64,000 nt of DNA. It comes from Sphaerolaimus hirsutus. Its lineage: Eukaryota > Nematoda > Chromadorea > Monhysterida > Sphaerolaimidae. Made by a program: the position numbers and the translations under genes. Within the stretch, counting starts at the first letter, position 1. Every line of letters starts with the position of its first letter. The notes under the pieces are model-generated. The model was not told where the DNA came from and searched no databases. It saw only the letters and a program-made list of their open reading frames with translations. Below, piece after piece: positions 1 through 64,000 of the stretch. The stretch lies in contig OZ038453.1 of the NCBI GenBank assembly GCA_964036195.1, positions 3,425,469 through 3,489,468 on the forward strand, read 5' to 3'.

Positions 1-3000
1 ACCAGGCACGTCGATGTGCTCAAATTAGATGTTTCTGGCAAGTGGTTTCGCACGGGCGACGGCCGCGATACCACCAATGGGAAACTATATGAGTCACTGG
101 ATGATGCAATGGACACAGTGGCCTACGTGACTCTGCGCACTACAATACAAAACGCAGTTGACAACAACGCCGGTCTCAGGTGCGTGTGTTGTCCATCAGC
201 ACTCTTTAGTTGTCCTGAGATGTTCACATTTCGAATAAGATATTCAGGAGGATCACATATTTGGTACATGTGTTGTCTAACAGTGTTAGCTAGGGTTTTT
301 GATACAGCTTCTATTAGACTCTCTTCACTGATAGGGAAAGTATATATAAATTCTTGCTTAGTAAACGTTAGATCTAGATGCACGTGTTGTGTAATGGCGC
401 TCCTCAGTTGTCCAGAGATGTTGGCAACTAATTCAATACACTGTTTGTCAGTTACAGTTGCACTCTTATCTGTGGTATGGAAAGAACCTATACAACTAAG
501 TTTAATAGGTATACGGTTGAGGTGCATGTGTTGTCTAATGGTACTCGCTAACTGTATTGATACACCTTCAATGAAATTCCCTTTACTAATAAATAAAGTA
601 TCTATAAAATACTGTCTAGCAGGTTCCAGATCCCCGTGTTGTCTTATGACGCTCCTTAGTTTTCCAGAGATGTTGGCAACTAATTTAATATCCTGTTTTT
701 TAGCTATTACTATAATATTAATAGAGGTACGGTTGAGGTACTTGTGTTGTCCAACGATGTTTTATAGTTGTCCAAAGACGTTCATGGCAATGTCAATCAT
801 GAATATGTATGCTAAAATCATAAAAATGAATGTGATACATACACATCTATACAGGCAACTTCTGTGGTCTTCTGGAAATGCAAAAAGCCCTTCCGGTGTT
901 TGGGTGCGCACTGACAGAATCATACGCTGCGCCGGCGAAAAACCCTCGGAAGGCTGGCAGGGTGCATTGATGTGTGGGGCTGTTAAGGGAAAATTGGAGG
1001 TGAGAAGGGGTTACCATTATGAAGGGATAGGGACACTCGTTATATATATATTGAGACGTGAAATACATAGAATCTGCTTTTACTACAAATCTATTCACAT
1101 ACTAAATATACCTGTTTTGCAGTGCGCTATCCCCGCTGAACATGGGCCGTTCTATCTGGCCCCGTATGCGAATCTCTACGGGCAAGCGTGGATGGATGTG
1201 CGAGCGTCGATCACGCGTGAATCGGCATTCAGCAAGCGCACGGACAGCGGAGATATCGAAGAAATTCCGGATGAGGGTATCTTCGCGGAATTTGATCGCG
1301 TTAATCAATGGGATGCTAGAGACAAATCGAATGTCTATGCTAAAGTGCAATCGAATATGATCGCACCGGCCGATTACATGGAAAAGGTTAGATTGTTACA
1401 GCTAAGTATAGTAACCCCAAACGGCATCACAAGACCACAACATGGCAAGTCAATATGTATCCTGGGTTTAATAAAATCGAAAATCGGTTTAATAAATAAT
1501 CAATTATTTACGTTTTTATGGTTATTTCAATGATTGTAAATCATTCATTGTATGGACAACTTGAACAATCCAATGTGAAGGGGTCAGATATAATCGGTGC
1601 ACATTTCAAAAACATGCAAATCAGCGGCTTCAATATCACTATCGGGGCTATGAAATTTTCTTTTAACTCTTTTTGTGTACCAATTCTATTACATTCAGGC
1701 CGCGGCTACGGGCAACAGCCACGTGAACGCACAGCGTATCAAAAGACGCAGCACAAGTTAGCAGCACTAAGGGAACCGGTCTTGGAGAGCGATCAAGTCG
1801 TCGTGCAAAACTACGGTGGTGCCGGTACGCTTGTTTCAAACAATATGGTTCATTGGTTGCTGTGTGAAGTCATGCTAAACACACCGAATGTCATTTTTGA
1901 ATTTTGGGGTGAAATTGGTAGAGTATATAGAGGGAAACACTTGATGTTAATATTCCACAACTGCATTGTGACCACAATATATTCGCCTGTCAACGCAGGT
2001 GGAAATTTCAACTTTGACCACGATTTGACCGCGGAGGATGCTGTCTACGGCGGCGATAATCACGGAAATGACGGTGGGGGAGCTGGACAGGTAGAGGATC
2101 ATGACGAAACCGTGCAAGGTGAGCGTCCGGTTCAAGTAAACATTTGGTACGGTAACTTTCTAGATTTCAACCAGAGAGATACGATATTCGAAAATATATT
2201 TGATATGTCGATCTTCGTTCTGGTCTCAACGCAATGGGCACACGCAGATACTGCTGCCGGCGCCGTCTCGAATGCTGGCACCGCTAGAGGAACTTACGCA
2301 AGCCACGCTCAGGCAAGCGCAGCTCCGCCTTTAAGCAGTACTTCACAACTACATGCAAAACTTGCCAAACAGGTACGTATGGCGGGCACCGGTGATCTTG
2401 CTGTGAAGCTCTCCAGGCCGTTCCGTCTCTCGCACTTGGACCCCTCAACTCGCCTCAAATGCACAAAAAGCCTAAGGCAGTATTTTGAAAGTTCTACCTC
2501 AACGGAGGCATCTACTTCGCTGACTGATGCCGCTCTTGGCAGGCGTCCAAAAAAAGTATCGGATGTGATACACATGTTGAATACAGGCGTGGTGATGGGT
2601 CCACAAATTTCGTATAGGGATCTCGATTACACATGTGCAATTAGGGTCGAACCGGCGAAATTTCCGATTGAAAATACCAACCCGTACGAGTATTTTTACA
2701 CGTTACTTTTAGCGGGTGACAGTACGGCCAGTGCACTTTCCAACATGCTTGGTAGGGACTGCGCAAACTACAATGTGCCCGTTATTTTACATTCGTCAAA
2801 AACTCTGTTCAGTGGAAGAAGACTGCCTTGTATAATTGCGGCTATGAGCGAATTAAATTTAACTAGCGCGTATGATGCTGTTGTGATTAGGTGTGTTTTG
2901 AATGCGTGTGACGCTGAGAATTATTTTTCGGTGGGTATTAGCGATACTTGTGTCGATGAGTACTTCATTGTGGGTATTTTGAAGTGTCTGACAGAATTGA

Positions 3001-3522
3001 CATGTAGCACGGGTATCTCTCTCCAACCCTCGGGGAAATTCATTCTGAGTGTGATCGGGCCTACGCTCCCCAGACACATGAAAAATGGCTGGGGCAAGGA
3101 GCTTATAATTCAGAATTTTGATTTTTACCTGAAATTAGAAAACGCTTTAATCAATCTTTGCGCTGAAAACTTTACGGATGTTGTTGTTTTACCACTGATG
3201 CAATTTCTGAATGTGGATTTCTCTCTAATGCACTGTGATGACCGGTATGACGCATATATCCAAATGCTCTGCCGCGATGGATTACACACATCGAAAGTGG
3301 GCAATGCGATTATAGCCCATCTACTACGCAAAGAGTTGATAAAAATGTGGGTCGATCACTTCTCATTTTTACCAACTATTATCGACGACAATTTACAAAA
3401 TATAAACGTATGTTACCACACAGGGCGCGAAACGCAGCGGCGGGCGACACCTAAGCGGTGAAACACAGAGCAAAGGGCCCATACAGACCCCCTTGACAGA
3501 CCATTTTGCACGCCAGAAATAA
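1..3522 (+). CDS. Retrotransposon ORF1, copy 1: SGNH-hydrolase-like protein, spliced
   Basis: I read exons at 1-179, 855-999, 1123-about 1386, 1699-1824, 1999-2118, 2248-3350 and 3424-3522, each bounded by GT-AG. Phases agree at every junction except the third (1387-1698), where a phase-1 donor such as 1405 is needed. The 2248-3350 exon shows GDSL/SGNH hydrolase blocks: AGDSTASAL near 2711, a conserved RCVLNACDAEN near 2890 and the DGLH motif near 3275. Known CR1/L2 ORF1 proteins use such an esterase-like domain, perhaps for lipid or RNP contacts. Exons are GC-richer than the AT-rich introns. The last exon ends in HFARQK-stop, matching HFARQQ-stop in copy 2, which supports the splice at 3351-3423. 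The N-terminal exons (for example VLKLDVSGKWFRTGDGRD) resemble nothing I recognise. Four of the introns are multiples of three and lack in-frame stops, so unspliced RNA would also read far. Confidence 0.7.
180..854. repeat. Degenerate tandem repeat inside ORF1 intron 1
   Basis: Six copies of a unit containing GTGTTGT start at 186, 270, 384, 528, 636 and 744. Spacings are 84, 114, 144, 108 and 108, all multiples of three. Two subtypes alternate, one carrying TTGTCC-GAGATGTTGGCAAC. The stretch is flanked by CAG|GTGCGT and CTATACAG|G, so I treat it as an intron of ORF1. It is nevertheless open in the plus ORF1 frame throughout and on the minus strand from 761 to 123 (about 213 codons). The minus-strand reading looks more protein-like, with repeats of VANISGxLRSxIxQH. 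Confidence 0.7.
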
Positions 3523-3566
3523 GTACATTTTGTTTTTCGAAAAATACTTGCGGGTATTCGTTTTTC

Positions 3567-6500
3567 ATGATTTTACTATCACTTTTAGTGGTAATTTTTG
3601 GAAATATTCCAACTTTTGTGATTTTTGGATATTTGGGGTGGCAAGTGGTGCCGTGGCGCTTTTTGGGTACTTTGTCAGCTAGGTTGTCATGTGAGGCTAA
3701 ATGGATCCAGCTGTTTTTATTTTTTATGCTAATTGGCGGTGTTGATGGAATAAATTTAGGATATATACTTATTGATTCCCTGGACAACATGTCAAGTATC
3801 GATGGTCTTTTATTGCCATTTACAATACTTTACCAGAATGCACGTTATTTACGATGGAAACGTGAAGAAGTTTTGTCTGCGGTACAGAATACGGGAAGTT
3901 CAATATTATGCTTCGTTGAGACCCACTTTAGATGTGCCACTGATGCCGTCTCAATACCTGGGTATACTAACGTAAATAGATATAAGACTGGGAAAAATGC
4001 CGGGGGTTTGTCAATTTATGTCAAAGATAATATTTCATTTAAATTAGTGCATATGCCTCAAGAAGATAGTATACTGGGAATCCGACTGTCTATAAATGGA
4101 AAAAAAACTACGATCTTGTGTTGTTATCTTGAGAACAACAGCAAATCAAAAAAATCGGCGATGGTTAAAACAAAAAATATGGACATTTTAGAAGCCCTAG
4201 GATCTCAGTATATGCGTTGTGTAAACAACCTGGAAGACATTATAATTTTGGGAGATTTTAACGGTCATATCGGCGACGATTTGCTAGGAATCAAGGGAAA
4301 TCACCCTGATGTAAACCTAAATGGCAAACTAATCAGGGATTGGATGGCCAAATACAATCCAACTCTTCTAAATAGGTATTTTAAGAACTTATGGACCTAT
4401 GAGCGCATCAATGCGAAGTCCATAATTGATTTCTGCTTTACCAGCTTGGCAAGTGACATACTAAAAGGGGAAATTGACATAAATGGGGATTTATGTCCAT
4501 TAGTATCTGATCATCATGCCATTATACTTACGCTGTCAGGAGCGGCAAAAAAAAATCCAGTACAGTATCGCATCCCTAAACCCATTGGTGATGAGTGGGA
4601 AGAATATAAAATGGCATGTGATAAGGAAAATTTTGAAGGTTACCATGGACTTATTACTGGCATCCACAAAGCTGCAGTAATAGCAACCAGTAACAGGCTG
4701 GAAGGGGGGACGGTCAACGTGCCATCTGTTCCTTTGAAAATAAAAAAATTACATAGACAGTTAGGAAAATTGAGACGAAAACTTAGAGTTACTAATTCAG
4801 ATGTTACAAGAAAAGAATTAAGTAGTTTGAAATGGCAACTAAATAAGGCCAAAAGGGAAGAAAATAGGAAAAGGAAAGATGCACAGGTACAAAAAACCCT
4901 GGATAACAATTTTGGAGAGATAAACAAGGTGTACAAACACCTAAACAAAAATTGGAGGGGCTGTAAAACCACAGCTCAAATTTTAGATGTAAATGGAAAC
5001 CCTGTAGACACTAATGAGAAAATGAATGCGGAAATGATTTCTGTGTGGAAGCATGTCATGGAGAAAAATCCGGGTTCAAATACCTGTCCATCTATCCACT
5101 TAAAAATACCTTTTGAGGAAACAAACTGCATGGTAGAACCGTTTACACAACATGAACTCGATTTGGGTCTGAAAACATTGAAAAATAGGAAATCACCAGG
5201 AACCAGTGACATCCATCATGAAATGCTTAAAAAATTGCCTATATCAGGAAGAATCAGTTTACTGAAAATGTATAATAAATGGTTAGGTGGTGAAGTTATA
5301 CCTGATGAAGCGAAATTATGTAAAATGGTTTTGCTTCATAAAAAGGGGGCAAAATCCGATATGAAAAATTATAGAACATTAGGAATAAGCTGTAATGTGA
5401 AAAAACTGTATATGATACTTTTAAATGCAAGACTAACAAAGATTTGTGAGGATTACAATGTTTTTACTGAACTCCAAGGTGGATTTAGGTCTAATAGACG
5501 TACTTGTGACAATGTTCAAATACTGAGAGCATGTCACAATTATGCCCAATGTAACGGAAACAAACTTCTTACATGTTTCGTTGACGCAGTTAAAGCGTTC
5601 GATCGGGTGGACAGATCAAAGCTATGGTCAAAATTATCAGATCTCGGGATACCACAGGATTTTGTATGCGCCATCAGCCGTGCGTATGATAATATTAAGG
5701 TGAGAATGACGTACGATGACTTTGTAAGTGAGGAGATGTGCTATCCAATAGGTGTTGCACAAGGATGTGCACTTAGTCCGACTTTATATGCACTTTATAT
5801 GCATGATCTAGCTGACAAACTATTACAGACAGGAAAGGGGGCTAAGTTAGGCTGGGGTAGCCCAAAATTGCCGGGGTTGTTTTTTGCTGATGATATTGTC
5901 TTGATGGCAAACACCCAAACGGAACTTCAAGATTTGATGACAGTTTTCAGTGATTGGGCTTGGGACTGGAACATATCAATAAATAAGGAAAAATCAAGTG
6001 TTTTAAGCTGGGGAACTAAAGCCACTGGAAAACAATGGCAACTAGGGTACAACAACAGAAAAAGTATGCAATACATATCAGAAAGTGACTCGGCAAAATA
6101 CCTGGGTATCATGATTACCAGTGACATCGATCCGTTTCAAACTCACTACATGAACTCAGTGAAGAAAATGCAAAAATTTAGCTCATTGGCAATACTTTCA
6201 TCATCTAATATGACAAAACCAGCTCTATATAGCAAAATGTGTTTTAAAAGCTATATTGAGCCAGCCAGTATGTACGGCTTAGAAGTTACGGGGATCTCTA
6301 AGGAGGCATTAGTCAAGCTGGATAAAATATACATATCCACTATGAAATCATGCTTATTTTTACCACAATCGACAAGCTCTGCCAGTCTATTGATTGATTT
6401 AGGAGGGGATTTACCCTCAGATAAATATCGCCAAATGACTGTTACGTATTTCAACTATGCCATGAAATTGGGCGATTCAAGACTCTTAAAACAAGCGATG

Positions 6501-7040
6501 CTTATAGATGGATCTTTAAATAACACAATTAGGCTAGGTAAAATTGATAGGTTACTAGTCAGAACAAGGAAAATAGGTGAAGAAATTGGGGTATCATGGG
6601 ATATTTTGACAACACTGGTTAAATGTAATGTGAAAAAGGCTGTTAGATATGCTCGGAAACAGAAATGTATTCAAACTGTTAACGATCAAAATATATGTAA
6701 ACTGCGAAATGATATAGGTATGCAAATGCATCCTTCTAAGATACCATACAATATATTAACATGGTTAGCTGCTAGGCACAATTCAGTTAGACAATTTGGT
6801 TCAAAAGGACGGAAATATTGCGTTAAATGCAGTAAATTGCCGGTAAAAGTGTCTGCGGGGGTTTACCACAGTCTATACGTATGTCCATACCTTGATAAGG
6901 ATAGGGAGAAAATTATGGTTACTAAATGCGTTTTCAAATGTACAGATAAATGCGCTTGGCTGTCACACGAAAACTGCCTGAAACACTTGACGCTAATCAA
7001 CGATATGCTACAAAAGGGGTTTCAATGGATGACGGACTAG
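3567..7040 (+). CDS. Retrotransposon ORF2, copy 1: APE endonuclease + reverse transcriptase
   Basis: This 1157-residue protein nicks target DNA and copies the element RNA by target-primed reverse transcription. The N-terminal ~60 residues hold two hydrophobic stretches (MILLSLLVVIFGN and IQLFLFFMLIGGVDGIN) that could be membrane segments or a signal anchor. The APE endonuclease follows (~65-320): ETH near residue 117, GDFNGHIGD near 228 and SDHHAIIL near 313. The reverse transcriptase (~470-830) shows KMVLLHKKG, FVDAVKAFDRVD (first catalytic Asp), GVAQGCALSPTLYALYM and FFADDIVLM (catalytic pair) near 771. A Cys/His knuckle CVKCSKLPV...H...C lies near 1084. The start is a true ATG at 3567, 44 nt after the ORF1 stop. 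The frame is intact with all catalytic residues present. The protein is homologous over its visible length to 61876-64000. Confidence 0.92.
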   Translation: MILLSLLVVIFGNIPTFVIFGYLGWQVVPWRFLGTLSARLSCEAKWIQLFLFFMLIGGVDGINLGYILIDSLDNMSSIDGLLLPFTILYQNARYLRWKREEVLSAVQNTGSSILCFVETHFRCATDAVSIPGYTNVNRYKTGKNAGGLSIYVKDNISFKLVHMPQEDSILGIRLSINGKKTTILCCYLENNSKSKKSAMVKTKNMDILEALGSQYMRCVNNLEDIIILGDFNGHIGDDLLGIKGNHPDVNLNGKLIRDWMAKYNPTLLNRYFKNLWTYERINAKSIIDFCFTSLASDILKGEIDINGDLCPLVSDHHAIILTLSGAAKKNPVQYRIPKPIGDEWEEYKMACDKENFEGYHGLITGIHKAAVIATSNRLEGGTVNVPSVPLKIKKLHRQLGKLRRKLRVTNSDVTRKELSSLKWQLNKAKREENRKRKDAQVQKTLDNNFGEINKVYKHLNKNWRGCKTTAQILDVNGNPVDTNEKMNAEMISVWKHVMEKNPGSNTCPSIHLKIPFEETNCMVEPFTQHELDLGLKTLKNRKSPGTSDIHHEMLKKLPISGRISLLKMYNKWLGGEVIPDEAKLCKMVLLHKKGAKSDMKNYRTLGISCNVKKLYMILLNARLTKICEDYNVFTELQGGFRSNRRTCDNVQILRACHNYAQCNGNKLLTCFVDAVKAFDRVDRSKLWSKLSDLGIPQDFVCAISRAYDNIKVRMTYDDFVSEEMCYPIGVAQGCALSPTLYALYMHDLADKLLQTGKGAKLGWGSPKLPGLFFADDIVLMANTQTELQDLMTVFSDWAWDWNISINKEKSSVLSWGTKATGKQWQLGYNNRKSMQYISESDSAKYLGIMITSDIDPFQTHYMNSVKKMQKFSSLAILSSSNMTKPALYSKMCFKSYIEPASMYGLEVTGISKEALVKLDKIYISTMKSCLFLPQSTSSASLLIDLGGDLPSDKYRQMTVTYFNYAMKLGDSRLLKQAMLIDGSLNNTIRLGKIDRLLVRTRKIGEEIGVSWDILTTLVKCNVKKAVRYARKQKCIQTVNDQNICKLRNDIGMQMHPSKIPYNILTWLAARHNSVRQFGSKGRKYCVKCSKLPVKVSAGVYHSLYVCPYLDKDREKIMVTKCVFKCTDKCAWLSHENCLKHLTLINDMLQKGFQWMTD

Positions 7041-7649
7041 ACACAAATATTGCAATGTATTCGAGGCCATTGATGTCCAGTGAGGCTCGCCAACCAAATT
7101 GCTGCTGGTGAAGAAAACGCACTGCGTTGCTGCTTATTTAGGTAAAGTCTGGATTGTTTCCCAGATAAATCTGGATATGCAACTGATTCGCTGAGCGTGT
7201 GATCACCAACGGCTAGTGTAGATGGGCTTTGCTTAATATCTATGGCGTAGATGTAGCTATGCATTTATGTGTCTATAACCAATCAGCGTTGACTCCGCCC
7301 ATCATTGCGTTATGCGTTGCTTGGCGTGATTTTTGAGTTAGACAAAGCAAAAATATTTTTTCTCGAAACAAAATCATTAGGTTTATTATATACAAAATAG
7401 ATAGTTCGATAATCTGTAGATATTCAAGCCAATATCACTCAAAAAAATGTTCGCGCCACGAGTGTTGCATAGTACTTAAAAAAAAAAATAAAATACTTAA
7501 TGAGTTTTGCATATTGACGGTGCATGAGTTACCAATTGACATAGGTAGAAAGATTGTTTTTCTCTTTTTGAAATAGCTACGATAAAATGTATAGTACTTG
7601 AAACTTTAAAATACCAATGTAACATTAACATCTGAAATGCCTCTCTCAG
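7041..7649. other. Stretch without a supported gene
   Basis: This probably includes the 3' UTR of the retrotransposon. It is AT-rich with short A runs (around 7480). I see no clear coding exon, repeat family or element end. Confidence 0.4.
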
Positions 7650-7739
7650 ACCCAGCTTCAACCTGGACGTATGCCCGGCAAACGTTGGGAAATTGTCTGG
7701 CGGTGCATGCGATCGGGTCCATGAACTTCTGAGCACCCT
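7650..7739 (+). CDS. Candidate internal exon, function unknown
   Basis: The segment is bounded by a pyrimidine-rich acceptor (GCCTCTCTCAG) and a near-consensus donor (CACCCT|GTAAGTG). In phase 2 it encodes about 29 residues beginning PSFNLDVCPANVGKL, with two cysteines. I do not recognise it. It could be a host exon or part of the retrotransposon transcript downstream. Its phase does not match the next candidate exon at 8028 directly. Confidence 0.35.
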
Positions 7740-8027
7740 GTAAGTGTAACAGTGGTGATAGGGGGTTATGGGTGCAATACTTAATTTTTTTTACATACCA
7801 CGTAATTTGGTAGGGCTTGCTGGTTTAGGCCAAGGCCGAAGCGATCCAGCTGCGATAATAAATATTGTGTGCTTTTTTTTTTAAAAAAAAACTGGAAAGG
7901 TGTGTTGCATATAAATGATACTCCACCTTGGAGTACACAGACGTAGAATATTACTAATATGTATTCTATTTAACTTACGAGACTACACATGGCGTCATTT
8001 TCGTCTTGATGTACGTTAACTACGCAG

Positions 8028-8198
8028 CCGAAGCGAAACCCGGTGGTCGACGCAACCATTGTCTGTGCACTGGGGTGTAACCCAATTAGAAGGCAGGATA
8101 AGGAATGTGGTGCGATAATGAATGAACGTGGACAAACAATCCATGTGTGGCAGTCAGATCCGTGCATGGATGCCAGGTTATTAGATCTTTTGAGAGAG
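8028..8198 (+). CDS. Candidate internal exon, Cys-containing, function unknown
   Basis: The acceptor is ACTACGCAG at 8027 and the donor is GAGAGAG|GTATTTGG after 8198. The segment is exactly 57 codons, open, and richer in GC than its surroundings. The peptide begins PKRNPVVDATIVCALGCNPI and carries four cysteines, ending LLDLLRE. I recognise no family. The reading could belong to a plus-strand host gene whose other exons are not evident here. Confidence 0.35.
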
Positions 8199-8696
8199 GT
8201 ATTTGGAACTGTAAATAAATTTTTGACATGGTCCAGTCAATGACCATCTTTTGATAAATTGGTATATTTCCACAATATACGGGGGAAATGAGCACTCTGT
8301 GATGAGTGGTCATACTCAATAGTCGAGAGGTAAAATTACAAAATATTTTTCATAAAATTATTCACTATGTGGTGAAGTGGTACGGCAACCGGATAACCGG
8401 CATCTCACGCAGAAGATACAACAGCGAATAATTAAACTTAATGACGCATGATGGCTAAATAGTTCTATCTTTGTAAACGTGTAGGATACATAACAAAAGT
8501 TATACTTTGACTCTAAACACGAATACCTCACAGGCATTTTCACATGGAAAAAGACCGGAGCGGCGAACAACTAAAATTGGCGGCCGCAGAGACGACGCGT
8601 ACGTGATGACCGGTACATTTGCTATGTATGTCCACATTTGTCATGTATGCGCGATCTCAATCCAAAATTGTATTTTTGAATTTTGAATTTTTGACG

Positions 8697-9588
8697 TACC
8701 GTATTACCTCGAATTATCCCCCCCCCTTGAATTAACCCCTGAAATACCCCCTAAAATTCGGCTGAGGAAATAATAACCCCCCCCCCCCTCGAAATACCCC
8801 CCCTAAAATTGAGTGTAAAGAGAACGTACATGACAAATACCGTAGTTTGTGATCAGTACAATGCAGAACACACGTTAAAAGTGATGATTAAGTGACGTTA
8901 GGGAAACGCTTAGGTGTATATACAGTTATATATGCCTATAAACAACACATACCGTATTCGCTTGAATAATCCCCCTGGGGGATTATCATTTCGTCAGACC
9001 TTTTTGAGGGGGGATTATTCAAGGGGGGGGGGGAATTATTCAAGGGGAGGAATTATTATTTCGTCAGAATTCTCAAGCATGTTTCCATCAACTCATTCAA
9101 CAATACATGCTTTATTTACACAATAACATGGCATTCTTGGCCAATTTAGAAAAAAAAATTGATCGTATGCTTTGAGGGGGGGATTATTCGAGGGGGGAAT
9201 TATTTTTTCCACACCCATCTTACAGGGGGGAATTATTCGAGGGGGGGAATTATTCAAGGGGGGAATTATTCAAGCAAATACGGTATACATCTACGCAATT
9301 GTTCGATTTTTCTACGTCTGCGTATGGGGAATTTCTGAAAATTTCTGGCGAAATAATAGACCCCCCCTCGAATAACCCCCCCCCTTGAATTATCCCCCCC
9401 CTCAAATTTTGCTGGCGAAATAATAAACCCCCTGGGGGTATTTCGAGGTAATACGGTATATATTATGTACATGACGTACATCATTCCGAAGGGGGGGGTA
9501 TTTCGAGGGGGGGGGTTATTATTTCCCCAGCCCATTTTGAGGGGGGGGGGTTAATTTGAGGGGGGGGATAATTCGAGGTAATACGGTA
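8697..9588. repeat. Cluster of CCGTATTACCTCGAA-type inverted-repeat elements
   Basis: Several adjoining or nested non-autonomous elements have termini near ACCGTATTACCTCGAAATA followed by runs of C, or the complementary G runs before CGAGGTAATACGGT. Homopolymer runs reach about ten. Variant units read TTGAATAATCCCCCC instead of TCGAAATACCCCC. The same family recurs about a dozen times in the window. No coding potential is seen. Confidence 0.75.
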
Positions 9589-9605
9589 GTATAGATGTCA
9601 CCAAC

Positions 9606-9640
9606 CTGTGTTCCAGCTGTACTTGTAGTAGTTACCAAAT
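9606..9640 (-). CDS. Thr-rich stalk exon (35 nt) of lectin gene, copy 1
   Basis: The exon reads from acceptor TAATATTCAG to donor ACACAG|GTTGG. It enters in phase 1, leaves in phase 0 and encodes LVTTTSTAGTQ. Near-identical 35-nt exons occur at 23191-23225 and 39611-39645. The 10182-10290 exon upstream ends in phase 1, so the two join in frame. It probably forms part of a glycosylated extracellular stalk. The next downstream exon was not found. Confidence 0.65.
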
Positions 9641-10054
9641 CTGAATATTATTGTTTATGTTGACATTTTATATATGAAAAGTTAATAAAAAGAATAATAC
9701 TGGGAGGTTGTTCATCATTGATCAATGACCCGCATAAAGTTGAGTGGCATTATTTGCACCACATGAATCAATATTTGTGTATATGCCAAGGTGCTTACCA
9801 TATTTGCTCGATATATTTCACCCTTGAATAATCCCCCCTTGAATAGTTACTCCTTGTAAAACAACTGAAGAAAAATGACCCCGCCTTGAATAATTCCCTG
9901 TTCAAGATATATGATCAATTTGTTGTGTTCAATATTTACAAACAAAAACATTTTATTGTGTTATTCAAGCATATTTGGTGGAACGGGTGCATAGACATGC
10001 TTGAAAATTTTAACAAAATTATGATCCCTCCCTGTGAATAATCCCCCCCCCCTA
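9641..10054. repeat. Duplicated intron segment with degenerate CTCGA/TTGAATA repeats
   Basis: Together with the 9606 exon, this block is similar along its length to 23170-23640. Shared runs include GGGAGGTTGTTCATC, TTGCACCAC and GTATATGCCAAGGTGCTTACC, followed by C-rich TTGAATAATCCCCCC motifs. It is evidence of a local duplication that copied a stalk exon with its flanks. Confidence 0.7.
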
Positions 10055-10181
10055 GAACCCAGTACAATGCCCTGCAAAATGTCAAATGCCCTGCAAAATG
10101 GCAACTTTTGTGGAGGATTTTCAATGACTTGTGTGACATGTTGCATGACATTTGACATTTTACAGGGTCTGGGACTGTCAC
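10055..10181. repeat. Palindromic intron element, family I (copy a)
   Basis: On the minus strand it starts exactly at a donor, GTGACAGTCCCAGACCCTG, and runs into CCTGTAAAATGTCAAATGTCATG. The other arm (ATGCCCTGCAAAATGTC, twice) is degraded. It abuts exon 10182-10290 and belongs to the family described at 40774-40914. Confidence 0.6.
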
Positions 10182-10290
10182 CGTGCGGTGCAGTTGTAGT
10201 TGGCTTGATAGATGGTATTGTGGGTTTATTAGTGGTGGTCCTTTGACTGGTTGTTGTAGTTGAAGGTTGTTCATGTGTTGTTGTTGTTGC
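10182..10290 (-). CDS. Thr/Pro-rich mucin-like exon of lectin gene
   Basis: The acceptor is ACAATCTTAG and the donor CCGCACG|GTGACAG. The 109-nt exon goes from phase 0 to phase 1 and encodes a sequence starting ATTTTHEQPSTTTTSQRTTT and ending KPTTTAPH. It joins in phase to the stalk exons on both sides (23191-23225 upstream, 9606-9640 downstream). It is probably a heavily O-glycosylated extracellular linker. The BEL element lies in the intron just upstream. Confidence 0.65.
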
Positions 10291-10432
10291 CTAAGATTGT
10301 AATTGAACTTGGGATTGTTGTAAAGATGAAAGTTTCAAGCAAGGGGTTGATATGTAGGGTAGGAGGAAAGTATGCAAGGTACCCCTGCAGATTAGACCAA
10401 TTGTTAAAGCAGTAAGTAATTCACAAGTTAAA

Positions 10433-11733
10433 TGTGCTGACCGTGGCAAAATGGATGGATAAAGAAATACAGAGAATTGATAATTAGGCTCATATTTGTA
10501 CATTTACTTATTTGCACTAATTTACAATTTATACACTATATTAATTTACCACGCAAATTGTATTTCCTGCACTATATTATTTACCCATGGAGAATATTCG
10601 ATTAGGAAAGTGTTCTATAAGTTATTGATAGGTTTATGTGGAATGTTTAGGTTAAAAGGTCAAATATGTTATTATTAGGTGTATTAATATAAAATTAGGC
10701 TCATTCAACTCGCCGTAATTTTCTGATCATGATTATACATACATTTGCATAGTTTACTTGCAGTTTACAAAAGTCAAATCTTGTAAATATTTACGTGTTG
10801 CGTAATTATCTAGGCCAGCGTCCTAATGGAGAAATAGTGCCCTGTATGCAACTAGCATTTACTGTACGTGTTTTACGAAGCCCTTCGCGTAGGCATAATT
10901 GTTTAACCCTGTCCACAACTTATATTTATATTTACTTAGTAATTATAATACTTTGCTCAAGCTGAATATATTATAGACCCTGCTCAATTAATATACCCAT
11001 TTACCTCGAATAAGTCCCAATTTGCCAATTATGAAATATACGTTTCCAGGAAGTGATTATTATTATTATATCGAATATACCCTACTCTATTTATGTCATT
11101 AGGAACATTTACACTACTATTTACAGTTTCAAACCCTATTTTATTAGTTCCAATGTGCGTCAATGTTTTCTGACAAATTGGAACAAATTAGTAAATCGGC
11201 CGAGTTTGCCGACTTCGCGCCTCTCAAGATTAATAGTTTTCTATTAACCCAATTTGTACCTGGTATTTCTTTACCATAAGTATTTGAATGTATGCACGCA
11301 TAGAATAAGCCAACTGTTTCTGTTAAATGTGTCTTATTGCTATATTAGTGGTTTATTTGTGCATTTGTATTAGGAAATTACTGTAACTGTTTTTCTATAC
11401 ATGATTTCCGTGTCTTAGCTACTTTGGAAGTTTTTACTTCAGTCTGCGGACCCACCCCAAGTGAACAAAATAAGCTAGCGATAGAAACTTCGACTAGGAA
11501 GCTCGCTAGGCTTTGCGCTTTTGTAACACGCTGTATCTGATCGAAAATAAAGTACCTGAAACAATTCGAACCCCCTTTCAACACGCAACCACGAAATAAA
11601 CTCAACTTGGCTGTCGACAAGTGGACGTTCGGCTACAACGGGAAATCAACCACTCTAAAGGCCGTTTCTCACTACGGTCTTGAAGCAGCCGGATTCGGTG
11701 GTAGAAGACGCTGACTTCGGTGGCTTCATCACA
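10433..11733 (+). repeat. 5' LTR of the BEL/Pao element
   Basis: It begins TGTGCTGACCG and ends CTTCATCACA. It pairs with 21719-23019, with about six mismatches spotted. The upstream base pairs TTAAA form the 5-bp target duplication. AATAAA signals occur near 11548 and 11594, suggesting the R/U5 side. A GC-rich hairpin-like CTAGCGA...CGCTAG pair lies near 11474-11510. Confidence 0.95.
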
Positions 11734-11751
11734 TGGCGCAGCGAGCAGGGT
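11734..11751 (+). promoter_or_regulatory. Primer binding site, tRNA-Ser type
   Basis: TGGCGCAGCGAGCAGGGT directly follows the 5' LTR. It is complementary to the 3' end (including CCA) of animal tRNA-Ser with acceptor stem GCAGCGA, recalled from known tRNA-Ser(UGA). The match runs about 18 nt. Confidence 0.8.
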
Positions 11752-12961
11752 GATTGCATGACATTGTGCTATCACCAAGCCGGAACGGACATTGTGCGGC
11801 AGTTGGCAGAACTTCAAAAGTCCTGCTGAACATCAATTGGCCTTGGCTGAGCGTTGGCTGTTGATTTGCAGACAGCATTGTGCCAAAGTCACGGCACTCC
11901 TGTCTACATCCTGGGAGCGGTTCTACGCTCACGCGCGGAGGACACTGGAGTTCTGACAAGCCCGTCAGGATTTCAGGCAGCTTTCACCAGTGTTCTAGCA
12001 AGGTGCTAGACGCTGGGCGGCACCGGCATTTGACAAGGAGTCATTGTCGGACGGTGGTCAAACTTTCACTGGACGCTCCTGGACATCCGGACGCCAGTGA
12101 CCGCTCGCACGTCCTTCCTATGCCAAGGGAGGGTGACCTGACGGAGACAGGATCGCCACAGAGCCATGCTAGTCAAAGGGCTGTTTTTTGGGCATTCGCG
12201 GAGGTCCCTCGCTCCACTGGGTAAGAGTGGACTCATACCTCGGAAGTGCAAAAGTAGGGGTATCAGTGTACAAAGGGCTGTAGCTGACAGAGGGCTGTAG
12301 CTGACAGAGAGTGGATTTGAAAACCAAGTATTAGGATACTTGGTAGCGTGTAGGAGCTTTGCGGAGCTCCCATCAAATATACACGCTGTGCCTGCTCGGT
12401 ACCATCAGATCAGACAGCACAAAAGTGCCAGAAATTCTGCATTGCACAGGCGCAATTGCAGAGCAGTGTACAGAAACACTGCCCAGAATCAGAAAGTGCA
12501 CCAGAGTGCACAGAAACGTGTCACAGGCGACACGGCAAGCGCAGCACTGCGCACAGCGGCACAGGAGCCGCTCAGGAAGCAAGTGGCCAGCGTGGTCACA
12601 AGGCACACAGGCGTGCCAGAAAGAGCGCCAGAGCGCTCAGAAAGAGTGTGTACGGACCCTCTTTGGGCGCACACTGCTGGGCAAATAAATTGTTTATTGT
12701 CCAGGTGGATTTGACCGGTGTGTTGAAGTCAACGCGTGTAAACAATCACGTCAGGGGCTTTAGGAACACACCTGGTGCCAGTGCAGTAAAGGTCAACGCG
12801 TGAGAACACGTCAGGGGCCTGTAGGACTGCATTGGTATTGTGCGTGGCACAACAAATCCGTGGTGCACAGAGCACTGCACAGAAAGACGCAGAGAAGCGT
12901 CACAAGCGTCACAGGCGACGCACTATAAAGAGAAACAGTGAAGGAAAATTCATCAGCAAAA
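11752..12961 (+). other. 5' leader of the BEL/Pao element
   Basis: About 1.2 kb of untranslated leader, GC-richer than the LTR. It contains direct repeats: GGGCTGTAGCTGACAGAG twice at 12275-12308, and a longer imperfect repeat built on GTCAACGCGTG...CACGTCAGGGGC at about 12728-12760 and 12791-12818. Motifs of CACAGGCG/CAGAGTGCAC recur. No convincing ORF precedes gag. Packaging or splicing signals are possible but unproven. Confidence 0.6.
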
Positions 12962-15900
12962 ATGGTTTCGCCAACAGGTCACATCAGAAAGACCCTGGGG
13001 CCAGCAAAGCACAGGGTGGAAAGTAGATTGGCAAGAGAATTTGCCAAGTATGACCTGGAGCTATTTGCGGAAGCATCAAAGGAAGATAAGAGAACAGAGA
13101 TGAGAAGAGTGATTGCAACTATCAAACAGGAGGGTGCAAAATTGGAAAGTGCAATGACTGCAGTGAGAACTCAATTTGACGCATGGAGGGATATCGTCAA
13201 GGACATTGACGAACCCGACCAGATGGAACAAGAACAGAAGATATACCAAGACTCATATGAGGAATATGCAAATATGTCAGACTTGGTGACACAGAAAGTA
13301 GTAGCCATGAATGTGTACATCGAGGAGTTGCAAGACATGATCCAGCAACAGAGCGGAAATACCATGTATGAAGTCAATACAGCATTCATACAGCAGATGG
13401 CTGCCCAGATGGCTCTGACAGCTCAGGGAGCTGCTCCGGGGGCCAGTTCAACCAATGTAACCACAGCAAAGAGCGTCAAATTGCAAAAACTGGAAGTGGA
13501 ACAGTTTACTGGGGAAATTGTCAAATTTCGATCATGGTGGCAAATGTTCGAATCCCACATCCACAATCGGACAGATTTGGAGGACATTTCCAAGTTCTCA
13601 TACTTGAGGAGCTTGCTGAAAGGCTCAGCATTTGGCATGATCAGTGGATTGAGTGTGACCGCAGAAAATTATGCACCCGCAATTGCAATGCTCAAAAAGA
13701 GATATGACCAGCCAGTTGTGGTCAGGAACACGCTGATGAGTAATATTATGAAGCTGCGACAGGCCAGGAATACCTGTCAGGATATGAGAATTTTGTTTGA
13801 TGCAATTGAAAGGCTGCTCCAGCAGTTGGAGTCACTGGGTGAATCAGTGGAACATCCAATGCTGTTGAGCCAGCTGCAACAGAAAGTGCCACCCGAGGTT
13901 CTCAGAGAAATCCAGAAGGAACAGGGAACTGAGGAAGCCTTGACGGTGGAAAAGTTCAGAAAGCTGTTTGGCCAGCAGCTAGCGCTCAGTGAGGCTGTAC
14001 AGCACGCACAGCAAACTGAGGCACCAGTTCAGCAATCGCGCCGGGGATTCGGGAATAATCCATGCGCACAGCAATTCAATAATCGGTTCCAAGGCAATGG
14101 GAATCGATTCAGAGGGCCAGAGAACCCAAGGACCAGCACAGGGAGCATGTCTGTGATCCAGAATGGTCAGAGTGCACCACAGGCTGGATTCATGAATCCT
14201 GGGAGGCCGTGTGTGTTCTGCAATGACACACAACAATTACACTTTAATGATAAGTGTCCAAAGTTCAAAACTGCCAGAGAAAGGAGAGTGATTTTGTCAA
14301 GGGCAGAGCGATGCCTGAGATGCCTGCAGAAAGGGCATTACATGAATCAATGTCAATTTACGAGAAGTTGCTTCTATTGCAAGTCCAATAGGCACCACAC
14401 TGCGGTGTGCCCAGAGAAATTTGGTGACAATAGCAATGGAAACGCTGGACGACAAATTCCAGCATTCAAAGCAAATGGTCAACAGAGTGGCCAGCAATCA
14501 GCAAACAATGGCAGAAAGTCTGTGCCGATGGCCGGTCGACCAGCACAGAGCCAACAGAGAAAGGCCACAGTGAATTGTGTCACTGTGGAAGAAGCTGGAC
14601 CAGAAATGGTAGAGACAGAAACCATATCCAGCACAGTGGTTACAGAACCAAATACAAAGCAACAAAATACGTCAGTGAACCTGTCAGTAAACAGGAATAT
14701 GTCAATGTTGATGACAGCCAGAACCGTGATTGAGGCTTCAGAAATGGATACAGAAATGGAGCCTGAACAGCCACCACTACAGATTCAAGCGTTCCTGGAC
14801 ACAGGATCCCAGGGAACGTACATGTCAGAGAAAGTGGCCAAGAAACTCAATTTGAAGAGTACAGGTGAACACCACATCCAGGTGTACACATTCGGAAATG
14901 AAAAGCCGCACTATAAAGTAGTACAGCAAGTGGAATTCAGAATGCGGCTCAGAAATGGCCAGAAAGTTGATATGGTGGCTGATGTGGTCCCGACGTTGAC
15001 CACAGAACAAGTCAAAGTGCCTGTGTCAGAACAGGACGAAAAGTACCTGCAGAAGTACTTCCCAGATGAGAGTTACTTTGCAGACAGAATTCCCAAGGAA
15101 AAAGGGACAGAGTGCAAGTTCAAGCCAGACATTATAGTGGGCTTGAATTATTTCTGGGACTTGATGTCCAGAAACACCAGCACCACCAGACTTCCGTCAG
15201 GATTGTATGTCATTCCATCAGAATTGGGATTGCTGATGGGAGGTGGGCAGCTGACGAGCAACAGAAATCAATGGACCACGGATGGCGCATATCCGGTGGT
15301 GGTCAACACAATTGTGCATCAAATTCAGAGAGAAAAGTGGTACGAGGAAGCACCGTTGTCAATTGCTCCTGTACCAAATGTCAAAGATATGGACAGACTG
15401 GATACCATTGGCATAATGGACCAGCCAGACCTCGTCGAGGATGATGAGGCCATCAAGCAATTCAATGAGAGTGTACAGAGAAACCCAGATGGACGGTACT
15501 CTGTAAAGTTCATGTACAAACCAAATTTGCATGAACTCCCAGATAACAAAGCAATGGCGTTCAAGAGGTTCAGGTACCTCACCAACAGGCTCAAGAGAGA
15601 CCCAGAATTACTGGAGAAAATTCAGGCAATCATGAAGGCACAAGAGGAGCAAGGAGTAATTGAGAAAGTCCAAGAGGATATTATGGATGGCAGAAAGTTC
15701 CATATATTGCCTCATCAACCAGTGATAACGCCAGAGAAAACTACCACAAAGGTCAGAGAGGTATATGATGCCTCAGCGAAACCGCCAGGCATGCCAAGCT
15801 TGAATGAGTGCATGTACCGCGGTCCAGTGATACTACCACAGCTGGTAGGGATGCTGATGCAATTCCGATTGCATGGAATCGCCCTGGTCGCAGACATAGA

Positions 15901-18900
15901 GAAAGCATTTCTGCAGATTAGTCTGCAGGACAGTGACAGAGATGTGACAAGATTTCTGTGGTACAAGGATCCCACGAAACCATCCATGGAGGACAACATT
16001 CAGATTTACAGATTTGCCAGAGTACCATTTGGTATAATCTGCAGCCCAGCGCTGCTGGCGCTGACAGTCAGATACCATCTGAATCAAGCTGGCACAGAAA
16101 ATGCAAAATTGATCGATGAAAATCTGTATGTGGATAATTTGATCCTCAGTGTGGATACAGAGCAGAAAGCAATCGAATTGTACCAGGAATCCAAAGTGCT
16201 GTTCACAGAGGCACAGATGAATCTGAGAGAATGGAACAGCAACAATAAGAACTTTACTTGGCAATTGGCAGAGTCAGATGTGGCCAAGGAAATTGTCACA
16301 ACAGTCCTAGGAATGAAATGGGACACAGAAAGCGACCAGATGTGGCTGAAAACGCCAAAGACAGTTCAGCAATCACAATTATCAAAAACTGACCAGAAAA
16401 TCAAACTTCCAACGAAAAGGACAGTTGCAAAGGTAACTGCGGGATGTTTTGATCCAATGGGACTCATCAGTCCTGTCCTACTGCCAGCAAAGAGATTTTT
16501 GCAAATGTTATGGCATTCAGGACCAAGTGCCAAAGAATGGGATACTCCCCTGTCTGAGGAACAGACAGCAATTTGGCAGCAATTGGAGACAGAGTTGCTC
16601 AAAGTTGGACAGATCAAGTTCAACAGAAATTTGAATTATCAGAGTGGTGCAGATGCACAACTGCACATTTTCGTTGATGCCTCAGCAATGGCATACAGCG
16701 CAGCGGCATACATATGCCAGAAAACAGAAAATGACAGTGGCACATCAAGCCTGCTGTACTCCAGATTGAGATTAGCTCCAAAGAAACCAGAAGTGACAAT
16801 TCCACGGCTGGAATTGTTAGCAATGTTGATCGGCAGCAGAATGTCAAAGTTTATTCACAAAGAGCTCAAGGACGTCAAATTCAGTCAAACAGTTGTATGG
16901 TCAGATTCAACCTGTTGTCTGAAGTGGCTAACAACAGCGAAGCCACTGGCATGTTTTGTCAAGAACAGATTGGATGAAATCAAGAAAATTCAGAGTGAGA
17001 CAGAAAACATGCACATCAGACACATCGCAGGACTGGAAAACCCAGCTGACATGGCCACAAGAGGCATGAATATGTCAGAGTTGGAAGGCAGTAACCTGTG
17101 GTGGAAGGGGCCAGAATGGCTAATGACTGGAGAATGGCCAGAGCCGAAAGTGGAGCCAGTCACGCCAGAAGTAATGGCAGAAATCAAGAAAGAAGAACTC
17201 AAGTTCCCAAAAGCCAGTCCAATTTACCTGGGCGCCACACAGCAAGTGGTCAGTGACCCAGATGCCAGCAATATGCAAGTTGATGAAAGCAAGCAAAGCA
17301 ATCCATTGGGAATTGAGATACAAAGATTCTCGTCACTGACAAAGTTACTGGATGCTACAGTATACGTGATGAGATTTGTGCGACAGATGCACAGAAAGCG
17401 TAACAGAAATGACAGTCAGAATGGATTGTCAGAAATCATGGAAAGTATCTGTGGTACAATAAAACCACAGGGAATTATCAGTATTGAAGAAAGAGAGATT
17501 GCATTGAAATATTGGATCAAAGTGACGCAACAAAATCATTACAAAGGAGTGGCAGAGATTCTGGCAACAGACCACAGCAGAGGCAGCCAGAATGGCAAGA
17601 AAGCAGCTGCAGACCAGCAGTTGATCAAATGGCTCAATGTGCAAATGCATCAGGATGGAATCCTGAAGTGCCATGGCAGAATGAAGCATACAGACCCACA
17701 GGAGGTCACAGTGCCACTCATACTGTTGCCAGCAATGGCTACAGTGACTCAGCTGATCATCAGAGACCAGCATGAGAAATTGATGCACGCAGGAGTGCAA
17801 CACACATTGGCAGCAATCAGACAACAGTACTGGATTACACAGGGCAGACGGGTGATTTACAATATGACCAGAACCTGCCCAACCTGTAAGAAATTGGGAG
17901 CGAAGCCGTACCAGCTTCCACCAATGCCAGATTTACCAGAAACCAGAGTTCAGAGAGCCAGACCGTTCCAGTACACGGGCTTGGATTATTTGGGACCAGT
18001 TTGGTACAAAGTGGACAAAGATCACAGGAAAATGTGGATCTGTTTGTTCACATGTATGGTGACACGTGCAGTTCACCTGGAAAGTGTGCTGGACATGACA
18101 GCGCAGGAATTCCTGAACGCAGTCAGGAGATTCATCGCCAGGCGTGGAAAGCCTGAGGCAGTGATTTCAGACAATGCGACGCAATTCAAATTGACAGAGA
18201 AAGTACTCAGCACAAGTACTGACAAGGCCATCAATACTGGAAAGGAATGGTCAGAAATGGTCAAAAACGGAGCAGTACAGACATACTGCTCACAGCAACA
18301 AATCCAGTGGAACATGACTACTCCTATGGCACCATGGCAGGGAGGAGTCTATGAAAGAATGGTGGGCATCACCAAGAAACATTTCAAAGCAGCTGTAGGG
18401 CACAGAATGTTAACCCTGCAAAAATTGTTGACACTTCTGCCAGAAGTCGAGGCAGTGATCAACAGCAGGCCAATCTCTTATATCTATGGTGATGTAAAAA
18501 GTCTCAGAGTGCTGACGCCAAAAGACTTCCTGACAGGGGAAGGTCAGATTGGAGCACCACAGTTTGATGCAGACAAAAATGGAGAATTTGTGCCCAGAAT
18601 GGATAATGCAGCGAAACTGCAGAAATATTGGGAGACAACCCAGCAAACTTTGGATAAATTCTGGGACTTGTGGCATCAAGAGTATATCCCGAGCTTGAGG
18701 GAAAGGACTCAGGTGACACACAAACATGGCAGATTGACAGCGACTCAAGAACCCAAAGTGAATGAAGTTGTGCTGATTTATGAAGAAAACATGCCCAGAG
18801 GTGCATGGAGGATGGGTCGCATCGAGCAGTTGGAACCTAGCAAAGATGGACAGATTCGCTCAGCAAAAGTCAGAACTGCCAACAGAAATGTGGTCAGCAG

Positions 18901-21676
18901 ACCACTCAATCAATTGTATCCGTTGGAAATCAATTCAAAGACAATGGATATCCCAGAGACAGCAGTGACAGTCAAAGTGGATCTACTGGACCCAGCAATT
19001 GTCCAGAAACATGTCAGAAATCAGAGCTCGAACAGAGACTCTGTATCAAACCCTGTTCAAAACCCTGCTCAGAGGAACTCAGCATCGGATAGAGTCCTGA
19101 GGAGTGCGACAGGGAAAGCCACAGCAACCACCAGCAGTTTGGTGATTGGAATGCTGTGCATGGTGTTGATGCTGACAGGCATGTCAGAGTCAGCAACGCT
19201 GAGAGAAGCCGGCAAAGCTTACAGCGAAGTATTTTCTAGAACATACGTTCTAGAAACCTCGACAGTAAGGCCACCATCATTGGCAGCGCATCATGGATTG
19301 CCGCCTTTGCCTTCAGAATGGCCACCAAAATCTGTCAGAGAAATGCAGACTTATGAGAGATTCAAGGATGCAATCAAGGATCATCCTGTGGAACAGGTGA
19401 TCAATTCACAAAGCCAGAAGTATCAGATTTGCACCAGTGGAAGGCATGGACATGCGCTTACAGTTCCTGAAGAAGTGCAATGCCATATCCCACCAAGGAA
19501 TTTTGTCAAGGCAATGAAAGTTACACTTTACGCACAGAGACAGATTCCACAGAAAGAGAAAGCATACAGATGCTACATCAGAATCAAAGAGATCATCACA
19601 CACACCAGTTTCTGGGGAGCAAAAGGCATTACAGGCAATTTTGAGAAATACCAGCAAGTTGGCGTGGTAGCCTGTAACTATGCAAGAATTCACAAGATGT
19701 TCAGAGGAACACCGTTGGTGGAAATGGAGCCCAGAGTGTGGACAACCAATCAAACCCTGAATGTGGAATATTCATGGTGTTGTCATGATAAAGAAAATGT
19801 CGTCAGTAACTTCTACATGGAAGAAGGAACCGTGGCTTCACTCGATGGAAAGACTGTAATCAGCGACTTGCAAGATTTCAGCCAGTGCAGAGCCATGATG
19901 GGACATTGCAGAGACCACAATTATGGAATCACAGTGTGGGATACGGAGAATTTCAAGCATCAATGTGCATATGAGAGAATTGGCAGATTCAAATCAGAAA
20001 TATCTGGCCAGACAATTATTGTATCAAAGTTGCAAGCAGCATACTCCCACAGCAACAAGACAAAGAGGCCAATTGGTTCAGAATGTGTTCCGGGAGACAC
20101 ATACTACACCGATCAAGGAGGTGTATTCATCCAGTTTGACAGAAGAGAAGATGTGCCTGTAGAATGGGCAATGCCAGGAAAGATAGTGGAGGCAAGAGAG
20201 TCGACAATCAGTGGAACATTGTATGCCAGATTGGACGACAGAAACTCCAAGTTTCAATTCCTGCAACATGTAGTCAGAGAAATGACTCAGGCACAATTTG
20301 CGATTGTATGGCATCAACTATGTCAACTTCGCAAGAACCAGCTGGACATGTTGACTCAGCTTTTCCGCATCGATCCAACACTGGGGATTCGAGCCATGCT
20401 GGGAAGACAGGATGTTCATGCAGAATGGGCTGGAGAAGCAATTATGTTTTGGGAATGCAAAGAAGTGCAGCCATACATAATTTATCAAACGGGAAAAGTG
20501 GGAGAGACATGTTACAAGTACACACCAATGAGATTGGACAAAGACGGGCCCTTGTGGTTCAAGAGCCCAGGCAGCAGAGACTTGGTGGAGAAATCACCAG
20601 AAGAGGATTGCAGCCACACCACACCGCACCTGTACAGAAATGAACATGGACAGTGGAAGTCCGCACATGGAATGGTGCATGTCACAGAGACTCCAATTGA
20701 AATGACATGGAAAGGACAATGGCAGGCCTTCACGTTTGATGCGCCTCACCTGTTCACCAACATTGTCAACAGAGCGACCAATTTCATGGATGTCAGAGGC
20801 CAGATTCAGAGACTACAGAATTTGGAGCATGTGCAGAACCAGTTGATCGATTACACAGCAGATATGTCATTGGATCCCAGAGTGATCAGAAATTCAATAG
20901 AAGGCATTGGAGCTGGAATTGGACAGACAGCAGCAGGAATCGGCAAAGCATATGGTCATTATATATCTGGAGTATCAAAAGGGTACACCAACTTTATGGG
21001 AGGAATGCTGAAAGGACCCTTTCAAGTGATCATCAACACAATCGCAATGCTGCTGGGGATCACAATCCTGATAGCCGGAATTGTAGCTGCAGGATACCTG
21101 TGGTACAATTGGAGGATTGCCACAGGGAAACCAGTGATTCCACCGTGTGTATACACATGCATATGGAAATGCATAGTGTGTCCATTCAAATGCATATGGC
21201 TATGCTTCAGAGCCATCAGATACACTATCAAGAAATCAACTCATAAAGAGACCAATTATCCACAAAGAAAAGTGCGCAAGACAGAGTTGAGACCAGCAAT
21301 CAAGAGGAGAGCCAGATCCAACTCAACACAGTCCGTCAGATTTGCCAGGAGAGCAGAAACAGAGGACAGAATGGCAAAGTCACTATCAGCATACGTTCAA
21401 CCAGATGAAAGTTCAGCTGATGAAGGACAAGTCAGAGCCAGGAACAGAGACAGTGTTCACATGCCCGATATCCGCAAATTCACCTCACGCGAACGCGCAG
21501 GAAGCGACACGGGCAACTACCTGCTTCATCATCAGGCTAGGTCGGCGTTGGCATCACCAACAACCGGACCTGCAACTTCACGCACACCCACGACTTCGCG
21601 CACGACCACGTTCACCACCGAGGCGACTGTGGAAACGCCACTCATCACTTTGGCGCCCACCACCACCAGCATGTGA
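12962..21676 (+). CDS. Gag-Pol-Env-like polyprotein of BEL/Pao element
   Basis: One uninterrupted frame of 2904 codons from ATG 12962 (context AAAATGG) encodes all element proteins. In order: a coiled-coil N-terminus; a DUF1759-type Gag region (~150-330); Cys/His knuckles near 416-475 (CLRCLQKGHYMNQC, CFYCKSNRHHTAVC); aspartic protease with LDTGSQG near 611; reverse transcriptase (VADIEKAF near 976, YVDN near 1055); RNase H (FVDASAMAYSAA near 1235); integrase HHCC (CPTCKK), then DYLGP, SDNATQF and the catalytic Glu near 1795. A C-terminal DUF5641-like module contains PRGAWRMG. From about residue 2055 an env-like part follows: a signal-type hydrophobic stretch (MLCMVLMLTGMSESA), a Cys-rich ectodomain, a membrane segment (AMLLGITILIAGIVAAGYLW) and a Cys-rich tail. 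The last ~60 residues are Thr-rich. No frameshift or stop is seen. The env class is not certain. Confidence 0.93.
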   Translation: MVSPTGHIRKTLGPAKHRVESRLAREFAKYDLELFAEASKEDKRTEMRRVIATIKQEGAKLESAMTAVRTQFDAWRDIVKDIDEPDQMEQEQKIYQDSYEEYANMSDLVTQKVVAMNVYIEELQDMIQQQSGNTMYEVNTAFIQQMAAQMALTAQGAAPGASSTNVTTAKSVKLQKLEVEQFTGEIVKFRSWWQMFESHIHNRTDLEDISKFSYLRSLLKGSAFGMISGLSVTAENYAPAIAMLKKRYDQPVVVRNTLMSNIMKLRQARNTCQDMRILFDAIERLLQQLESLGESVEHPMLLSQLQQKVPPEVLREIQKEQGTEEALTVEKFRKLFGQQLALSEAVQHAQQTEAPVQQSRRGFGNNPCAQQFNNRFQGNGNRFRGPENPRTSTGSMSVIQNGQSAPQAGFMNPGRPCVFCNDTQQLHFNDKCPKFKTARERRVILSRAERCLRCLQKGHYMNQCQFTRSCFYCKSNRHHTAVCPEKFGDNSNGNAGRQIPAFKANGQQSGQQSANNGRKSVPMAGRPAQSQQRKATVNCVTVEEAGPEMVETETISSTVVTEPNTKQQNTSVNLSVNRNMSMLMTARTVIEASEMDTEMEPEQPPLQIQAFLDTGSQGTYMSEKVAKKLNLKSTGEHHIQVYTFGNEKPHYKVVQQVEFRMRLRNGQKVDMVADVVPTLTTEQVKVPVSEQDEKYLQKYFPDESYFADRIPKEKGTECKFKPDIIVGLNYFWDLMSRNTSTTRLPSGLYVIPSELGLLMGGGQLTSNRNQWTTDGAYPVVVNTIVHQIQREKWYEEAPLSIAPVPNVKDMDRLDTIGIMDQPDLVEDDEAIKQFNESVQRNPDGRYSVKFMYKPNLHELPDNKAMAFKRFRYLTNRLKRDPELLEKIQAIMKAQEEQGVIEKVQEDIMDGRKFHILPHQPVITPEKTTTKVREVYDASAKPPGMPSLNECMYRGPVILPQLVGMLMQFRLHGIALVADIEKAFLQISLQDSDRDVTRFLWYKDPTKPSMEDNIQIYRFARVPFGIICSPALLALTVRYHLNQAGTENAKLIDENLYVDNLILSVDTEQKAIELYQESKVLFTEAQMNLREWNSNNKNFTWQLAESDVAKEIVTTVLGMKWDTESDQMWLKTPKTVQQSQLSKTDQKIKLPTKRTVAKVTAGCFDPMGLISPVLLPAKRFLQMLWHSGPSAKEWDTPLSEEQTAIWQQLETELLKVGQIKFNRNLNYQSGADAQLHIFVDASAMAYSAAAYICQKTENDSGTSSLLYSRLRLAPKKPEVTIPRLELLAMLIGSRMSKFIHKELKDVKFSQTVVWSDSTCCLKWLTTAKPLACFVKNRLDEIKKIQSETENMHIRHIAGLENPADMATRGMNMSELEGSNLWWKGPEWLMTGEWPEPKVEPVTPEVMAEIKKEELKFPKASPIYLGATQQVVSDPDASNMQVDESKQSNPLGIEIQRFSSLTKLLDATVYVMRFVRQMHRKRNRNDSQNGLSEIMESICGTIKPQGIISIEEREIALKYWIKVTQQNHYKGVAEILATDHSRGSQNGKKAAADQQLIKWLNVQMHQDGILKCHGRMKHTDPQEVTVPLILLPAMATVTQLIIRDQHEKLMHAGVQHTLAAIRQQYWITQGRRVIYNMTRTCPTCKKLGAKPYQLPPMPDLPETRVQRARPFQYTGLDYLGPVWYKVDKDHRKMWICLFTCMVTRAVHLESVLDMTAQEFLNAVRRFIARRGKPEAVISDNATQFKLTEKVLSTSTDKAINTGKEWSEMVKNGAVQTYCSQQQIQWNMTTPMAPWQGGVYERMVGITKKHFKAAVGHRMLTLQKLLTLLPEVEAVINSRPISYIYGDVKSLRVLTPKDFLTGEGQIGAPQFDADKNGEFVPRMDNAAKLQKYWETTQQTLDKFWDLWHQEYIPSLRERTQVTHKHGRLTATQEPKVNEVVLIYEENMPRGAWRMGRIEQLEPSKDGQIRSAKVRTANRNVVSRPLNQLYPLEINSKTMDIPETAVTVKVDLLDPAIVQKHVRNQSSNRDSVSNPVQNPAQRNSASDRVLRSATGKATATTSSLVIGMLCMVLMLTGMSESATLREAGKAYSEVFSRTYVLETSTVRPPSLAAHHGLPPLPSEWPPKSVREMQTYERFKDAIKDHPVEQVINSQSQKYQICTSGRHGHALTVPEEVQCHIPPRNFVKAMKVTLYAQRQIPQKEKAYRCYIRIKEIITHTSFWGAKGITGNFEKYQQVGVVACNYARIHKMFRGTPLVEMEPRVWTTNQTLNVEYSWCCHDKENVVSNFYMEEGTVASLDGKTVISDLQDFSQCRAMMGHCRDHNYGITVWDTENFKHQCAYERIGRFKSEISGQTIIVSKLQAAYSHSNKTKRPIGSECVPGDTYYTDQGGVFIQFDRREDVPVEWAMPGKIVEARESTISGTLYARLDDRNSKFQFLQHVVREMTQAQFAIVWHQLCQLRKNQLDMLTQLFRIDPTLGIRAMLGRQDVHAEWAGEAIMFWECKEVQPYIIYQTGKVGETCYKYTPMRLDKDGPLWFKSPGSRDLVEKSPEEDCSHTTPHLYRNEHGQWKSAHGMVHVTETPIEMTWKGQWQAFTFDAPHLFTNIVNRATNFMDVRGQIQRLQNLEHVQNQLIDYTADMSLDPRVIRNSIEGIGAGIGQTAAGIGKAYGHYISGVSKGYTNFMGGMLKGPFQVIINTIAMLLGITILIAGIVAAGYLWYNWRIATGKPVIPPCVYTCIWKCIVCPFKCIWLCFRAIRYTIKKSTHKETNYPQRKVRKTELRPAIKRRARSNSTQSVRFARRAETEDRMAKSLSAYVQPDESSADEGQVRARNRDSVHMPDIRKFTSRERAGSDTGNYLLHHQARSALASPTTGPATSRTPTTSRTTTFTTEATVETPLITLAPTTTSM

Positions 21677-21718
21677 CGTTGCTGCAACAACGGGGTGCAG
21701 CAACTCTTCCGCCCGGAG

Positions 21719-23019
21719 TGTGCTGACCGTGGCAAAATGGATGGATAAAGAAATACAGAGAATTGATAATTAGGCTCATATTTGTACATTTACTTATTTG
21801 CACTAATTTACAATTTATACACTATATTAATTTACCACGCAAATTGTATTTCCTGCACTATATTATTTACCCATGGAGAATATTCGATTAGGAAAGTGTT
21901 CTATAAGTTATTGATAGGTTTATGTGGAATGTTTAGGTTAAAAGGTCAAATATGTTATTATTAGGTGTATTAATATAAAATTAGGCTCATTCAACTCGCC
22001 GTAATTTTCTGATCATGATTATACATACATTTGCATAGTTTACATGCAGTTTACAAAAGTCAAATCTTGTAAATATTTACGTGTTGCGTAATTATCTAGG
22101 CCAGCGTCCTAATGGAGAAATAGTGCCCTGTATGCAACTAGCATTTACTGTACGTGTTTTACGAAGCCCTTCGCGTAGGCATAATTGTTTAACCCTGTCC
22201 ACAACTTATATTTATATTTACTTAATAATTATAATACTTTGCTCAAGCTGAATATATTATAGACCCTGCTCAATTAATATACCCATTTACCTCGAATAAG
22301 TCCCAATTTGCCAATTATGAAATATACGTTTCCAGGAAGTGATTATTATTATTATATCGAATATACCCTACTCTATTTATGTCATTAGGAACATTTACAC
22401 TACTATTTACAGTTTCAAACCCTATTTTATTAGTTCCAATGTGCGTCAATGTTTTCTGACAAATTGGAACAAATTAGTAAATCGGCCGAGTTTGCCGACT
22501 TCGCGCCTCTCAAGATTAATAGTTTTCTATTAACCCAATTTGTACCTGGTATTTCTTTACCATAAGTATTTGAATGTATGCACACATAGAATAAGCCAAC
22601 TGTTTCTGTTAAATGTGTCTTATTGCTATATTAGTGGTTTATTTGTGCATTTGTATTAGGAAATTACTGTAACTGTTTTTCTATACATGATTTCCGTGTC
22701 TTAGCTACTTTGGAAGTTTTTACTTCAGTCTGCGGACCCACCCCAAGTGAACAAAATAAGCTAGCGATAGAAACTTCGACTAGGAAGCTCGCTAGGCTTT
22801 GCGCTTTTGTAACACGCTGTATCTGATCGAAAATAAAGTACCTGAAACAATTCGAACCCCCTTTCAACACGCAACCACGAAATAAACTCAACTTGGCTGT
22901 CGACAAGTGGACGTTCGGCTACAACGGGAAATCAACCACTCTAAAGGCCGTTTCTCACTACGGTCTTGGAGCTGCTGGATTCGGTGGTAGAAGACGCTGA
23001 CTTCGGTGGCTTCATCACA
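21719..23019 (+). repeat. 3' LTR of the BEL/Pao element
   Basis: This is a 1301-bp copy of 10433-11733, ending CTTCATCACA and followed by the TTAAA duplication. Differences noticed include TTACATG/TTACTTG near 22042, CTTAATAAT/CTTAGTAAT, GCACACAT/GCACGCAT and three changes in GGAGCTGCTGG near 22970. The bases just before it (CTTCCGCCCGGAG) are not a typical polypurine tract. Confidence 0.95.
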
Positions 23020-23024
23020 TTAAA

Positions 23025-23190
23025 AGATAATTCACAATCACAAGGTTACATAAATTCACAAGTGATAAGTGACAAGTTACTTTACAAGCATCAGGTAGGG
23101 CAAATTTCTCTCACTTTGAAGTGATTTTTTGGATACATCATGATGTAAATATATATATACCACCTAACACGTAGTATAGATGTGACAAAC
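23025..23190. other. Intron of lectin gene next to the BEL insertion
   Basis: AT-rich intron with short CACAAG repeats and a TATATATA run. No exon or element boundary is seen apart from the BEL target duplication at its start. Confidence 0.4.
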
Positions 23191-23225
23191 CTGTGTTCCA
23201 GCTGTTCTTGTAGTAGTTACCAAAT
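23191..23225 (-). CDS. Thr-rich stalk exon (35 nt) of lectin gene, copy 2
   Basis: The acceptor is ACTAATCTTCAG and the donor ACACAG|GTTTGTC. It goes from phase 1 to phase 0 and encodes LVTTTRTAGTQ. The CTLD exon at 29363-29685 ends in phase 1 and the Thr-rich exon at 10182-10290 starts in phase 0, so all three join in frame across introns of about 6.1 and 12.9 kb. Confidence 0.65.
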
Positions 23226-23793
23226 CTGAAGATTAGTGTTTATGTTGACATTTTATATATGAGAAATTGATCAAAAGAATAATACTGGGAGGTTGTTCAT
23301 CCTTTATCAATGACCCACATAAAGTTGAGTGGAATAATTTGCACCACTTGAATCAATGTTTGTGTATATGCCAAGGTGCTTACCGTATTTGCTTGATATA
23401 TTTCCCCCTTGATAAACCCCCCTTGAATAGTTAACTCCGGTAAGGCAATGAAAGAAAAATAATACCCCCTTGGATGATCCCCCTTGAAGGTATTTGATCA
23501 ATTTGTTGTGTTCAATACAACAAAAATAGCATGTTTTCTGTTAATCGAGCCTATTTATTGGAATGAGTGCATAGACACATGCTTGAAAATTTAAACAAAA
23601 TGAATTCCCTCCCAGTGGATAATTCCCTCCCCCCCCCTCAAAAAGTCTGACAAAAAAAAATTCAGAACAGGATTATTGAAGCAAATACAATAAATTAAAT
23701 TAGGTAACCAAATAAGGTCAATGGAAAGTCTGGGAACTGTGAAAAATATGAAAACATCTGAAAGATGTAAAAAATCAATAAATGTGAGGCAAG
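23226..23793. repeat. Duplicated intron segment, paralog of 9641-10054
   Basis: Similarity to 9641-10054 extends to about 23640, including TTGAATAGTTAACTCC and C-rich tracts. The rest is AT-rich with no feature recognised. Confidence 0.6.
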
Positions 23794-24348
23794 TACGGTA
23801 TTTCTCCGTGTAAAGCACCCGGGTGCTATACAAAGTTGAGACCCTTTCCAGCAACTTTTTTTAAAACTTGTATAACACCCAAGTGTTAGGTCAGGGGGTG
23901 CTTTGCACAGAAAACCCCACCAAATTCAGTGGGTAGTACAGCTAGATGCTTGCGCCAAGTTGATTGCTATATTTAGTTGATTTAGACAATATTTAAGCAA
24001 TTCAAATGGGGGTGCGCTGATACGCACATCTGCCCGATACGCACATTTGCCCGTTTTTTTTCACTTGACACTTTTTCAAGTGATTTTCAGATATGAGTAA
24101 AGTGACAAAAGTTGCGCAATGACATTAGTGAACTTTTTTCACTTCACTCATATCTGAAAATCACTTGAAAAAGTGCCAAGTGAAAAAAACGGGCAAATGT
24201 GCGTATCGGGCAGATGTGTGTATCAGGCCTGCCCCATTCAAATCAGGTGATATTTTTGAAACCTAGCATAGCACCCCCGGGGTGCTATGCAGCTGTATAA
24301 CACCCCGGGTATTGTGCACGGGGGTCCTTTACATGGAGAAATATGGTA
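23794..24348. repeat. Inverted-repeat element with TACGGTATTTCTCC ends
   Basis: The left end, TACGGTATTTCTCCGTGTAA then AGCACCCGGGTGC, is mirrored by the right end, CACCCCGGGTATTGTGC then TTACATGGAGAAATATGGTA. Internal CCCGGGTG blocks are also mirrored. The smaller element 24008-24235 is nested inside. Confidence 0.7.
24008..24235. mobile_element. Nested palindromic MITE with 8-bp target duplication
   Basis: The arms, GATACGCACATCTGCCCG then ATACGCACATTTGCCCG, are almost perfectly inverted around a short loop. The flanking ATTCAAAT (24000-24007 and 24236-24243) is an 8-bp duplication, as expected for hAT-superfamily insertion. There is no coding sequence. Confidence 0.8.
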
Positions 24349-24681
24349 CAGCTTGTTCTGGCCTGTGCTGAGCAATGTTTGCCCCACAGTCTTTATCAAA
24401 TACACCTGAATACAGTGGCAATACAGCAATTGATTCACAATGGGAAAAACCTGCAGTGACAACATGTGTACAACAATTTTTGCATTAAGTAAGTAAATAG
24501 CTGTTTGGAAACATATGAAGTTTGCAGGACAGTGTAAAAAATTCAAAAAATTCAGAAATTGAAGAAGTATTTTGTGAAAATATTGAAAAGACTTGAAGTT
24601 GTCTGACATTGTCAGCTAGAGGAAAATGCTCGGAATCGCGGATCTGGCAACTTGCCATCTAAGGTTGTGGGCCCCCCCCAG

Positions 24682-24985
24682 TGCGGATAGTGGGGTTTCA
24701 TCCACAGCGTCCAATTTTCAGAGTTCGTCGCAGGCGATTTCGCGTGTGCCCGCGGTGAACCTGGCTACAATGTTCGGACCAGACGCGCAGGGCAGCTCGG
24801 CAGGGGGCAACCCCCAGGGAACCCCATTCGGCAGAAATGCGCACAGGGGTCGGTGGCAGTCCGGTAGGGCCGCGGGAAATAACCGCGGTCGCAATTTAAG
24901 CAACATCGTGGATGTTGAGACGGTTCAGAAGAGACGCGCCGATTACCAAGCTAAGTTGGCGGCCCAGCAAAATGTCATGGAATAG
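24682..24985 (+). CDS. RG-rich ORF1 exon of the Penelope-like element (tentative)
   Basis: A GC-rich open segment follows a pyrimidine tract and AG (CCCCCCCCAG|T). It encodes about 100 residues that are Ser/Gly/Asn-rich, with RNAHRGRWQSGRAAGNNRGR near the middle, and ends QAKLAAQQNVME-stop. The RG clusters suggest nucleic-acid binding. Its composition resembles the first exon of the other retrotransposon (59790-60081). The link to the downstream RT is by position only. Confidence 0.5.
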
Positions 24986-25407
24986 TGGCGTGGTAAGGTG
25001 TTTAGGCATTTAGGATTCACGTTTTTACGAATTTCGTGGTTTTTTTCGTGGTGTGTTATTTTTTGTGAATGGTGATTTCGCGTTTTTTGGGTCGATAGTA
25101 CTGTACGTTGAAGCGTTGATGGATTTATTACGGGTTCCATTTGTTCATTCCACTTTCACAGCGATCTGCTCGATTTGAAAATAAAACTGGCTATTTGAAT
25201 GAATTAGAGTGTTTGAAAGAAAAAATATCCTCCTACGTCTTCTTGTAAACAGTAAAATAAAGGATGTTAGCGAGTAAATTTTAAGTTCAATTAGTTTAAG
25301 CTAAATATTAGATTTTAAATTTTAGGAAAAGATTATTCCGGGTATTTTAATTAAACTGAAGTAGGCTGCTAGGCAGTGGACAGCCGAAAATCGGTTTGGT
25401 CAAAAAT

Positions 25408-28219
25408 ATGTGGCAGATCTATTTAGATCGTGCAGCCGCAAAAAAGTTGGGCAGCCCCCAACCAGTAGGCACCCACGCACCTGGTGGTTGCCATGGGTGG
25501 GGCCCACCTTGTAATTCACCTGCTATTCAAAAAAGTATTTTGCAGTGGGTTAGTGAAAATCCACCACACTTCTGTATAGGTGAGAAAATATTAGGCCAGA
25601 AAGTTATAAAATGTGGGCGGAATAGATGTATTAAATGTACACACATTGTGGACGTTGATACGCAAGTTTGTACGGTGACAAATAGAGTTTTCGAAACATA
25701 CTTTCCAACAGGTGTAAATGTGATAGATTGTAACAGTAAGTGTGTTGTGTACATGCTCACATGTGCCAAATGTAAGGCTCAGTACATAGGAGAGACTAAG
25801 CGGTCTCTGAGAGTACGTTTAGGCGACCATTTGAGGAATATTAAAAATAAGAAATCACAGTATTTATACTCACACTTCAACAGCGGAAAATGTTGTAATG
25901 ATGTGAAATGCACAGTGTTGTGGCATGGTGCAGAAAATTTACTTAGAAAAGTTGAAAAGATTTTCATGCTGGTTTTCAATCCGGGTTTCCCTTTAGGTTT
26001 AAATGATAATTCAGCAGGTGTTGGAAATTCAGTGTGTAAATTTGAAAATCTAGAAAGCTTCAAATATTCACCATATTTTTTGATTAAAGTGCCACGCCGT
26101 GAGCGTTCGCATGGAAATAATGTGTCACATTTATGACTCAGGAGTGATGAAGTGGCGGAGAAATTGGATTCATTGGTAAACATCACAGATTTTACGATCT
26201 ATGGGCGCCTACACCATATTTGTCAAACTACTCGCAAAACTGTATGGAAGGCGGCTATAGGACTTACTAAAGTGATAGATAAGAGAGTTGTAGATTTTGT
26301 AAAAATTGTAAATTTTAATGATACCTGTAAAAAAGATCCCCAAAAGAAAATAGGTTACAGAATTGTGGTAACATTTAAGAGTAAGTTGTTTGATAGAGTG
26401 AACTTAAAACGTATTTTACGCCGAAGGAATGTGATCAAATCGTTACCTATTATCTTGTGGGAAGAAGCTAAAAATGTGTCCTTGACCTTTAGATATGAAA
26501 ATCCGACGTTTTTGCGATTTTGTAACTACACAAAACGCCTGCGATATTTGAAATTTGAGGAGTTCCGGAGAATTTTGGATGGTGAGTGCAAATGCGGCCT
26601 GCGCGAAGGTACCAATTATGTCCATACACATTATGGTCATGTTTTTACTGGGCATTGTGGGATTGCAGAAAATTCTGAGCTGTGTGGTTTGCTTGAAAAA
26701 GGCAATAAATTCAGAATCCCACAAATAGAAAGTAAACTGGAAGTTTATAATGAATTGGTCTGTGGCGTGGGTGCATTTGTCACTCATTTGGTGAAAAGGG
26801 CAGTTAGGAGAGATTTTGTCGACGCTTTTATTACTCAGTTTAAGAGGGCATGTAGGGAGCATGTGTTTAGATTACCGATTACTAAAACTGCACCGGGCGT
26901 GGGCCCAACTACTTGGCGTGATCTGTCGCGATTACAAGTGGATCTTATAATGACACCGGTAGATAAAGCAGCAGCAAACGTGGCTTTTATATGCGATAAA
27001 CTCTACTTTAAGGTACTGGGTGATGAACTTGGCTATGTGCCAGAAACACTTCAGTTTTCTGATAGCAAAACTTATAGGCACATAGGAACTAAGGGCACCA
27101 ACTTTGCATCGCTGATGCAAAGGCATCAGAATATTTGCAAAAGGTATAACTATTGTGTTCATTACTTTAGTGATACTGTACCATTACTTTTCTGGACGGC
27201 CAAGCTACATAAAAACCCATACAAGTTCAGATTTGTTAGCGGGGCCAGAAAATCCAGCAACAAACCTCTGTGTTTATTGTGTTTGAATATTTGGCAGAGT
27301 TTGTTGAAAATGTTAAGATGCTACTGCCTTACTATTTCGGAACGTAGTGGCATGAGAGCTTATTGGATGGTAGAAAGTACCATAGAAGCATTAACTTGGC
27401 TGGAGAAATGGCAAAATGAAAAGGTTTCTATCGCATATACATACATTACATAGATTTTACCACACTTTTCCCTACATTACCCTTCAAAATTGTGATGGAG
27501 AGCATGAAAATGGCTATGACATTACTGGTAAAGACTGATTACATAAATGTTTTCAAGCAACATGTTTCATTTGACACTTTTGCAAAAAAGCGTGCGACTT
27601 TGACTCTTACTCGAGCAGAAGTAATGGAGTGTTTAGAATTGGGTCTGGTAGAAAATTTTGTTGAGTTTGCACGTAATTTATTCCAACAAAAATGTGGCAT
27701 TCCCGCCGGGGGTGCACACTCACCGGCGCTGGCAAACCTAACACTTTCCATGCTAGAGTACAAATATGTTCATGAAAATAAGAATTTGCCAGAAATTTGG
27801 AAGGCAAATAACAGGTTTTTAGGTACATTTTTAAATTTACAAATAACAATTTATAAATAACATTTTTAGGTACGTGGATGATTGCCTGGTGGTCAATTTT
27901 GATAGTTTTCTACATGATGCTAAATCTATCTATCCACCAGAGTTATGTCTCGAATTAGCGTCAGATCCAGACACAAACACTTGTCCATTCCTGGACCTGG
28001 AACTTGACTTTTCTGGTGACACCCTGAAATATAAAAACTTTGATAAGCGTAGACTGTTCGGCTTTCATGTAGTTAAATATATACACAAGGATTCTAATGT
28101 GTCATTGGTTGCTAGAGGCTATAAAAAAGATCATTGAGCGCAAAAAGTTTTTATCTCAAAAAGTGGAAATTTCTTCCAGCAAACAACTGGAATCTACATT
28201 AAAAGTGGCGCTCAACTGA
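25408..28219 (+). pseudogene. GIY-YIG endonuclease + Penelope-type reverse transcriptase, disrupted
   Basis: From ATG 25408 a Cys-rich segment (CGRNRCIKCTHI) precedes the GIY-YIG nuclease (VVYMLTCAKCKAQYIGETKR with downstream Arg and His). An in-frame TGA lies at 26134. The RT follows: DKAAANV (the Penelope DKG-like region), KLHKNPYKFR, YIDFTTLFPTLP (first catalytic Asp, near 27447), GIPAGGAHSPALANL and RYVDDCLVVN. The frame shifts at about 27440 within a TACAT run and again in the A-run near 28127. After the latter, frame reading resumes to a stop at 28217. A 55-bp intron (27815-27869) splits the codon before YVDD. One stop and two shifts make this copy unlikely to be active unless they are sequencing errors. 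The TGA could in principle be a selenocysteine codon. Confidence 0.75.
27815..27869 (+). other. 55-bp intron within the Penelope-like RT
   Basis: AATAACAG|GTTTTT...ACATTTTTAG|GTACGTGG. Removing it restores RYVDDCL across the junction (phase 2). The unspliced frame hits a stop at 27858-27860. Penelope-like elements are known for retaining introns. Confidence 0.75.
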
Positions 28220-28944
28220 CCTTTTATGCCTCTAACATCCAATTTACTGTGGTTTCTTACACAGAAAAAGCGGGACGGTCAGGGTCAGGAATCACCGTAC
28301 AAGTCACGGACAGTTCGGACATTTTCCGGAATTTTGGAAGTACGAGGGTGTACAAAAGCGCAAAAAAGGCAAAATTCGCAGTGCGGTGTGTTCGAAGCGT
28401 GTCAATTCTTTAGACACATAAACCATCGCACGTTAGGACTACATCAGAACCATCGATTGGTGACGATTTCCGTGTTTTCAAGGAGCGCTGAAAGTTGGTT
28501 TTATTGAAAGTTTGCAAGGTGAAAAACTGCTAGACTAGTTGTAATAAGTTGGCACCCTTCCAGTGGGAAGGCCGCCATTCGTGCACAGAGGAGGGTCGAA
28601 CCAAAATCAACGGCAGTCTTTCAAACGCCCCCGAATGTTGTCAGCGAACTCTACGCCACAGGGAAATGGTCAGAATATGGTCGGTTTTTCATTTTAATTT
28701 TTATAGCTAGGTTTTGTTATTGAAGTTTTTCGGTTGTGCGTTGAGCACAATGGGTTTTAAGTCCCGGCGGTGTTCACACTGATGAGTCCCGCACTGTAAC
28801 GGGGTGCAGGTCTGTGTTAGGGACGAAAACTGCTTATTTTTCTCCTACTAAGGTATTTAAATTATATGTATTTCCATTTTTCAAAAAAAAACTATTTTCG
28901 CAATGCTTATTTTTCATTTTCTAAATATACTAACCATTCAACAT
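28220..28944. other. 3' region of the Penelope-like element
   Basis: AT-rich DNA with GC-richer islands (28270-28500 and 28550-28680). No gene was recognised. The hammerhead-like core lies inside. The 3' border of the retroelement is not identified. Confidence 0.4.
28761..28830 (+). ncRNA. Hammerhead-ribozyme-like core in Penelope-like element
   Basis: CTGATGA (28779-28785) is followed directly by GTCCC (28786-28790). A loop containing a GCAC/GTGC pair follows, then GGGAC (28820-28824) and GAAA (28825-28828). This is the two-strand core and stem II of a hammerhead. A GTC lies just upstream at 28761-28763. I could not find convincing complements for both remaining stems, so the motif may be partial or completed by a tandem copy. 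Hammerheads are documented in Penelope-like elements. Confidence 0.6.
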
Positions 28945-29285
28945 TGGTAAACAGTTTTGAAAACTGGCGACATGGGCGACGTGTCGCCATGCATCGCTTG
29001 TTTTCACCTTTGAAGACACAAAATGAAAATATAAATTAACATTTTTGAAAACTTAATGGCGATTCGTCCAGTACAGTTTTCAAAAATGTTTGGCAAATCT
29101 GTAATTTAGACAACAAATGTGACTTGTCAAAACCATTATATGCATATGTTTACACTCTTTGAAAACTGAAAATGCAAATTTACAATGTTTAAAAACTGTA
29201 CGGTGACTTGTGATTATTCAGTTTCAAATTGAGTTTTCAAATCGCAACCATGAAAACTAGTTCATGGTGTTGAAACCATTGATGT
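28945..29285. repeat. Dispersed repeat, GTAAACAGTTTTGAAAACTG family
   Basis: It starts near ACATTGGTAAACAGTTTTG and carries several GAAAACTG/CAGTTTTC motifs in both orientations, ending near GAACTAGTTCATGGTG-like sequence. A second, interrupted copy is at 35253-36030. Confidence 0.6.
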
Positions 29286-29362
29286 CAACCACTAAAATGG
29301 TCAGAATTTAAATGGCTCTGGTGAGTAACAAATTCCCAATGAGAGGCTGGAAAAAGACAAAC

Positions 29363-29685
29363 CAGTAACAAATTCGCACACAGCTGCTGATGGACTAGCG
29401 AAAAAAAATTCATCCTGTTTAGGATGGTTAGGACGAGCATAACAACTGTCTGGAATTTGGTATGCACCTCCTCTCTGTCCATAGCTAAGTTCTCTGATAA
29501 TGCAATCAGGTTGAACTTTTTCAGATGAACTCTTCCTTTCTTCCATGTTCCAAAAGCCAGTTTCAGGTATGGGTTCACCATTGCTAAAGTACCAGTACTC
29601 CTTTGAGTTGTTGGCACCAGGTTTTGTCGGCTGTCCATCTACAGGGATGGACAATGGGGGATGTCTAAGATCAGCCCAGTGTTCA
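29363..29685 (-). CDS. Second half of C-type lectin-like domain, lectin gene exon B
   Basis: The exon reads SEHWADLRHPP..., then GANNSKEYWYFSNGEPIPET, a Cys-containing CIIREL and DSCYARP...AVCEF. This is the carbohydrate-recognition half of a CTLD: a WIGL-like HWADL, a GEP motif in place of EPN/QPD, and the final Cys pair. Entry is in phase 2 after an intron made of a family I element. Exit at ACTG|GTTTGTC is phase 1, matching the stalk exon 23191-23225. Unlike the 41.7-kb paralog, this copy has no intron between GGAYQ and the final Cys motif. It is probably secreted or membrane-anchored. Confidence 0.75.
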
Positions 29686-29692
29686 CTGATCA

Positions 29693-30018
29693 GGGGGCAC
29701 TCCCAGACCCTGTATAAGACCCTGTAAAATGTCATGTGTCTCATAAAAGACCCTGTAAAGTGTCAAATGTCATGTAAAAGACCCTGCAAAGTGTCATGTG
29801 TATCCAAATCTTCTTTTATCATATCCAAATCTGATGTTTTTTTGTATCAAAATCTTATGACACGGTCTTTTACATGACACATGACATTTTACAGGGTCTT
29901 TTACACTTTACAGGGTTTTATTACACTTTACAGGGTCTTTTACACTTTACAGGGTTTTTTACACTTTACAGGGTCTTTTACACTTTACAGGGTCTTTATT
30001 AGAGTCTGGAAGTGGCAC
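29693..30018. repeat. Palindromic intron element, family I (copy b)
   Basis: On the minus strand the ends are GTGCCACTTCCAGACTC and GGTCTGGGAGTGCCCCCTG. Between them are repeats of ACCCTGTAAA and GTGTCATG in one arm and TTTACAGGGTC in the other. It fills the whole gap between the two CTLD half-exons. The exact splice sites are ambiguous: outer-end sites give a phase clash, while phase-2 sites inside the repeat are available. Confidence 0.75.
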
Positions 30019-30195
30019 CAGATCATCCAGGTCAATCATTGCACTCTCAGTATCCATGATTGGCAGGTGGCCACCGAATGATGCACACACATCATAATCC
30101 ACAAATATATCAAGTGTTGGATTGAACTCCCGCTCTGCATAGAATGCAAAGCAGCGGTGTGGTTCTTGGGTGAGTGGAATGCAGCCCTCTTTTCC
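30019..30195 (-). CDS. First half of C-type lectin-like domain, lectin gene exon A
   Basis: From an acceptor AACCCCACAG with a CTAAC branch-like motif upstream, the exon encodes GKEGCIPLTQEPHRCFAF and later CASFGGHLPIMDTESAMIDL. This is the N-terminal CTLD half with three of its cysteines and the conserved C-GG-L block. It ends at GATGATCTG where the family I element begins. It is homologous to 41525-41689. An alternative, longer reading upstream (YPWVKQF) is open but looks like intron 3' sequence. Confidence 0.7.
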
Positions 30196-31285
30196 CTGTG
30201 GGGTTGTTGAAAATTGTTTTACCCAGGGATATGTTAGAGAAATGTGAAAGTACCATTCACACAAAAATTTGTATTTACAATTTTTACTCTGGTGTAAAAT
30301 GATAGTACTTTTGACTCAGAAGAGAACATTAAATAAGAGAAATAGGATATTTTACTCATACAAATGAAGGCATTTTTACACTTGATATCTGAAAGGAGCC
30401 CCACCTGTCAAGAAATGAAAAAAGTAGTAGAATTTTTTTCCACAAGTATATACCTGCAAACCACCATGAAATATGTAAGAATGAGTACTGGTATTAAAAT
30501 ACTTAGTTGAGAGATAATTTGAACAAATTTGTCTGGTACTCAACTGTCATAAATCCATGTATTCTGCTGTTTTTTGACTATACGGATCCAGAGAAGTTTG
30601 TCGTGCACTGCTTTTCCCTATTATCACACCACTTTATCACTGCTTGTCCCTGGTGTGCACTGCACAGGGCCCGGAGATCCAAATGATGCTGTTAAGTTTA
30701 AGGGAATGTGTCCGAAGACAGTTTTTTGCAGAGCGTGCAGTGATCCACTTGGGGATTATGCTGCTCTGTTTCCTGCGGCACGCACAGTGCTTACACTTAG
30801 CACAAGCAGCGCAGTGAAAAGCGATTGTTAATTGGCAACCAAAAGAGTACAGTTGGTATAATTACTCAAGGGTGGTCCAAGTTGGTTGAGAAGAGAATTT
30901 ACTTTTTGGGCGATGGAAATACGCTAAAGCAGCAGAGTCAAAGCAATCAAATTTCAGTCAAAGTGAATGTGAAAAAAACAACAATTAGCTACTTATAAGA
31001 CGTAGTTAAGTACCATAATCGAAATAAATAAAAAAGGCTAAAAAATACAATCTAATAGAAAGGCATGTAATCATTGTCGAATCTGGTAAGCTCTTAATAA
31101 AATTGAAAGACAGGTAGTGAAAAAATGCTTACGTAAATAGATCAACTAAGTGTGCGTTACTACTAAACACATCAAAAGCATCAAACATTAGCTACATGCG
31201 ACATGGGGCTTAATTTAAAGAATAGTAGATATACAATAAACAGGTAAATACTTCCATAACTACCTACAACTTCCTACTTAGCTAA
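30196..31285. other. Stretch without a supported gene
   Basis: AT-rich DNA. A GC-richer patch at 30640-30830 has an open plus frame (GMCPKTVFCRACSDPLGDYA) after TGCACAG, but no clear donor and no family match. I treat it as unassigned. Confidence 0.4.
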
Positions 31286-32726
31286 TAAACACCTTTCCGG
31301 TCAAGTAAGCCACCCATTTTTTTCTTTCACTTCGGAAGCTATATCTCGGGCTATGGTGGGGTTATAGAGCTGAAACTTTGTGAATATATACTTGTAACAT
31401 CCCTCTACTCTGCATCAATGGGGGAAGGCATGGCGACCAACTACAGGGTGGGTCGCCCTATATGCAACAATTTTTTGCCAGGTTTTCAGTGTCCCAAACA
31501 AGTACACCACCCACTTGATTAGCTACACTAAAGGGGCTGTATCTCCAGTTGTGGGGGTGGTAGAAAGCTATAATTTTAGGGGTATCTTGGCAACACCCAC
31601 CCCTACTATATATCAGTTGGGCAGCTCCTGGCGACCCACTACAGTTTGTGCCGCACTGTATAACGTTGTTTTTTAGAAAAAGCGACCCAAGTGTCCCAAG
31701 TAAGTTCACCACCTAAAGGAATTAAAAAATTTTTTTGAGAACATACCTTATATAAAAACTGAATCAGGTTTTCACTCTAGTTCTGCTAATAAATTTTTTT
31801 TTCCTTTGTTAAGCCACTGCCATCATAAATGGCAGACCAAAAATTGCACTTTGAACCAATTTTTTGTTCCACACTTTTAAAGTCGGTTTACAAAGTTGAG
31901 TAGAGAAGGGTCTAAGGTTCAAATTTACATAAGCAACATGACCTCCAAAATGGCAACATAAAGAAATTTATTTGGGGTGAATTCTATGATGTCATAATGA
32001 TGTCATTGCAGGAACAAAATTTTACAGAATTTTCACTTTTTCATTCCACCAAAATAAATTTACTTATGTCGCCATTTTGGAGGTCATGTTGTTTACGTAA
32101 CTTTGAACCTTAGACCCTCCTCTACTGAACTTTGTAAACCAACTTTTAAAGTGTGGAACAAAAAATTGGTTTAAAGTGGAATTTTTGGTCTGCCATTTAT
32201 GATGAGGCTGGCTAAACAAAGGAAAAAATTTTAATTAGCAGAACTAGGGTTAAAACCTGATTCAGTTTTTATATAAGGTATGTTCTCAAAAAACATTTAA
32301 TTCCTTTAGGTGGTTAACTCACTTGGGACACTTTGGTCGTTTTTTTAAAACAACAACAACTTCATACAGTGCGGCACAAACTGTAGTGGGTCGTCGGGAG
32401 CTGCCCCACTGGCGTATAGTAGGGGTGGGTGTTGCCAAAATACCCCTCAAATTTTTGCTTTCTACCACCCCCACAACTGGAGATACAGCCCCTTTAGTGT
32501 AGCTAATCAAGTGGGCGGTGTACTTGTTTGGGACACTGAAAACCTGGCAAAAAATTTTTGCATATAGGGCAACCCACCCTGTAGTTGGTCGCCATGCCTC
32601 CCCCCATTGATGCAGAGTGGAGGGATGTTACAAGTATATATTCACAAAGTTTCAGCTCTATAACCCCACCATAGCCCGAGATATAGCCTCCAAAATGTGT
32701 GGCTTACTTGACCGGGAAGGTGTTTA
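31286..32726. repeat. 1.44-kb foldback element with ~700-bp inverted arms
   Basis: The left arm starts TAAACACCTTTCCGGTCAAG and the right arm ends CTTGACCGGGAAGGTGTTTA. Long internal runs are mirrored, for example TATAGGGCGACCCACCCTGT against ACAGGGTGGGTCGCCCTATA. The arms meet near 32010 with a short AT-rich loop. No coding sequence is seen. It lies between the lectin units. Confidence 0.85.
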
Positions 32727-35252
32727 CAACCTAAAATACATATCAAAGCAGCGCAATGCATATTTACACATAAGGGGAGCGAATGAAATAGAATCAATTA
32801 AATGTGAAATCAGGAAAGTCGTAGGAAATCAACCTGAACAATAATTAAACAATTAAGATACAAGATCAACAATAATTACAATTATCACTAATTAGTATTT
32901 CTACTAATTGCTAATGCTTAAGCTCATGAAAATCAAAAATCAGCGCAAAATAATATTTACAGAATTTCTACATGTCACGTGAAAGCTTTTTACGGGTGGG
33001 TTTGTATTCAAAGATTACGGTAGCTAGCGGAATGCTCGCCAGTGCATTTGCTTATCACCTTCAATGCCGTGACACATTATTGTGACTATCCAGCTGGCTC
33101 GCGCTGTGAGAAAGGTTTCAGCCTGCTGGCCTTGCCCTTCCGAGCGTGATGGAATATTTGTGCTGGGGCAGCGGAAAATGTATTTTTTTGGACTACTGCA
33201 ACTTGTCACTTGGGGCATGATCAGGAGCTGTTTCTACCACCCACCAATACTAGATGACACTGTCGACAATCTAGTCAACGTGGGGAGAAACTCGTAACAG
33301 TATATATTTTGATAAGGTTCAGTGAAATTCATTGTTCCTGGCTTCCTGGTCGCCACCTACCTATCAGTCGCAGTCTCCACCTATGCCCAAAGATAAGTAA
33401 ATGTGGAATGTGCATTCGGTTGCCCAATAAGTCACAACACTGCGCCGGCAACTTCAAAAGTGCCACGGCATTCTTATTGGAAATGTGAAATTCCCCTCTC
33501 ACCTTGTGACACGTGGAATGTAGCTTGTGTGAAAACTGATGATGACTTAACTAATCTTAATTTAAGGGAACACATTGGGAAAATTAATTAGATGGAAACA
33601 AAAACATGCAGAGCACTACAACTGCTAAAACATGGTAAACTCGGTCTGCCATTGTAGCGGGGTCGCTCTTGTTGTGCAGTGTTCTGTCGGGGCACTGCGC
33701 AGCTCACTGCATGGCTGCGCATGCCGCGCAGGCCCCGTAGACTACAAATAGCCGACACGATGTCTGTGGGGGGTTATTCGAATTGTTAGTTTACAGAACT
33801 ATCTTGCAGTTTACGTTACATGAACTGTTATTGCATTTGGTTGTCTAAAAATTTGTGGGGTGGTGTTTTCCCATCATAAAAAGTGGTCTTACACAACCAT
33901 ACATTCTTGTTGTGTAAAAGTAGATTTTTTCAACTATTCTATGTACAATAGTCACCTTTGGTTCCTGTAGAAGACAACTCCTTGTATTACGTGAGCATGT
34001 TTCTAGTTCACCACAACAATCATCCTCATGCATGCAGCACATTGCATTGTGGCTTTGACAGCACCAATACCCCTGTTAAAGAAAGGTTTACAGCATTACT
34101 GAGTGGATTTTACAAATACATCAGGTACAAATACATTGGCTAACTAATAACTGGTGCATAAACAAAAAATACAAAATACATTCCTGTTAGGAATCTATAC
34201 ATACTGTACATACTGTGTAAATTTGTTATAGTGTACACATCTTACCCCATAGTGCTGGATTGTTTCACTGAGGAAAACGTATTTTATGTAATGTTCCAGT
34301 GCATATTTAAAAATGTATTATAAAAAAGTCTGCCAAGTATACATTGTCTAAATACAGGAAGAACATTTGGAGCATTTTGGGCATCATTAAAAATTGTTTA
34401 AAAAAACAATTCATAAAAATGTTTCAAACATTGCATAATGATTACCACACAACAGAAATGGTGCTGTTTTGGAGTAGATGGCGCTACTCCACAAAAATGG
34501 TGCCATTTTGGAGCAGATGGTGGCACTTGACCAAAATGGTGGTGTGAGAAACATCCATTTGAAATGATAATCATTGACAAAACCCAAAATCACTTTCCCC
34601 AGCTGTACTTTCTGCATAGCTGCGCATTTTACAACACACAAACTTGAATAACTTCCTTAAATCGTAAACAAAGTTTACCAAAGGATTTCAAAGCTCTTGT
34701 CCTTGTCAATTTTTTAATTGATTTGTGCTTGAAAGTTTTAAACAGATACTGTCCCACTATAACAACAGCTATTTTTTAGCATACATTCATTCAATTTTCA
34801 CACATTCAACAACAAAGGTTAAAACTCAGCAAATGGCAAAACTGAAAACAGACAAACAGCCCTCATGAGTGGTCATCCAGCCCAGGATTTGTTCTCACAC
34901 GGCCCAGGCATCAAGTAAATGTTGTCAGCCAGCACTGATTTCAGGTTTTCAAAATATAAAAAAAATTTATGTGGTGCATATTTATTGCAAATACAGCTTA
35001 TCAAGTTGCCCAGGTCTTGTGCATCAGGAGCAACAGCAACAGCAATGACAGGAAAAATAAAAAATCAAAATTGAAATTAAAAAAACATGTTCTGGGCATT
35101 TTCACCATTAGATAGAGAAAAAATTCTATATAAGACCTCCAAATAAAAATTTCCTGTGATCACCCAGTGCATCTTTAAAGTTATTTTTTTTCAACTTGGT
35201 GAGCTACGGCACATCATGGGCGACACATTTGACAAAATTTTGGCAACCCTGG
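32727..35252. other. Stretch without a supported gene
   Basis: Mostly AT-rich. There is a GC-rich island at 33655-33745. A short direct repeat of AAAATGGTG and TTTTGGAG blocks lies at 34458-34545. I see no exon with good splice sites. Confidence 0.4.
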
Positions 35253-36030
35253 CACTATTCAACATTCGTAAACAGTTTTGGAAACTGGCAACTTGGGCGG
35301 CATGTAGGCATGCATTGCCAGTTTTCATCTTTGAAACCCAAAATGAAAACCAAATAAACATTTTTGAAAACTGAATGGTGATGCGTCGGCACTGTCCAAG
35401 GCGATATCCAGGGGGCGGGCAGGGGGGGGGCTGCAGCCCCTCCCCCCTTCCCAGGGTGTGAGCTGAAAAACACGCTAAAATGCAACTGCCACTACTGTTT
35501 TGCAAGGTGCAATGCAAATTTTTTTGCAATGCACGCATTTTTCCACAGCACATCAGGAATATCATCACTTTGTTACCTGCAACCGCAAATCCTTTTAAAT
35601 TCACCAACAGTGTGTTTTTGCTGTATTTGTATATGTATATATTTAGGTACATACATATATAGCTTTTCATGGCACTGGCACCAACGCCAATAGCACCATG
35701 GCGTGGTGCCTACTAATGGCGCCAGAGCCAGGCTGAGCCCCCCCCCCCGATTTGCCGGGTCCCGTAAACAGGCAACCCCCTGCTCAAAAATCCTCGATAC
35801 GTCCCTGGCTCTGTCTTGGTGACTCATCGCCATACAGTTTTCAAAAAGTGTAACCAAACTTGAAATGTAGACAAAAATGTGACTTGCCTAACCTATTAAT
35901 TGCATATCATTACACTTATTGAAAACTAAAAATGCAAATTTACACGTTTTGAAAACTGTACAGTGATGCATCACCATTGAGTTTCAAAATGAGTTTTCAA
36001 TGAGGAACCATGAAAACTATTTTGTCTGGC
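35253..36030. repeat. Second copy of GTAAACAGTTTTGGAAACTG repeat, interrupted
   Basis: The ends match 28945-29285 (ACATTCGTAAACAGTTTTGG at left, GAGTTTTCAATGAGGAACCATG at right). The interior, about 35400-35825, is an unrelated insert with its own near-inverted ends: GTCCAAGGCGATATCCAGGG and a right end with CCTCGATACGTCCCTGG. Confidence 0.6.
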
Positions 36031-36036
36031 CACAAT

Positions 36037-36255
36037 GGGTCCACACACGCTAGTTGACATTGCAAATTTGTGTCAACTCAATGTCAACTAAATAACACAA
36101 AAAAATTTTAAAGCAGCACACTTAACAGAATCGATGCAAATTAAGTGTCATTATGTAAAATTAACCATGCTCTATCATACAGGAAAGTTGAAATCACATA
36201 ATTCACAAAAATTTAGTTGACACGAGGTCAGTTGATATCCAGCGTGTGTGGTGCC
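36037..36255. repeat. Palindromic element, CCACACACGCTAGTTGAC family (copy a)
   Basis: The left end GGGTCCACACACGCTAGTTG is mirrored by CAGCGTGTGTGGTGCC at the right. GTTGACA motifs occur in both arms. A second copy is at 50145-50307. Confidence 0.7.
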
Positions 36256-36449
36256 AATATGGTAGTTCTTATTGTATAGCATTTAGCCTATCAGTATGAG
36301 CTTGAATATTTTTAGTTGTTATTTTTGTTATCTTTTTACCTTTCTTAATTCAGTGATGCTCAATTGTACTTTCTCTGAAGTTATGAACAATTTCACTATT
36401 TTTAAAAACAATTTTAATTGATGCTTAATGTCACATGCACATATACTCG

Positions 36450-36640
36450 AGCGACATCACACCTTGCAATGAAATCTACCATATCCCATCCGAATTAAAG
36501 AACAAACATAGATGTTTTTCATCATATTTATCAAAACAATTTGATGAATATGATGAAAAAAAATTTATGCTTGTTCTTCTATTCAGATGGGATATGGTAG
36601 ATTTCATTGTAAGGTGTAATGTCGCTGGAGTTTATCACTT
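36450..36640. repeat. Near-perfect palindrome, CATCACACCTTGCAATG family (copy a)
   Basis: The arms CGACATCACACCTTGCAATG, then AAATCTACCATATCCCATC, are inverted at the right side (GATGGGATATGGTAGATTTC). Arms are about 80-90 bp with a short loop. Copy b is at 42130-42385, with fragments near 45080 and 46600. Confidence 0.75.
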
Positions 36641-36672
36641 AGCTCTAACATATCGGTAGTGTAGAATGTGTA

Positions 36673-37394
36673 TACCGTATTACCTCGAAATACCCCCATG
36701 GGGGTTTATCATTTCGCCAGAAACATTTGAGGGGGGGGGGGGGGGGTTAATTCGAGGGTTTTTATTATTTCGTCAGAAATTTTCGTGAAATTCATAGTAA
36801 AGAACAAGCTTTTTCTTACACACAAACGGTAATAAGCGTGAGAAAATAGGTTATATTGGGGCTATAGTACATCTGTACCAGGGTTGGTTTGCTAAAAATT
36901 CATTTTAGTAAAATTGTAAAAAATGTATTTTATTTTTATTTTTTTCTTCAATTTTCCATTTTATTTTTATTTTATACTTCAATTTTCCATTTTATTTTAA
37001 TTTTATTTTAATTATTTATTTAGGTTTGTGACCAGGATTGGCTTTTGTAAAATTCGTTTTACTAAAATTGTAGTAACATTGTATAAAAATTGTGTATTAT
37101 TTTTATTTTATTCATGTTTCATTTTATTTTATTTTATTCTTCAATTTTCCATTTTTTATTTATTTTATACTTCAATTTTCCATTTAATTTTAATTTTATT
37201 TTGATTATTTATTTAGGTTCGTGACCAGGATTGGCTTTTGTAAAACTCGTTTTACTAAAATTGTAGTAACATTGTATAAAAATTGTATATTATTTTTATT
37301 TTATTCATGTTTCATTTTATTTTATTCTTCAATTTTCCATTTTTTTCCTTAATGGGGGGGGTTTATTCAAGGAGGAATATTCGAGGTAATACGG
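36673..37394. repeat. CCGTATTACCTCGAA element with AT-rich insert
   Basis: The left end is TACCGTATTACCTCGAAATA and the right end CGAGGTAATACGG. The interior (36880-37340) is filled by tandem TTTTATTTT-rich DNA with repeated GACCAGG(G/A)TTGG motifs, related to 37738-38570. Confidence 0.65.
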
Positions 37395-37459
37395 TTGATA
37401 CATTGTTATTGATGCAGCAGTTATCGTCAACTTTTTTTACAAATGGCAATTCTGCTCAC

Positions 37460-37612
37460 CAAGCCAACAGCAGATGGGCAGCATGTCTGGTTTTCTGAAC
37501 ATTTCATTTTGCCATCAGGACACATAACCCCTCCAATTATATTTGTGGTTGTCGTTATTGGTGTATTTGTTTTTGTGGGTATTGTTTCTGCTGTGGGTGT
37601 AGCTTTTGAAGT
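37460..37612 (-). CDS. Thr-rich linker plus half granulin domain exon, lectin-like gene
   Basis: The acceptor is TTTCTTCCAG and the donor GGCTTG|GTGAGC. The exon is 51 codons, phase 0 to 0. It encodes TSKATPTAETIPTKTNTPIT, a Thr-rich linker, then GGVMCPDGKMKCSENQTCC, the N-terminal half of a granulin domain (CPDG...C...TCC). Granulin domains are commonly split across exons. The second half (GCCP...) should follow but I could not find it downstream. The stalk exon 39611-39645 joins upstream in phase. Confidence 0.65.
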
Positions 37613-37737
37613 CTGGAAGAAATGCTGGTGTGGTTTTTGCTGCAATCTACAGTAGGTTATTGTGAAACTATGGACTGGACCCAGCCATTTTTGTTCTTCT
37701 GTAATATTCTTAAGTTTCTTAGTATTTCCATTGTTAG

Positions 37738-38570
37738 GACCAGGGTTGGCAAAACTCAGAAAAAAATAAAAATAAAATAAAAATAAAATGGAAAATTGAA
37801 GAATAAAATAAAATAAAATAAAAATTTAATAAAATAAAAATACAATTTTACTAAAATTCGAATTTTTGTAAAATTTGAGTAAAATTGTACAAAAATTCAA
37901 ATTTTTGTACAATTTTAGTAAAATTTTACAATAAATCGAGTGTCTGTAAAATTCTAGCAAAGGTTTTCTATCATGTTGCTTCAGATTGTAGCTGCCAATT
38001 TGCCTTATTGTTGCTTTCATTGTTGTGATTGAAAAACATTTTTGCCCAAAATTGTAAATTTTTACATCTTTTCATATATTTTCACCTTAAAAATCACTAA
38101 CTTATGTGATTTTTTCCTATTTTCTTAATTCCATACCTTGCAAAAAGCCCATATATTGAACCCTGCAAGCACCTCACCCCCTAAAAATAACAAATTTTTT
38201 AGCTATCTTCCCTCAGGAGTAGCAATTAGCTACATATCAATCCGGCCCCTGTGAGGGTCAAAATTTAAGATAACTACCTGCGTCGCATCGCAACCCATGT
38301 CACAAGTCTACATTAATTTTTTTGTATTCATCTGCATGCTTCTAGCCATCGTTTTATGGCCTTGCATCCAATATTCCGATTTTTTGTAAAATTTTTGTAA
38401 AATATTTGTAAAATTTTTGTAAAATGGTTTCATTTTATTTTATTAATGACATTTCAGAATAAAATAAAAAAAATTAAATGAAACATGAATAAAATAAAAA
38501 TAAAATACAATTTTTATAAAAATAAAATACAATTTTAGTAAAAAGAATTTTACTAAAACCAACCATGGTT
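37738..38570. repeat. AT-rich inverted-repeat element with CCAGGGTTGGCAAAA end
   Basis: The left ACCAGGGTTGGCAAAACTC is mirrored by TTTACTAAAACCAACCATGG. The interior is AAAATAAAAT and TTTTGTAAAA tandem DNA. It is related to the insert in 36673-37394. Confidence 0.55.
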
Positions 38571-38588
38571 AGGACCAAATGCATATAG

Positions 38589-39122
38589 GTACCGTATATA
38601 TATAAATACCCACCCTCGAAATACCCCCCTCAGAATGGCGACTATGAAATAATTACCCACCCCCTCGAAATACCCCCCAAAATTGAGTGTACAGAGAATG
38701 TACATGACAAAGCTACTGTTTGTGATCCGGACGAGGCAGAACAGACGTTAAAAACAATTACTGTGTTACGTTGAACCTGTTTTACACCATTTGCATACCA
38801 TATATCCTCGATTAAGTCCCCCGCCTCGAATAACTCCCCCTCTTGTATTGGTGACAATGAACTCCATGTATCTTTTGTTTTAGACGTTTTAAAAGACATG
38901 TATTTTTTGCAGGTAATGTTCACTAGCATTGATTTCATCACATGAATTATTGAAATTCGACCTTTTTGATACAATATATTGATCATGGATGTAACTTAAT
39001 TTTCTGATGTAATAATAACTCCCCCCCCCCTCGAATAACTCCACCCCCTCGAATAAGTCCCCCCTCAAAAAGCTGTGACGAAAAAAGAACTCCCCGGGGG
39101 ACTTATTCGAGGATATACGGTA
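38589..39122. repeat. CCGTATAT/CCTCGA elements, two adjoining
   Basis: A partial element (38589-38715) is followed by a complete one (38795-39122) with TACCATATATCCTCGATTAA at left and CTTATTCGAGGATATACGGTA at right. This defines a second subfamily ending AAGTCCCCC. Confidence 0.65.
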
Positions 39123-39184
39123 CTTTTATAAGTCCGTAGACTCTTATACATGGTGCTTTTTCTTGTATTTTTCGACGTCAGGGT

Positions 39185-39437
39185 ACGTTATACTCCGGTT
39201 ACTTTACACCCTGCAGGCGTGGTTCCCGCTGGAAGTGTGCCAACGATGGTTAACGCGTCCGAGTTTCATAAAAATATGAGAAAGTTGATTGTTGTTATAA
39301 TGTTATTCATAACACATTCACATCGATGAATTTTTGTCATATTTTTACGGAAATCGCATGATTGAATAATCATTGGCACGCTTCCAACACGAGACATAAA
39401 TCAGTGCGAGGGCAGAGTATCACGTACGCCGAGTATA
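39185..39437. repeat. ~250-bp MITE, ACTCGGCGTAC family (copy a)
   Basis: It is present in opposite orientation at 52473-52722. Shared blocks are GTATACTCGGCGTAC, GAGGGCAGAGTATCA, GTTGGAAGCGTGCCAA and CCAGCGGGAACCACG. The terminal segments are roughly inverted. Confidence 0.65.
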
Positions 39438-39479
39438 CAAATAATATTTTAGTACTGGAAGTTCAAAAAACTTCTGGCG

Positions 39480-39585
39480 AAATAAAAAGCCCCCCTCGAA
39501 ATACCCCCCTCATTTAACCCCCCTCAAAATTCTCACTCTTGACAATCACCCTCGGGGGGGGGGGGTATTTCGAGGAAATACGGTA
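39480..39585. repeat. Short CTCGAAATACCCCC element
   Basis: C-run and G-run blocks (CCCCCCTCGAAATACC and GGGTATTTCGAGGAAATACGG). Probably a truncated member of the 43311-43673 family. Confidence 0.5.
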
Positions 39586-39610
39586 TGCCAAAATTATAAT
39601 TTGCACTGAC

Positions 39611-39645
39611 CTGTGTTCCTGCTGTACTCGTTGTAGCTATCGTAT
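39611..39645 (-). CDS. Thr-rich stalk exon (35 nt), lectin paralog
   Basis: The acceptor is ACCCAACCTTCAG and the donor ACACAG|GTCAGTG. It goes from phase 1 to phase 0 and encodes TIATTSTAGTQ. It joins the CTLD exon 40675-40761 (ends phase 1) to the linker/granulin exon 37460-37612 (starts phase 0). It is the third copy of this microexon in the window. Confidence 0.7.
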
Positions 39646-40674
39646 CTGAAGGTTGGGTGAATGTTGAGCATTGATATAAAAAATGTAGATTGTTCTGAAT
39701 GTTTATTTTCTGCAACACTGGAAAAAAAATTCTAACAAAAACAACTAGGTATTATAAGATGATGGGTACTACACTATTTGTGTACATATTGTTATTCATT
39801 TCCTTTTCTGTTTAACAACTTCTCCTACTTCCTAGTGCCCTGTGCCCATTTTGTAAATAGGTGTTTGGTTCAGTAGGCAGTTTCAAAAATATCTTTATTT
39901 ACTTCTACATAAAAACTATATTATTTTCACTTATTTTATTTTTTATATTTCACAGTAAGTACTTGAGGGCAAAGTAAATACATTTCTTTCCAACCAAAAA
40001 TTCAGACCATGTTATTCAGAGTAAATTTTTTAGATCTCAATGTACCGTACTGAACTGATGTAAAACTGAGTATTTTTCTGTTTTTACTCATGAATATTTA
40101 GTAATTTTCACACTTAAAGATATAAAAATGATATTTTTAAACACTTTTTCAGTGAAACATTTTTCAATAATAAACAAAATATGAAAATCAATACATGTTT
40201 CATTTTTTATCAAAACTATATATCTTAATCGAAAAAAAAATCAGGATTAAAAATTTTTTTCTGTTCTCAGATGTTCTCAGAATGTTCTCAGATACATTCA
40301 AACAATATATATAAAACTGGCTAGAAGTGCTATTTTGGAAGGAAATGTGAATGTATTTACTCAGTACTTTAGCATACATATTTCTGGTAAAATTCTCAGA
40401 ACAGTGCATGCCAGAACACATTGCTGCTGTTTTGACATTTTACTTCTGATGTTACCTCAACTGAAGATTCATCAATTTCCTAGACTTGACTGGCTGGACT
40501 GACTCACTAAGCCAAAATAGTCAAGTTTAAAAAAGTTGAGTACCAAGCCCACCTACAGATCTATAGAAACATATCTCTACTTTCTAAATATCTGAACCTT
40601 CAAATTGTTCAAACTTAATGTTTGCAATGAGTAAATAGCAAGCTCCCAATGGTGGAGTAGAAATTAAAACAAAC
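39646..40674. other. Intron of the lectin paralog
   Basis: AT-rich intron between the last CTLD exon and the stalk exon. Several short minus frames exist, but none has paired splice sites or a recognisable domain. Confidence 0.4.
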
Positions 40675-40761
40675 CAGTGTTAAATTCACAAACAAATGCT
40701 GTAGGATGTGCATTAGCAGGGAAGGATGATGAATTATTTTCATCATTTGGCTGATAACATT
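40675..40761 (-). CDS. Last segment of C-type lectin-like domain, lectin paralog exon C
   Basis: It encodes CYQPNDENNSSSFPANAH and TAFVCEFNT, the C-terminal Cys motif of the CTLD. With acceptor GCTGAAG and donor ACACTG|GTTTG it runs from phase 1 to phase 1, fitting both neighbours. In the 29.4-kb paralog this segment is continuous with the preceding exon, so the intron before it is specific to this copy. Confidence 0.7.
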
Positions 40762-40773
40762 CTTCAGCAACCA

Positions 40774-40914
40774 GGGGGCAGTCCCAGACCCTGGCAAATG
40801 CTCTGCAAAATGTCAAATGTCATGCAAAGTGTTAAAAGTTATGTAAAGTGTCCTGCAAAATGGCAACTCAGTTGACATTTTACAGGGTATTTTTACAGGG
40901 TCTGGGGCTGGCAC
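40774..40914. repeat. Palindromic intron element, family I (copy c)
   Basis: On the minus strand it begins GTGCCAGCCCCAGACCCTG and ends CAGGGTCTGGGACTGCCCCC. The arms carry TGTAAAATGTCAACT and ATTTTGCAGGACAC. At 141 bp it is the shortest member. It interrupts the CTLD at a site where the 29.4-kb paralog has no intron. Confidence 0.8.
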
Positions 40915-40925
40915 CTGGTGTGCAC

Positions 40926-41172
40926 CACCTCTTTGTCTCGAAGCAATTGTTCTCAAAACACAAAACATTTGCACATCTGGCATGTATTCAGGTTGATCAC
41001 TATCCCAAAAGCCAGTTTCAGGTATGGGTTCACCATTGCTAAAGTACCAGTACTCCTTTGAGTTGTTGGCAGCATCTTCTGTTATCTGGCCATCCACATA
41101 AACCCATGCGGGGGAATCGCCAGTCTGTGGTTCACAGCTAGAGACCAAATCATCCAGGTGCCACTCCCAGAC
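40926..41172 (-). CDS. Middle of C-type lectin-like domain, lectin paralog exon B
   Basis: The exon reads LDDLVSSCEPQTGDSPAWVY, then VDGQ, SKEYWYFSNGEPIPETGFWD and MFCVLRT. Canonical sites are ACAAG|GTC at entry and AGAGGTG|GTGCAC at exit, giving phase 0 to 1. With these sites the first five codons (VWEWH) come from the end of the flanking palindromic element. It is homologous to 29363-29685, sharing GEPIPET and NNSKEYWYFSNG almost unchanged. Confidence 0.75.
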
Positions 41173-41541
41173 CTTGTAAAAGACCCTGTAAAGTGTAAAA
41201 GACATTGTAAAATGTCAGGTGTCATGTAAAATACCCTGTGAAGTATCAAATGTCATGTGTACAGTAAAGTGCCATGTGTATCCAGTAAAGTGCCATGTGT
41301 ATCCAAACCTTATAGTATCATAACCAAATCTTATCTTTTTGTATCCATATATTACTTCTGTACATAAGATTTGGTGTCACATCAGGGCATTTTACCTGAC
41401 ATTTGACACTTTACAGGTTTTTTACAAGGTCTTTTACACTTTGCATGACACATGATCCTTTTCTGGGTATTTTACATGCCACATGACATTTGACATGGTC
41501 TTTTACACTTCCAGTGTCTTTTACAGGGTTTGGGAGTGCCC
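41159..41541. repeat. Palindromic intron element, family I (copy d)
   Basis: It is flanked by CCAGG on both sides (41154-41158 and 41542-41546), a possible 5-bp target duplication. The ends are TGCCACTCCCAGACC and GGGTTTGGGAGTGCC. It is in the opposite orientation to most copies. Canonical splice sites are supplied inside its ends: CCCT|GTAAAAG and TTTTACAAG|GTC on the minus strand. It contains TATCCAAATCTTA-type internal motifs shared with copies b and g. Confidence 0.8.
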
Positions 41542-41689
41542 CCAGGTCAATCATTGCACTCTTAGAATCCATAATTGGCAGGCGGCCACCCAATGATGCA
41601 CACAAGCCAAGTACAGAAGTTCCAGTGAATTGCACTAATGCAAAGCAGCGGTTCGGTGCTTGGGTTAGCGGTATGCAGCCCTCTATTCC
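41525..41689 (-). CDS. First half of C-type lectin-like domain, lectin paralog exon A
   Basis: From acceptor ACCACCCCACAG the exon encodes GIEGCIPLTQAPNRCFAL, then LCASLGGRLPIMDSKSAMID. It is 55 codons, phase 0 to 0, with the donor CCCT|GTAAAAG located inside the family I element. The paralog at 30019-30195 shares most residues. Upstream exons with a signal peptide were not found. Confidence 0.7.
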
Positions 41690-42428
41690 CTGTGGGGTGG
41701 TTGCAAATTGTTCTACCCAGGGATATGTTGAACAAGTGTCAAAGCACCTTTCACACAAAAAATTCATCAAAAAGTTGAGTTTTTTATTCACATAAATATA
41801 TTTACTTACAATGAAAACTGAAATCATTAACATTTTTTGTATAATGTATTTATTATTTTTGTGTACCTTCCAATGTATAATTTTTTTAAATTGAAATATG
41901 TTTTTCATGACACTGTAATATCATTTCCTACTGAGCAGTGCTCACTATCACTGTTAGAAAGTTTAATGGAAACCTGCAATTTTTTGTTTTTGTGACATGC
42001 ATTACTTTTTTTTTGTTGCAATTTTGTATTGTTGTGCATCTCCCAAGGTTCCAGATGTATGGCAGTGAGAACAAATATGTGTATCCAATATTTGTTTAGT
42101 TAGGCATATTGTTTCCTCACTTGCTAGAACAAGTAAAATATACTCCACCGACATTACACCTTACAATGAAATGTACCATATCCCATCTGAATAAAAGAAC
42201 AAACATAAAAAATGTCATCATATTAAAAATATCCCATCTGAATAAAAGAACAAACATAAAAAATTTCATCATTTGAAAAATATCTAATTTGATAAATATG
42301 ATGAAATTTTTTGATGTTAGTTCTTTTATTCGGATGGGATATGGTAGATTCCATTGTAAGGCGTGATGTCGGTGGAGTATACAACACACTAGCTTTTCAA
42401 ATTGAGAATGCTGGCCAGTATTTAGGGG
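41690..42428. repeat. Intergenic/intronic DNA with palindrome copy b (42130-42385)
   Basis: 42130-42385 is a second member of the CATCACACC palindrome family. CACCGACATTACACCTTAC at left is inverted as GTAAGGCGTGATGTCGGTGG at right, with the interior partly duplicated. The rest is AT-rich with no exon seen. Confidence 0.6.
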
Positions 42429-43175
42429 TAGTGATGGAAAAGCGCCAGAAAAAAGGGCGCCAAGCGCCAATGGCGCCATGGCGCCATTCGGAAACTGGGC
42501 GCCAAGCGCCAAGGGCGCCACAGAAAAAGGGCGCCAGGCGCCAAGTGCGCCATGGCGCCATTCGGAAAGTGGGCGCCAAGCGCCAAGGGCGCCACGGAAA
42601 GAGGGCGCCAAGCGCCAAGGGCGCCATGGCGCCATTTGAAAATTAGGGCGCCAGGCGCCAAAGGCGCCAGGATAAATAAGTGTGTATGATACCCTGCGTG
42701 TGCTAAAAATGGTTCTCCAACACTATATTTCACACAATCACTTCTTTAATTATGTTCTCTAGGATGTAATCAACAAAAACGAAACTAGCAACAAAAATTT
42801 TGCATAAAATCATATTTACTCACGCGTGAATTTTAATTCAAACACAATGAAAATTGTCGCAAAGCATTCACCTCAAATAGATTTTTTGCAATGGATGTTT
42901 TTTTGAAGTGGATAAAAACGGAATTAAAACGATTTGAATCCGTTGATTGACAAGTTTGTTGGTTGCACGGTCCATCATTCCAGCCGAAGTGTCTGGAAAA
43001 CCATTGGACGAACGATTTCAATCCACTGGCACCACGTGTATTTTTCCAGCGAATTTCGATTATCCAGGGATGCGCTTTTTTGTTTTTTATCGTTTTCGCA
43101 GCGCTCACCTTGAAATCCTGCTGGCGCCATTTTGGCGCCCTTTTAAAGCAGGGTTTGTGATCACAGTTGTATCAA
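42429..43175. repeat. TAGTGATGGAAAAGCGCC element with GGCGCC satellite
   Basis: It starts TAGTGATGGAAAAGCGCCAG and continues as degenerate GGGCGCCAAGCGCCA tandem DNA to 42672. A unique ~450-bp segment follows (from AATCACTTC to TTTTGGCGCCC), paralogous to 56720-57180 and 57400-57700. No right terminal repeat was found. Translations of the GCGCC tract are artefacts. Confidence 0.65.
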
Positions 43176-43310
43176 TGCAAGTGATTTTTGATCTCTCAGA
43201 AAACTGTATTACAGAAGAGACTTACCATATCGGTGGGATACACAGACCCAAGGAACAGCACTAATCCAAGAAATACCTGAGATGTGCAGTTTGTCAGTTT
43301 AAAAAACAAC

Positions 43311-43673
43311 TACCGTATTTCCTCGAAATACCCCCCCGGGGGTGATTGTTTCATAGTGGTCCCGAGAGGGGGGGGGTTAAACGAGTGGGGGTATTTCGAG
43401 GGGGGGGTTATCATTTCACAAGAAAATTTTTGAAAACCAAGTAAGAAATTGTCGTCTGAAACGTACGCAGACGAAGAAAAATGCAACAAAAACTGCCACT
43501 TATAAGGTTCTGTAGACTAATATTAGTATGTAGATGGTATGTACACTGTTCTAACGTGACACCGACATTGTTTTAACGTGTGTTCTGCAGTACACAGAAC
43601 ACAAACTACAGTTATTGTCATGTACGTTCCCTTTACACTCAATTTGGGGGGGGTATTTCGAGGAAGTACGGTA
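43311..43673. mobile_element. Intact CCGTATTTCCTCGAAATA MITE (363 bp)
   Basis: TACCGTATTTCCTCGAAATA at left and GTATTTCGAGGAAGTACGGTA at right. C and G runs follow the ends. No ORF. It is the cleanest representative of the window's most frequent short element. Confidence 0.75.
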
Positions 43674-43768
43674 GGCAAAACACGAAGTATGTCAGAGCCC
43701 TACCATAATTTGATGAATAAAATCTTGTGATAAATTAAATGATTAATTATTTCATAGTAAAGACGAAA

Positions 43769-45056
43769 TACCGTATTACCTCGAAATACCCCCAGGGGGT
43801 TTATTATTTCGCCAGCAAAATTTGAGGGGGGGATAATTCGAGGGGGGGTTTATTCGAGGGGGGGTCTATTATTTCGCCAGAAATTTTCGGAAATTCCCCA
43901 TACGCTGACGTAGAAAAATCAAACAATTACATTGATGTATATGTGTTTATACGCATATATAACTGTATATACACAAAAACCCTTCCCTAACGTCACTTAA
44001 TCATCAGTTTTAACGTGTGTTCTGCATTGTACCAGAGTTGCGAAAGCGTATTTACGCTTACCCGAAATACCCGGGTAAATGGGTATTTATACTTACGCTT
44101 ACGCTTACGCTTTCATAAAATACCCGTACGCCTTTTTACGCTTTCCCGGCCAAAATACCCGGGTACTAAAAGCGTAAAAAAAGCTTTTCACACGGTTCAG
44201 TTTTACACTTTTGAAAAAGCATAAAACCACAAAAAAGAGTGAACGAAACTGCGTACCAAAAAAATAACTGCGTGCGTGCAGTAATGTGCTGGAAATAGTG
44301 GCACGTTTACAAATTGTGTCGCAGTATGAATGTCTTGCTAATACTGTGTCGTCGAGCAAAATCGTGGCTTCAGATAAGAAATTTTGGGCTGAAAATGGAT
44401 TCCGATGACGATGCTGTCGCCGACGACGATGTTGTCGCTGTCGACAGCACTAACTCCAAGTTGGAAGATAAAAAGATGACTTGCCGTGTTTCTTCTAATA
44501 GAAGAGCAGCCTCCAATAGAACGTCACCTCCCATAGAACGGCCGGCAAAAAAGTTGACGAAAAAAATTGAACGGTGCTCTTCTATTAGATAGAATAAATA
44601 CGGTAAGTGTCGCTGCCGATGAATTGCCAAACAACATATGAGGGCAGACTACCAGATGGACATCCAAAAAATGTCACTGAGAGCTTGATTTGGAAAGAAT
44701 TCACTGATAAAACGTCTCTTAAAGATTTTTTACGCTTACACTTTTATTTACGCTTTCCCAGGTATTTTAAAAATACCTTACGCTTTAAGTATCCATACTG
44801 AAAAATTTGGAAAGTGTATTTACGCTTACGCTTACGCTTTCCAAAAATACCGGTATTTTAACAACTCTGCATTGTACAGATCACAAACTGCGGTATTTGT
44901 CATGTACGTTTACGTTACACTCAATCTTAGGGGTGTGTATTTCGAGGGGGGGGGGGGTTTTATTATTTCCTCAGCTGAAATTTAGGGGGGGTATTTCGAG
45001 GGGGGGGGGGGGGGTTAATTCAGAGGGGGGGGGGGTTAATTCGAGGTAATACGGTA
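43769..45056. mobile_element. CCGTATTACCTCGAAATA MITE split by a hAT-type insertion
   Basis: The left end TACCGTATTACCTCGAAATA and right end CGAGGTAATACGGTA belong to the same family as 43311-43673. The interior is interrupted at 44025-44032 by the element 44033-44869, which gives relative ages: this MITE is older than the insertion. Confidence 0.75.
44033..44869. mobile_element. Non-autonomous hAT element (837 bp) with 8-bp duplication
   Basis: The ends CAGAGTTGCGAAAG and TTTTAACAACTCTG are inverted. CATTGTAC flanks both sides (44025-44032 and 44870-44877). TTACGCTTACGC arrays fill the subterminal parts. An internal frame with MDSDDDAVADDDVVAVDSTN (from 44395) may be captured or relict transposase sequence. 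I do not recognise a domain. Confidence 0.85.
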
Positions 45057-47073
45057 TCATGACTAAAAACTGTATACCTAGTTTTTGATTCATTATTCAG
45101 ACGGGTTATGGTAGGTTGCCATACTAAGTGTCATGTTCATTGAGTAAAATAAAAATTTACCAAGAAATGTGAGAGGGGCTGTTAAAAATGATTTGCATAT
45201 GCAAACTTCTTAATCAACCATTTTAAGATTCTTGATGTGTAGAGTTCCTGGCAATAAGAACATTGCTACCTACCATCTTCGAATAAGACCCCCCCCCCCT
45301 CGAATAAACCCTCCCCCTTGAATAACCCCCCTCAAAACCATTGACGAAAACATAACCCCCCTCGAATAACGCCCCCTCTTGAATAAGTCCCCCCTCTTGA
45401 ATAAGTCCCCCCTCTGGGTGAAAAACATGCTATAAAATTTACAAAAATGATCGATGACATGACATGTACGCAGTGTATAAACACCTTTTTGTTGTTGTTT
45501 AACTGTTAAATACATAGATTACATGAGTTGACAGAATGCATTCATACGATGAATTCAGTACAAGTTTCTGAGGAAAAATAACTCCCTCCCTTGATTAACT
45601 CCTCCCCCTTGAATAAGTACCCCCTCAAAAACTCTGACGAAAAAATAACTCCCCTGGCCATGGGGTCTTATTCGAGGATATACAGTATATGCATATGGAA
45701 ATCAATAGTGCAATGAATCTGGTTTCACTTACCAAGATAGAATTGAACATTTCGCTTTTTCAGCAATGTTTTGTGGCCTGTTCATTTATTTATGACAAGC
45801 TAAGAAATATTGTAATTTTTTTTTTGTGATTTCTGAGGCTGATTGTGTAGAAGTGTGAATGCAGTAATTAGATGAAAATAGACATTTTCTGTAGCCTCTC
45901 AGCTGCACATAATAGGTACAACGATATTTAGCTAAACTATTTAGTTCATGCAAAAATAAGTGTTCATAATAAATATCCATTACTACTGAAAACTTTCTGT
46001 GCAATTTATGGGACTATTTCATGAAATTATGGTAACAATCCCTGTAAAGTCTACTGCCCATTTTATTATGACAGTTACAGAGCCTGTTACAATTTCCCAT
46101 CCACTCAAGGATTTATAGTGCAGATATGTTCGCTTCTATTGAGGTGTTCATATGATATTCATGTTCACTATAAATACACTCAGTAAACTTCTAGTGCATG
46201 TAACCCTGCACTAGAAAAATGAACTTCAAGCACTTCTAGTACCAGATAATGGGTACCCAGATTATGGTACCTTCAGGTACCCAGAATATGGTAAAATTAA
46301 ACCTAAGATGTGCAGGGTTGTGTTTAATGATCATGATGGAATGCATGAACCAAAATGTATAATGAAGTGTCAAAATAATGATAAAAAACAATGCACTTAA
46401 ACAGTGAAGTGAAAAATTATCTGCCTTTGTCTTTCCTGTCAGAAAATCTTTTCAACCCTGGGAATCCTCTCAAAACTGATAATTTATTGCAAGTGAACTT
46501 TCCCAACAGAATGGAGAATATGATAATGTTATTTTTCCGAACTATTCAAGAATTTCAAACTTGTTTGTGAATGATAACTGCAATCCATGCATGCATACAA
46601 CACATCACACTTTGTAGTGAAATCTACCATATACCGTATTACCTCGAATTAACCCCCCCTCGAAATACCCAACTCTAAAATTCGGCTGAGGAAATAATAA
46701 AAACCCCCTCGAAACACCCCCCCCCCCCCTAAAATTGAGTGTAAAGGGAATGTACATGACAAATACCGCAGTTTGTGATCTGTACAATGCAGAACACACG
46801 TTAAAACTGATGATCGAATGACGTTAGGGAAGGGTTGATGTGTATGTACACTTATATATGCCTATACATACATATACATCTATGTAATTGTTTGATTTTT
46901 CTACGTCTGACTATGTTGAATTTCTGAAAATTTCTGGCGAAATAATAGACCCCCCTCGAAAAAAAAACCCTCGGATTATCCCCCCCTCAAATTTTGCTGG
47001 CGAAATAATAAACCCCCTGGGGGTATTTCGAGGTAATACGGTATTTACAATCTGTAAAACAATATTTAAAACC
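45057..47073. repeat. Intergenic DNA with CCTCGA elements and a 46633-47043 MITE
   Basis: 45270-45688 is a CTCGAATAA/AAGTCCCCCC element (GAATAAGACCCCC left, TATTCGAGGATATAC right). 46633-47043 is an element with TACCGTATTACCTCGAATTA and CGAGGTAATACGGTA ends. The rest (45690-46630) is AT-rich with no exon seen. Confidence 0.6.
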
Positions 47074-47311
47074 TTATTTATTTTTTGTCATATCACTCAT
47101 AGGCGGCGTAAGTGCTTGGGTGCTTGAGAATGTCACATGACGGAGAAATTTTAGTGTCACAACCAGAAATTTCACTGTCACATTGTGATTTGTGATATTC
47201 AGTAGATCAAGGATGACACTTCTTTTTGTTGAAGAAAATTCATCACCACTAATATCACATACTTTTGCCAAACAATCACGATCCCAAAAAATCACGAACT
47301 GCCTGTCGAGC
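47074..47311 (-). CDS. Terminal exon of transmembrane gene
   Basis: Entry is at acceptor CAATGCCCCAG provided by a family I element, in phase 2. The exon encodes 79 codons (including stop) beginning LDRQFVIFWDRDCLAKVCDI and ending TPPMSDMTKNK. An AATAAA overlaps the stop and may serve polyadenylation. No domain is recognised. It is the last of a phase-consistent chain of twelve exons starting at 55731, so it would be the cytoplasmic C-terminus. Confidence 0.6.
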
Positions 47312-47502
47312 CTGGGGCATTGCCAGACCCTGTAAAAAGCCCTGTCAAATGTCAAATGTCATGCAAAGTGTCAAAAGTCATGTGAAATGCCCTGCAAAAT
47401 GGCAACTCGGTTGCCACTTTGCAGGGCATTTTGCATGACTTTGGACACTTTGCATGACATTTGACTTTTTACAGGGCATTTTACAGGGTCTGGGAATGAC
47501 AC
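47312..47502. repeat. Palindromic intron element, family I (copy f)
   Basis: On the minus strand it runs from donor GTGTCATTCCCAGACCCTG to acceptor GGTCTGGCAATGCCCCAG. The arms (ATGCCCTGCAAAATGGCAAC region) are a near-perfect hairpin centred near 47405. The intron is the element with almost nothing added. Confidence 0.85.
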
Positions 47503-47530
47503 TTGGTGGCTGTTTTGAGGCTGGAGTGAA
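47503..47530 (-). CDS. 28-nt microexon between two palindromic introns
   Basis: It lies between acceptor CAACTTGTGGAG and donor CACCAA|GTGTCA. It goes from phase 1 to phase 2 and encodes roughly HSSLKTAT. Its size is what keeps the frame between 47736-47875 and the terminal exon. It would be a remnant of a longer exon cut by two element insertions. Confidence 0.55.
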
Positions 47531-47735
47531 CTCCACAAGTTGATAAGTAAAAGAGCAATTTGAGGGTGGGAAGTAAAAAGGTATATGATAAGTAAATTTG
47601 GAAGTGAGAACTGAAATTTGAAGTAAAAAGTGAATTTTTAAAGCATTTTCTCACTTCTAAAAATACTTTTGTTTCAACCTTTTACTTCTCACTTCACAAT
47701 TGTAATATTACTTCTCAACTTAGCAGAATTGGCAC
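47531..47735. repeat. Palindromic intron element, family II (copy a)
   Basis: On the minus strand it begins GTGCCAATTCTGCTAAGTTG then AGAAGTAATATTAC, and ends TACTTATCAACTTGTGGAG. The arms are built of GAAGTAA/TTACTTC-type motifs. It shares no sequence with family I beyond GTGCCA at the donor end. Confidence 0.7.
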
Positions 47736-47875
47736 CTGGTTTCTTTCTGGTTTCTGGTGCCTCTTTTGCTGGTGTCTTGTTTGGTGTTGTCTCTTTTGAG
47801 GCTGGTGTACCTTGTGAACCTGGTGCCTCTTTAGAGCTTGGTGTCTCTTGTGAGACTGGCGGAGGAGAGGCTGGC
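47736..47875 (-). CDS. Pro/Thr/Ser/Glu-rich exon of transmembrane gene
   Basis: The acceptor is TTGACCATACAG and the donor AAACCAG|GTGCC. The chain frame (phase 2 to 1) reads PASPPPVSQETPSSKEAPGS, QGTPASKETTPNKTPAKEAP and ETRKKP, with an internal repeat of SKEAPG/SKETTP. A second frame, QPLLRQSHKRHQ, is open but breaks the downstream phase. It is likely a disordered cytoplasmic segment, because the transmembrane exon lies upstream. Confidence 0.55.
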
Positions 47876-47886
47876 CTGTATGGTCA

Positions 47887-48426
47887 AGGGTCAGTTTCAC
47901 AAGTGGTAAAGTACTTTACACTTCACTTCACTATTTACTCTTGACTTGAACTCTTTACTCTTTAATTTACACTTAACTCTACTCTTTACTATACTCATTG
48001 CTTTCCAATTATCAGTTTACTTGATTTTGAACTTTACCATTGAATCTATACTTTGCTCTTTTGCTATAAACTTTAATCTTCACTTTACTCTTCACTTGAC
48101 TCTTTACTTTACTCTTTACTCTTAACTTTACACTTAACTTTACTCTTTACTTTACTCTTCACTTTTTACTTTACTCTTTACTCATAACTTTACTAACTTT
48201 ACTCTTCACTTAACTATTTACTTTTTACTTTACTCTTTACTCAAAACTTTACTAACTTAACTCTTCACTTTACTCTTTACTCTTAACTTTACACTTCACT
48301 TTACTCTACTTTACTCTTTACTTTACTCTTCACTTTACTCTTTACTCATTCATAACTTTACTAACTTTACTATTCACTTTACTCTTTACTTTAATCTTTA
48401 CTTTGCCACTTGTGGAACCAGCCCCT
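47887..48426. repeat. Palindromic intron element, family III
   Basis: The ends GGTCAGTTTCACAAGTGG and CCACTTGTGGAACCAGCCCC are inverted. The interior is a degenerate ACTTTACTCTTT satellite. On the minus strand it starts at GGGGCTG|GTTCCAC and ends before ACCATACAG. A related fragment lies at 58485-58615. Confidence 0.7.
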
Positions 48427-48438
48427 GAAGTAACAATA
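48419..48438 (-). CDS. 20-nt candidate microexon
   Basis: It lies between GGGACACAG and GGGGCTG|GTTCC. It runs from phase 0 to 2, as needed to join 48647-48670 with 47736-47875. Too short for independent support. Confidence 0.3.
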
Positions 48439-48646
48439 CTGTGTCCCACTATGAACTGAAGCTATTGTATTTGCTCAAATAACTCCCCTGGAAAAACTCC
48501 ATCTTTTTCTTTAAAAAATGTTTTCTTTTTTTGTGAAAGTATGTGCATAAGTATCACATAGGTGCATCGGTACTACGACATAAGTATCTAAATACATAGT
48601 GAGCTGTCCACCCAGTACAGGCACAAATAATTTCTGGACAACTGAC

Positions 48647-48670
48647 GTGAACTCGCTGTGGTCCCCTTTG
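48647..48670 (-). CDS. 24-nt candidate exon after family I element
   Basis: It follows acceptor CCTGGACAG and ends at CGAGTTCAC|GTCAGT, a near-consensus donor. It encodes QRGPQRVH in phase 0. A longer frame continues past this donor to a stop near 48554, so the exon end is uncertain. Confidence 0.35.
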
Positions 48671-48867
48671 CTGTCCAGGGGGCACTCCCAGACCCTGTAA
48701 AAATCCCTGTAAAATGCCTAATGTCATGCAAAGTGTCAAAAGTCATGGAAAATGCCCTGCAAAATGGCAACCCTGTTGCCATTTTGCAGGGCATTTTCCA
48801 TGACTTTTGACACTTTACATGACATTAGACATTTTACAGGGCTTTTTACAGGGTCTGGGACTGGCAC
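48671..48867. repeat. Palindromic intron element, family I (copy e), near-perfect hairpin
   Basis: On the minus strand GTGCCAGTCCCAGACCCTG opens and CAGGGTCTGGGAGTGCCCCC closes. The two ~95-bp arms (for example AATGCCCTGCAAAATGGCAA) pair almost without mismatch around a loop at about 48770. It is the clearest example of an intron that is a single palindrome. Confidence 0.85.
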
Positions 48868-48933
48868 CTGGCTATCTCCCGTGCCCTCAGTTCTGGTGTT
48901 CAACACTTGCGACCTGTATGCCATCTCTGTCGT
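48868..48933 (-). CDS. Exon of transmembrane gene, cytoplasmic segment
   Basis: The acceptor is TCTCCTTCAG and the donor GATAGCCAG|GTGCC. It is 22 codons, phase 0 to 0: TTEMAYRSQVLNTRTEGTGD plus SQ. Downstream of the membrane exon in the chain, the Tyr in MAYRSQV would face the cytoplasm. No domain name can be given. Confidence 0.6.
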
Positions 48934-49003
48934 CTGAAGGAGATTAGGGGGTGTCATAATGAGTTGACGGACTGTTGATGTTCAGTTGACTGTGGAGAAC
49001 TAG

Positions 49004-49697
49004 TTGCCAATTTTGCATGTTGAGAAGAAAAACGATTTAACTAGAATGGTGAAGTATGAAGCTAAGAGAGAAGTAACTCTTATGGAAGAAAAGTAAATTG
49101 CGGTAATTTCGAAGTAAGAAATAAATTTCTAAACTCATTACTTCTCATTTTGCTTCCCTCTTCCAAATTGACTTTCCTGTAAAATTGTTATTTCAAATTT
49201 CACTTCTCTCTTAATTTTTTTACTTCTCAACTTGCGGAATTGCCCCCCAGGTGCACTCCCAGGCCCTGTAAAAGACCTTGTAAAATGGCATGTGTCACTA
49301 AAAACCCTGTAAAATGTCATGTGACATGAAAAGACCATGTCAAGTGCAAAATGTCATGTAAACGATCCTGTAAAGTGTCATGTAAGTCATGTATCTAAAT
49401 GTTTTTATTGTATCCAAATGTTAGGTTGTTGTATCCAAATCTTACTTTTTTACAAAATATATTGGTACTTTTGGACATCAACAATGAGATTTTGATGTCA
49501 AAAAGTAAGATTTGGATAGAAAACATATAATTTGGATACAACAAAGTAAGATTTGGAGACACATGACACTTGACAGGGTCTTTTACATGACATTTGATAC
49601 TTGACATGACACATGACATTTTACAGGGCCATTTACATGACAATTTTACAGGGTCTTTGACACTTTACAGGGTCGTTTACAGGGTCTGGGAGTGCCC
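49004..49697. repeat. Tandem palindromic intron elements, family II (copy b) and family I (copy g)
   Basis: 49004-49245 is family II: GCCAATTTTGCATGTTGAG at left, CTCAACTTGCGGAATTGCC at right. 49250-49697 is family I: AGGTGCACTCCCAGGCCCTG at left, GGGTCTGGGAGTGCCC at right, with TATCCAAAT...TTGGATA mirrored inside. Together they fill one intron between exons 49713-49777 and 48868-48933 with only a few bases between them, consistent with one inserting at the edge of the other. Confidence 0.75.
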
Positions 49698-49712
49698 AGT
49701 AATGTTTCCCAC

Positions 49713-49777
49713 CTGGTTTTCAGTGGTGACCATGGTGGTCGACGTGTTGAAGGTTGACGTTTCGGGCTCGCGCGAGA
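49713..49777 (-). CDS. Ser/Thr-rich exon of transmembrane gene
   Basis: The acceptor is TTTCAAATGCAG and the donor GAAAACCAG|GTGGG. It goes from phase 1 to 0 and encodes SREPETSTFNTSTTMVTTEN plus Q. It joins 51280-51347 (ends phase 1 at CATG|GTGCG) and 48868-48933. The family I element begins a few bases beyond the donor. Confidence 0.6.
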
Positions 49778-49840
49778 CTGCATTTGAAATTTTATGCTTC
49801 CTCGGTTTATGCGATTAGATAGGGGGAAGGGTTTTTTTTG

Positions 49841-50800
49841 CAGAGTTGTTAAAATACCGGTATTTTTGGAAAGTGTAAGTGTAAGTGTAAATACACTTTC
49901 CAAATTTTGAGTATGGATACTAAAAGTGTAAGGTATTTTAAAAATACCTAGGAAAGTGTAAAAAAAGTGTAAGTGTAAAAAATTTTTTTAGAAAGAGCTC
50001 TCACTGTTGAGCATTAGAAAACACCACTGTTTTCACCTTTAGATCAATTTATTTGTCATTTTCATGCATTATTTCACATTTTACTGCATTTTATGAAATT
50101 ATTCAGCCTGTAACAAATACTGTAGTGGTATGAAGTTCCCTAATGGGCCCACACACGCTAGTTGACATCGACACCAAATGTCAACTGGTGCCAATCCCGA
50201 TTCAAAGCTTGCTGAGGAGTGTACGAACGACGTTCAAACGCAATTTTTGAATTAGGAACGGAACCAGTTGACATTTGGTGTCGATGTCAACTAGCGTGTG
50301 TGGGGCCAATAATGGGACTTTTTCAGTGTTGATATTTGACTGATTAAGCAATGCAATACACACTGTTTAAATGCAAGAATGGACATGCAGCAAATGTCAA
50401 TGCAAAAGCCAGTTGACTTTGTGTCCAGCTGGTGAATTTCCATTGATCTTGTCCTTTTTACAAAAGTATGATGAAACTGTAGAATACCATGAGTACTGAT
50501 CAAAGGTTGGAGATCAAAGGCTAGTTTGTACATTTTCCATATTTTCTACATTCAATGCATAACTGCGTGTGTGCACTGTGCAGTTGTTTTTTGTACATGA
50601 CCCTATTTTATGCTTTCTCAAAAGCATAAAACAGGGCCATCTGAAAGAAACAAAATACACTTTCTGTACCCGGGTATTTTGCTGAGGAAAGTGTAAAAAA
50701 AGTGTATGGGTATTTTATGAAAGTGTAAGTGTAAGTGTAAATATAAATACCCATTTACCCGGGTATTTCGGGTAAGTGTAAATACACTTTCGCAACTCTG
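49841..50800. mobile_element. Non-autonomous hAT element, second copy, GTGTAAGTGTAA-rich
   Basis: CAGAGTTGTTAAAATACCGG at left and CACTTTCGCAACTCTG at right match the ends of 44033-44869 in the opposite arrangement. The flanking 8-mers are similar but not identical. The palindrome 50145-50307 sits inside. Confidence 0.75.
50145..50307. repeat. Palindromic element, CACACACGCTAGTTGAC family (copy b)
   Basis: GGGCCCACACACGCTAGTTG, then GACACCAAATGTCAACTGG, is mirrored as CATTTGGTGTCGATGTCAAC and CTAGCGTGTGTGGGGCC. The arms are near perfect, about 55 bp, with a loop of about 50 bp. It is nested in the hAT element 49841-50800. Confidence 0.75.
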
Positions 50801-50928
50801 GTTTATTGAACAATTAGATAGGGGGTTAATGGGCTAGATAGGGGGTAACCCCCAATCTATGTCAGGAACCCTCGGGTATCCGATAGATAATTGTTGACTA
50901 CTTACCCCCACCAATCAACCAACTATCC

Positions 50929-51171
50929 ACCGTACTTCCTCGAAATACCCCCCCCCCCCCACCCCTCCAGGGGTGTGATTGTTTCAGAGTGCAAATTGTG
51001 AGGGGGTTATTTCGAGGGGGCTTTTTATTTCGCCAGAAATTTTTCGAACTCCCAGTACTGATTTGTTGTTTGTAATGCATTGCCCGAAGCACAAACCGCA
51101 GATTTTGTAATTTACGTGCAATTTACACTCGATTTGGGGTGGGGGGGGGGTATTTCGAGGAAATATGGTAC
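50929..51171. repeat. CCGTACTTCCTCGAAATA MITE
   Basis: ACCGTACTTCCTCGAAATAC at left and GTATTTCGAGGAAATATGGT at right, with C/G runs. Same family as 43311-43673. Confidence 0.7.
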
Positions 51172-51279
51172 CTATCTTGAAAAACTGGCTGTGAAAAACA
51201 CATCGAATCAGGCAACATGATTTCATAATGGATGAATCGCAGCTGCCTACAAAAATGATGTGGGTCAAAAATTTCGCAC

Positions 51280-51347
51280 CATGCTTTTCAGTGCTGGGCT
51301 TGTCCGTGTTTCCCTCCTCTTTTATCGCAACCTCATTCGCCCGATCC
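51280..51347 (-). CDS. Juxtamembrane cytoplasmic exon of transmembrane gene
   Basis: The acceptor is GGACTGCCCCAG, inside a family I element, and the donor is AAAGCATG|GTGCG. It goes from phase 2 to 1 and encodes DRANEVAIKEEGNTDKPSTE plus KH. It follows the membrane exon, whose end is HRRTQSAA. Charged and disordered. Confidence 0.65.
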
Positions 51348-51942
51348 CTGGGGCAGTCCCGCACCCTGTAAAGTGCCATGTCAAGTGTCAAGTGTCAAGT
51401 GACATACAAATGTCTATCAGAATATCTTTTTTTCATTTCTTTACGGTTGACATTTTGTAAGATATTTTTACAAATGAGTATGATGGTATGGATGACATTT
51501 GAGAAATTTGGCACACACTAGTTTACTAACGGTAAACTGAGAATTTGGTAAACTCATTTTTCGGCTTCTGAGCGCACCTCAGTTTACCGAAATGAGCGTT
51601 TTGTCAACTACAGTTGGAGGAGATTGAAAATAGCACATTCCGGTAAACTCAGATGCGCTAGGAAACTAATAAATGAGTTTACCAAATTCTTAATTTTCCA
51701 TTAGTAAACTAGTGTGTGCAGCGGCTTTATGTCTTTGTCATTTGTTTGTGAAATCTGTACACAACATTGTAGAAGTTTGTCATTTCGTTTCCGAAGTTTG
51801 CACACGGCATTTTACAAGCTTGTCACATGTTGTCAAGTCTGTACACGACATTTTACAAGTTTCCTAATTTTCTGTCAAGTTTGTACATTACATTTGACAC
51901 TTGACACTTGACATGACACTTAACAGTGTGTAGAACTGCCAC
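51348..51942. repeat. Family I intron element (copy h) with nested palindrome
   Basis: On the minus strand the intron opens at CAA|GTGGCAGTTCTACACAC and closes GGGTGCGGGACTGCCCCAG. AAGTGTCAAGTGTCA tracts fill both arms. A separate palindrome at 51510-51721 (GCACACACTAGTTTACTAA and TTAGTAAACTAGTGTGTGC) is inserted in the middle. Confidence 0.7.
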
Positions 51943-52054
51943 TTGGCTGCACTTTGCGTACGGCGATGCAGGAAAATTGCAACAGCCAAACTTATTAGCA
52001 CTATTGCCAGGATCACCAACACTATGGACAAGATAAGATTTTGGGTGTTGTATC
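51943..52054 (-). CDS. Transmembrane exon
   Basis: The acceptor is AATAACACATAG and the donor GCAGCCAA|GTGGCAG. It goes from phase 1 to 2. It encodes YNTQNLILSIVLVILAIVLI and SLAVAIFLHRRTQSAA: one hydrophobic helix of about 24 residues followed by a basic stop-transfer HRR. This gives a type I single-pass topology, with the upstream Thr-rich exons outside and the downstream exons inside the cell. It is the strongest single domain call in this gene. Confidence 0.75.
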
Positions 52055-52419
52055 CTATGTGTTATTTTAAGTGGAATTCACATGTTTTCATGTGACAATA
52101 GAATATTCAAGTTGTCAACCATCTTTTTGTCATGAAAATTCAACATTTTACGTTTGTGATGGCTCAAACTTGATCAGTCTTATTGTCTAGGTAGGACAAA
52201 AATCAGTTTTGATAGATGATGTAATAATACACACTAGGATGACATTTTTGTGCCTGCAGAGAAAAATACCCATTTAATGTTTGTCCTAAGCAGTGAGGCT
52301 GATCAAGATAGAGGGACCACAAAAGTAAAATGTAGAATTTTTACGACAACAAGTTTATGTCAACAATTTGTCGTCACAGAAAAACCGTGTGAAGACAGCT
52401 TCACAATGTGAAAACTCAC

Positions 52420-52453
52420 GAGCAACAAGTAGTGATGTGAGGGCGCCGTCGCC
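52420..52453 (-). CDS. 34-nt microexon before the membrane exon
   Basis: The acceptor is CCATCTGCAG and the donor TTGCTC|GTGAGT, both close to consensus. It goes from phase 0 to 1 and encodes GDGALTSLLVA. Without it exon 53912-53989 and the membrane exon do not join in frame. With it they do. Confidence 0.6.
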
Positions 52454-52472
52454 CTGCAGATGGAATGTTTGT

Positions 52473-52722
52473 ATACTCGGCGTACATGATACTCTGCCCT
52501 CGCACTGATTTATGTCTCGTGTTGGAAGCGTGCCAATGATCATTAAATCATGCGCTTTCCGTAAAAAGATAAAAAAATCCATCGATGTGTATATGTTAAT
52601 GAATAACACTATAACAACAATCAATTTCGTCATTTTTTATGAAACACGCACGCGGATACCATCGTTGGCACACTTCCAGCGGGAACCACGCGTGCAAGGT
52701 GTAAAGTAAGCGGAGTATATGA
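52473..52722. repeat. ~250-bp MITE, ACTCGGCGTAC family (copy b, inverted)
   Basis: Same sequence blocks as 39185-39437 on the opposite strand (GTATACTCGGCGTACATG ... GGTGTAAAGTAAGCGGAG). Copies in opposite orientation 13 kb apart could pair or recombine. Confidence 0.65.
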
Positions 52723-52932
52723 GCATTAATTAAACCTGTTGTGGCAGGAATAACAATGGCAAACAAAAATCCGAATTTTTTTTTTGAATTTTCAAATATT
52801 TATTCCACCGCTAGAAAGAAAACTCAAAAGCTTTTTTTAGAAAAAAAATGAAATTCGAGGTGATTTTAGAGAAAAAACACTTAAAATTTAAAAACTTTTT
52901 TTCCCAATCCGAGTTTGACATCGTTTCGTTAC

Positions 52933-53865
52933 TAGTGATGGAAAAGGCACCGGGAAAAATAGCACCGCACCGCACCGGCACCGGTGCCATTCTGAAAAGA
53001 TAGCACCGGCACCCCAGGACACCGGTCGGTTGCCGGTGCTAGAACGAAAGGCACCACACCGGGCTGAAAGTTCAGAAGGATTTATCGGATATTTTCTTAG
53101 AGGTTGCACCTTCAGAAGTGCATTTTTCCTTGAATTATCTATCGATTTTGATGTTTGAGCATTCAAAATGATCAGAATGTGGCGATCACTTTATGAAGCA
53201 ATTAGAATAATTGAGGCGTTTGGTTCCGTAACTCGATAAACGCCAAACTGAAACAAATTTAGTTAAGTGCATATCTGATATATATATATATACTTTTTCT
53301 TCAAAATAAAAAAAAATTACGTAAATATCTCATACCGTTCCCGAGATACAGAGACACCGATTTTTGAAAAAATGTAAATTTTCATCCGAAACTCGATATC
53401 TCCACCATCAAAATGGTGGATCTTCACTCGAAACTCGATAACTCCATAAATATCTATCATATTTTTCACTCGAAACTGGAAATATTTATGATTGAAGAAA
53501 ACACAGTTTTTTTCTAAAAATGACTAAAAACAGTTGAATCTAGAATATTGATCTTATAAATATGAATAAGCACATGCTGTTGACTAAATTTTACACCCTA
53601 TTACGACTTGGCCGGTGCTTTTTTCTTTGCCTTTTACTTTGGCCCTGGTGCTAGCACCTTTGGCACCGGCTGAAAAATGGCACCGCACCGCACCGGCACC
53701 GGTGCTGGTGCCCTTCGGTGGCCGGTGCCTTTTTCTTTGCCTTTTACTTTGGCCCTGGTGCTAGCACCTTTGGCACCGGCTGAAAAATGGCACTGCACCG
53801 CAGCAGCACCGGTGCTGGTGCCCTTCGGTGCCCAGCACTGGGGGACCGGTGCCTTTCCATCACTA
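52933..53865. mobile_element. hAT-type palindromic element, TAGTGATGGAAAAGGCACCGG ends
   Basis: TAGTGATGGAAAAGGCACCG is mirrored by CCGGTGCCTTTCCATCACTA. The flanks TTCGTTAC and ATCGTTAC match at 7 of 8 positions, an aged 8-bp duplication. Subterminal regions are GCACCGGCACCGGTGC-rich. The right arm holds a direct duplication of about 100 bp (53620-53720 and 53730-53830). Confidence 0.8.
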
Positions 53866-53911
53866 ATCGTTACATAGGATAGCTAGGATCAGAATTTACA
53901 CAGTAGCTTAC

Positions 53912-53989
53912 ATCGGCATCGTCAATGGGCTGGGTATAATTCGTTGCCAGTTGGAAGCCAGTGCTGGTGGCCCCTTCACTGCTGGTGGA
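53912..53989 (-). CDS. Thr/Ser-rich extracellular exon of transmembrane gene
   Basis: The acceptor is TTCTTTGCGCAG and the donor CCGAT|GTAAGC. It is 26 codons, phase 0 to 0: STSSEGATSTGFQLATNYTQ plus PIDDAD. A possible N-glycosylation site NYT is present. It lies upstream of the membrane helix, so extracellular. Confidence 0.65.
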
Positions 53990-54104
53990 CTGCGCAAAGA
54001 AAAATTCATTTATAATAACAGAGTGATACTAGGTAAATATACGTACACATCAACTAATATTTAAATTTTACATAAATATAAGCTGGATTTACAGCATAAC
54101 GATT

Positions 54105-54900
54105 AGGGTGTCAAATTTCCGTTTCCGTTTTCTGTTTCCGCCTTTGCGCAGGAAAATTTTTTACCTTTCCGTTTTCCGGCATCCGAAAAATTTTTAACTT
54201 TCCGTTTTCCGTTTTCCGGCAGCTGAAACTTTTTTACTTTTCCGTTGCCGTTTTTCCGGCCCATTTTTCCGTTTTCCGGCTGAAAATTTTTGACCTTTCC
54301 GTTTCCATTTTTCCAGGCCATTTTTCCATTTTCTGGCTTGATTTTCAGTTTTCTGGCATTTTTCCAATCTGTATTTATCTTTTTCCACTATGGTGTTTTT
54401 AACTACCAGGTTCTTGTGTCGTTCATAAATTTTATCTGTATCCAAATCTGTAAAAAACACAAAGTAATTTTGGACACATACTTTGCAGTCCGCTGAGTAT
54501 ACTTTTTACTGTTCAGTTACATCAAAGTTAACTTTTGCTAAATTCTTATTGTTGTTGTAGTGTATTCTTGCTACCCTTTGATGATTTTTTGTTGGTTCAG
54601 TTAAGCTTGAACTACAAGTGAAGTTACTGGCATGATCCATAGTTGCAGAATGTACAGCTACCACAATCAAAGCCAAACAGGCTAACCTGCATGCAGGTTT
54701 TCCTTCTGCAAATTTCACTTTATTTTTTTCTGTTTCCATGAAAATTTCGCTTTCCGCTTTCCAGCATTTCATTTTTCAGTTTTCCGTTTTCCGGCCGATA
54801 ATTTTTTTACATTTCCGTTTTCCGTTTTCTGGCAGAAATTGTTTTTTACCTTTCAGTTTTCCATAAAGTGAAATTTTTTTACCTTTCCGTTTTCCGTTAC
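54105..54900. repeat. TTTCCGTTTTCCGGC-rich element (left part)
   Basis: It starts AGGGTGTCAAATTTCCG and continues as degenerate CCGTTTTCCGGCA tracts, with a central ~300-bp unique segment (54360-54720). A related purine-strand tract with GGGTGTCAAAAAC lies at 59563-59775, just before the second LINE copy. Confidence 0.55.
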
Positions 54901-54913
54901 ACACACAAACATG

Positions 54914-55620
54914 CACAGCAAAAATGGGTTCGTGTAGCACGAGGAAGTGTGATTTTTGGTGAAGTGACTTCCACATAGGGTTGAAACGGGATCCCGATCC
55001 AGATCCCGGATCCTGTGAAATTCCGGGATTCAGCAGTCCCGATCCCGATCCGGATCCCGAAACTTTTCAAATCCCGATCCCGATCCCAGAAAAATTAGTG
55101 GAAATTATTAAAAGTGAAAAAATGACATTTTTGCATGCAAAAATGTGAACGCAAACCCCCAGCGTTCATTTTATACCAAGTTTCTGGCATCCAACAGTGT
55201 TGTTAGACCTTTATAAACAACTGTGGATGCCAAAACATTGGCCAAAATCTCTATCCCAAGACCCCAATCCCGATCCCGCAAAAATGCCAATCCCGATCCC
55301 GATCCCGTGACCCCAATCCCGGCCAATCCCGAAATCTCAAAAAACCAATCCCGATCCCTATCCCGAAATCTCAATCCCGTTTGAACCCTACTTCCACACA
55401 CTTCACCTAGCTTCACATCGTCCAAAACTTCATGAAGCGCGCTTCTTGACGCTGTAAGAGTGAAGACATTTCACAAACATTGTGCAGAATCGTTGACGCA
55501 CATGCGTGATGTGAAGTGTCTTCACTTTAAATTTCATGAAGCACCGGGAAGCGGCGACCAGCTTTGTGAAGTGTCGCCGTGAAGACACTTCACGACACAT
55601 AACATGTCATTTTTGCTGTG
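54914..55620. repeat. Palindromic element, CACAGCAAAAATG ends, split by hAT insertion
   Basis: CACAGCAAAAATGGGTTCG at left is mirrored by AACATGTCATTTTTGCTGTG at right, with GTGAAGTGTCTTCAC-like hairpin motifs. It is interrupted by 54976-55390. Confidence 0.65.
54976..55390. mobile_element. Non-autonomous hAT element (415 bp) with 8-bp duplication
   Basis: TAGGGTTGAAACGGGATCCC at left and AATCCCGTTTGAACCCTA at right. CTTCCACA flanks both sides (54968-54975 and 55391-55398). The interior is largely a GATCCCGATCCC tandem on both arms. Confidence 0.85.
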
Positions 55621-55642
55621 ATGCATGCACGCAGACACGTAC

Positions 55643-55731
55643 TTTGGTCTGTGTAGTCAGTGGTGTTGTTGTTGTTGTTGTTGATACGGTGGTTTGAGTT
55701 GTTAAAACGCACTTCCCAGCACCACGTTGCT
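55643..55731 (-). CDS. Thr-rich stalk exon of transmembrane gene
   Basis: The acceptor is AATATTTGCAG and the donor CCAAA|GTACGT. It goes from phase 1 to 0 and encodes QRGAGKCVLTTQTTVSTTTT then TTPLTTQTK. It has one Cys followed by a mucin-like run. It is the most upstream exon securely tied to the membrane gene. Its upstream partner must end in phase 1 and may be beyond 56 kb. Confidence 0.6.
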
Positions 55732-55788
55732 CTGCAAATATTCATGATGGTATTATACTGTGAATACCTATTCAGATTTATGCTGCAA

Positions 55789-56219
55789 TTACAGCTCAGG
55801 CATAAAATTGACCAGGCGTAAAATTGATTTTGGGCTTAAATTAATTACAGATGAATGGATAAAGATACGACATTGTTATCTCAGTCAAAGAAAGCTCAGA
55901 TGCAGACGTTTCTGTGTCCAAAGCTCGTGAGTTTATTTTTATCGTACTGATAGTCATGAATTTTAGCACAATTTTTCAATTATGCACTGTAAATTGCGTA
56001 AAATTAGGGCACAAAATTAAAAAAATTTGCACCAAAATTCATAACTTCTAGTACAATTAAAATAAACCGATGAGCTTTGGACACAAGCAACATCTGCATG
56101 TGTGCTTTCTTTAACTGAAATTACAAAGCTATATCTTTATTCTTTATGCATTCATTTGTAATTAATTTTACGCCCAAAAATCAATTTTACTCGGGGTGAA
56201 TTTTACGCCCGAGCTGTAA
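55789..56219. repeat. Palindromic element, TTACAGCTCAGGC ends
   Basis: TTACAGCTCAGGCATAAAAT at left, ATTTTACGCCCGAGCTGTAA at right. The interior arms (TGAATGGATAAAGATA / TTCTTTATGCATTCA) also mirror. It shares TTACAGCTCAG with 58681-59092. Confidence 0.7.
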
Positions 56220-56249
56220 CCACAGCATTAGGGGAATTGCTGTCAGCAT

Positions 56250-58180
56250 TAGTGATGGAAAAGCGGCAGGAAAAATGGCGCCAGGCGCAATTCAAAAAAT
56301 TGCCACCGGGCGCCAAAGGGCGCTAGAGAAAATGGCGCCACGGGGCCATCTGAAAAAATGGGCCGGGCACCAGAAACAATGGCACCAGGCGCCAACAAAA
56401 AATTCACTAATTCAGCCTGTATATCATCTAGTGATGGAAAAGCGCCATAAAAAGTGCGCCAGGCGCCAATCTCGCCATTGCGCCATTCAGAAACTGGGTG
56501 CCAAGCGCTAAGGGCGCCATGGCCCCATTTGAAAAATAGGGCGCCAGGCTAAATAAGTGCATACAGCACCCTGAGTAGTGATGGAAAATCGCCAGAAAAA
56601 AGGGCGCCAGGCGCCAATGGCGCCATGGCGCCATTCGGAAACTGGGCGCCAAGCGCCAAGGGCGTCACAGAAATTGGGCGCCAAGCGTCAAGGGCGCCAT
56701 GGCGCCATTTGAAAATTAGGGCGCCAGGATAAATCACTGCGTACAATACACTGCATGTGCTAAAAATGTTTTCCCTATTCACTTTCCCCCAGGATGTAAT
56801 CAACAAAAACGAGACTAGGAAACAAATTTATTATTGCATAAAATCATACTTGTATATGACATTCAATTTAAACATAATGAAAATTGTCATTCAAAAAAGA
56901 ATGCATTCTTTCACTTCAAATAGATTTTTCCAATGGATGTTTTTGTGAAGTGGGCGAAAACCAGAATTAGGACGATTTGAATCTGTTGAATTACAAGTTT
57001 GCAAGTTTATCATTCCCAGCGTCTGATCTGTCAGATGCGTGTGATGAATGTTGGATGAAGTATTGCCCTGCACTGGCTGGCACCATTTAGTCAATTTTCC
57101 AACGAATTTCGAATCATCCACTGACGCGCTTTTAATTTTATTTTATTTATGCGGCACACGCCTTGAAACCCTGCTGGCGGCATTTTGGCGCCCTTTTAGG
57201 GCAGGGCGCCAGGAGCCAATGGCGCCACGGAAAAGGGCGCCAAGCGTCACTGGCGCCATGGCGCCTTTCAGAAAGTGGGCGCCAGGCGCCAAGGGCGCCA
57301 CAGAAAAAGGGCGCCAAGCGCTAATGGCGCAATTCCGTCACTAACCCTGAGTGTGTTAAAAATATTTTTCTAGCACACTAGCACACATATTCATGTCTTT
57401 ATTCACGTTATCCAGGATCTAATCAACAAAAGTGAGACTAGGTAATGAGACGAAAAAATTCAGTATAAAATCATTCAATTCGAACACAATGAAAATTGTC
57501 AATATGACAATTTGAATACATTGATTATGGGTTTGCAAGTTTGACGGTTCATCATTCTAACCTTCTGATTAGTCAGATGTGTCTGATGAACCGTTGGATG
57601 AAAAAAAATTGCACCTATTCAAACCCCTTCATCAATTTTAATGGCGATTTTCGATTATCCACTGATGGTCACCTTGAAACCACGCTGGCACCATTTTGGC
57701 GCTGTTGAGGGCACAGGTCAGAGCAATGGCAGTCTATACCTGGCCGCAAGGGAACGTTGTTGATTTCACTTGGATGACTGGGGTGTGGACCTTAGTGATG
57801 CTGAACCAAGTCCACAAAGCCGGCAACCGGGGAGGAAATGCATTTGGAGTGCGCTTGTAGAATATTTATTCTGGCACCGTCGCCTTGCGACACATTCCAC
57901 AGTTGTTAGATTAACTTCATTTTACTGAAGTGCAAAAGAGAACAGGCAAAAGAACTGAACTGATTGACATACAAAAGTAGCCACTTATAAAGGATTGGCT
58001 GAAACATGAAGTTTAGGGGTTCAGAAGTGATACCCAAAATCCTACTTAGAATAGAATATAGAATATAAAGAAGAGAATAGAGTATAATGTAGTCATACTA
58101 CAACAGCGCTCTTTTAGGGCAGGGTGCCAGGCGCGCCACAGAAAAAGGGTGCCAAGTGCCATGGCGCTGTTCCATCACTA
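56250..58180. repeat. Composite array of TAGTGATGGAAAAGCGCC elements
   Basis: TAGTGATGG starts occur at 56250, 56430 and 56577. Inverted ends occur at about 57345 (GTCACTA) and 58180 (CCATCACTA). GGCGCCAAGCGCCA tracts alternate with a unique segment seen three times in the window (42670-43130, 56720-57180, 57400-57700). A GC-richer patch at 57716-57860 has an open plus frame with MAVYTWPQGNVVDFTWMTGV, function unknown. Nested growth of one family is the simplest reading. Confidence 0.6.
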
Positions 58181-58220
58181 GTCAAGGTACATCCTTGGGC
58201 CAGTCCCACAAGCTGACAGA

Positions 58221-58615
58221 TACCGTATTTCCTCTAGTTACCCCCCAGGGGTTTATTTTTTCAGAGTGAAAGTTTTGAGAGAAAAACGTGAAAAATACAC
58301 CAATAACCACCATTTATAAGTTTTTACAGCCTTATATAAGGATGTAGATGGTATATATGATGTTCTAATGTAACACAGTAAGTGTTTTGAATGTCTGTTA
58401 TGCATTTCCCGGACCACAATATCATAGTGCCAATTTTTAGGGGGGGGAGTATTTCAAGGGGGGGTATTTCAAGGAAATACGGTACTTTACTCTTGGCACT
58501 TTACTTTAGTATTTTCTTTGCTCTTGACTTTTTTACTTGACTTGACCCTGGTGCTGGTTCCACAAGGAGCTAAGTGAAGAGTAAAGTACTTGTCAACTTG
58601 CGAAACTGGCCCCTT
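58221..58615. repeat. CCGTATTTCCTC MITE followed by family II/III relic
   Basis: 58221-58484 has TACCGTATTTCCTCTAGTTA and ATTTCAAGGAAATACGGTA ends. 58485-58615 combines ACTTTACTCTTGGC, CTGGTTCCACAAGGAG and CAACTTGCGAAACTGGCCCC, the diagnostic ends of palindrome families III and II. Confidence 0.55.
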
Positions 58616-58680
58616 GACTTTTTCGTATCGTTCTGCGATGCACCGTTAAAAAGTTATTTAACTTCGGATCATTACAGCGA

Positions 58681-59092
58681 ATTACAGCTCAGCAGCGTTT
58701 GACGTGAAATGATGACGTCGTAAAATTGATTACATCAAAATAAACAAAGGTACAGCATTGAAATTTCAGAATTTGATAGTTCTAGTAATTGTGTGTAATG
58801 TCCTGACAAAAATTAAGAAAATAAATTTTTTTTAATAAGTTATTAATTTTACATCAAAATTTACACATTCTACATTAACATTTCACGTCAAACATTTTAC
58901 GTCACTAAAAAATTTTGACATTAAAGTAATAACTACTTAAATAATGATTATTTGGTAAAATTTTTTTTGGGACATTACACACAATTACCAGAACTATCTA
59001 ATTCTGAAATTTCAATGCTGTACCTTTGTCTATTTTGATGTGATCAATTTTGCGATGTCATCATTTTACGTCAAACGCCGCTGAGCTGTAAT
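58681..59092. repeat. Long palindrome, ATTACAGCTCAGCAGCG ends
   Basis: Arms of about 130 bp: ATTACAGCTCAGCAGCGTTT at left and AAACGCCGCTGAGCTGTAAT at right. TACAGCATTGAAATTTCAGA is mirrored internally. The AT-rich loop lies at about 58850-58920. Confidence 0.8.
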
Positions 59093-59098
59093 TCCGGC

Positions 59099-59348
59099 TT
59101 AATGTCTACATGAATGAAAAATGGCCAAACTACCATATCGAAGGCATGCCATTCTATTCAAAAAAAGTATGGTGAACCAACCACAGCAACACATCCCATC
59201 CATAGAGCTCTGATCTTTGTGAGCGTTGATAACTTTCTTAAAAATGCATCTGCCATGTTCGCGATTGTCATCTCTAAACCCATAGAAACGTTTGCAAAAA
59301 CGGCTGCATTCACTTTTTTCACGCGTTTTTTTACACTCCAGAGACGCA
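59099..59348 (-). CDS. Cys-rich exon resembling a CS-alpha-beta (defensin-like) fold
   Basis: After acceptor CACGGCCACAG the exon reads ASLECKKTREKSECSRFCKR, then HGRCIFKK and MCCCGWFTIL. The spacing C-x8-C-x3-C-x16-C-x17-C-x-C, with a GRC gamma-core-like motif, fits the cysteine-stabilised alpha-beta scaffold of invertebrate defensins and related toxins. The assignment rests on spacing only. The exon is open to a stop at 59099 and its true 3' end is unclear. It lies upstream of the transmembrane gene on the same strand and could be its ectodomain or a separate gene. Confidence 0.4.
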
Positions 59349-59789
59349 CTGTGGCCGTGAGGTAGGTAACAATGGTGCTGCAAACACTAGTTTACGGCTG
59401 GTGAACTGAACATTTAGTCAACTCATAAATCAACTTCGAATGGCATTTGAGTGGTGATGTAAAAAGCGCCAGGAGTTTGGCGTCAAGCGCCGAAAGCGCC
59501 ATGGCAAAAATAGCGCCAAGCGCCAAATGCGTGATTGCACTTTTTGCTTTGGCGCTAGCGAAAAGGGTGTCAAAAACATTTTTTACGGAAAACGGAAACG
59601 GAATTTTTTACACTTGGCTGAAAACGGAAAAAAATTATCTTGCCAGAAAATTGAAAAATGAGCCAGAAAAATTCAGAAAACAGAACGTTGAGCCAAAAAA
59701 CAGTAAAATGAGGTGAAAAAAACCCAGAAAATTTAGCTGGAAAATGGAAAAATGTGTTAAAACAGAAAATTTAGCTGGAGTCCACAACG
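59349..59789. repeat. Short repeat fragments upstream of LINE copy 2
   Basis: 59379-59440 holds a CAAACACTAGTTTACGG fragment (51510-51721 family). 59465-59560 holds GCGCCAAGCGCC. 59575-59775 holds GAAAACGGAAAC tracts. The LINE copy begins abruptly after GTCCACAACG, which suggests 5' truncation on insertion. Confidence 0.5.
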
Positions 59790-61861
59790 ATGTACCTCTC
59801 CATAGAACAATATGAGAGAATTATATCAAAAAATAGATTTACAACCGATATTAGAAACCAAAGTAAATTCGCTACCTACTTTCAGCAACGCGAAAACGCC
59901 ACGCTTCGCCGCGGGTTCATGCCGGAAATTTTGGAGAACATCGCTGGACAACAAAAAGGCGCAAATAATCGGGGGTCATCATCTGCGTCTCGCGGCGGTC
60001 GGGCTAAACAATCTCGTGGCGACAACGCCTCCAGGGGGAACGGTCGATACACACATGGCAACACCCGAGGTGGTCAACGAGGTTTGTTCACATCTGCATG
60101 TGTATACACCATCTTTCTACTCCAAATCGCTATGATACTAGGGTGTCCCGCTAGACAAGTTAACCATAATACTCATTTGTACATTATCACAGGGCGCGGC
60201 AGTGGTCCAACGCCGAAACAATTGACAGCGTATCAAAAAACGCAACGTGCGATGACAGCCATGACAGCCAGTGATAGAAAGCGACAAAGTTATTTCACAG
60301 CAGGGGGCGGAGTTAAATGAAGGTCAGTGTCAACACATCAAAAAAAATTTTTTTGTATTAAGTGCGTATTGACAATGTTTGATGTCAATGTGATACACGC
60401 AGCCCAACCGGGTGTCGGGGCCAATCTCGGCGCTGGTGTCGATGCTGGCGCTGGATATGCACAGGACGGGGGCGATGTGTTACTGGGAAGTGATAACGAC
60501 AGCCAGCATGGTACATATTTTATTGACACTTGTTCAAATGGTATATGTAATTTAAATATACAGCATATTTTCTTCCTATTTTCTTCCGGCGAACGCTGGC
60601 GGCGGCGCGGCATCCAGCAGTGGTACGGCACATACAGGGACCTACGCCGGACACGCCCAGGCTAGCGTTGCGACTACATTGCGCACTACCCATCTTCACG
60701 CGAAATTACTCAAACAGGTGCGTGTGGCCGGGGCGGCTACGTTGAAAAAACGAAACGTCAGGCAGTTTCGCCTGTCAGCTCTGGGAGAAAATGCAGGGCT
60801 GAAATGTGCAAAAAGTCTAGCGCACTACATCGAGAGTACACAGTCGTACGAAGATTCCACGCTCCTGGTAGACCCAATTTTGGGCAGGCGTGGCAAAAAA
60901 ATGTCTGACGTTGTCCGGATGTTGCACACGGGTGTGGATATGGGGCCCCAGTGTGGTTATCGCGATGTAGACCACATTTGTGCGATAAGGGTCAACCCCC
61001 CGTCATTTCCGATTGAAAACAAAAACCCGTATGACTACTTCTACTCGGTTTTACTGTTAGGTGACTCGACTTGTACATCGCTGACTACTTATTTGGCTAA
61101 AGATTGTGCCCAGTACAATGTTCCCGTGGTTGTGCACTCATCTAAGGCTCTTTTTAAAGGTAAACGTTTGCCGACCATAGCCGCTGCCACTAGTGAACTT
61201 GCTTTGTCGACAACTTATGATGCAGTTGTTATTCGCTGCGTATTAAATTCGTGTGATGCAGAGAATTGTTATGCCGCTGGCCTAGGTATCGACGCAATCG
61301 AGACGTTTTTTATGACGGGTATTTCGCACTGTTTTTCCGAAATTCAGAATAGCGTGGGTATTTCGCTGCAGCCGGCGGGTAAATTTATAGTAAGTGTAGT
61401 TGGCCCCACTTTACCGCGTCACATGCGTAACGGGTGGAGTAAAGAGCTTTTGACTGACTGTTTTGACTTTTTTTACAAAATTGAGGGTGCTTTGTTTGAC
61501 TTAGTGTCGGAAAATTTCGATGATTTTGTGGTTTTGCCGTTAATGAGGTTTCTTCGGGAAAACTACACGTTGCTGCACTGTGATGATGAAACCGACGCAT
61601 TTCTTCAAATGGTGTGTAGGGATGGCCTACACACCAGCACTGTGGGCAACGCTACTATCAGTCATCTTATTAGGGCAGAACTGTTAAAAATGTGGGTAAA
61701 CAATGTATTAAACAGACTTTTTCCACAACTGCACATCAATACAGTACCTTCCTCTCACATCACAGGGGTCGGGAAATACACGCGGCCAAGCGGGGGGCTC
61801 AGTGAACCGAACCCCATCGAATACGCTACCCCTGAGCCAGCACTTTGCGAGGCAGCAATAG
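59790..61861 (+). CDS. Retrotransposon ORF1, copy 2: SGNH-hydrolase-like protein, spliced, with two lesions
   Basis: Exons are read at 59790-60081, 60193-60322, 60403-60510, 60590-61695 and 61766-61861. The first exon starts MYLSIEQYERIISKN and is RG-rich (RGGRAKQSRGDNASRGNGRY), likely RNA-binding. The fourth carries LLLGDSTCTSL near 61060, VIRCVLNSCDAEN near 61225 and DGLHTSTVGN near 61621, the same SGNH blocks as copy 1. Intron positions and phases match copy 1. Two defects are apparent. The second exon has a TGA at 60318 and a length off by one, both of which a single extra G in the 60302-60306 G-run would explain. The acceptor before 60590 is GG where AG is expected. The final exon ends HFARQQ-stop. 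Confidence 0.7.
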
Positions 61862-61875
61862 GAGATCGATATTTT

Positions 61876-64000
61876 ATGTGTGTAGTGAAAGTGTGCAAAA
61901 TGGAGGTTTTTTTGGGTTTTTTAATGTGTCTCATGGTTGCAATATGCATGTGCGTCTGGCCCATCCACTCACTGCATAATGTGAAGCGTTTAAAATCTTA
62001 TTTTTTGGACAATTGGCACACGGCCAAAAATAGAAAATGGAGTAACGCAATCCATACTCTTCACATTACGCTTGTTTGTAGTAGGAAATATCGTTGGATA
62101 AATGTATTTTTTATGCTTTTCTTGTCACTTTTGGAAAAGCTGGTTATTGGCACTGAGAGTGACGTCATTACCCAGTATGTATTCCTTCTACGCTTGATCC
62201 ACCTTATAGTTATAATCGATCAATTGAAATTAGGGAAAAAACTTTTTAAACATATGTGTGTTGTAATGACGTCATCAGAGTTGCGTATCTGGTGGATTTT
62301 ATCGATCATCTTTACATGTTTTTGTGTGGTGGATGCAATAAATGATGAAACAGTTTTTGATATTCCGACATTAGATTTGGATGCTACAGGGTGTTTGACA
62401 TCCCTTACAATACTTTATCAGAATGCCAGATACCTACGTTGGAAGGGTCTGGAAGTACTTACTGCTATTCAGAACACAGGAAGTTCCGTTCTGTGTTTTG
62501 TGGAAACACATTTCAGATGTGCAACGGATGCCATTGGTATCCCAGGGTATCATGCTATCCATTCCTTTAAAACCGATATGAAGGCAGGAGGTATTTCCAT
62601 TTACATCAAAAAAGAGCTTAAGTTCAAAAATCTTGAATTCACACTAAAAGACAACATTTTGGGAATTTGCTTGTCTGATGGTCCAAACAAATTAAATATT
62701 GTTACATGCTATTTGGAAAACAACACTAAAGCTAAAAAATCTAAAACAGTTCTCGAAAAAAATAGTGAAATCCTCACAGAATTGGGAACTCTCTTTCGAA
62801 AATGCGATACGCGTAACGAAAAAATACTTATAATAGGTGATATGAATGGACATATCGGTGATGATACCCTGGGTATCACTGGCAACACTTGCGATGTGAA
62901 TAATAATGGAAAGCTGATACGGGACTGGATAGCAGCCCATGGACCTCGTGTTCATAATCGTGAGTTTCAGTACAAATGGACCTACGAAAGGAAGAATGCC
63001 AGGTCAATTATTGATCTATGTTTTTCGAACATTTTTGATAGTACTGTAGAGGGTACGGTAGATGAAAATGGTAAATATTGTCCCTTGTTATCTGATCATC
63101 ATGCTATAATTTTAAAAACTGTCTTGGGGGTAACAGGGGGTACCCGTGAAAACGATAAGTTGCACATACGTAAGCCTAGGGGTACTGAATGGGAGACGTA
63201 TGTGAAAGCAATTAACGGAAAAACTTTGGAAACATATGAATCATTTATAGAAAATGTGCACAATGCAGCCTCAAAAGCAACTGAAAATAGAGAATTAACC
63301 ACGAGTAATAGAATATCTGTACCACTTATAATAAAGAAACTACATCGTCAAATTGGGAAATTACGCAGGAAAATGCGGGTAAATTCAGATGAATTCATGG
63401 TAGACACGTTAAAAGGCTTGAAAAACGCCCTTAACAAAGAAAAAAGAAAATTGAATAAGGAGCGAAAAGATGCCTCAATTGAAAAATTGCTTTCACATAA
63501 GTCAATGGAGTTGAATATGGTGTATAAACATATTAATAAAAACTGGAAAGGTCAAAAAGTACTAACACAACTTAAAACTTTCGCAGGATCACCAGTGAAT
63601 ACCCAGGAAAAAATGAATCGAGAGATGAAAATGGCATGGGACGTCGTTATGACATCAAACCCTGGACATACTCATAATGTGAGCGTTCCACGACTTTTTC
63701 CTGAGACCGAAATAGATGATATCTGTGGTCCATTTTCATCATTTGAAATATTAGAGGGAATCAATAAGTTGAAAAATAATAAGTCTCCGGGGACAACTTC
63801 TATCTATCATGAAATGTTAAAACATCTTCCTGAATCTGGTATAAACTCATTGTTAGAAATATACAATGATTGGATAAATGGTTCGGAAATACCGGTTCAG
63901 GCAAAAGTTTGTAAAATGGTACTCTTGCACAAAAAGGGGGACCGATCAGATATAAAAAATTATCGAACACTTGGCATAAGCTGTAACGTAAAAAAACTCT
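61876..64000 (+). CDS. Retrotransposon ORF2, copy 2: APE endonuclease + RT, cut by window end
   Basis: From ATG 61876 the frame is open to the window edge. Four hydrophobic stretches precede the enzyme: LGFLMCLMVAICMCVW, INVFFMLFLSLLEKL, VFLLRLIHLIVII and WWILSIIFTCFCVVDAIN. The endonuclease begins LTILYQNARYLRW and has ETHF, GDMNGHIGD (Met for the usual Phe) and SDHHAII. The RT N-terminus with KMVLLHKKGDRSDIKNYR reaches 63960. The protein is clearly homologous to 3567-7040, but the N-terminal membrane-like region is longer and diverged. Because copy 2's frame is shared with unspliced ORF1, retention of the 61696-61765 intron would give an ORF1-ORF2 fusion. Confidence 0.88.
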   Translation, partial: MCVVKVCKMEVFLGFLMCLMVAICMCVWPIHSLHNVKRLKSYFLDNWHTAKNRKWSNAIHTLHITLVCSRKYRWINVFFMLFLSLLEKLVIGTESDVITQYVFLLRLIHLIVIIDQLKLGKKLFKHMCVVMTSSELRIWWILSIIFTCFCVVDAINDETVFDIPTLDLDATGCLTSLTILYQNARYLRWKGLEVLTAIQNTGSSVLCFVETHFRCATDAIGIPGYHAIHSFKTDMKAGGISIYIKKELKFKNLEFTLKDNILGICLSDGPNKLNIVTCYLENNTKAKKSKTVLEKNSEILTELGTLFRKCDTRNEKILIIGDMNGHIGDDTLGITGNTCDVNNNGKLIRDWIAAHGPRVHNREFQYKWTYERKNARSIIDLCFSNIFDSTVEGTVDENGKYCPLLSDHHAIILKTVLGVTGGTRENDKLHIRKPRGTEWETYVKAINGKTLETYESFIENVHNAASKATENRELTTSNRISVPLIIKKLHRQIGKLRRKMRVNSDEFMVDTLKGLKNALNKEKRKLNKERKDASIEKLLSHKSMELNMVYKHINKNWKGQKVLTQLKTFAGSPVNTQEKMNREMKMAWDVVMTSNPGHTHNVSVPRLFPETEIDDICGPFSSFEILEGINKLKNNKSPGTTSIYHEMLKHLPESGINSLLEIYNDWINGSEIPVQAKVCKMVLLHKKGDRSDIKNYRTLGISCNVKKL

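Follow-up and report, generated by a model that had tools for sequence, protein, structure and literature searches.

The 64-kb window, meaning the whole stretch of nematode DNA that was analysed, contains two paralogous minus-strand genes and a series of inverted-repeat elements (Table 1). An initial annotation had described about eight introns here as single palindromic elements, lying in minus-strand receptor or lectin genes. Seven of the eight listed have both ends, and the eighth (10055-10181) retains one recognisable end. The listed places were right, and the exact bounds were off by 1 to 8 bases, the true edges being set by CWG duplications. Among the seven two-ended copies, one (41158-41542) lies in the opposite orientation and another (49251-49697) probably does. 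The name lectin finds no counterpart in the searches: neither host gene copy matched a Pfam family at E 0.1, for copy 1, searches at E 10 gave neither a homolog among 11 candidate proteins nor a sequence match in the PDB, and the resemblance is confined to a pattern of cysteines and motifs.

Table 1. Elements and host genes in the window, and host loci elsewhere in the genome (a slash marks a splice position)
Feature	Position	Strand	Flanks	Remarks
Host gene copy 1	29358..30218 (limits approximate)	-		Exons flank 29694-30018; cysteine-rich
Host gene copy 2	40660..41745 (limits approximate)	-		Exons around 41158-41542 and 40775-40914; paralog of copy 1
Truncated copy	10055..10181	-		D-like end GTGACAGTCCCAGACCCTG alone; A end not recognisable
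Full element	29694..30018	-	CTG at 30019-30021 and at 29691-29693	D end first relative to minus-strand gene; after codon ...IDLDDL; supported by paralog comparison with 41158-41542
Full element	40775..40914	-	Left CAG 40915-40917, right CTG 40772-40774	D end first
Full element	41158..41542	+	CTG both sides (minus-strand sense)	Opposite orientation, A end first in gene
Full element	47314..47502	-	CAA/CAG	D end first; within Ser/Thr/Pro-rich sequence
Full element	48679..48867	-	Left CAG, right CTG	Near-perfect hairpin; D end exact
Longer diverged copy	49251..49697	+	CTG	Orientation probably opposite
Longer diverged copy	51350..51942	-	CAA/CAG	Donor AA/GTGGCA, acceptor GCCCCAG/
CNOT9 locus (L063)	G000:C1:10595668-10596373			Element between two protein matches
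OSCP1 locus	about C1:3590600-3593200			Two insertions
Cyclin locus	C1:8369615-8370415			Cyclin_N across the junction
E1_dh locus (L050)	C1:8334914-8335714			E1_dh across the junction, just below cutoff
Xan_ur_permease locus	C1:8474080-8474880			Xan_ur_permease across the junction

The two host genes can be compared directly. The gene at 29.3-30.3 kb is without the 40775-40914 element and reads GGAYQIPDSC where its paralog at 40.6-41.8 kb reads GGAHQ^VAEEC (caret, insertion point). Relative to the insertion site in the paralog, that of 41158-41542 lies 9 nt upstream (IDL^DDL). Consistent exon phases had been claimed for these introns, and the claim holds for precise removal in this pair of genes, though not for a splice from CCCT/GTAAAA to TTTTACAG/. 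The neighbours of 51350-51942, with coding read by eye, are a transmembrane/basic exon (...RRTQSAA) and ...KDRANEVAIKEEG.

The palindromes are one high-copy, non-autonomous MITE family. A 24-mer end sequence with up to 3 mismatches had 18,242 matches genome-wide against 0 for the control, a count that points to about 9,000 copies; the exact 19-mer end had 1,500 matches and its reversed control 0. Each element has two unlike ends, D (GTGCCAGTCCCAG) and A (...CTGCCCC), and arms of ∼90 nt. Pairing of the ends gave a 3-bp target duplication, CWG, and a hAT-type reading (8-bp duplication, TIRs starting CAG or CACT) was dropped on that result. In 77 copies with an exact D end and a located right end, the left/right duplications were CAG/CAG in 33, CTG/CTG in 22, CTG/CAG in 10, CAG/CTG in 3 and other in 9, so that 68 carry CAG or CTG on both sides and 55 carry an identical CWG pair. 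Similarity among the intron-like copies of this set reaches both splice boundaries, as it does in introners. A second hairpin family (GTGCCAATTC...) had 3 matches in the sampled DNA.

A CWG duplication also characterises the NuwaI group of the PHIS (PIF/Harbinger-related) superfamily, which occurs in animals and has TIRs of 12-61 bp usually starting GGG, according to the description of the group in PMC4482050. The A end read inward (GGGGCAG) shares that start; the D end (GTGCCAG) departs from GGG at position 2. The nematode family further differs from NuwaI, as described there, in being non-autonomous and linked to no transposase, and nematodes are absent from the hosts that the description names. 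A search with PF13359 for an autonomous partner, which in this group would pair a DDE transposase with a Myb/SANT ORF and have the TIRs in common, recovered a high-copy family (163 matches in the genome), and the three loci cut out as candidate autonomous partners were all without the element's TIRs.

Conserved proteins read through the insertion site once the element and one CWG copy are removed. The hosts include CNOT9, OSCP1 (two insertions), a cyclin, a sugar transporter, an AMP-binding enzyme and an Srx receptor; the earlier label 'immune-like genes' does not fit hosts of so many kinds. With its element removed, CNOT9 is 93% identical to the Plectus protein over 98% of the query, and its junction GAL^VKTD is invariant in all six aligned sequences. 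Plectus gave the closest named matches for the nematode host. Only one locus matched CNOT9, its two matches flank the element, and the joint predicted from exact removal is ...GCCCTG/GTGAAAACC.... In OSCP1 (L023), the junction MDKLYDL^MTMA is likewise invariant (7/7). Pfam domains spanning a junction above cutoff were Oscp1 (two junctions), Srx, Rcd1, Xan_ur_permease, Cyclin_N, Sugar_tr and AMP-binding, with Cation_ATPase_C from further copies scanned; E1_dh (21.3 vs 22) and Calpain_III (19.2 vs 21) spanned junctions just under it. Another match to the E1_dh gene (L050), at 43% identity, lies elsewhere. Among the hosts we take to be present are cyclin Y, BCKDHA, SLC23, Na/K-ATPase, BRE1 and SMYD, names that we supply where the searches gave Pfam families alone.

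These domains were sought in a systematic sample of 37 copies, in 20 of which sense ORFs were scanned, several in frames chosen by eye. Eight independent copies had a junction-spanning domain (six above cutoff, two just below), and 12 of the 20 scanned sense ORFs had none. Eight further CAG copies yielded an above-cutoff junction domain in L070 only. All eight domain-supported insertions of the 37-copy sample are D-end-first; antisense ORFs gave an above-cutoff domain in 0/30, and a GDT1 match antisense to L038 fails to cross the junction. Splicing in either orientation, as originally proposed, finds no support in this distribution. At CNOT9, OSCP1 and the other junctions spanned by a Pfam domain, the palindromes have inserted into coding exons at new positions with the protein otherwise intact, which is the behaviour of introners. 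Copy L017:8883 sits at an old donor and so is not an exon insertion, and the L038 copy probably lies in an intron.

We consider it highly probable that the palindromes are a CWG-target MITE of the NuwaI/PIF-Harbinger type that acts as an introner. On insertion, an exonic CWG trinucleotide would be duplicated. A D-first element would supply its own 5′ splice site as its first two bases, GT, and the final dinucleotide of the right duplication copy would serve as the 3′ splice site; removal would therefore leave the coding sequence exactly as it was before insertion. Canonical GT-AG introns would arise at CAG targets and GT-TG introns, apparently tolerated, at CTG targets. The subterminal TTTTACAG, which lies 19 nt upstream, may be a recognised AG that aids use of the TG, and over time the right copy at CTG targets would be converted to CAG. 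Removal by splicing, the use of TG and the role of TTTTACAG are inferred, splicing indirectly from the orientation and the change towards AG, and TG from exact frame restoration in CTG/CTG copies. The introner reading of the initial annotation is supported, as is its outer-end splice signal: GTGCCA as donor, and TGCCCCAG as acceptor where CAG forms the right duplication.

The GT donor sits in the element and the 3′ dinucleotide comes from the target duplication, AG from CAG and TG from CTG. CTG/CTG copies occur in conserved genes. The right duplication is CAG in 10/32 left-CTG copies, and CTG in 1/33 curated left-CAG copies (p 0.003); in the unfiltered set CAG-to-CTG stands at 3/36, a weaker asymmetry against the 10/32 (p 0.03). 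Genome-wide, the CAG share is 686/1,273 on the left and 883/1,493 on the right (p 0.005), and CTG/CAG copies have diverged more than CTG/CTG copies (7 vs 19 copies of 135-200 nt, p 0.02). The right-side CTG-to-CAG excess, together with CTG/CTG copies in conserved genes, therefore suggests splicing at TG followed by repair to AG. The broader proposition, that the genome holds thousands of CWG introners, a large share of them spliced GT-TG in highly conserved genes with TG later changed to AG, has in our estimate an even chance of being right.

The strongest competitor keeps the introner and has TG never used, CTG copies being spliced at a canonical AG nearby, in the A end or in the exon that follows, at the cost of a few residues, or lying in non-functional alleles; this is a serious possibility, though the less probable one. 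The right-hand CTG-to-CAG change fits it insofar as TG appears inferior. In humans, TG 3′ splice sites of U2 introns are rare alternatives that occur beside AG sites and never alone, in the account given by Szafranski et al. 2007 (PMC2374985). In-frame GT-AG alternatives, enumerated within the range tried for 12 CTG/CTG copies, were present in 11. For six of these (L023, L039, L060, L063, L065, L066) an alternative alters the protein by a net 0 to 4 residues; pairing the element's own donor with a downstream AG costs 2 residues in L039, 4 in L060 and 5 in L066. Against this competitor, L050 had no alternative in that range, and L041, L044, L046, L048 and L052 had them only at +14 residues or more. 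The alternatives at CNOT9 and OSCP1 replace residues that are invariant in the alignments, and the match of CNOT9 to a single locus also weighs against it.

Other readings are much less probable. That the palindrome splices in either orientation through a subterminal donor (CTGTAAAA) and acceptor (TTTTACAG) was part of the original description, and we now think it improbable. The consensus holds both motifs, but splicing there leaves a net 37 nt and therefore a frameshift, which speaks against it as a general mode; nor did the antisense ORFs examined (31/37) reveal an antisense exon insertion crossed by a domain. The exception is the window copy 41158-41542, which reads in frame through this pair because its ACAGG became ACAAGG (CCCT/GTAAAA with ACAAG/GTC, +11 residues). 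Less probable still are two further readings. Ordinary MITEs in pre-existing introns and between genes would account for L038, L017:8883 and the many sampled flanks without a domain, but the insertion points split invariant protein motifs, and background ORFs had an above-cutoff domain in 0/19 against the eight junction-spanning cases in the 37-locus sample. Programmed somatic DNA elimination that leaves one CWG copy, as for ciliate IESs, would explain why restoration is precise whether the right end is AG or TG. The D-first bias counts against it because DNA excision would not need GT upstream, as does the excess of right-hand changes to CAG over the opposite change.

The introner reading has precedents. 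Introners with TIR/TSD signatures were described by Gozashti et al. 2022 (PMC9860276), and the nematode family shares with them a multi-copy transposon, an intron arising on exon insertion and, as in many of those families, TIRs with short TSDs. One type in that paper, from Chrysochromulina (legend to Fig. 2C), resembles it in carrying the 5′ splice site and deriving the 3′ site from the duplication; that example lacks TIRs and has TSDs of 4 bp, whereas the nematode element has a 3-bp CWG duplication and a palindromic hairpin body. In a further difference from those introners, the nematode 3′ site would be AG or TG depending on the base in the target, and there are signs of TG-to-AG conversion. 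The same paper's survey of animals and land plants gives introners in only two groups, both animal, and our search of CC-licensed PMC articles found no report of introners in nematodes.

The non-canonical acceptor can be set beside other cases. The human TG sites, as characterised in PMC2374985, have a tandem AG within 28 nt, much as TTTTACAG lies close to the nematode TG; unlike them, the nematode TG would be the productive site throughout a family of introns. In C. elegans, 3′ splice sites other than AG (Aroian et al. 1993; Zhang and Blumenthal 1996, as cited in PMC10946897) likewise show a nematode spliceosome tolerating an altered 3′ dinucleotide, although as reported there they are single mutations (AA, AC) and not a natural family. 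The Fritillaria lineage, for which PMC13326754 gives 95% of introns outside the GT-AG rule and a duplicated U2AF, is also an animal with many non-GT-AG introns; the nematode case involves one transposon family with GT donors.

Introners rank among the main candidates for sudden intron gain. One family with thousands of copies in a nematode, some of them in highly conserved genes, would provide a tractable animal system. If CTG copies do use TG, a whole intron family would lie outside the GT-AG rule, and the maturation of newborn non-canonical introns into canonical ones through a TG-to-AG change would be observable within one genome. It would then become directly testable how a young intron is tolerated while selection has yet to perfect it.

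The 348-Mb assembly (762 contigs) that contains the window was searched for the palindromic element's D end, the terminus that begins with GT. The exact 19-mer gave 1,500 matches and a 24-mer at up to 3 mismatches gave 18,242, with none for the reversed control in the former search or the control in the latter. Because the 24-mer search also picks up A ends, we infer ∼9,000 copies. The initial annotation, which had read about eight window palindromes as introns of receptor/lectin genes, was sound at its core and understated the scope. Sixty copies give a consensus of 189 nt that folds into a single hairpin (−166.9 kcal/mol), leaving unpaired the outermost four bases of each end and a three-base loop. 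Pairing the ends revealed a 3-bp target duplication, CAG or CTG (CWG) in most pairs. The ends are unlike each other (D, GTGCCAGTCCCAGACCCTG; A, reverse complement, GGGGCAGTCCCAGACCCTG), so that D is able to act as a GT donor and A plus CAG as an acceptor. Near-identical duplicated segments share the same element copy at sampled loci L024/L025 (contig C1, 3.74 and 3.95 Mb), L046/L048 and L079/L080.

Copies were sampled along C1 (60, in CAG and CTG match-list order) and from 20 ten-kb regions, and their flanks were joined across the element with a single CWG copy retained. The right end was located in 37 of 40 copies of the first two C1 batches. Sense ORFs were scanned against Pfam for 20 of these 37 loci, the frame sometimes being picked by eye; a domain spanned the junction at 8 independent loci (Table), and no domain lay over it in the other 12. 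No match above cutoff came from antisense ORFs (longest frame, 30 of the 37 loci) or from 19 background ORFs. At L038, a GDT1 match in the antisense ORF lies away from the junction, on the 3′ side of a probable TTTACAG splice site. The genome encodes an Srx chemoreceptor of nematode type. At L017:8505-8883 (−), in a MYND-domain gene, the position of an element apparently coincides exactly with the 5′ splice site of an older intron, which would then have its donor replaced and its old acceptor kept.

Table. Pfam domains across element junctions at sampled loci, and element sites of window host genes (^, point where the element splits the coding sequence)
Feature	Location	Strand	Observation
Srx	L046		above cutoff; near-identical L048 left out of count
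Rcd1/CNOT9	L063		above cutoff
Xan_ur_permease	L052		above cutoff
Cyclin_N	L051		above cutoff
Sugar_tr	L065		above cutoff
AMP-binding	L068		above cutoff
E1_dh	L050		just under cutoff
Calpain_III	L066		just under cutoff
Oscp1	L023		spans two junctions; outside the 37-locus set
Cation_ATPase_C	L070		spans junction; 1/8 scanned in further batch, outside the 37
Host gene copy 1	29.3-30.3 kb	minus	one element, site IDLDDL^
Host gene copy 2	40.6-41.8 kb	minus	paralog of copy 1; element site IDL^DDL

CNOT9 is the strongest single case. The gene matched the genome at a single locus, its two matches there flank the element, and GAL^VKTD is invariant in 6 aligned proteins, including human and hydra. Its duplication is CTG/CTG (left/right), so exact removal would be GT...TG. 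OSCP1 intron 2 is likewise CTG/CTG, with MDKLYDL^MTMA invariant in 7/7; the CTG/CTG E1_dh locus (L050) has a second match elsewhere, 43% identical. Both CNOT9 (93% identity) and OSCP1 (72%) are closest to Plectus sambesii, the next 7 named matches for CNOT9 being nematodes and the next named ones for OSCP1 molluscs. The organism belongs to the nematodes, and may sit close to Plectus.

In the window, read on the minus strand, inverted repeats were confirmed and ends located: seven of the eight proposed elements have both, and 10055-10181 has one only. The host genes look lectin-like by motif, with no domain or homolog found for window genes. The element sites of the two paralogs are 9 nt apart, and copy 2 carries an extra element (GGAHQ^VAEEC) missing from copy 1 (GGAYQIPDSC); the elements appear to have entered the paralogous exons independently. 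The 51350-51942 copy separates, in frame as read by eye, a transmembrane from a cytoplasmic exon. A separate hairpin family at 47537-47735 (−), with ends CAG|GTGCCAATTCTGC...CTCCAG|, lies within a Ser/Thr-rich stretch and may represent another introner family whose donor begins in the same way. A repeat array rich in AGTAAAG at 47900-48430 (−), bordered by GGGGCTGGTTCCACAAG-like ends, is a probable further MITE. Other ORFs resemble, by motif, a BEL/Pao retrotransposon polyprotein (12929-21676 (+), uninterrupted, 2,915 aa), LINE ORF1/endonuclease-reverse transcriptase (1500-7040 (+)) and a Penelope-like GIY-YIG/reverse transcriptase element (24620-28413 (+)).

An exact D end could be paired with a right end in 77 copies (duplicates L025, L048 and L080 removed); their duplications were CAG/CAG in 33, CTG/CTG in 22, CTG/CAG in 10, CAG/CTG in 3 and other in 9. 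Right copies changed from CTG to CAG in 10/32 and from CAG to CTG in 1/33 (p 0.003; window copy and ambiguous ends dropped), or 3/36 unfiltered (p 0.03). Genome-wide, the CAG share rises from 686/1,273 on the left to 883/1,493 on the right (p 0.005), and CTG/CAG copies (n=7) diverge more from the consensus than CTG/CTG copies (n=19; p 0.02). At the cyclin locus, whose homolog we take to be cyclin Y, the left CTG encodes the leucine presumably expected at ITL^VYIERLL, so CTG was probably the original target. The pattern fits TG splice sites that would be functional yet improved to AG with age. Against TG use, however, in-frame GT-AG alternatives exist in 11 of 12 CTG/CTG copies examined, L050 having none. 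They cost at least 14 extra residues at L041, L044, L046, L048 and L052, and a net change of 0 to 4 at L023, L039, L060, L063, L065 and L066; those in L023 and L063 swap out invariant residues. L084, a coding-like copy without a Pfam match, has left CAG and right CTG, a mismatch as in window 40775-40914 and 48679-48867; here the left base may reflect improvement of the donor.

In the available text of PMC2374985, TG acceptors of human genes were seen only with an AG no more than 28 nt away; the element carries TTTTACAG 19 nt upstream of its terminal dinucleotide. According to part of PMC10946897, which cites Aroian 1993 and Zhang and Blumenthal 1996, a changed 3′ dinucleotide is tolerated in C. 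elegans. Given these parallels, the subterminal motif, initially annotated as a splice site, may aid recognition rather than mark the cut.

The CWG duplication is a hallmark of the NuwaI group, in the PIF/Harbinger-related superfamily, whose terminal inverted repeats usually start with GGG (PMC4482050, in the portion available), and makes the element a candidate member. Of 163 genome matches to DDE_Tnp_4, the 3 loci that were examined lack the D and A ends, which leaves membership unproven. This transposase family (PF13359) is high-copy in the assembly (L089-L091); the match there extends over 633 nt, covers 147 profile positions and contains TGA stops in frame, which suggests an intron of ∼192 nt within the transposase gene.

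Like a known introner type described in the accessible part of PMC9860276, the element would bring its own donor and take its acceptor from the duplication. That survey, to the same extent, places introners in two animal groups only, and the openly licensed literature searched yielded no report of nematode introners. Introner identity is well supported by the protein evidence, with splicing, above all at the TG site, as a prediction from sequence; what is new is that the host is a nematode, that the palindrome has a CWG target and that AG alternates with TG.
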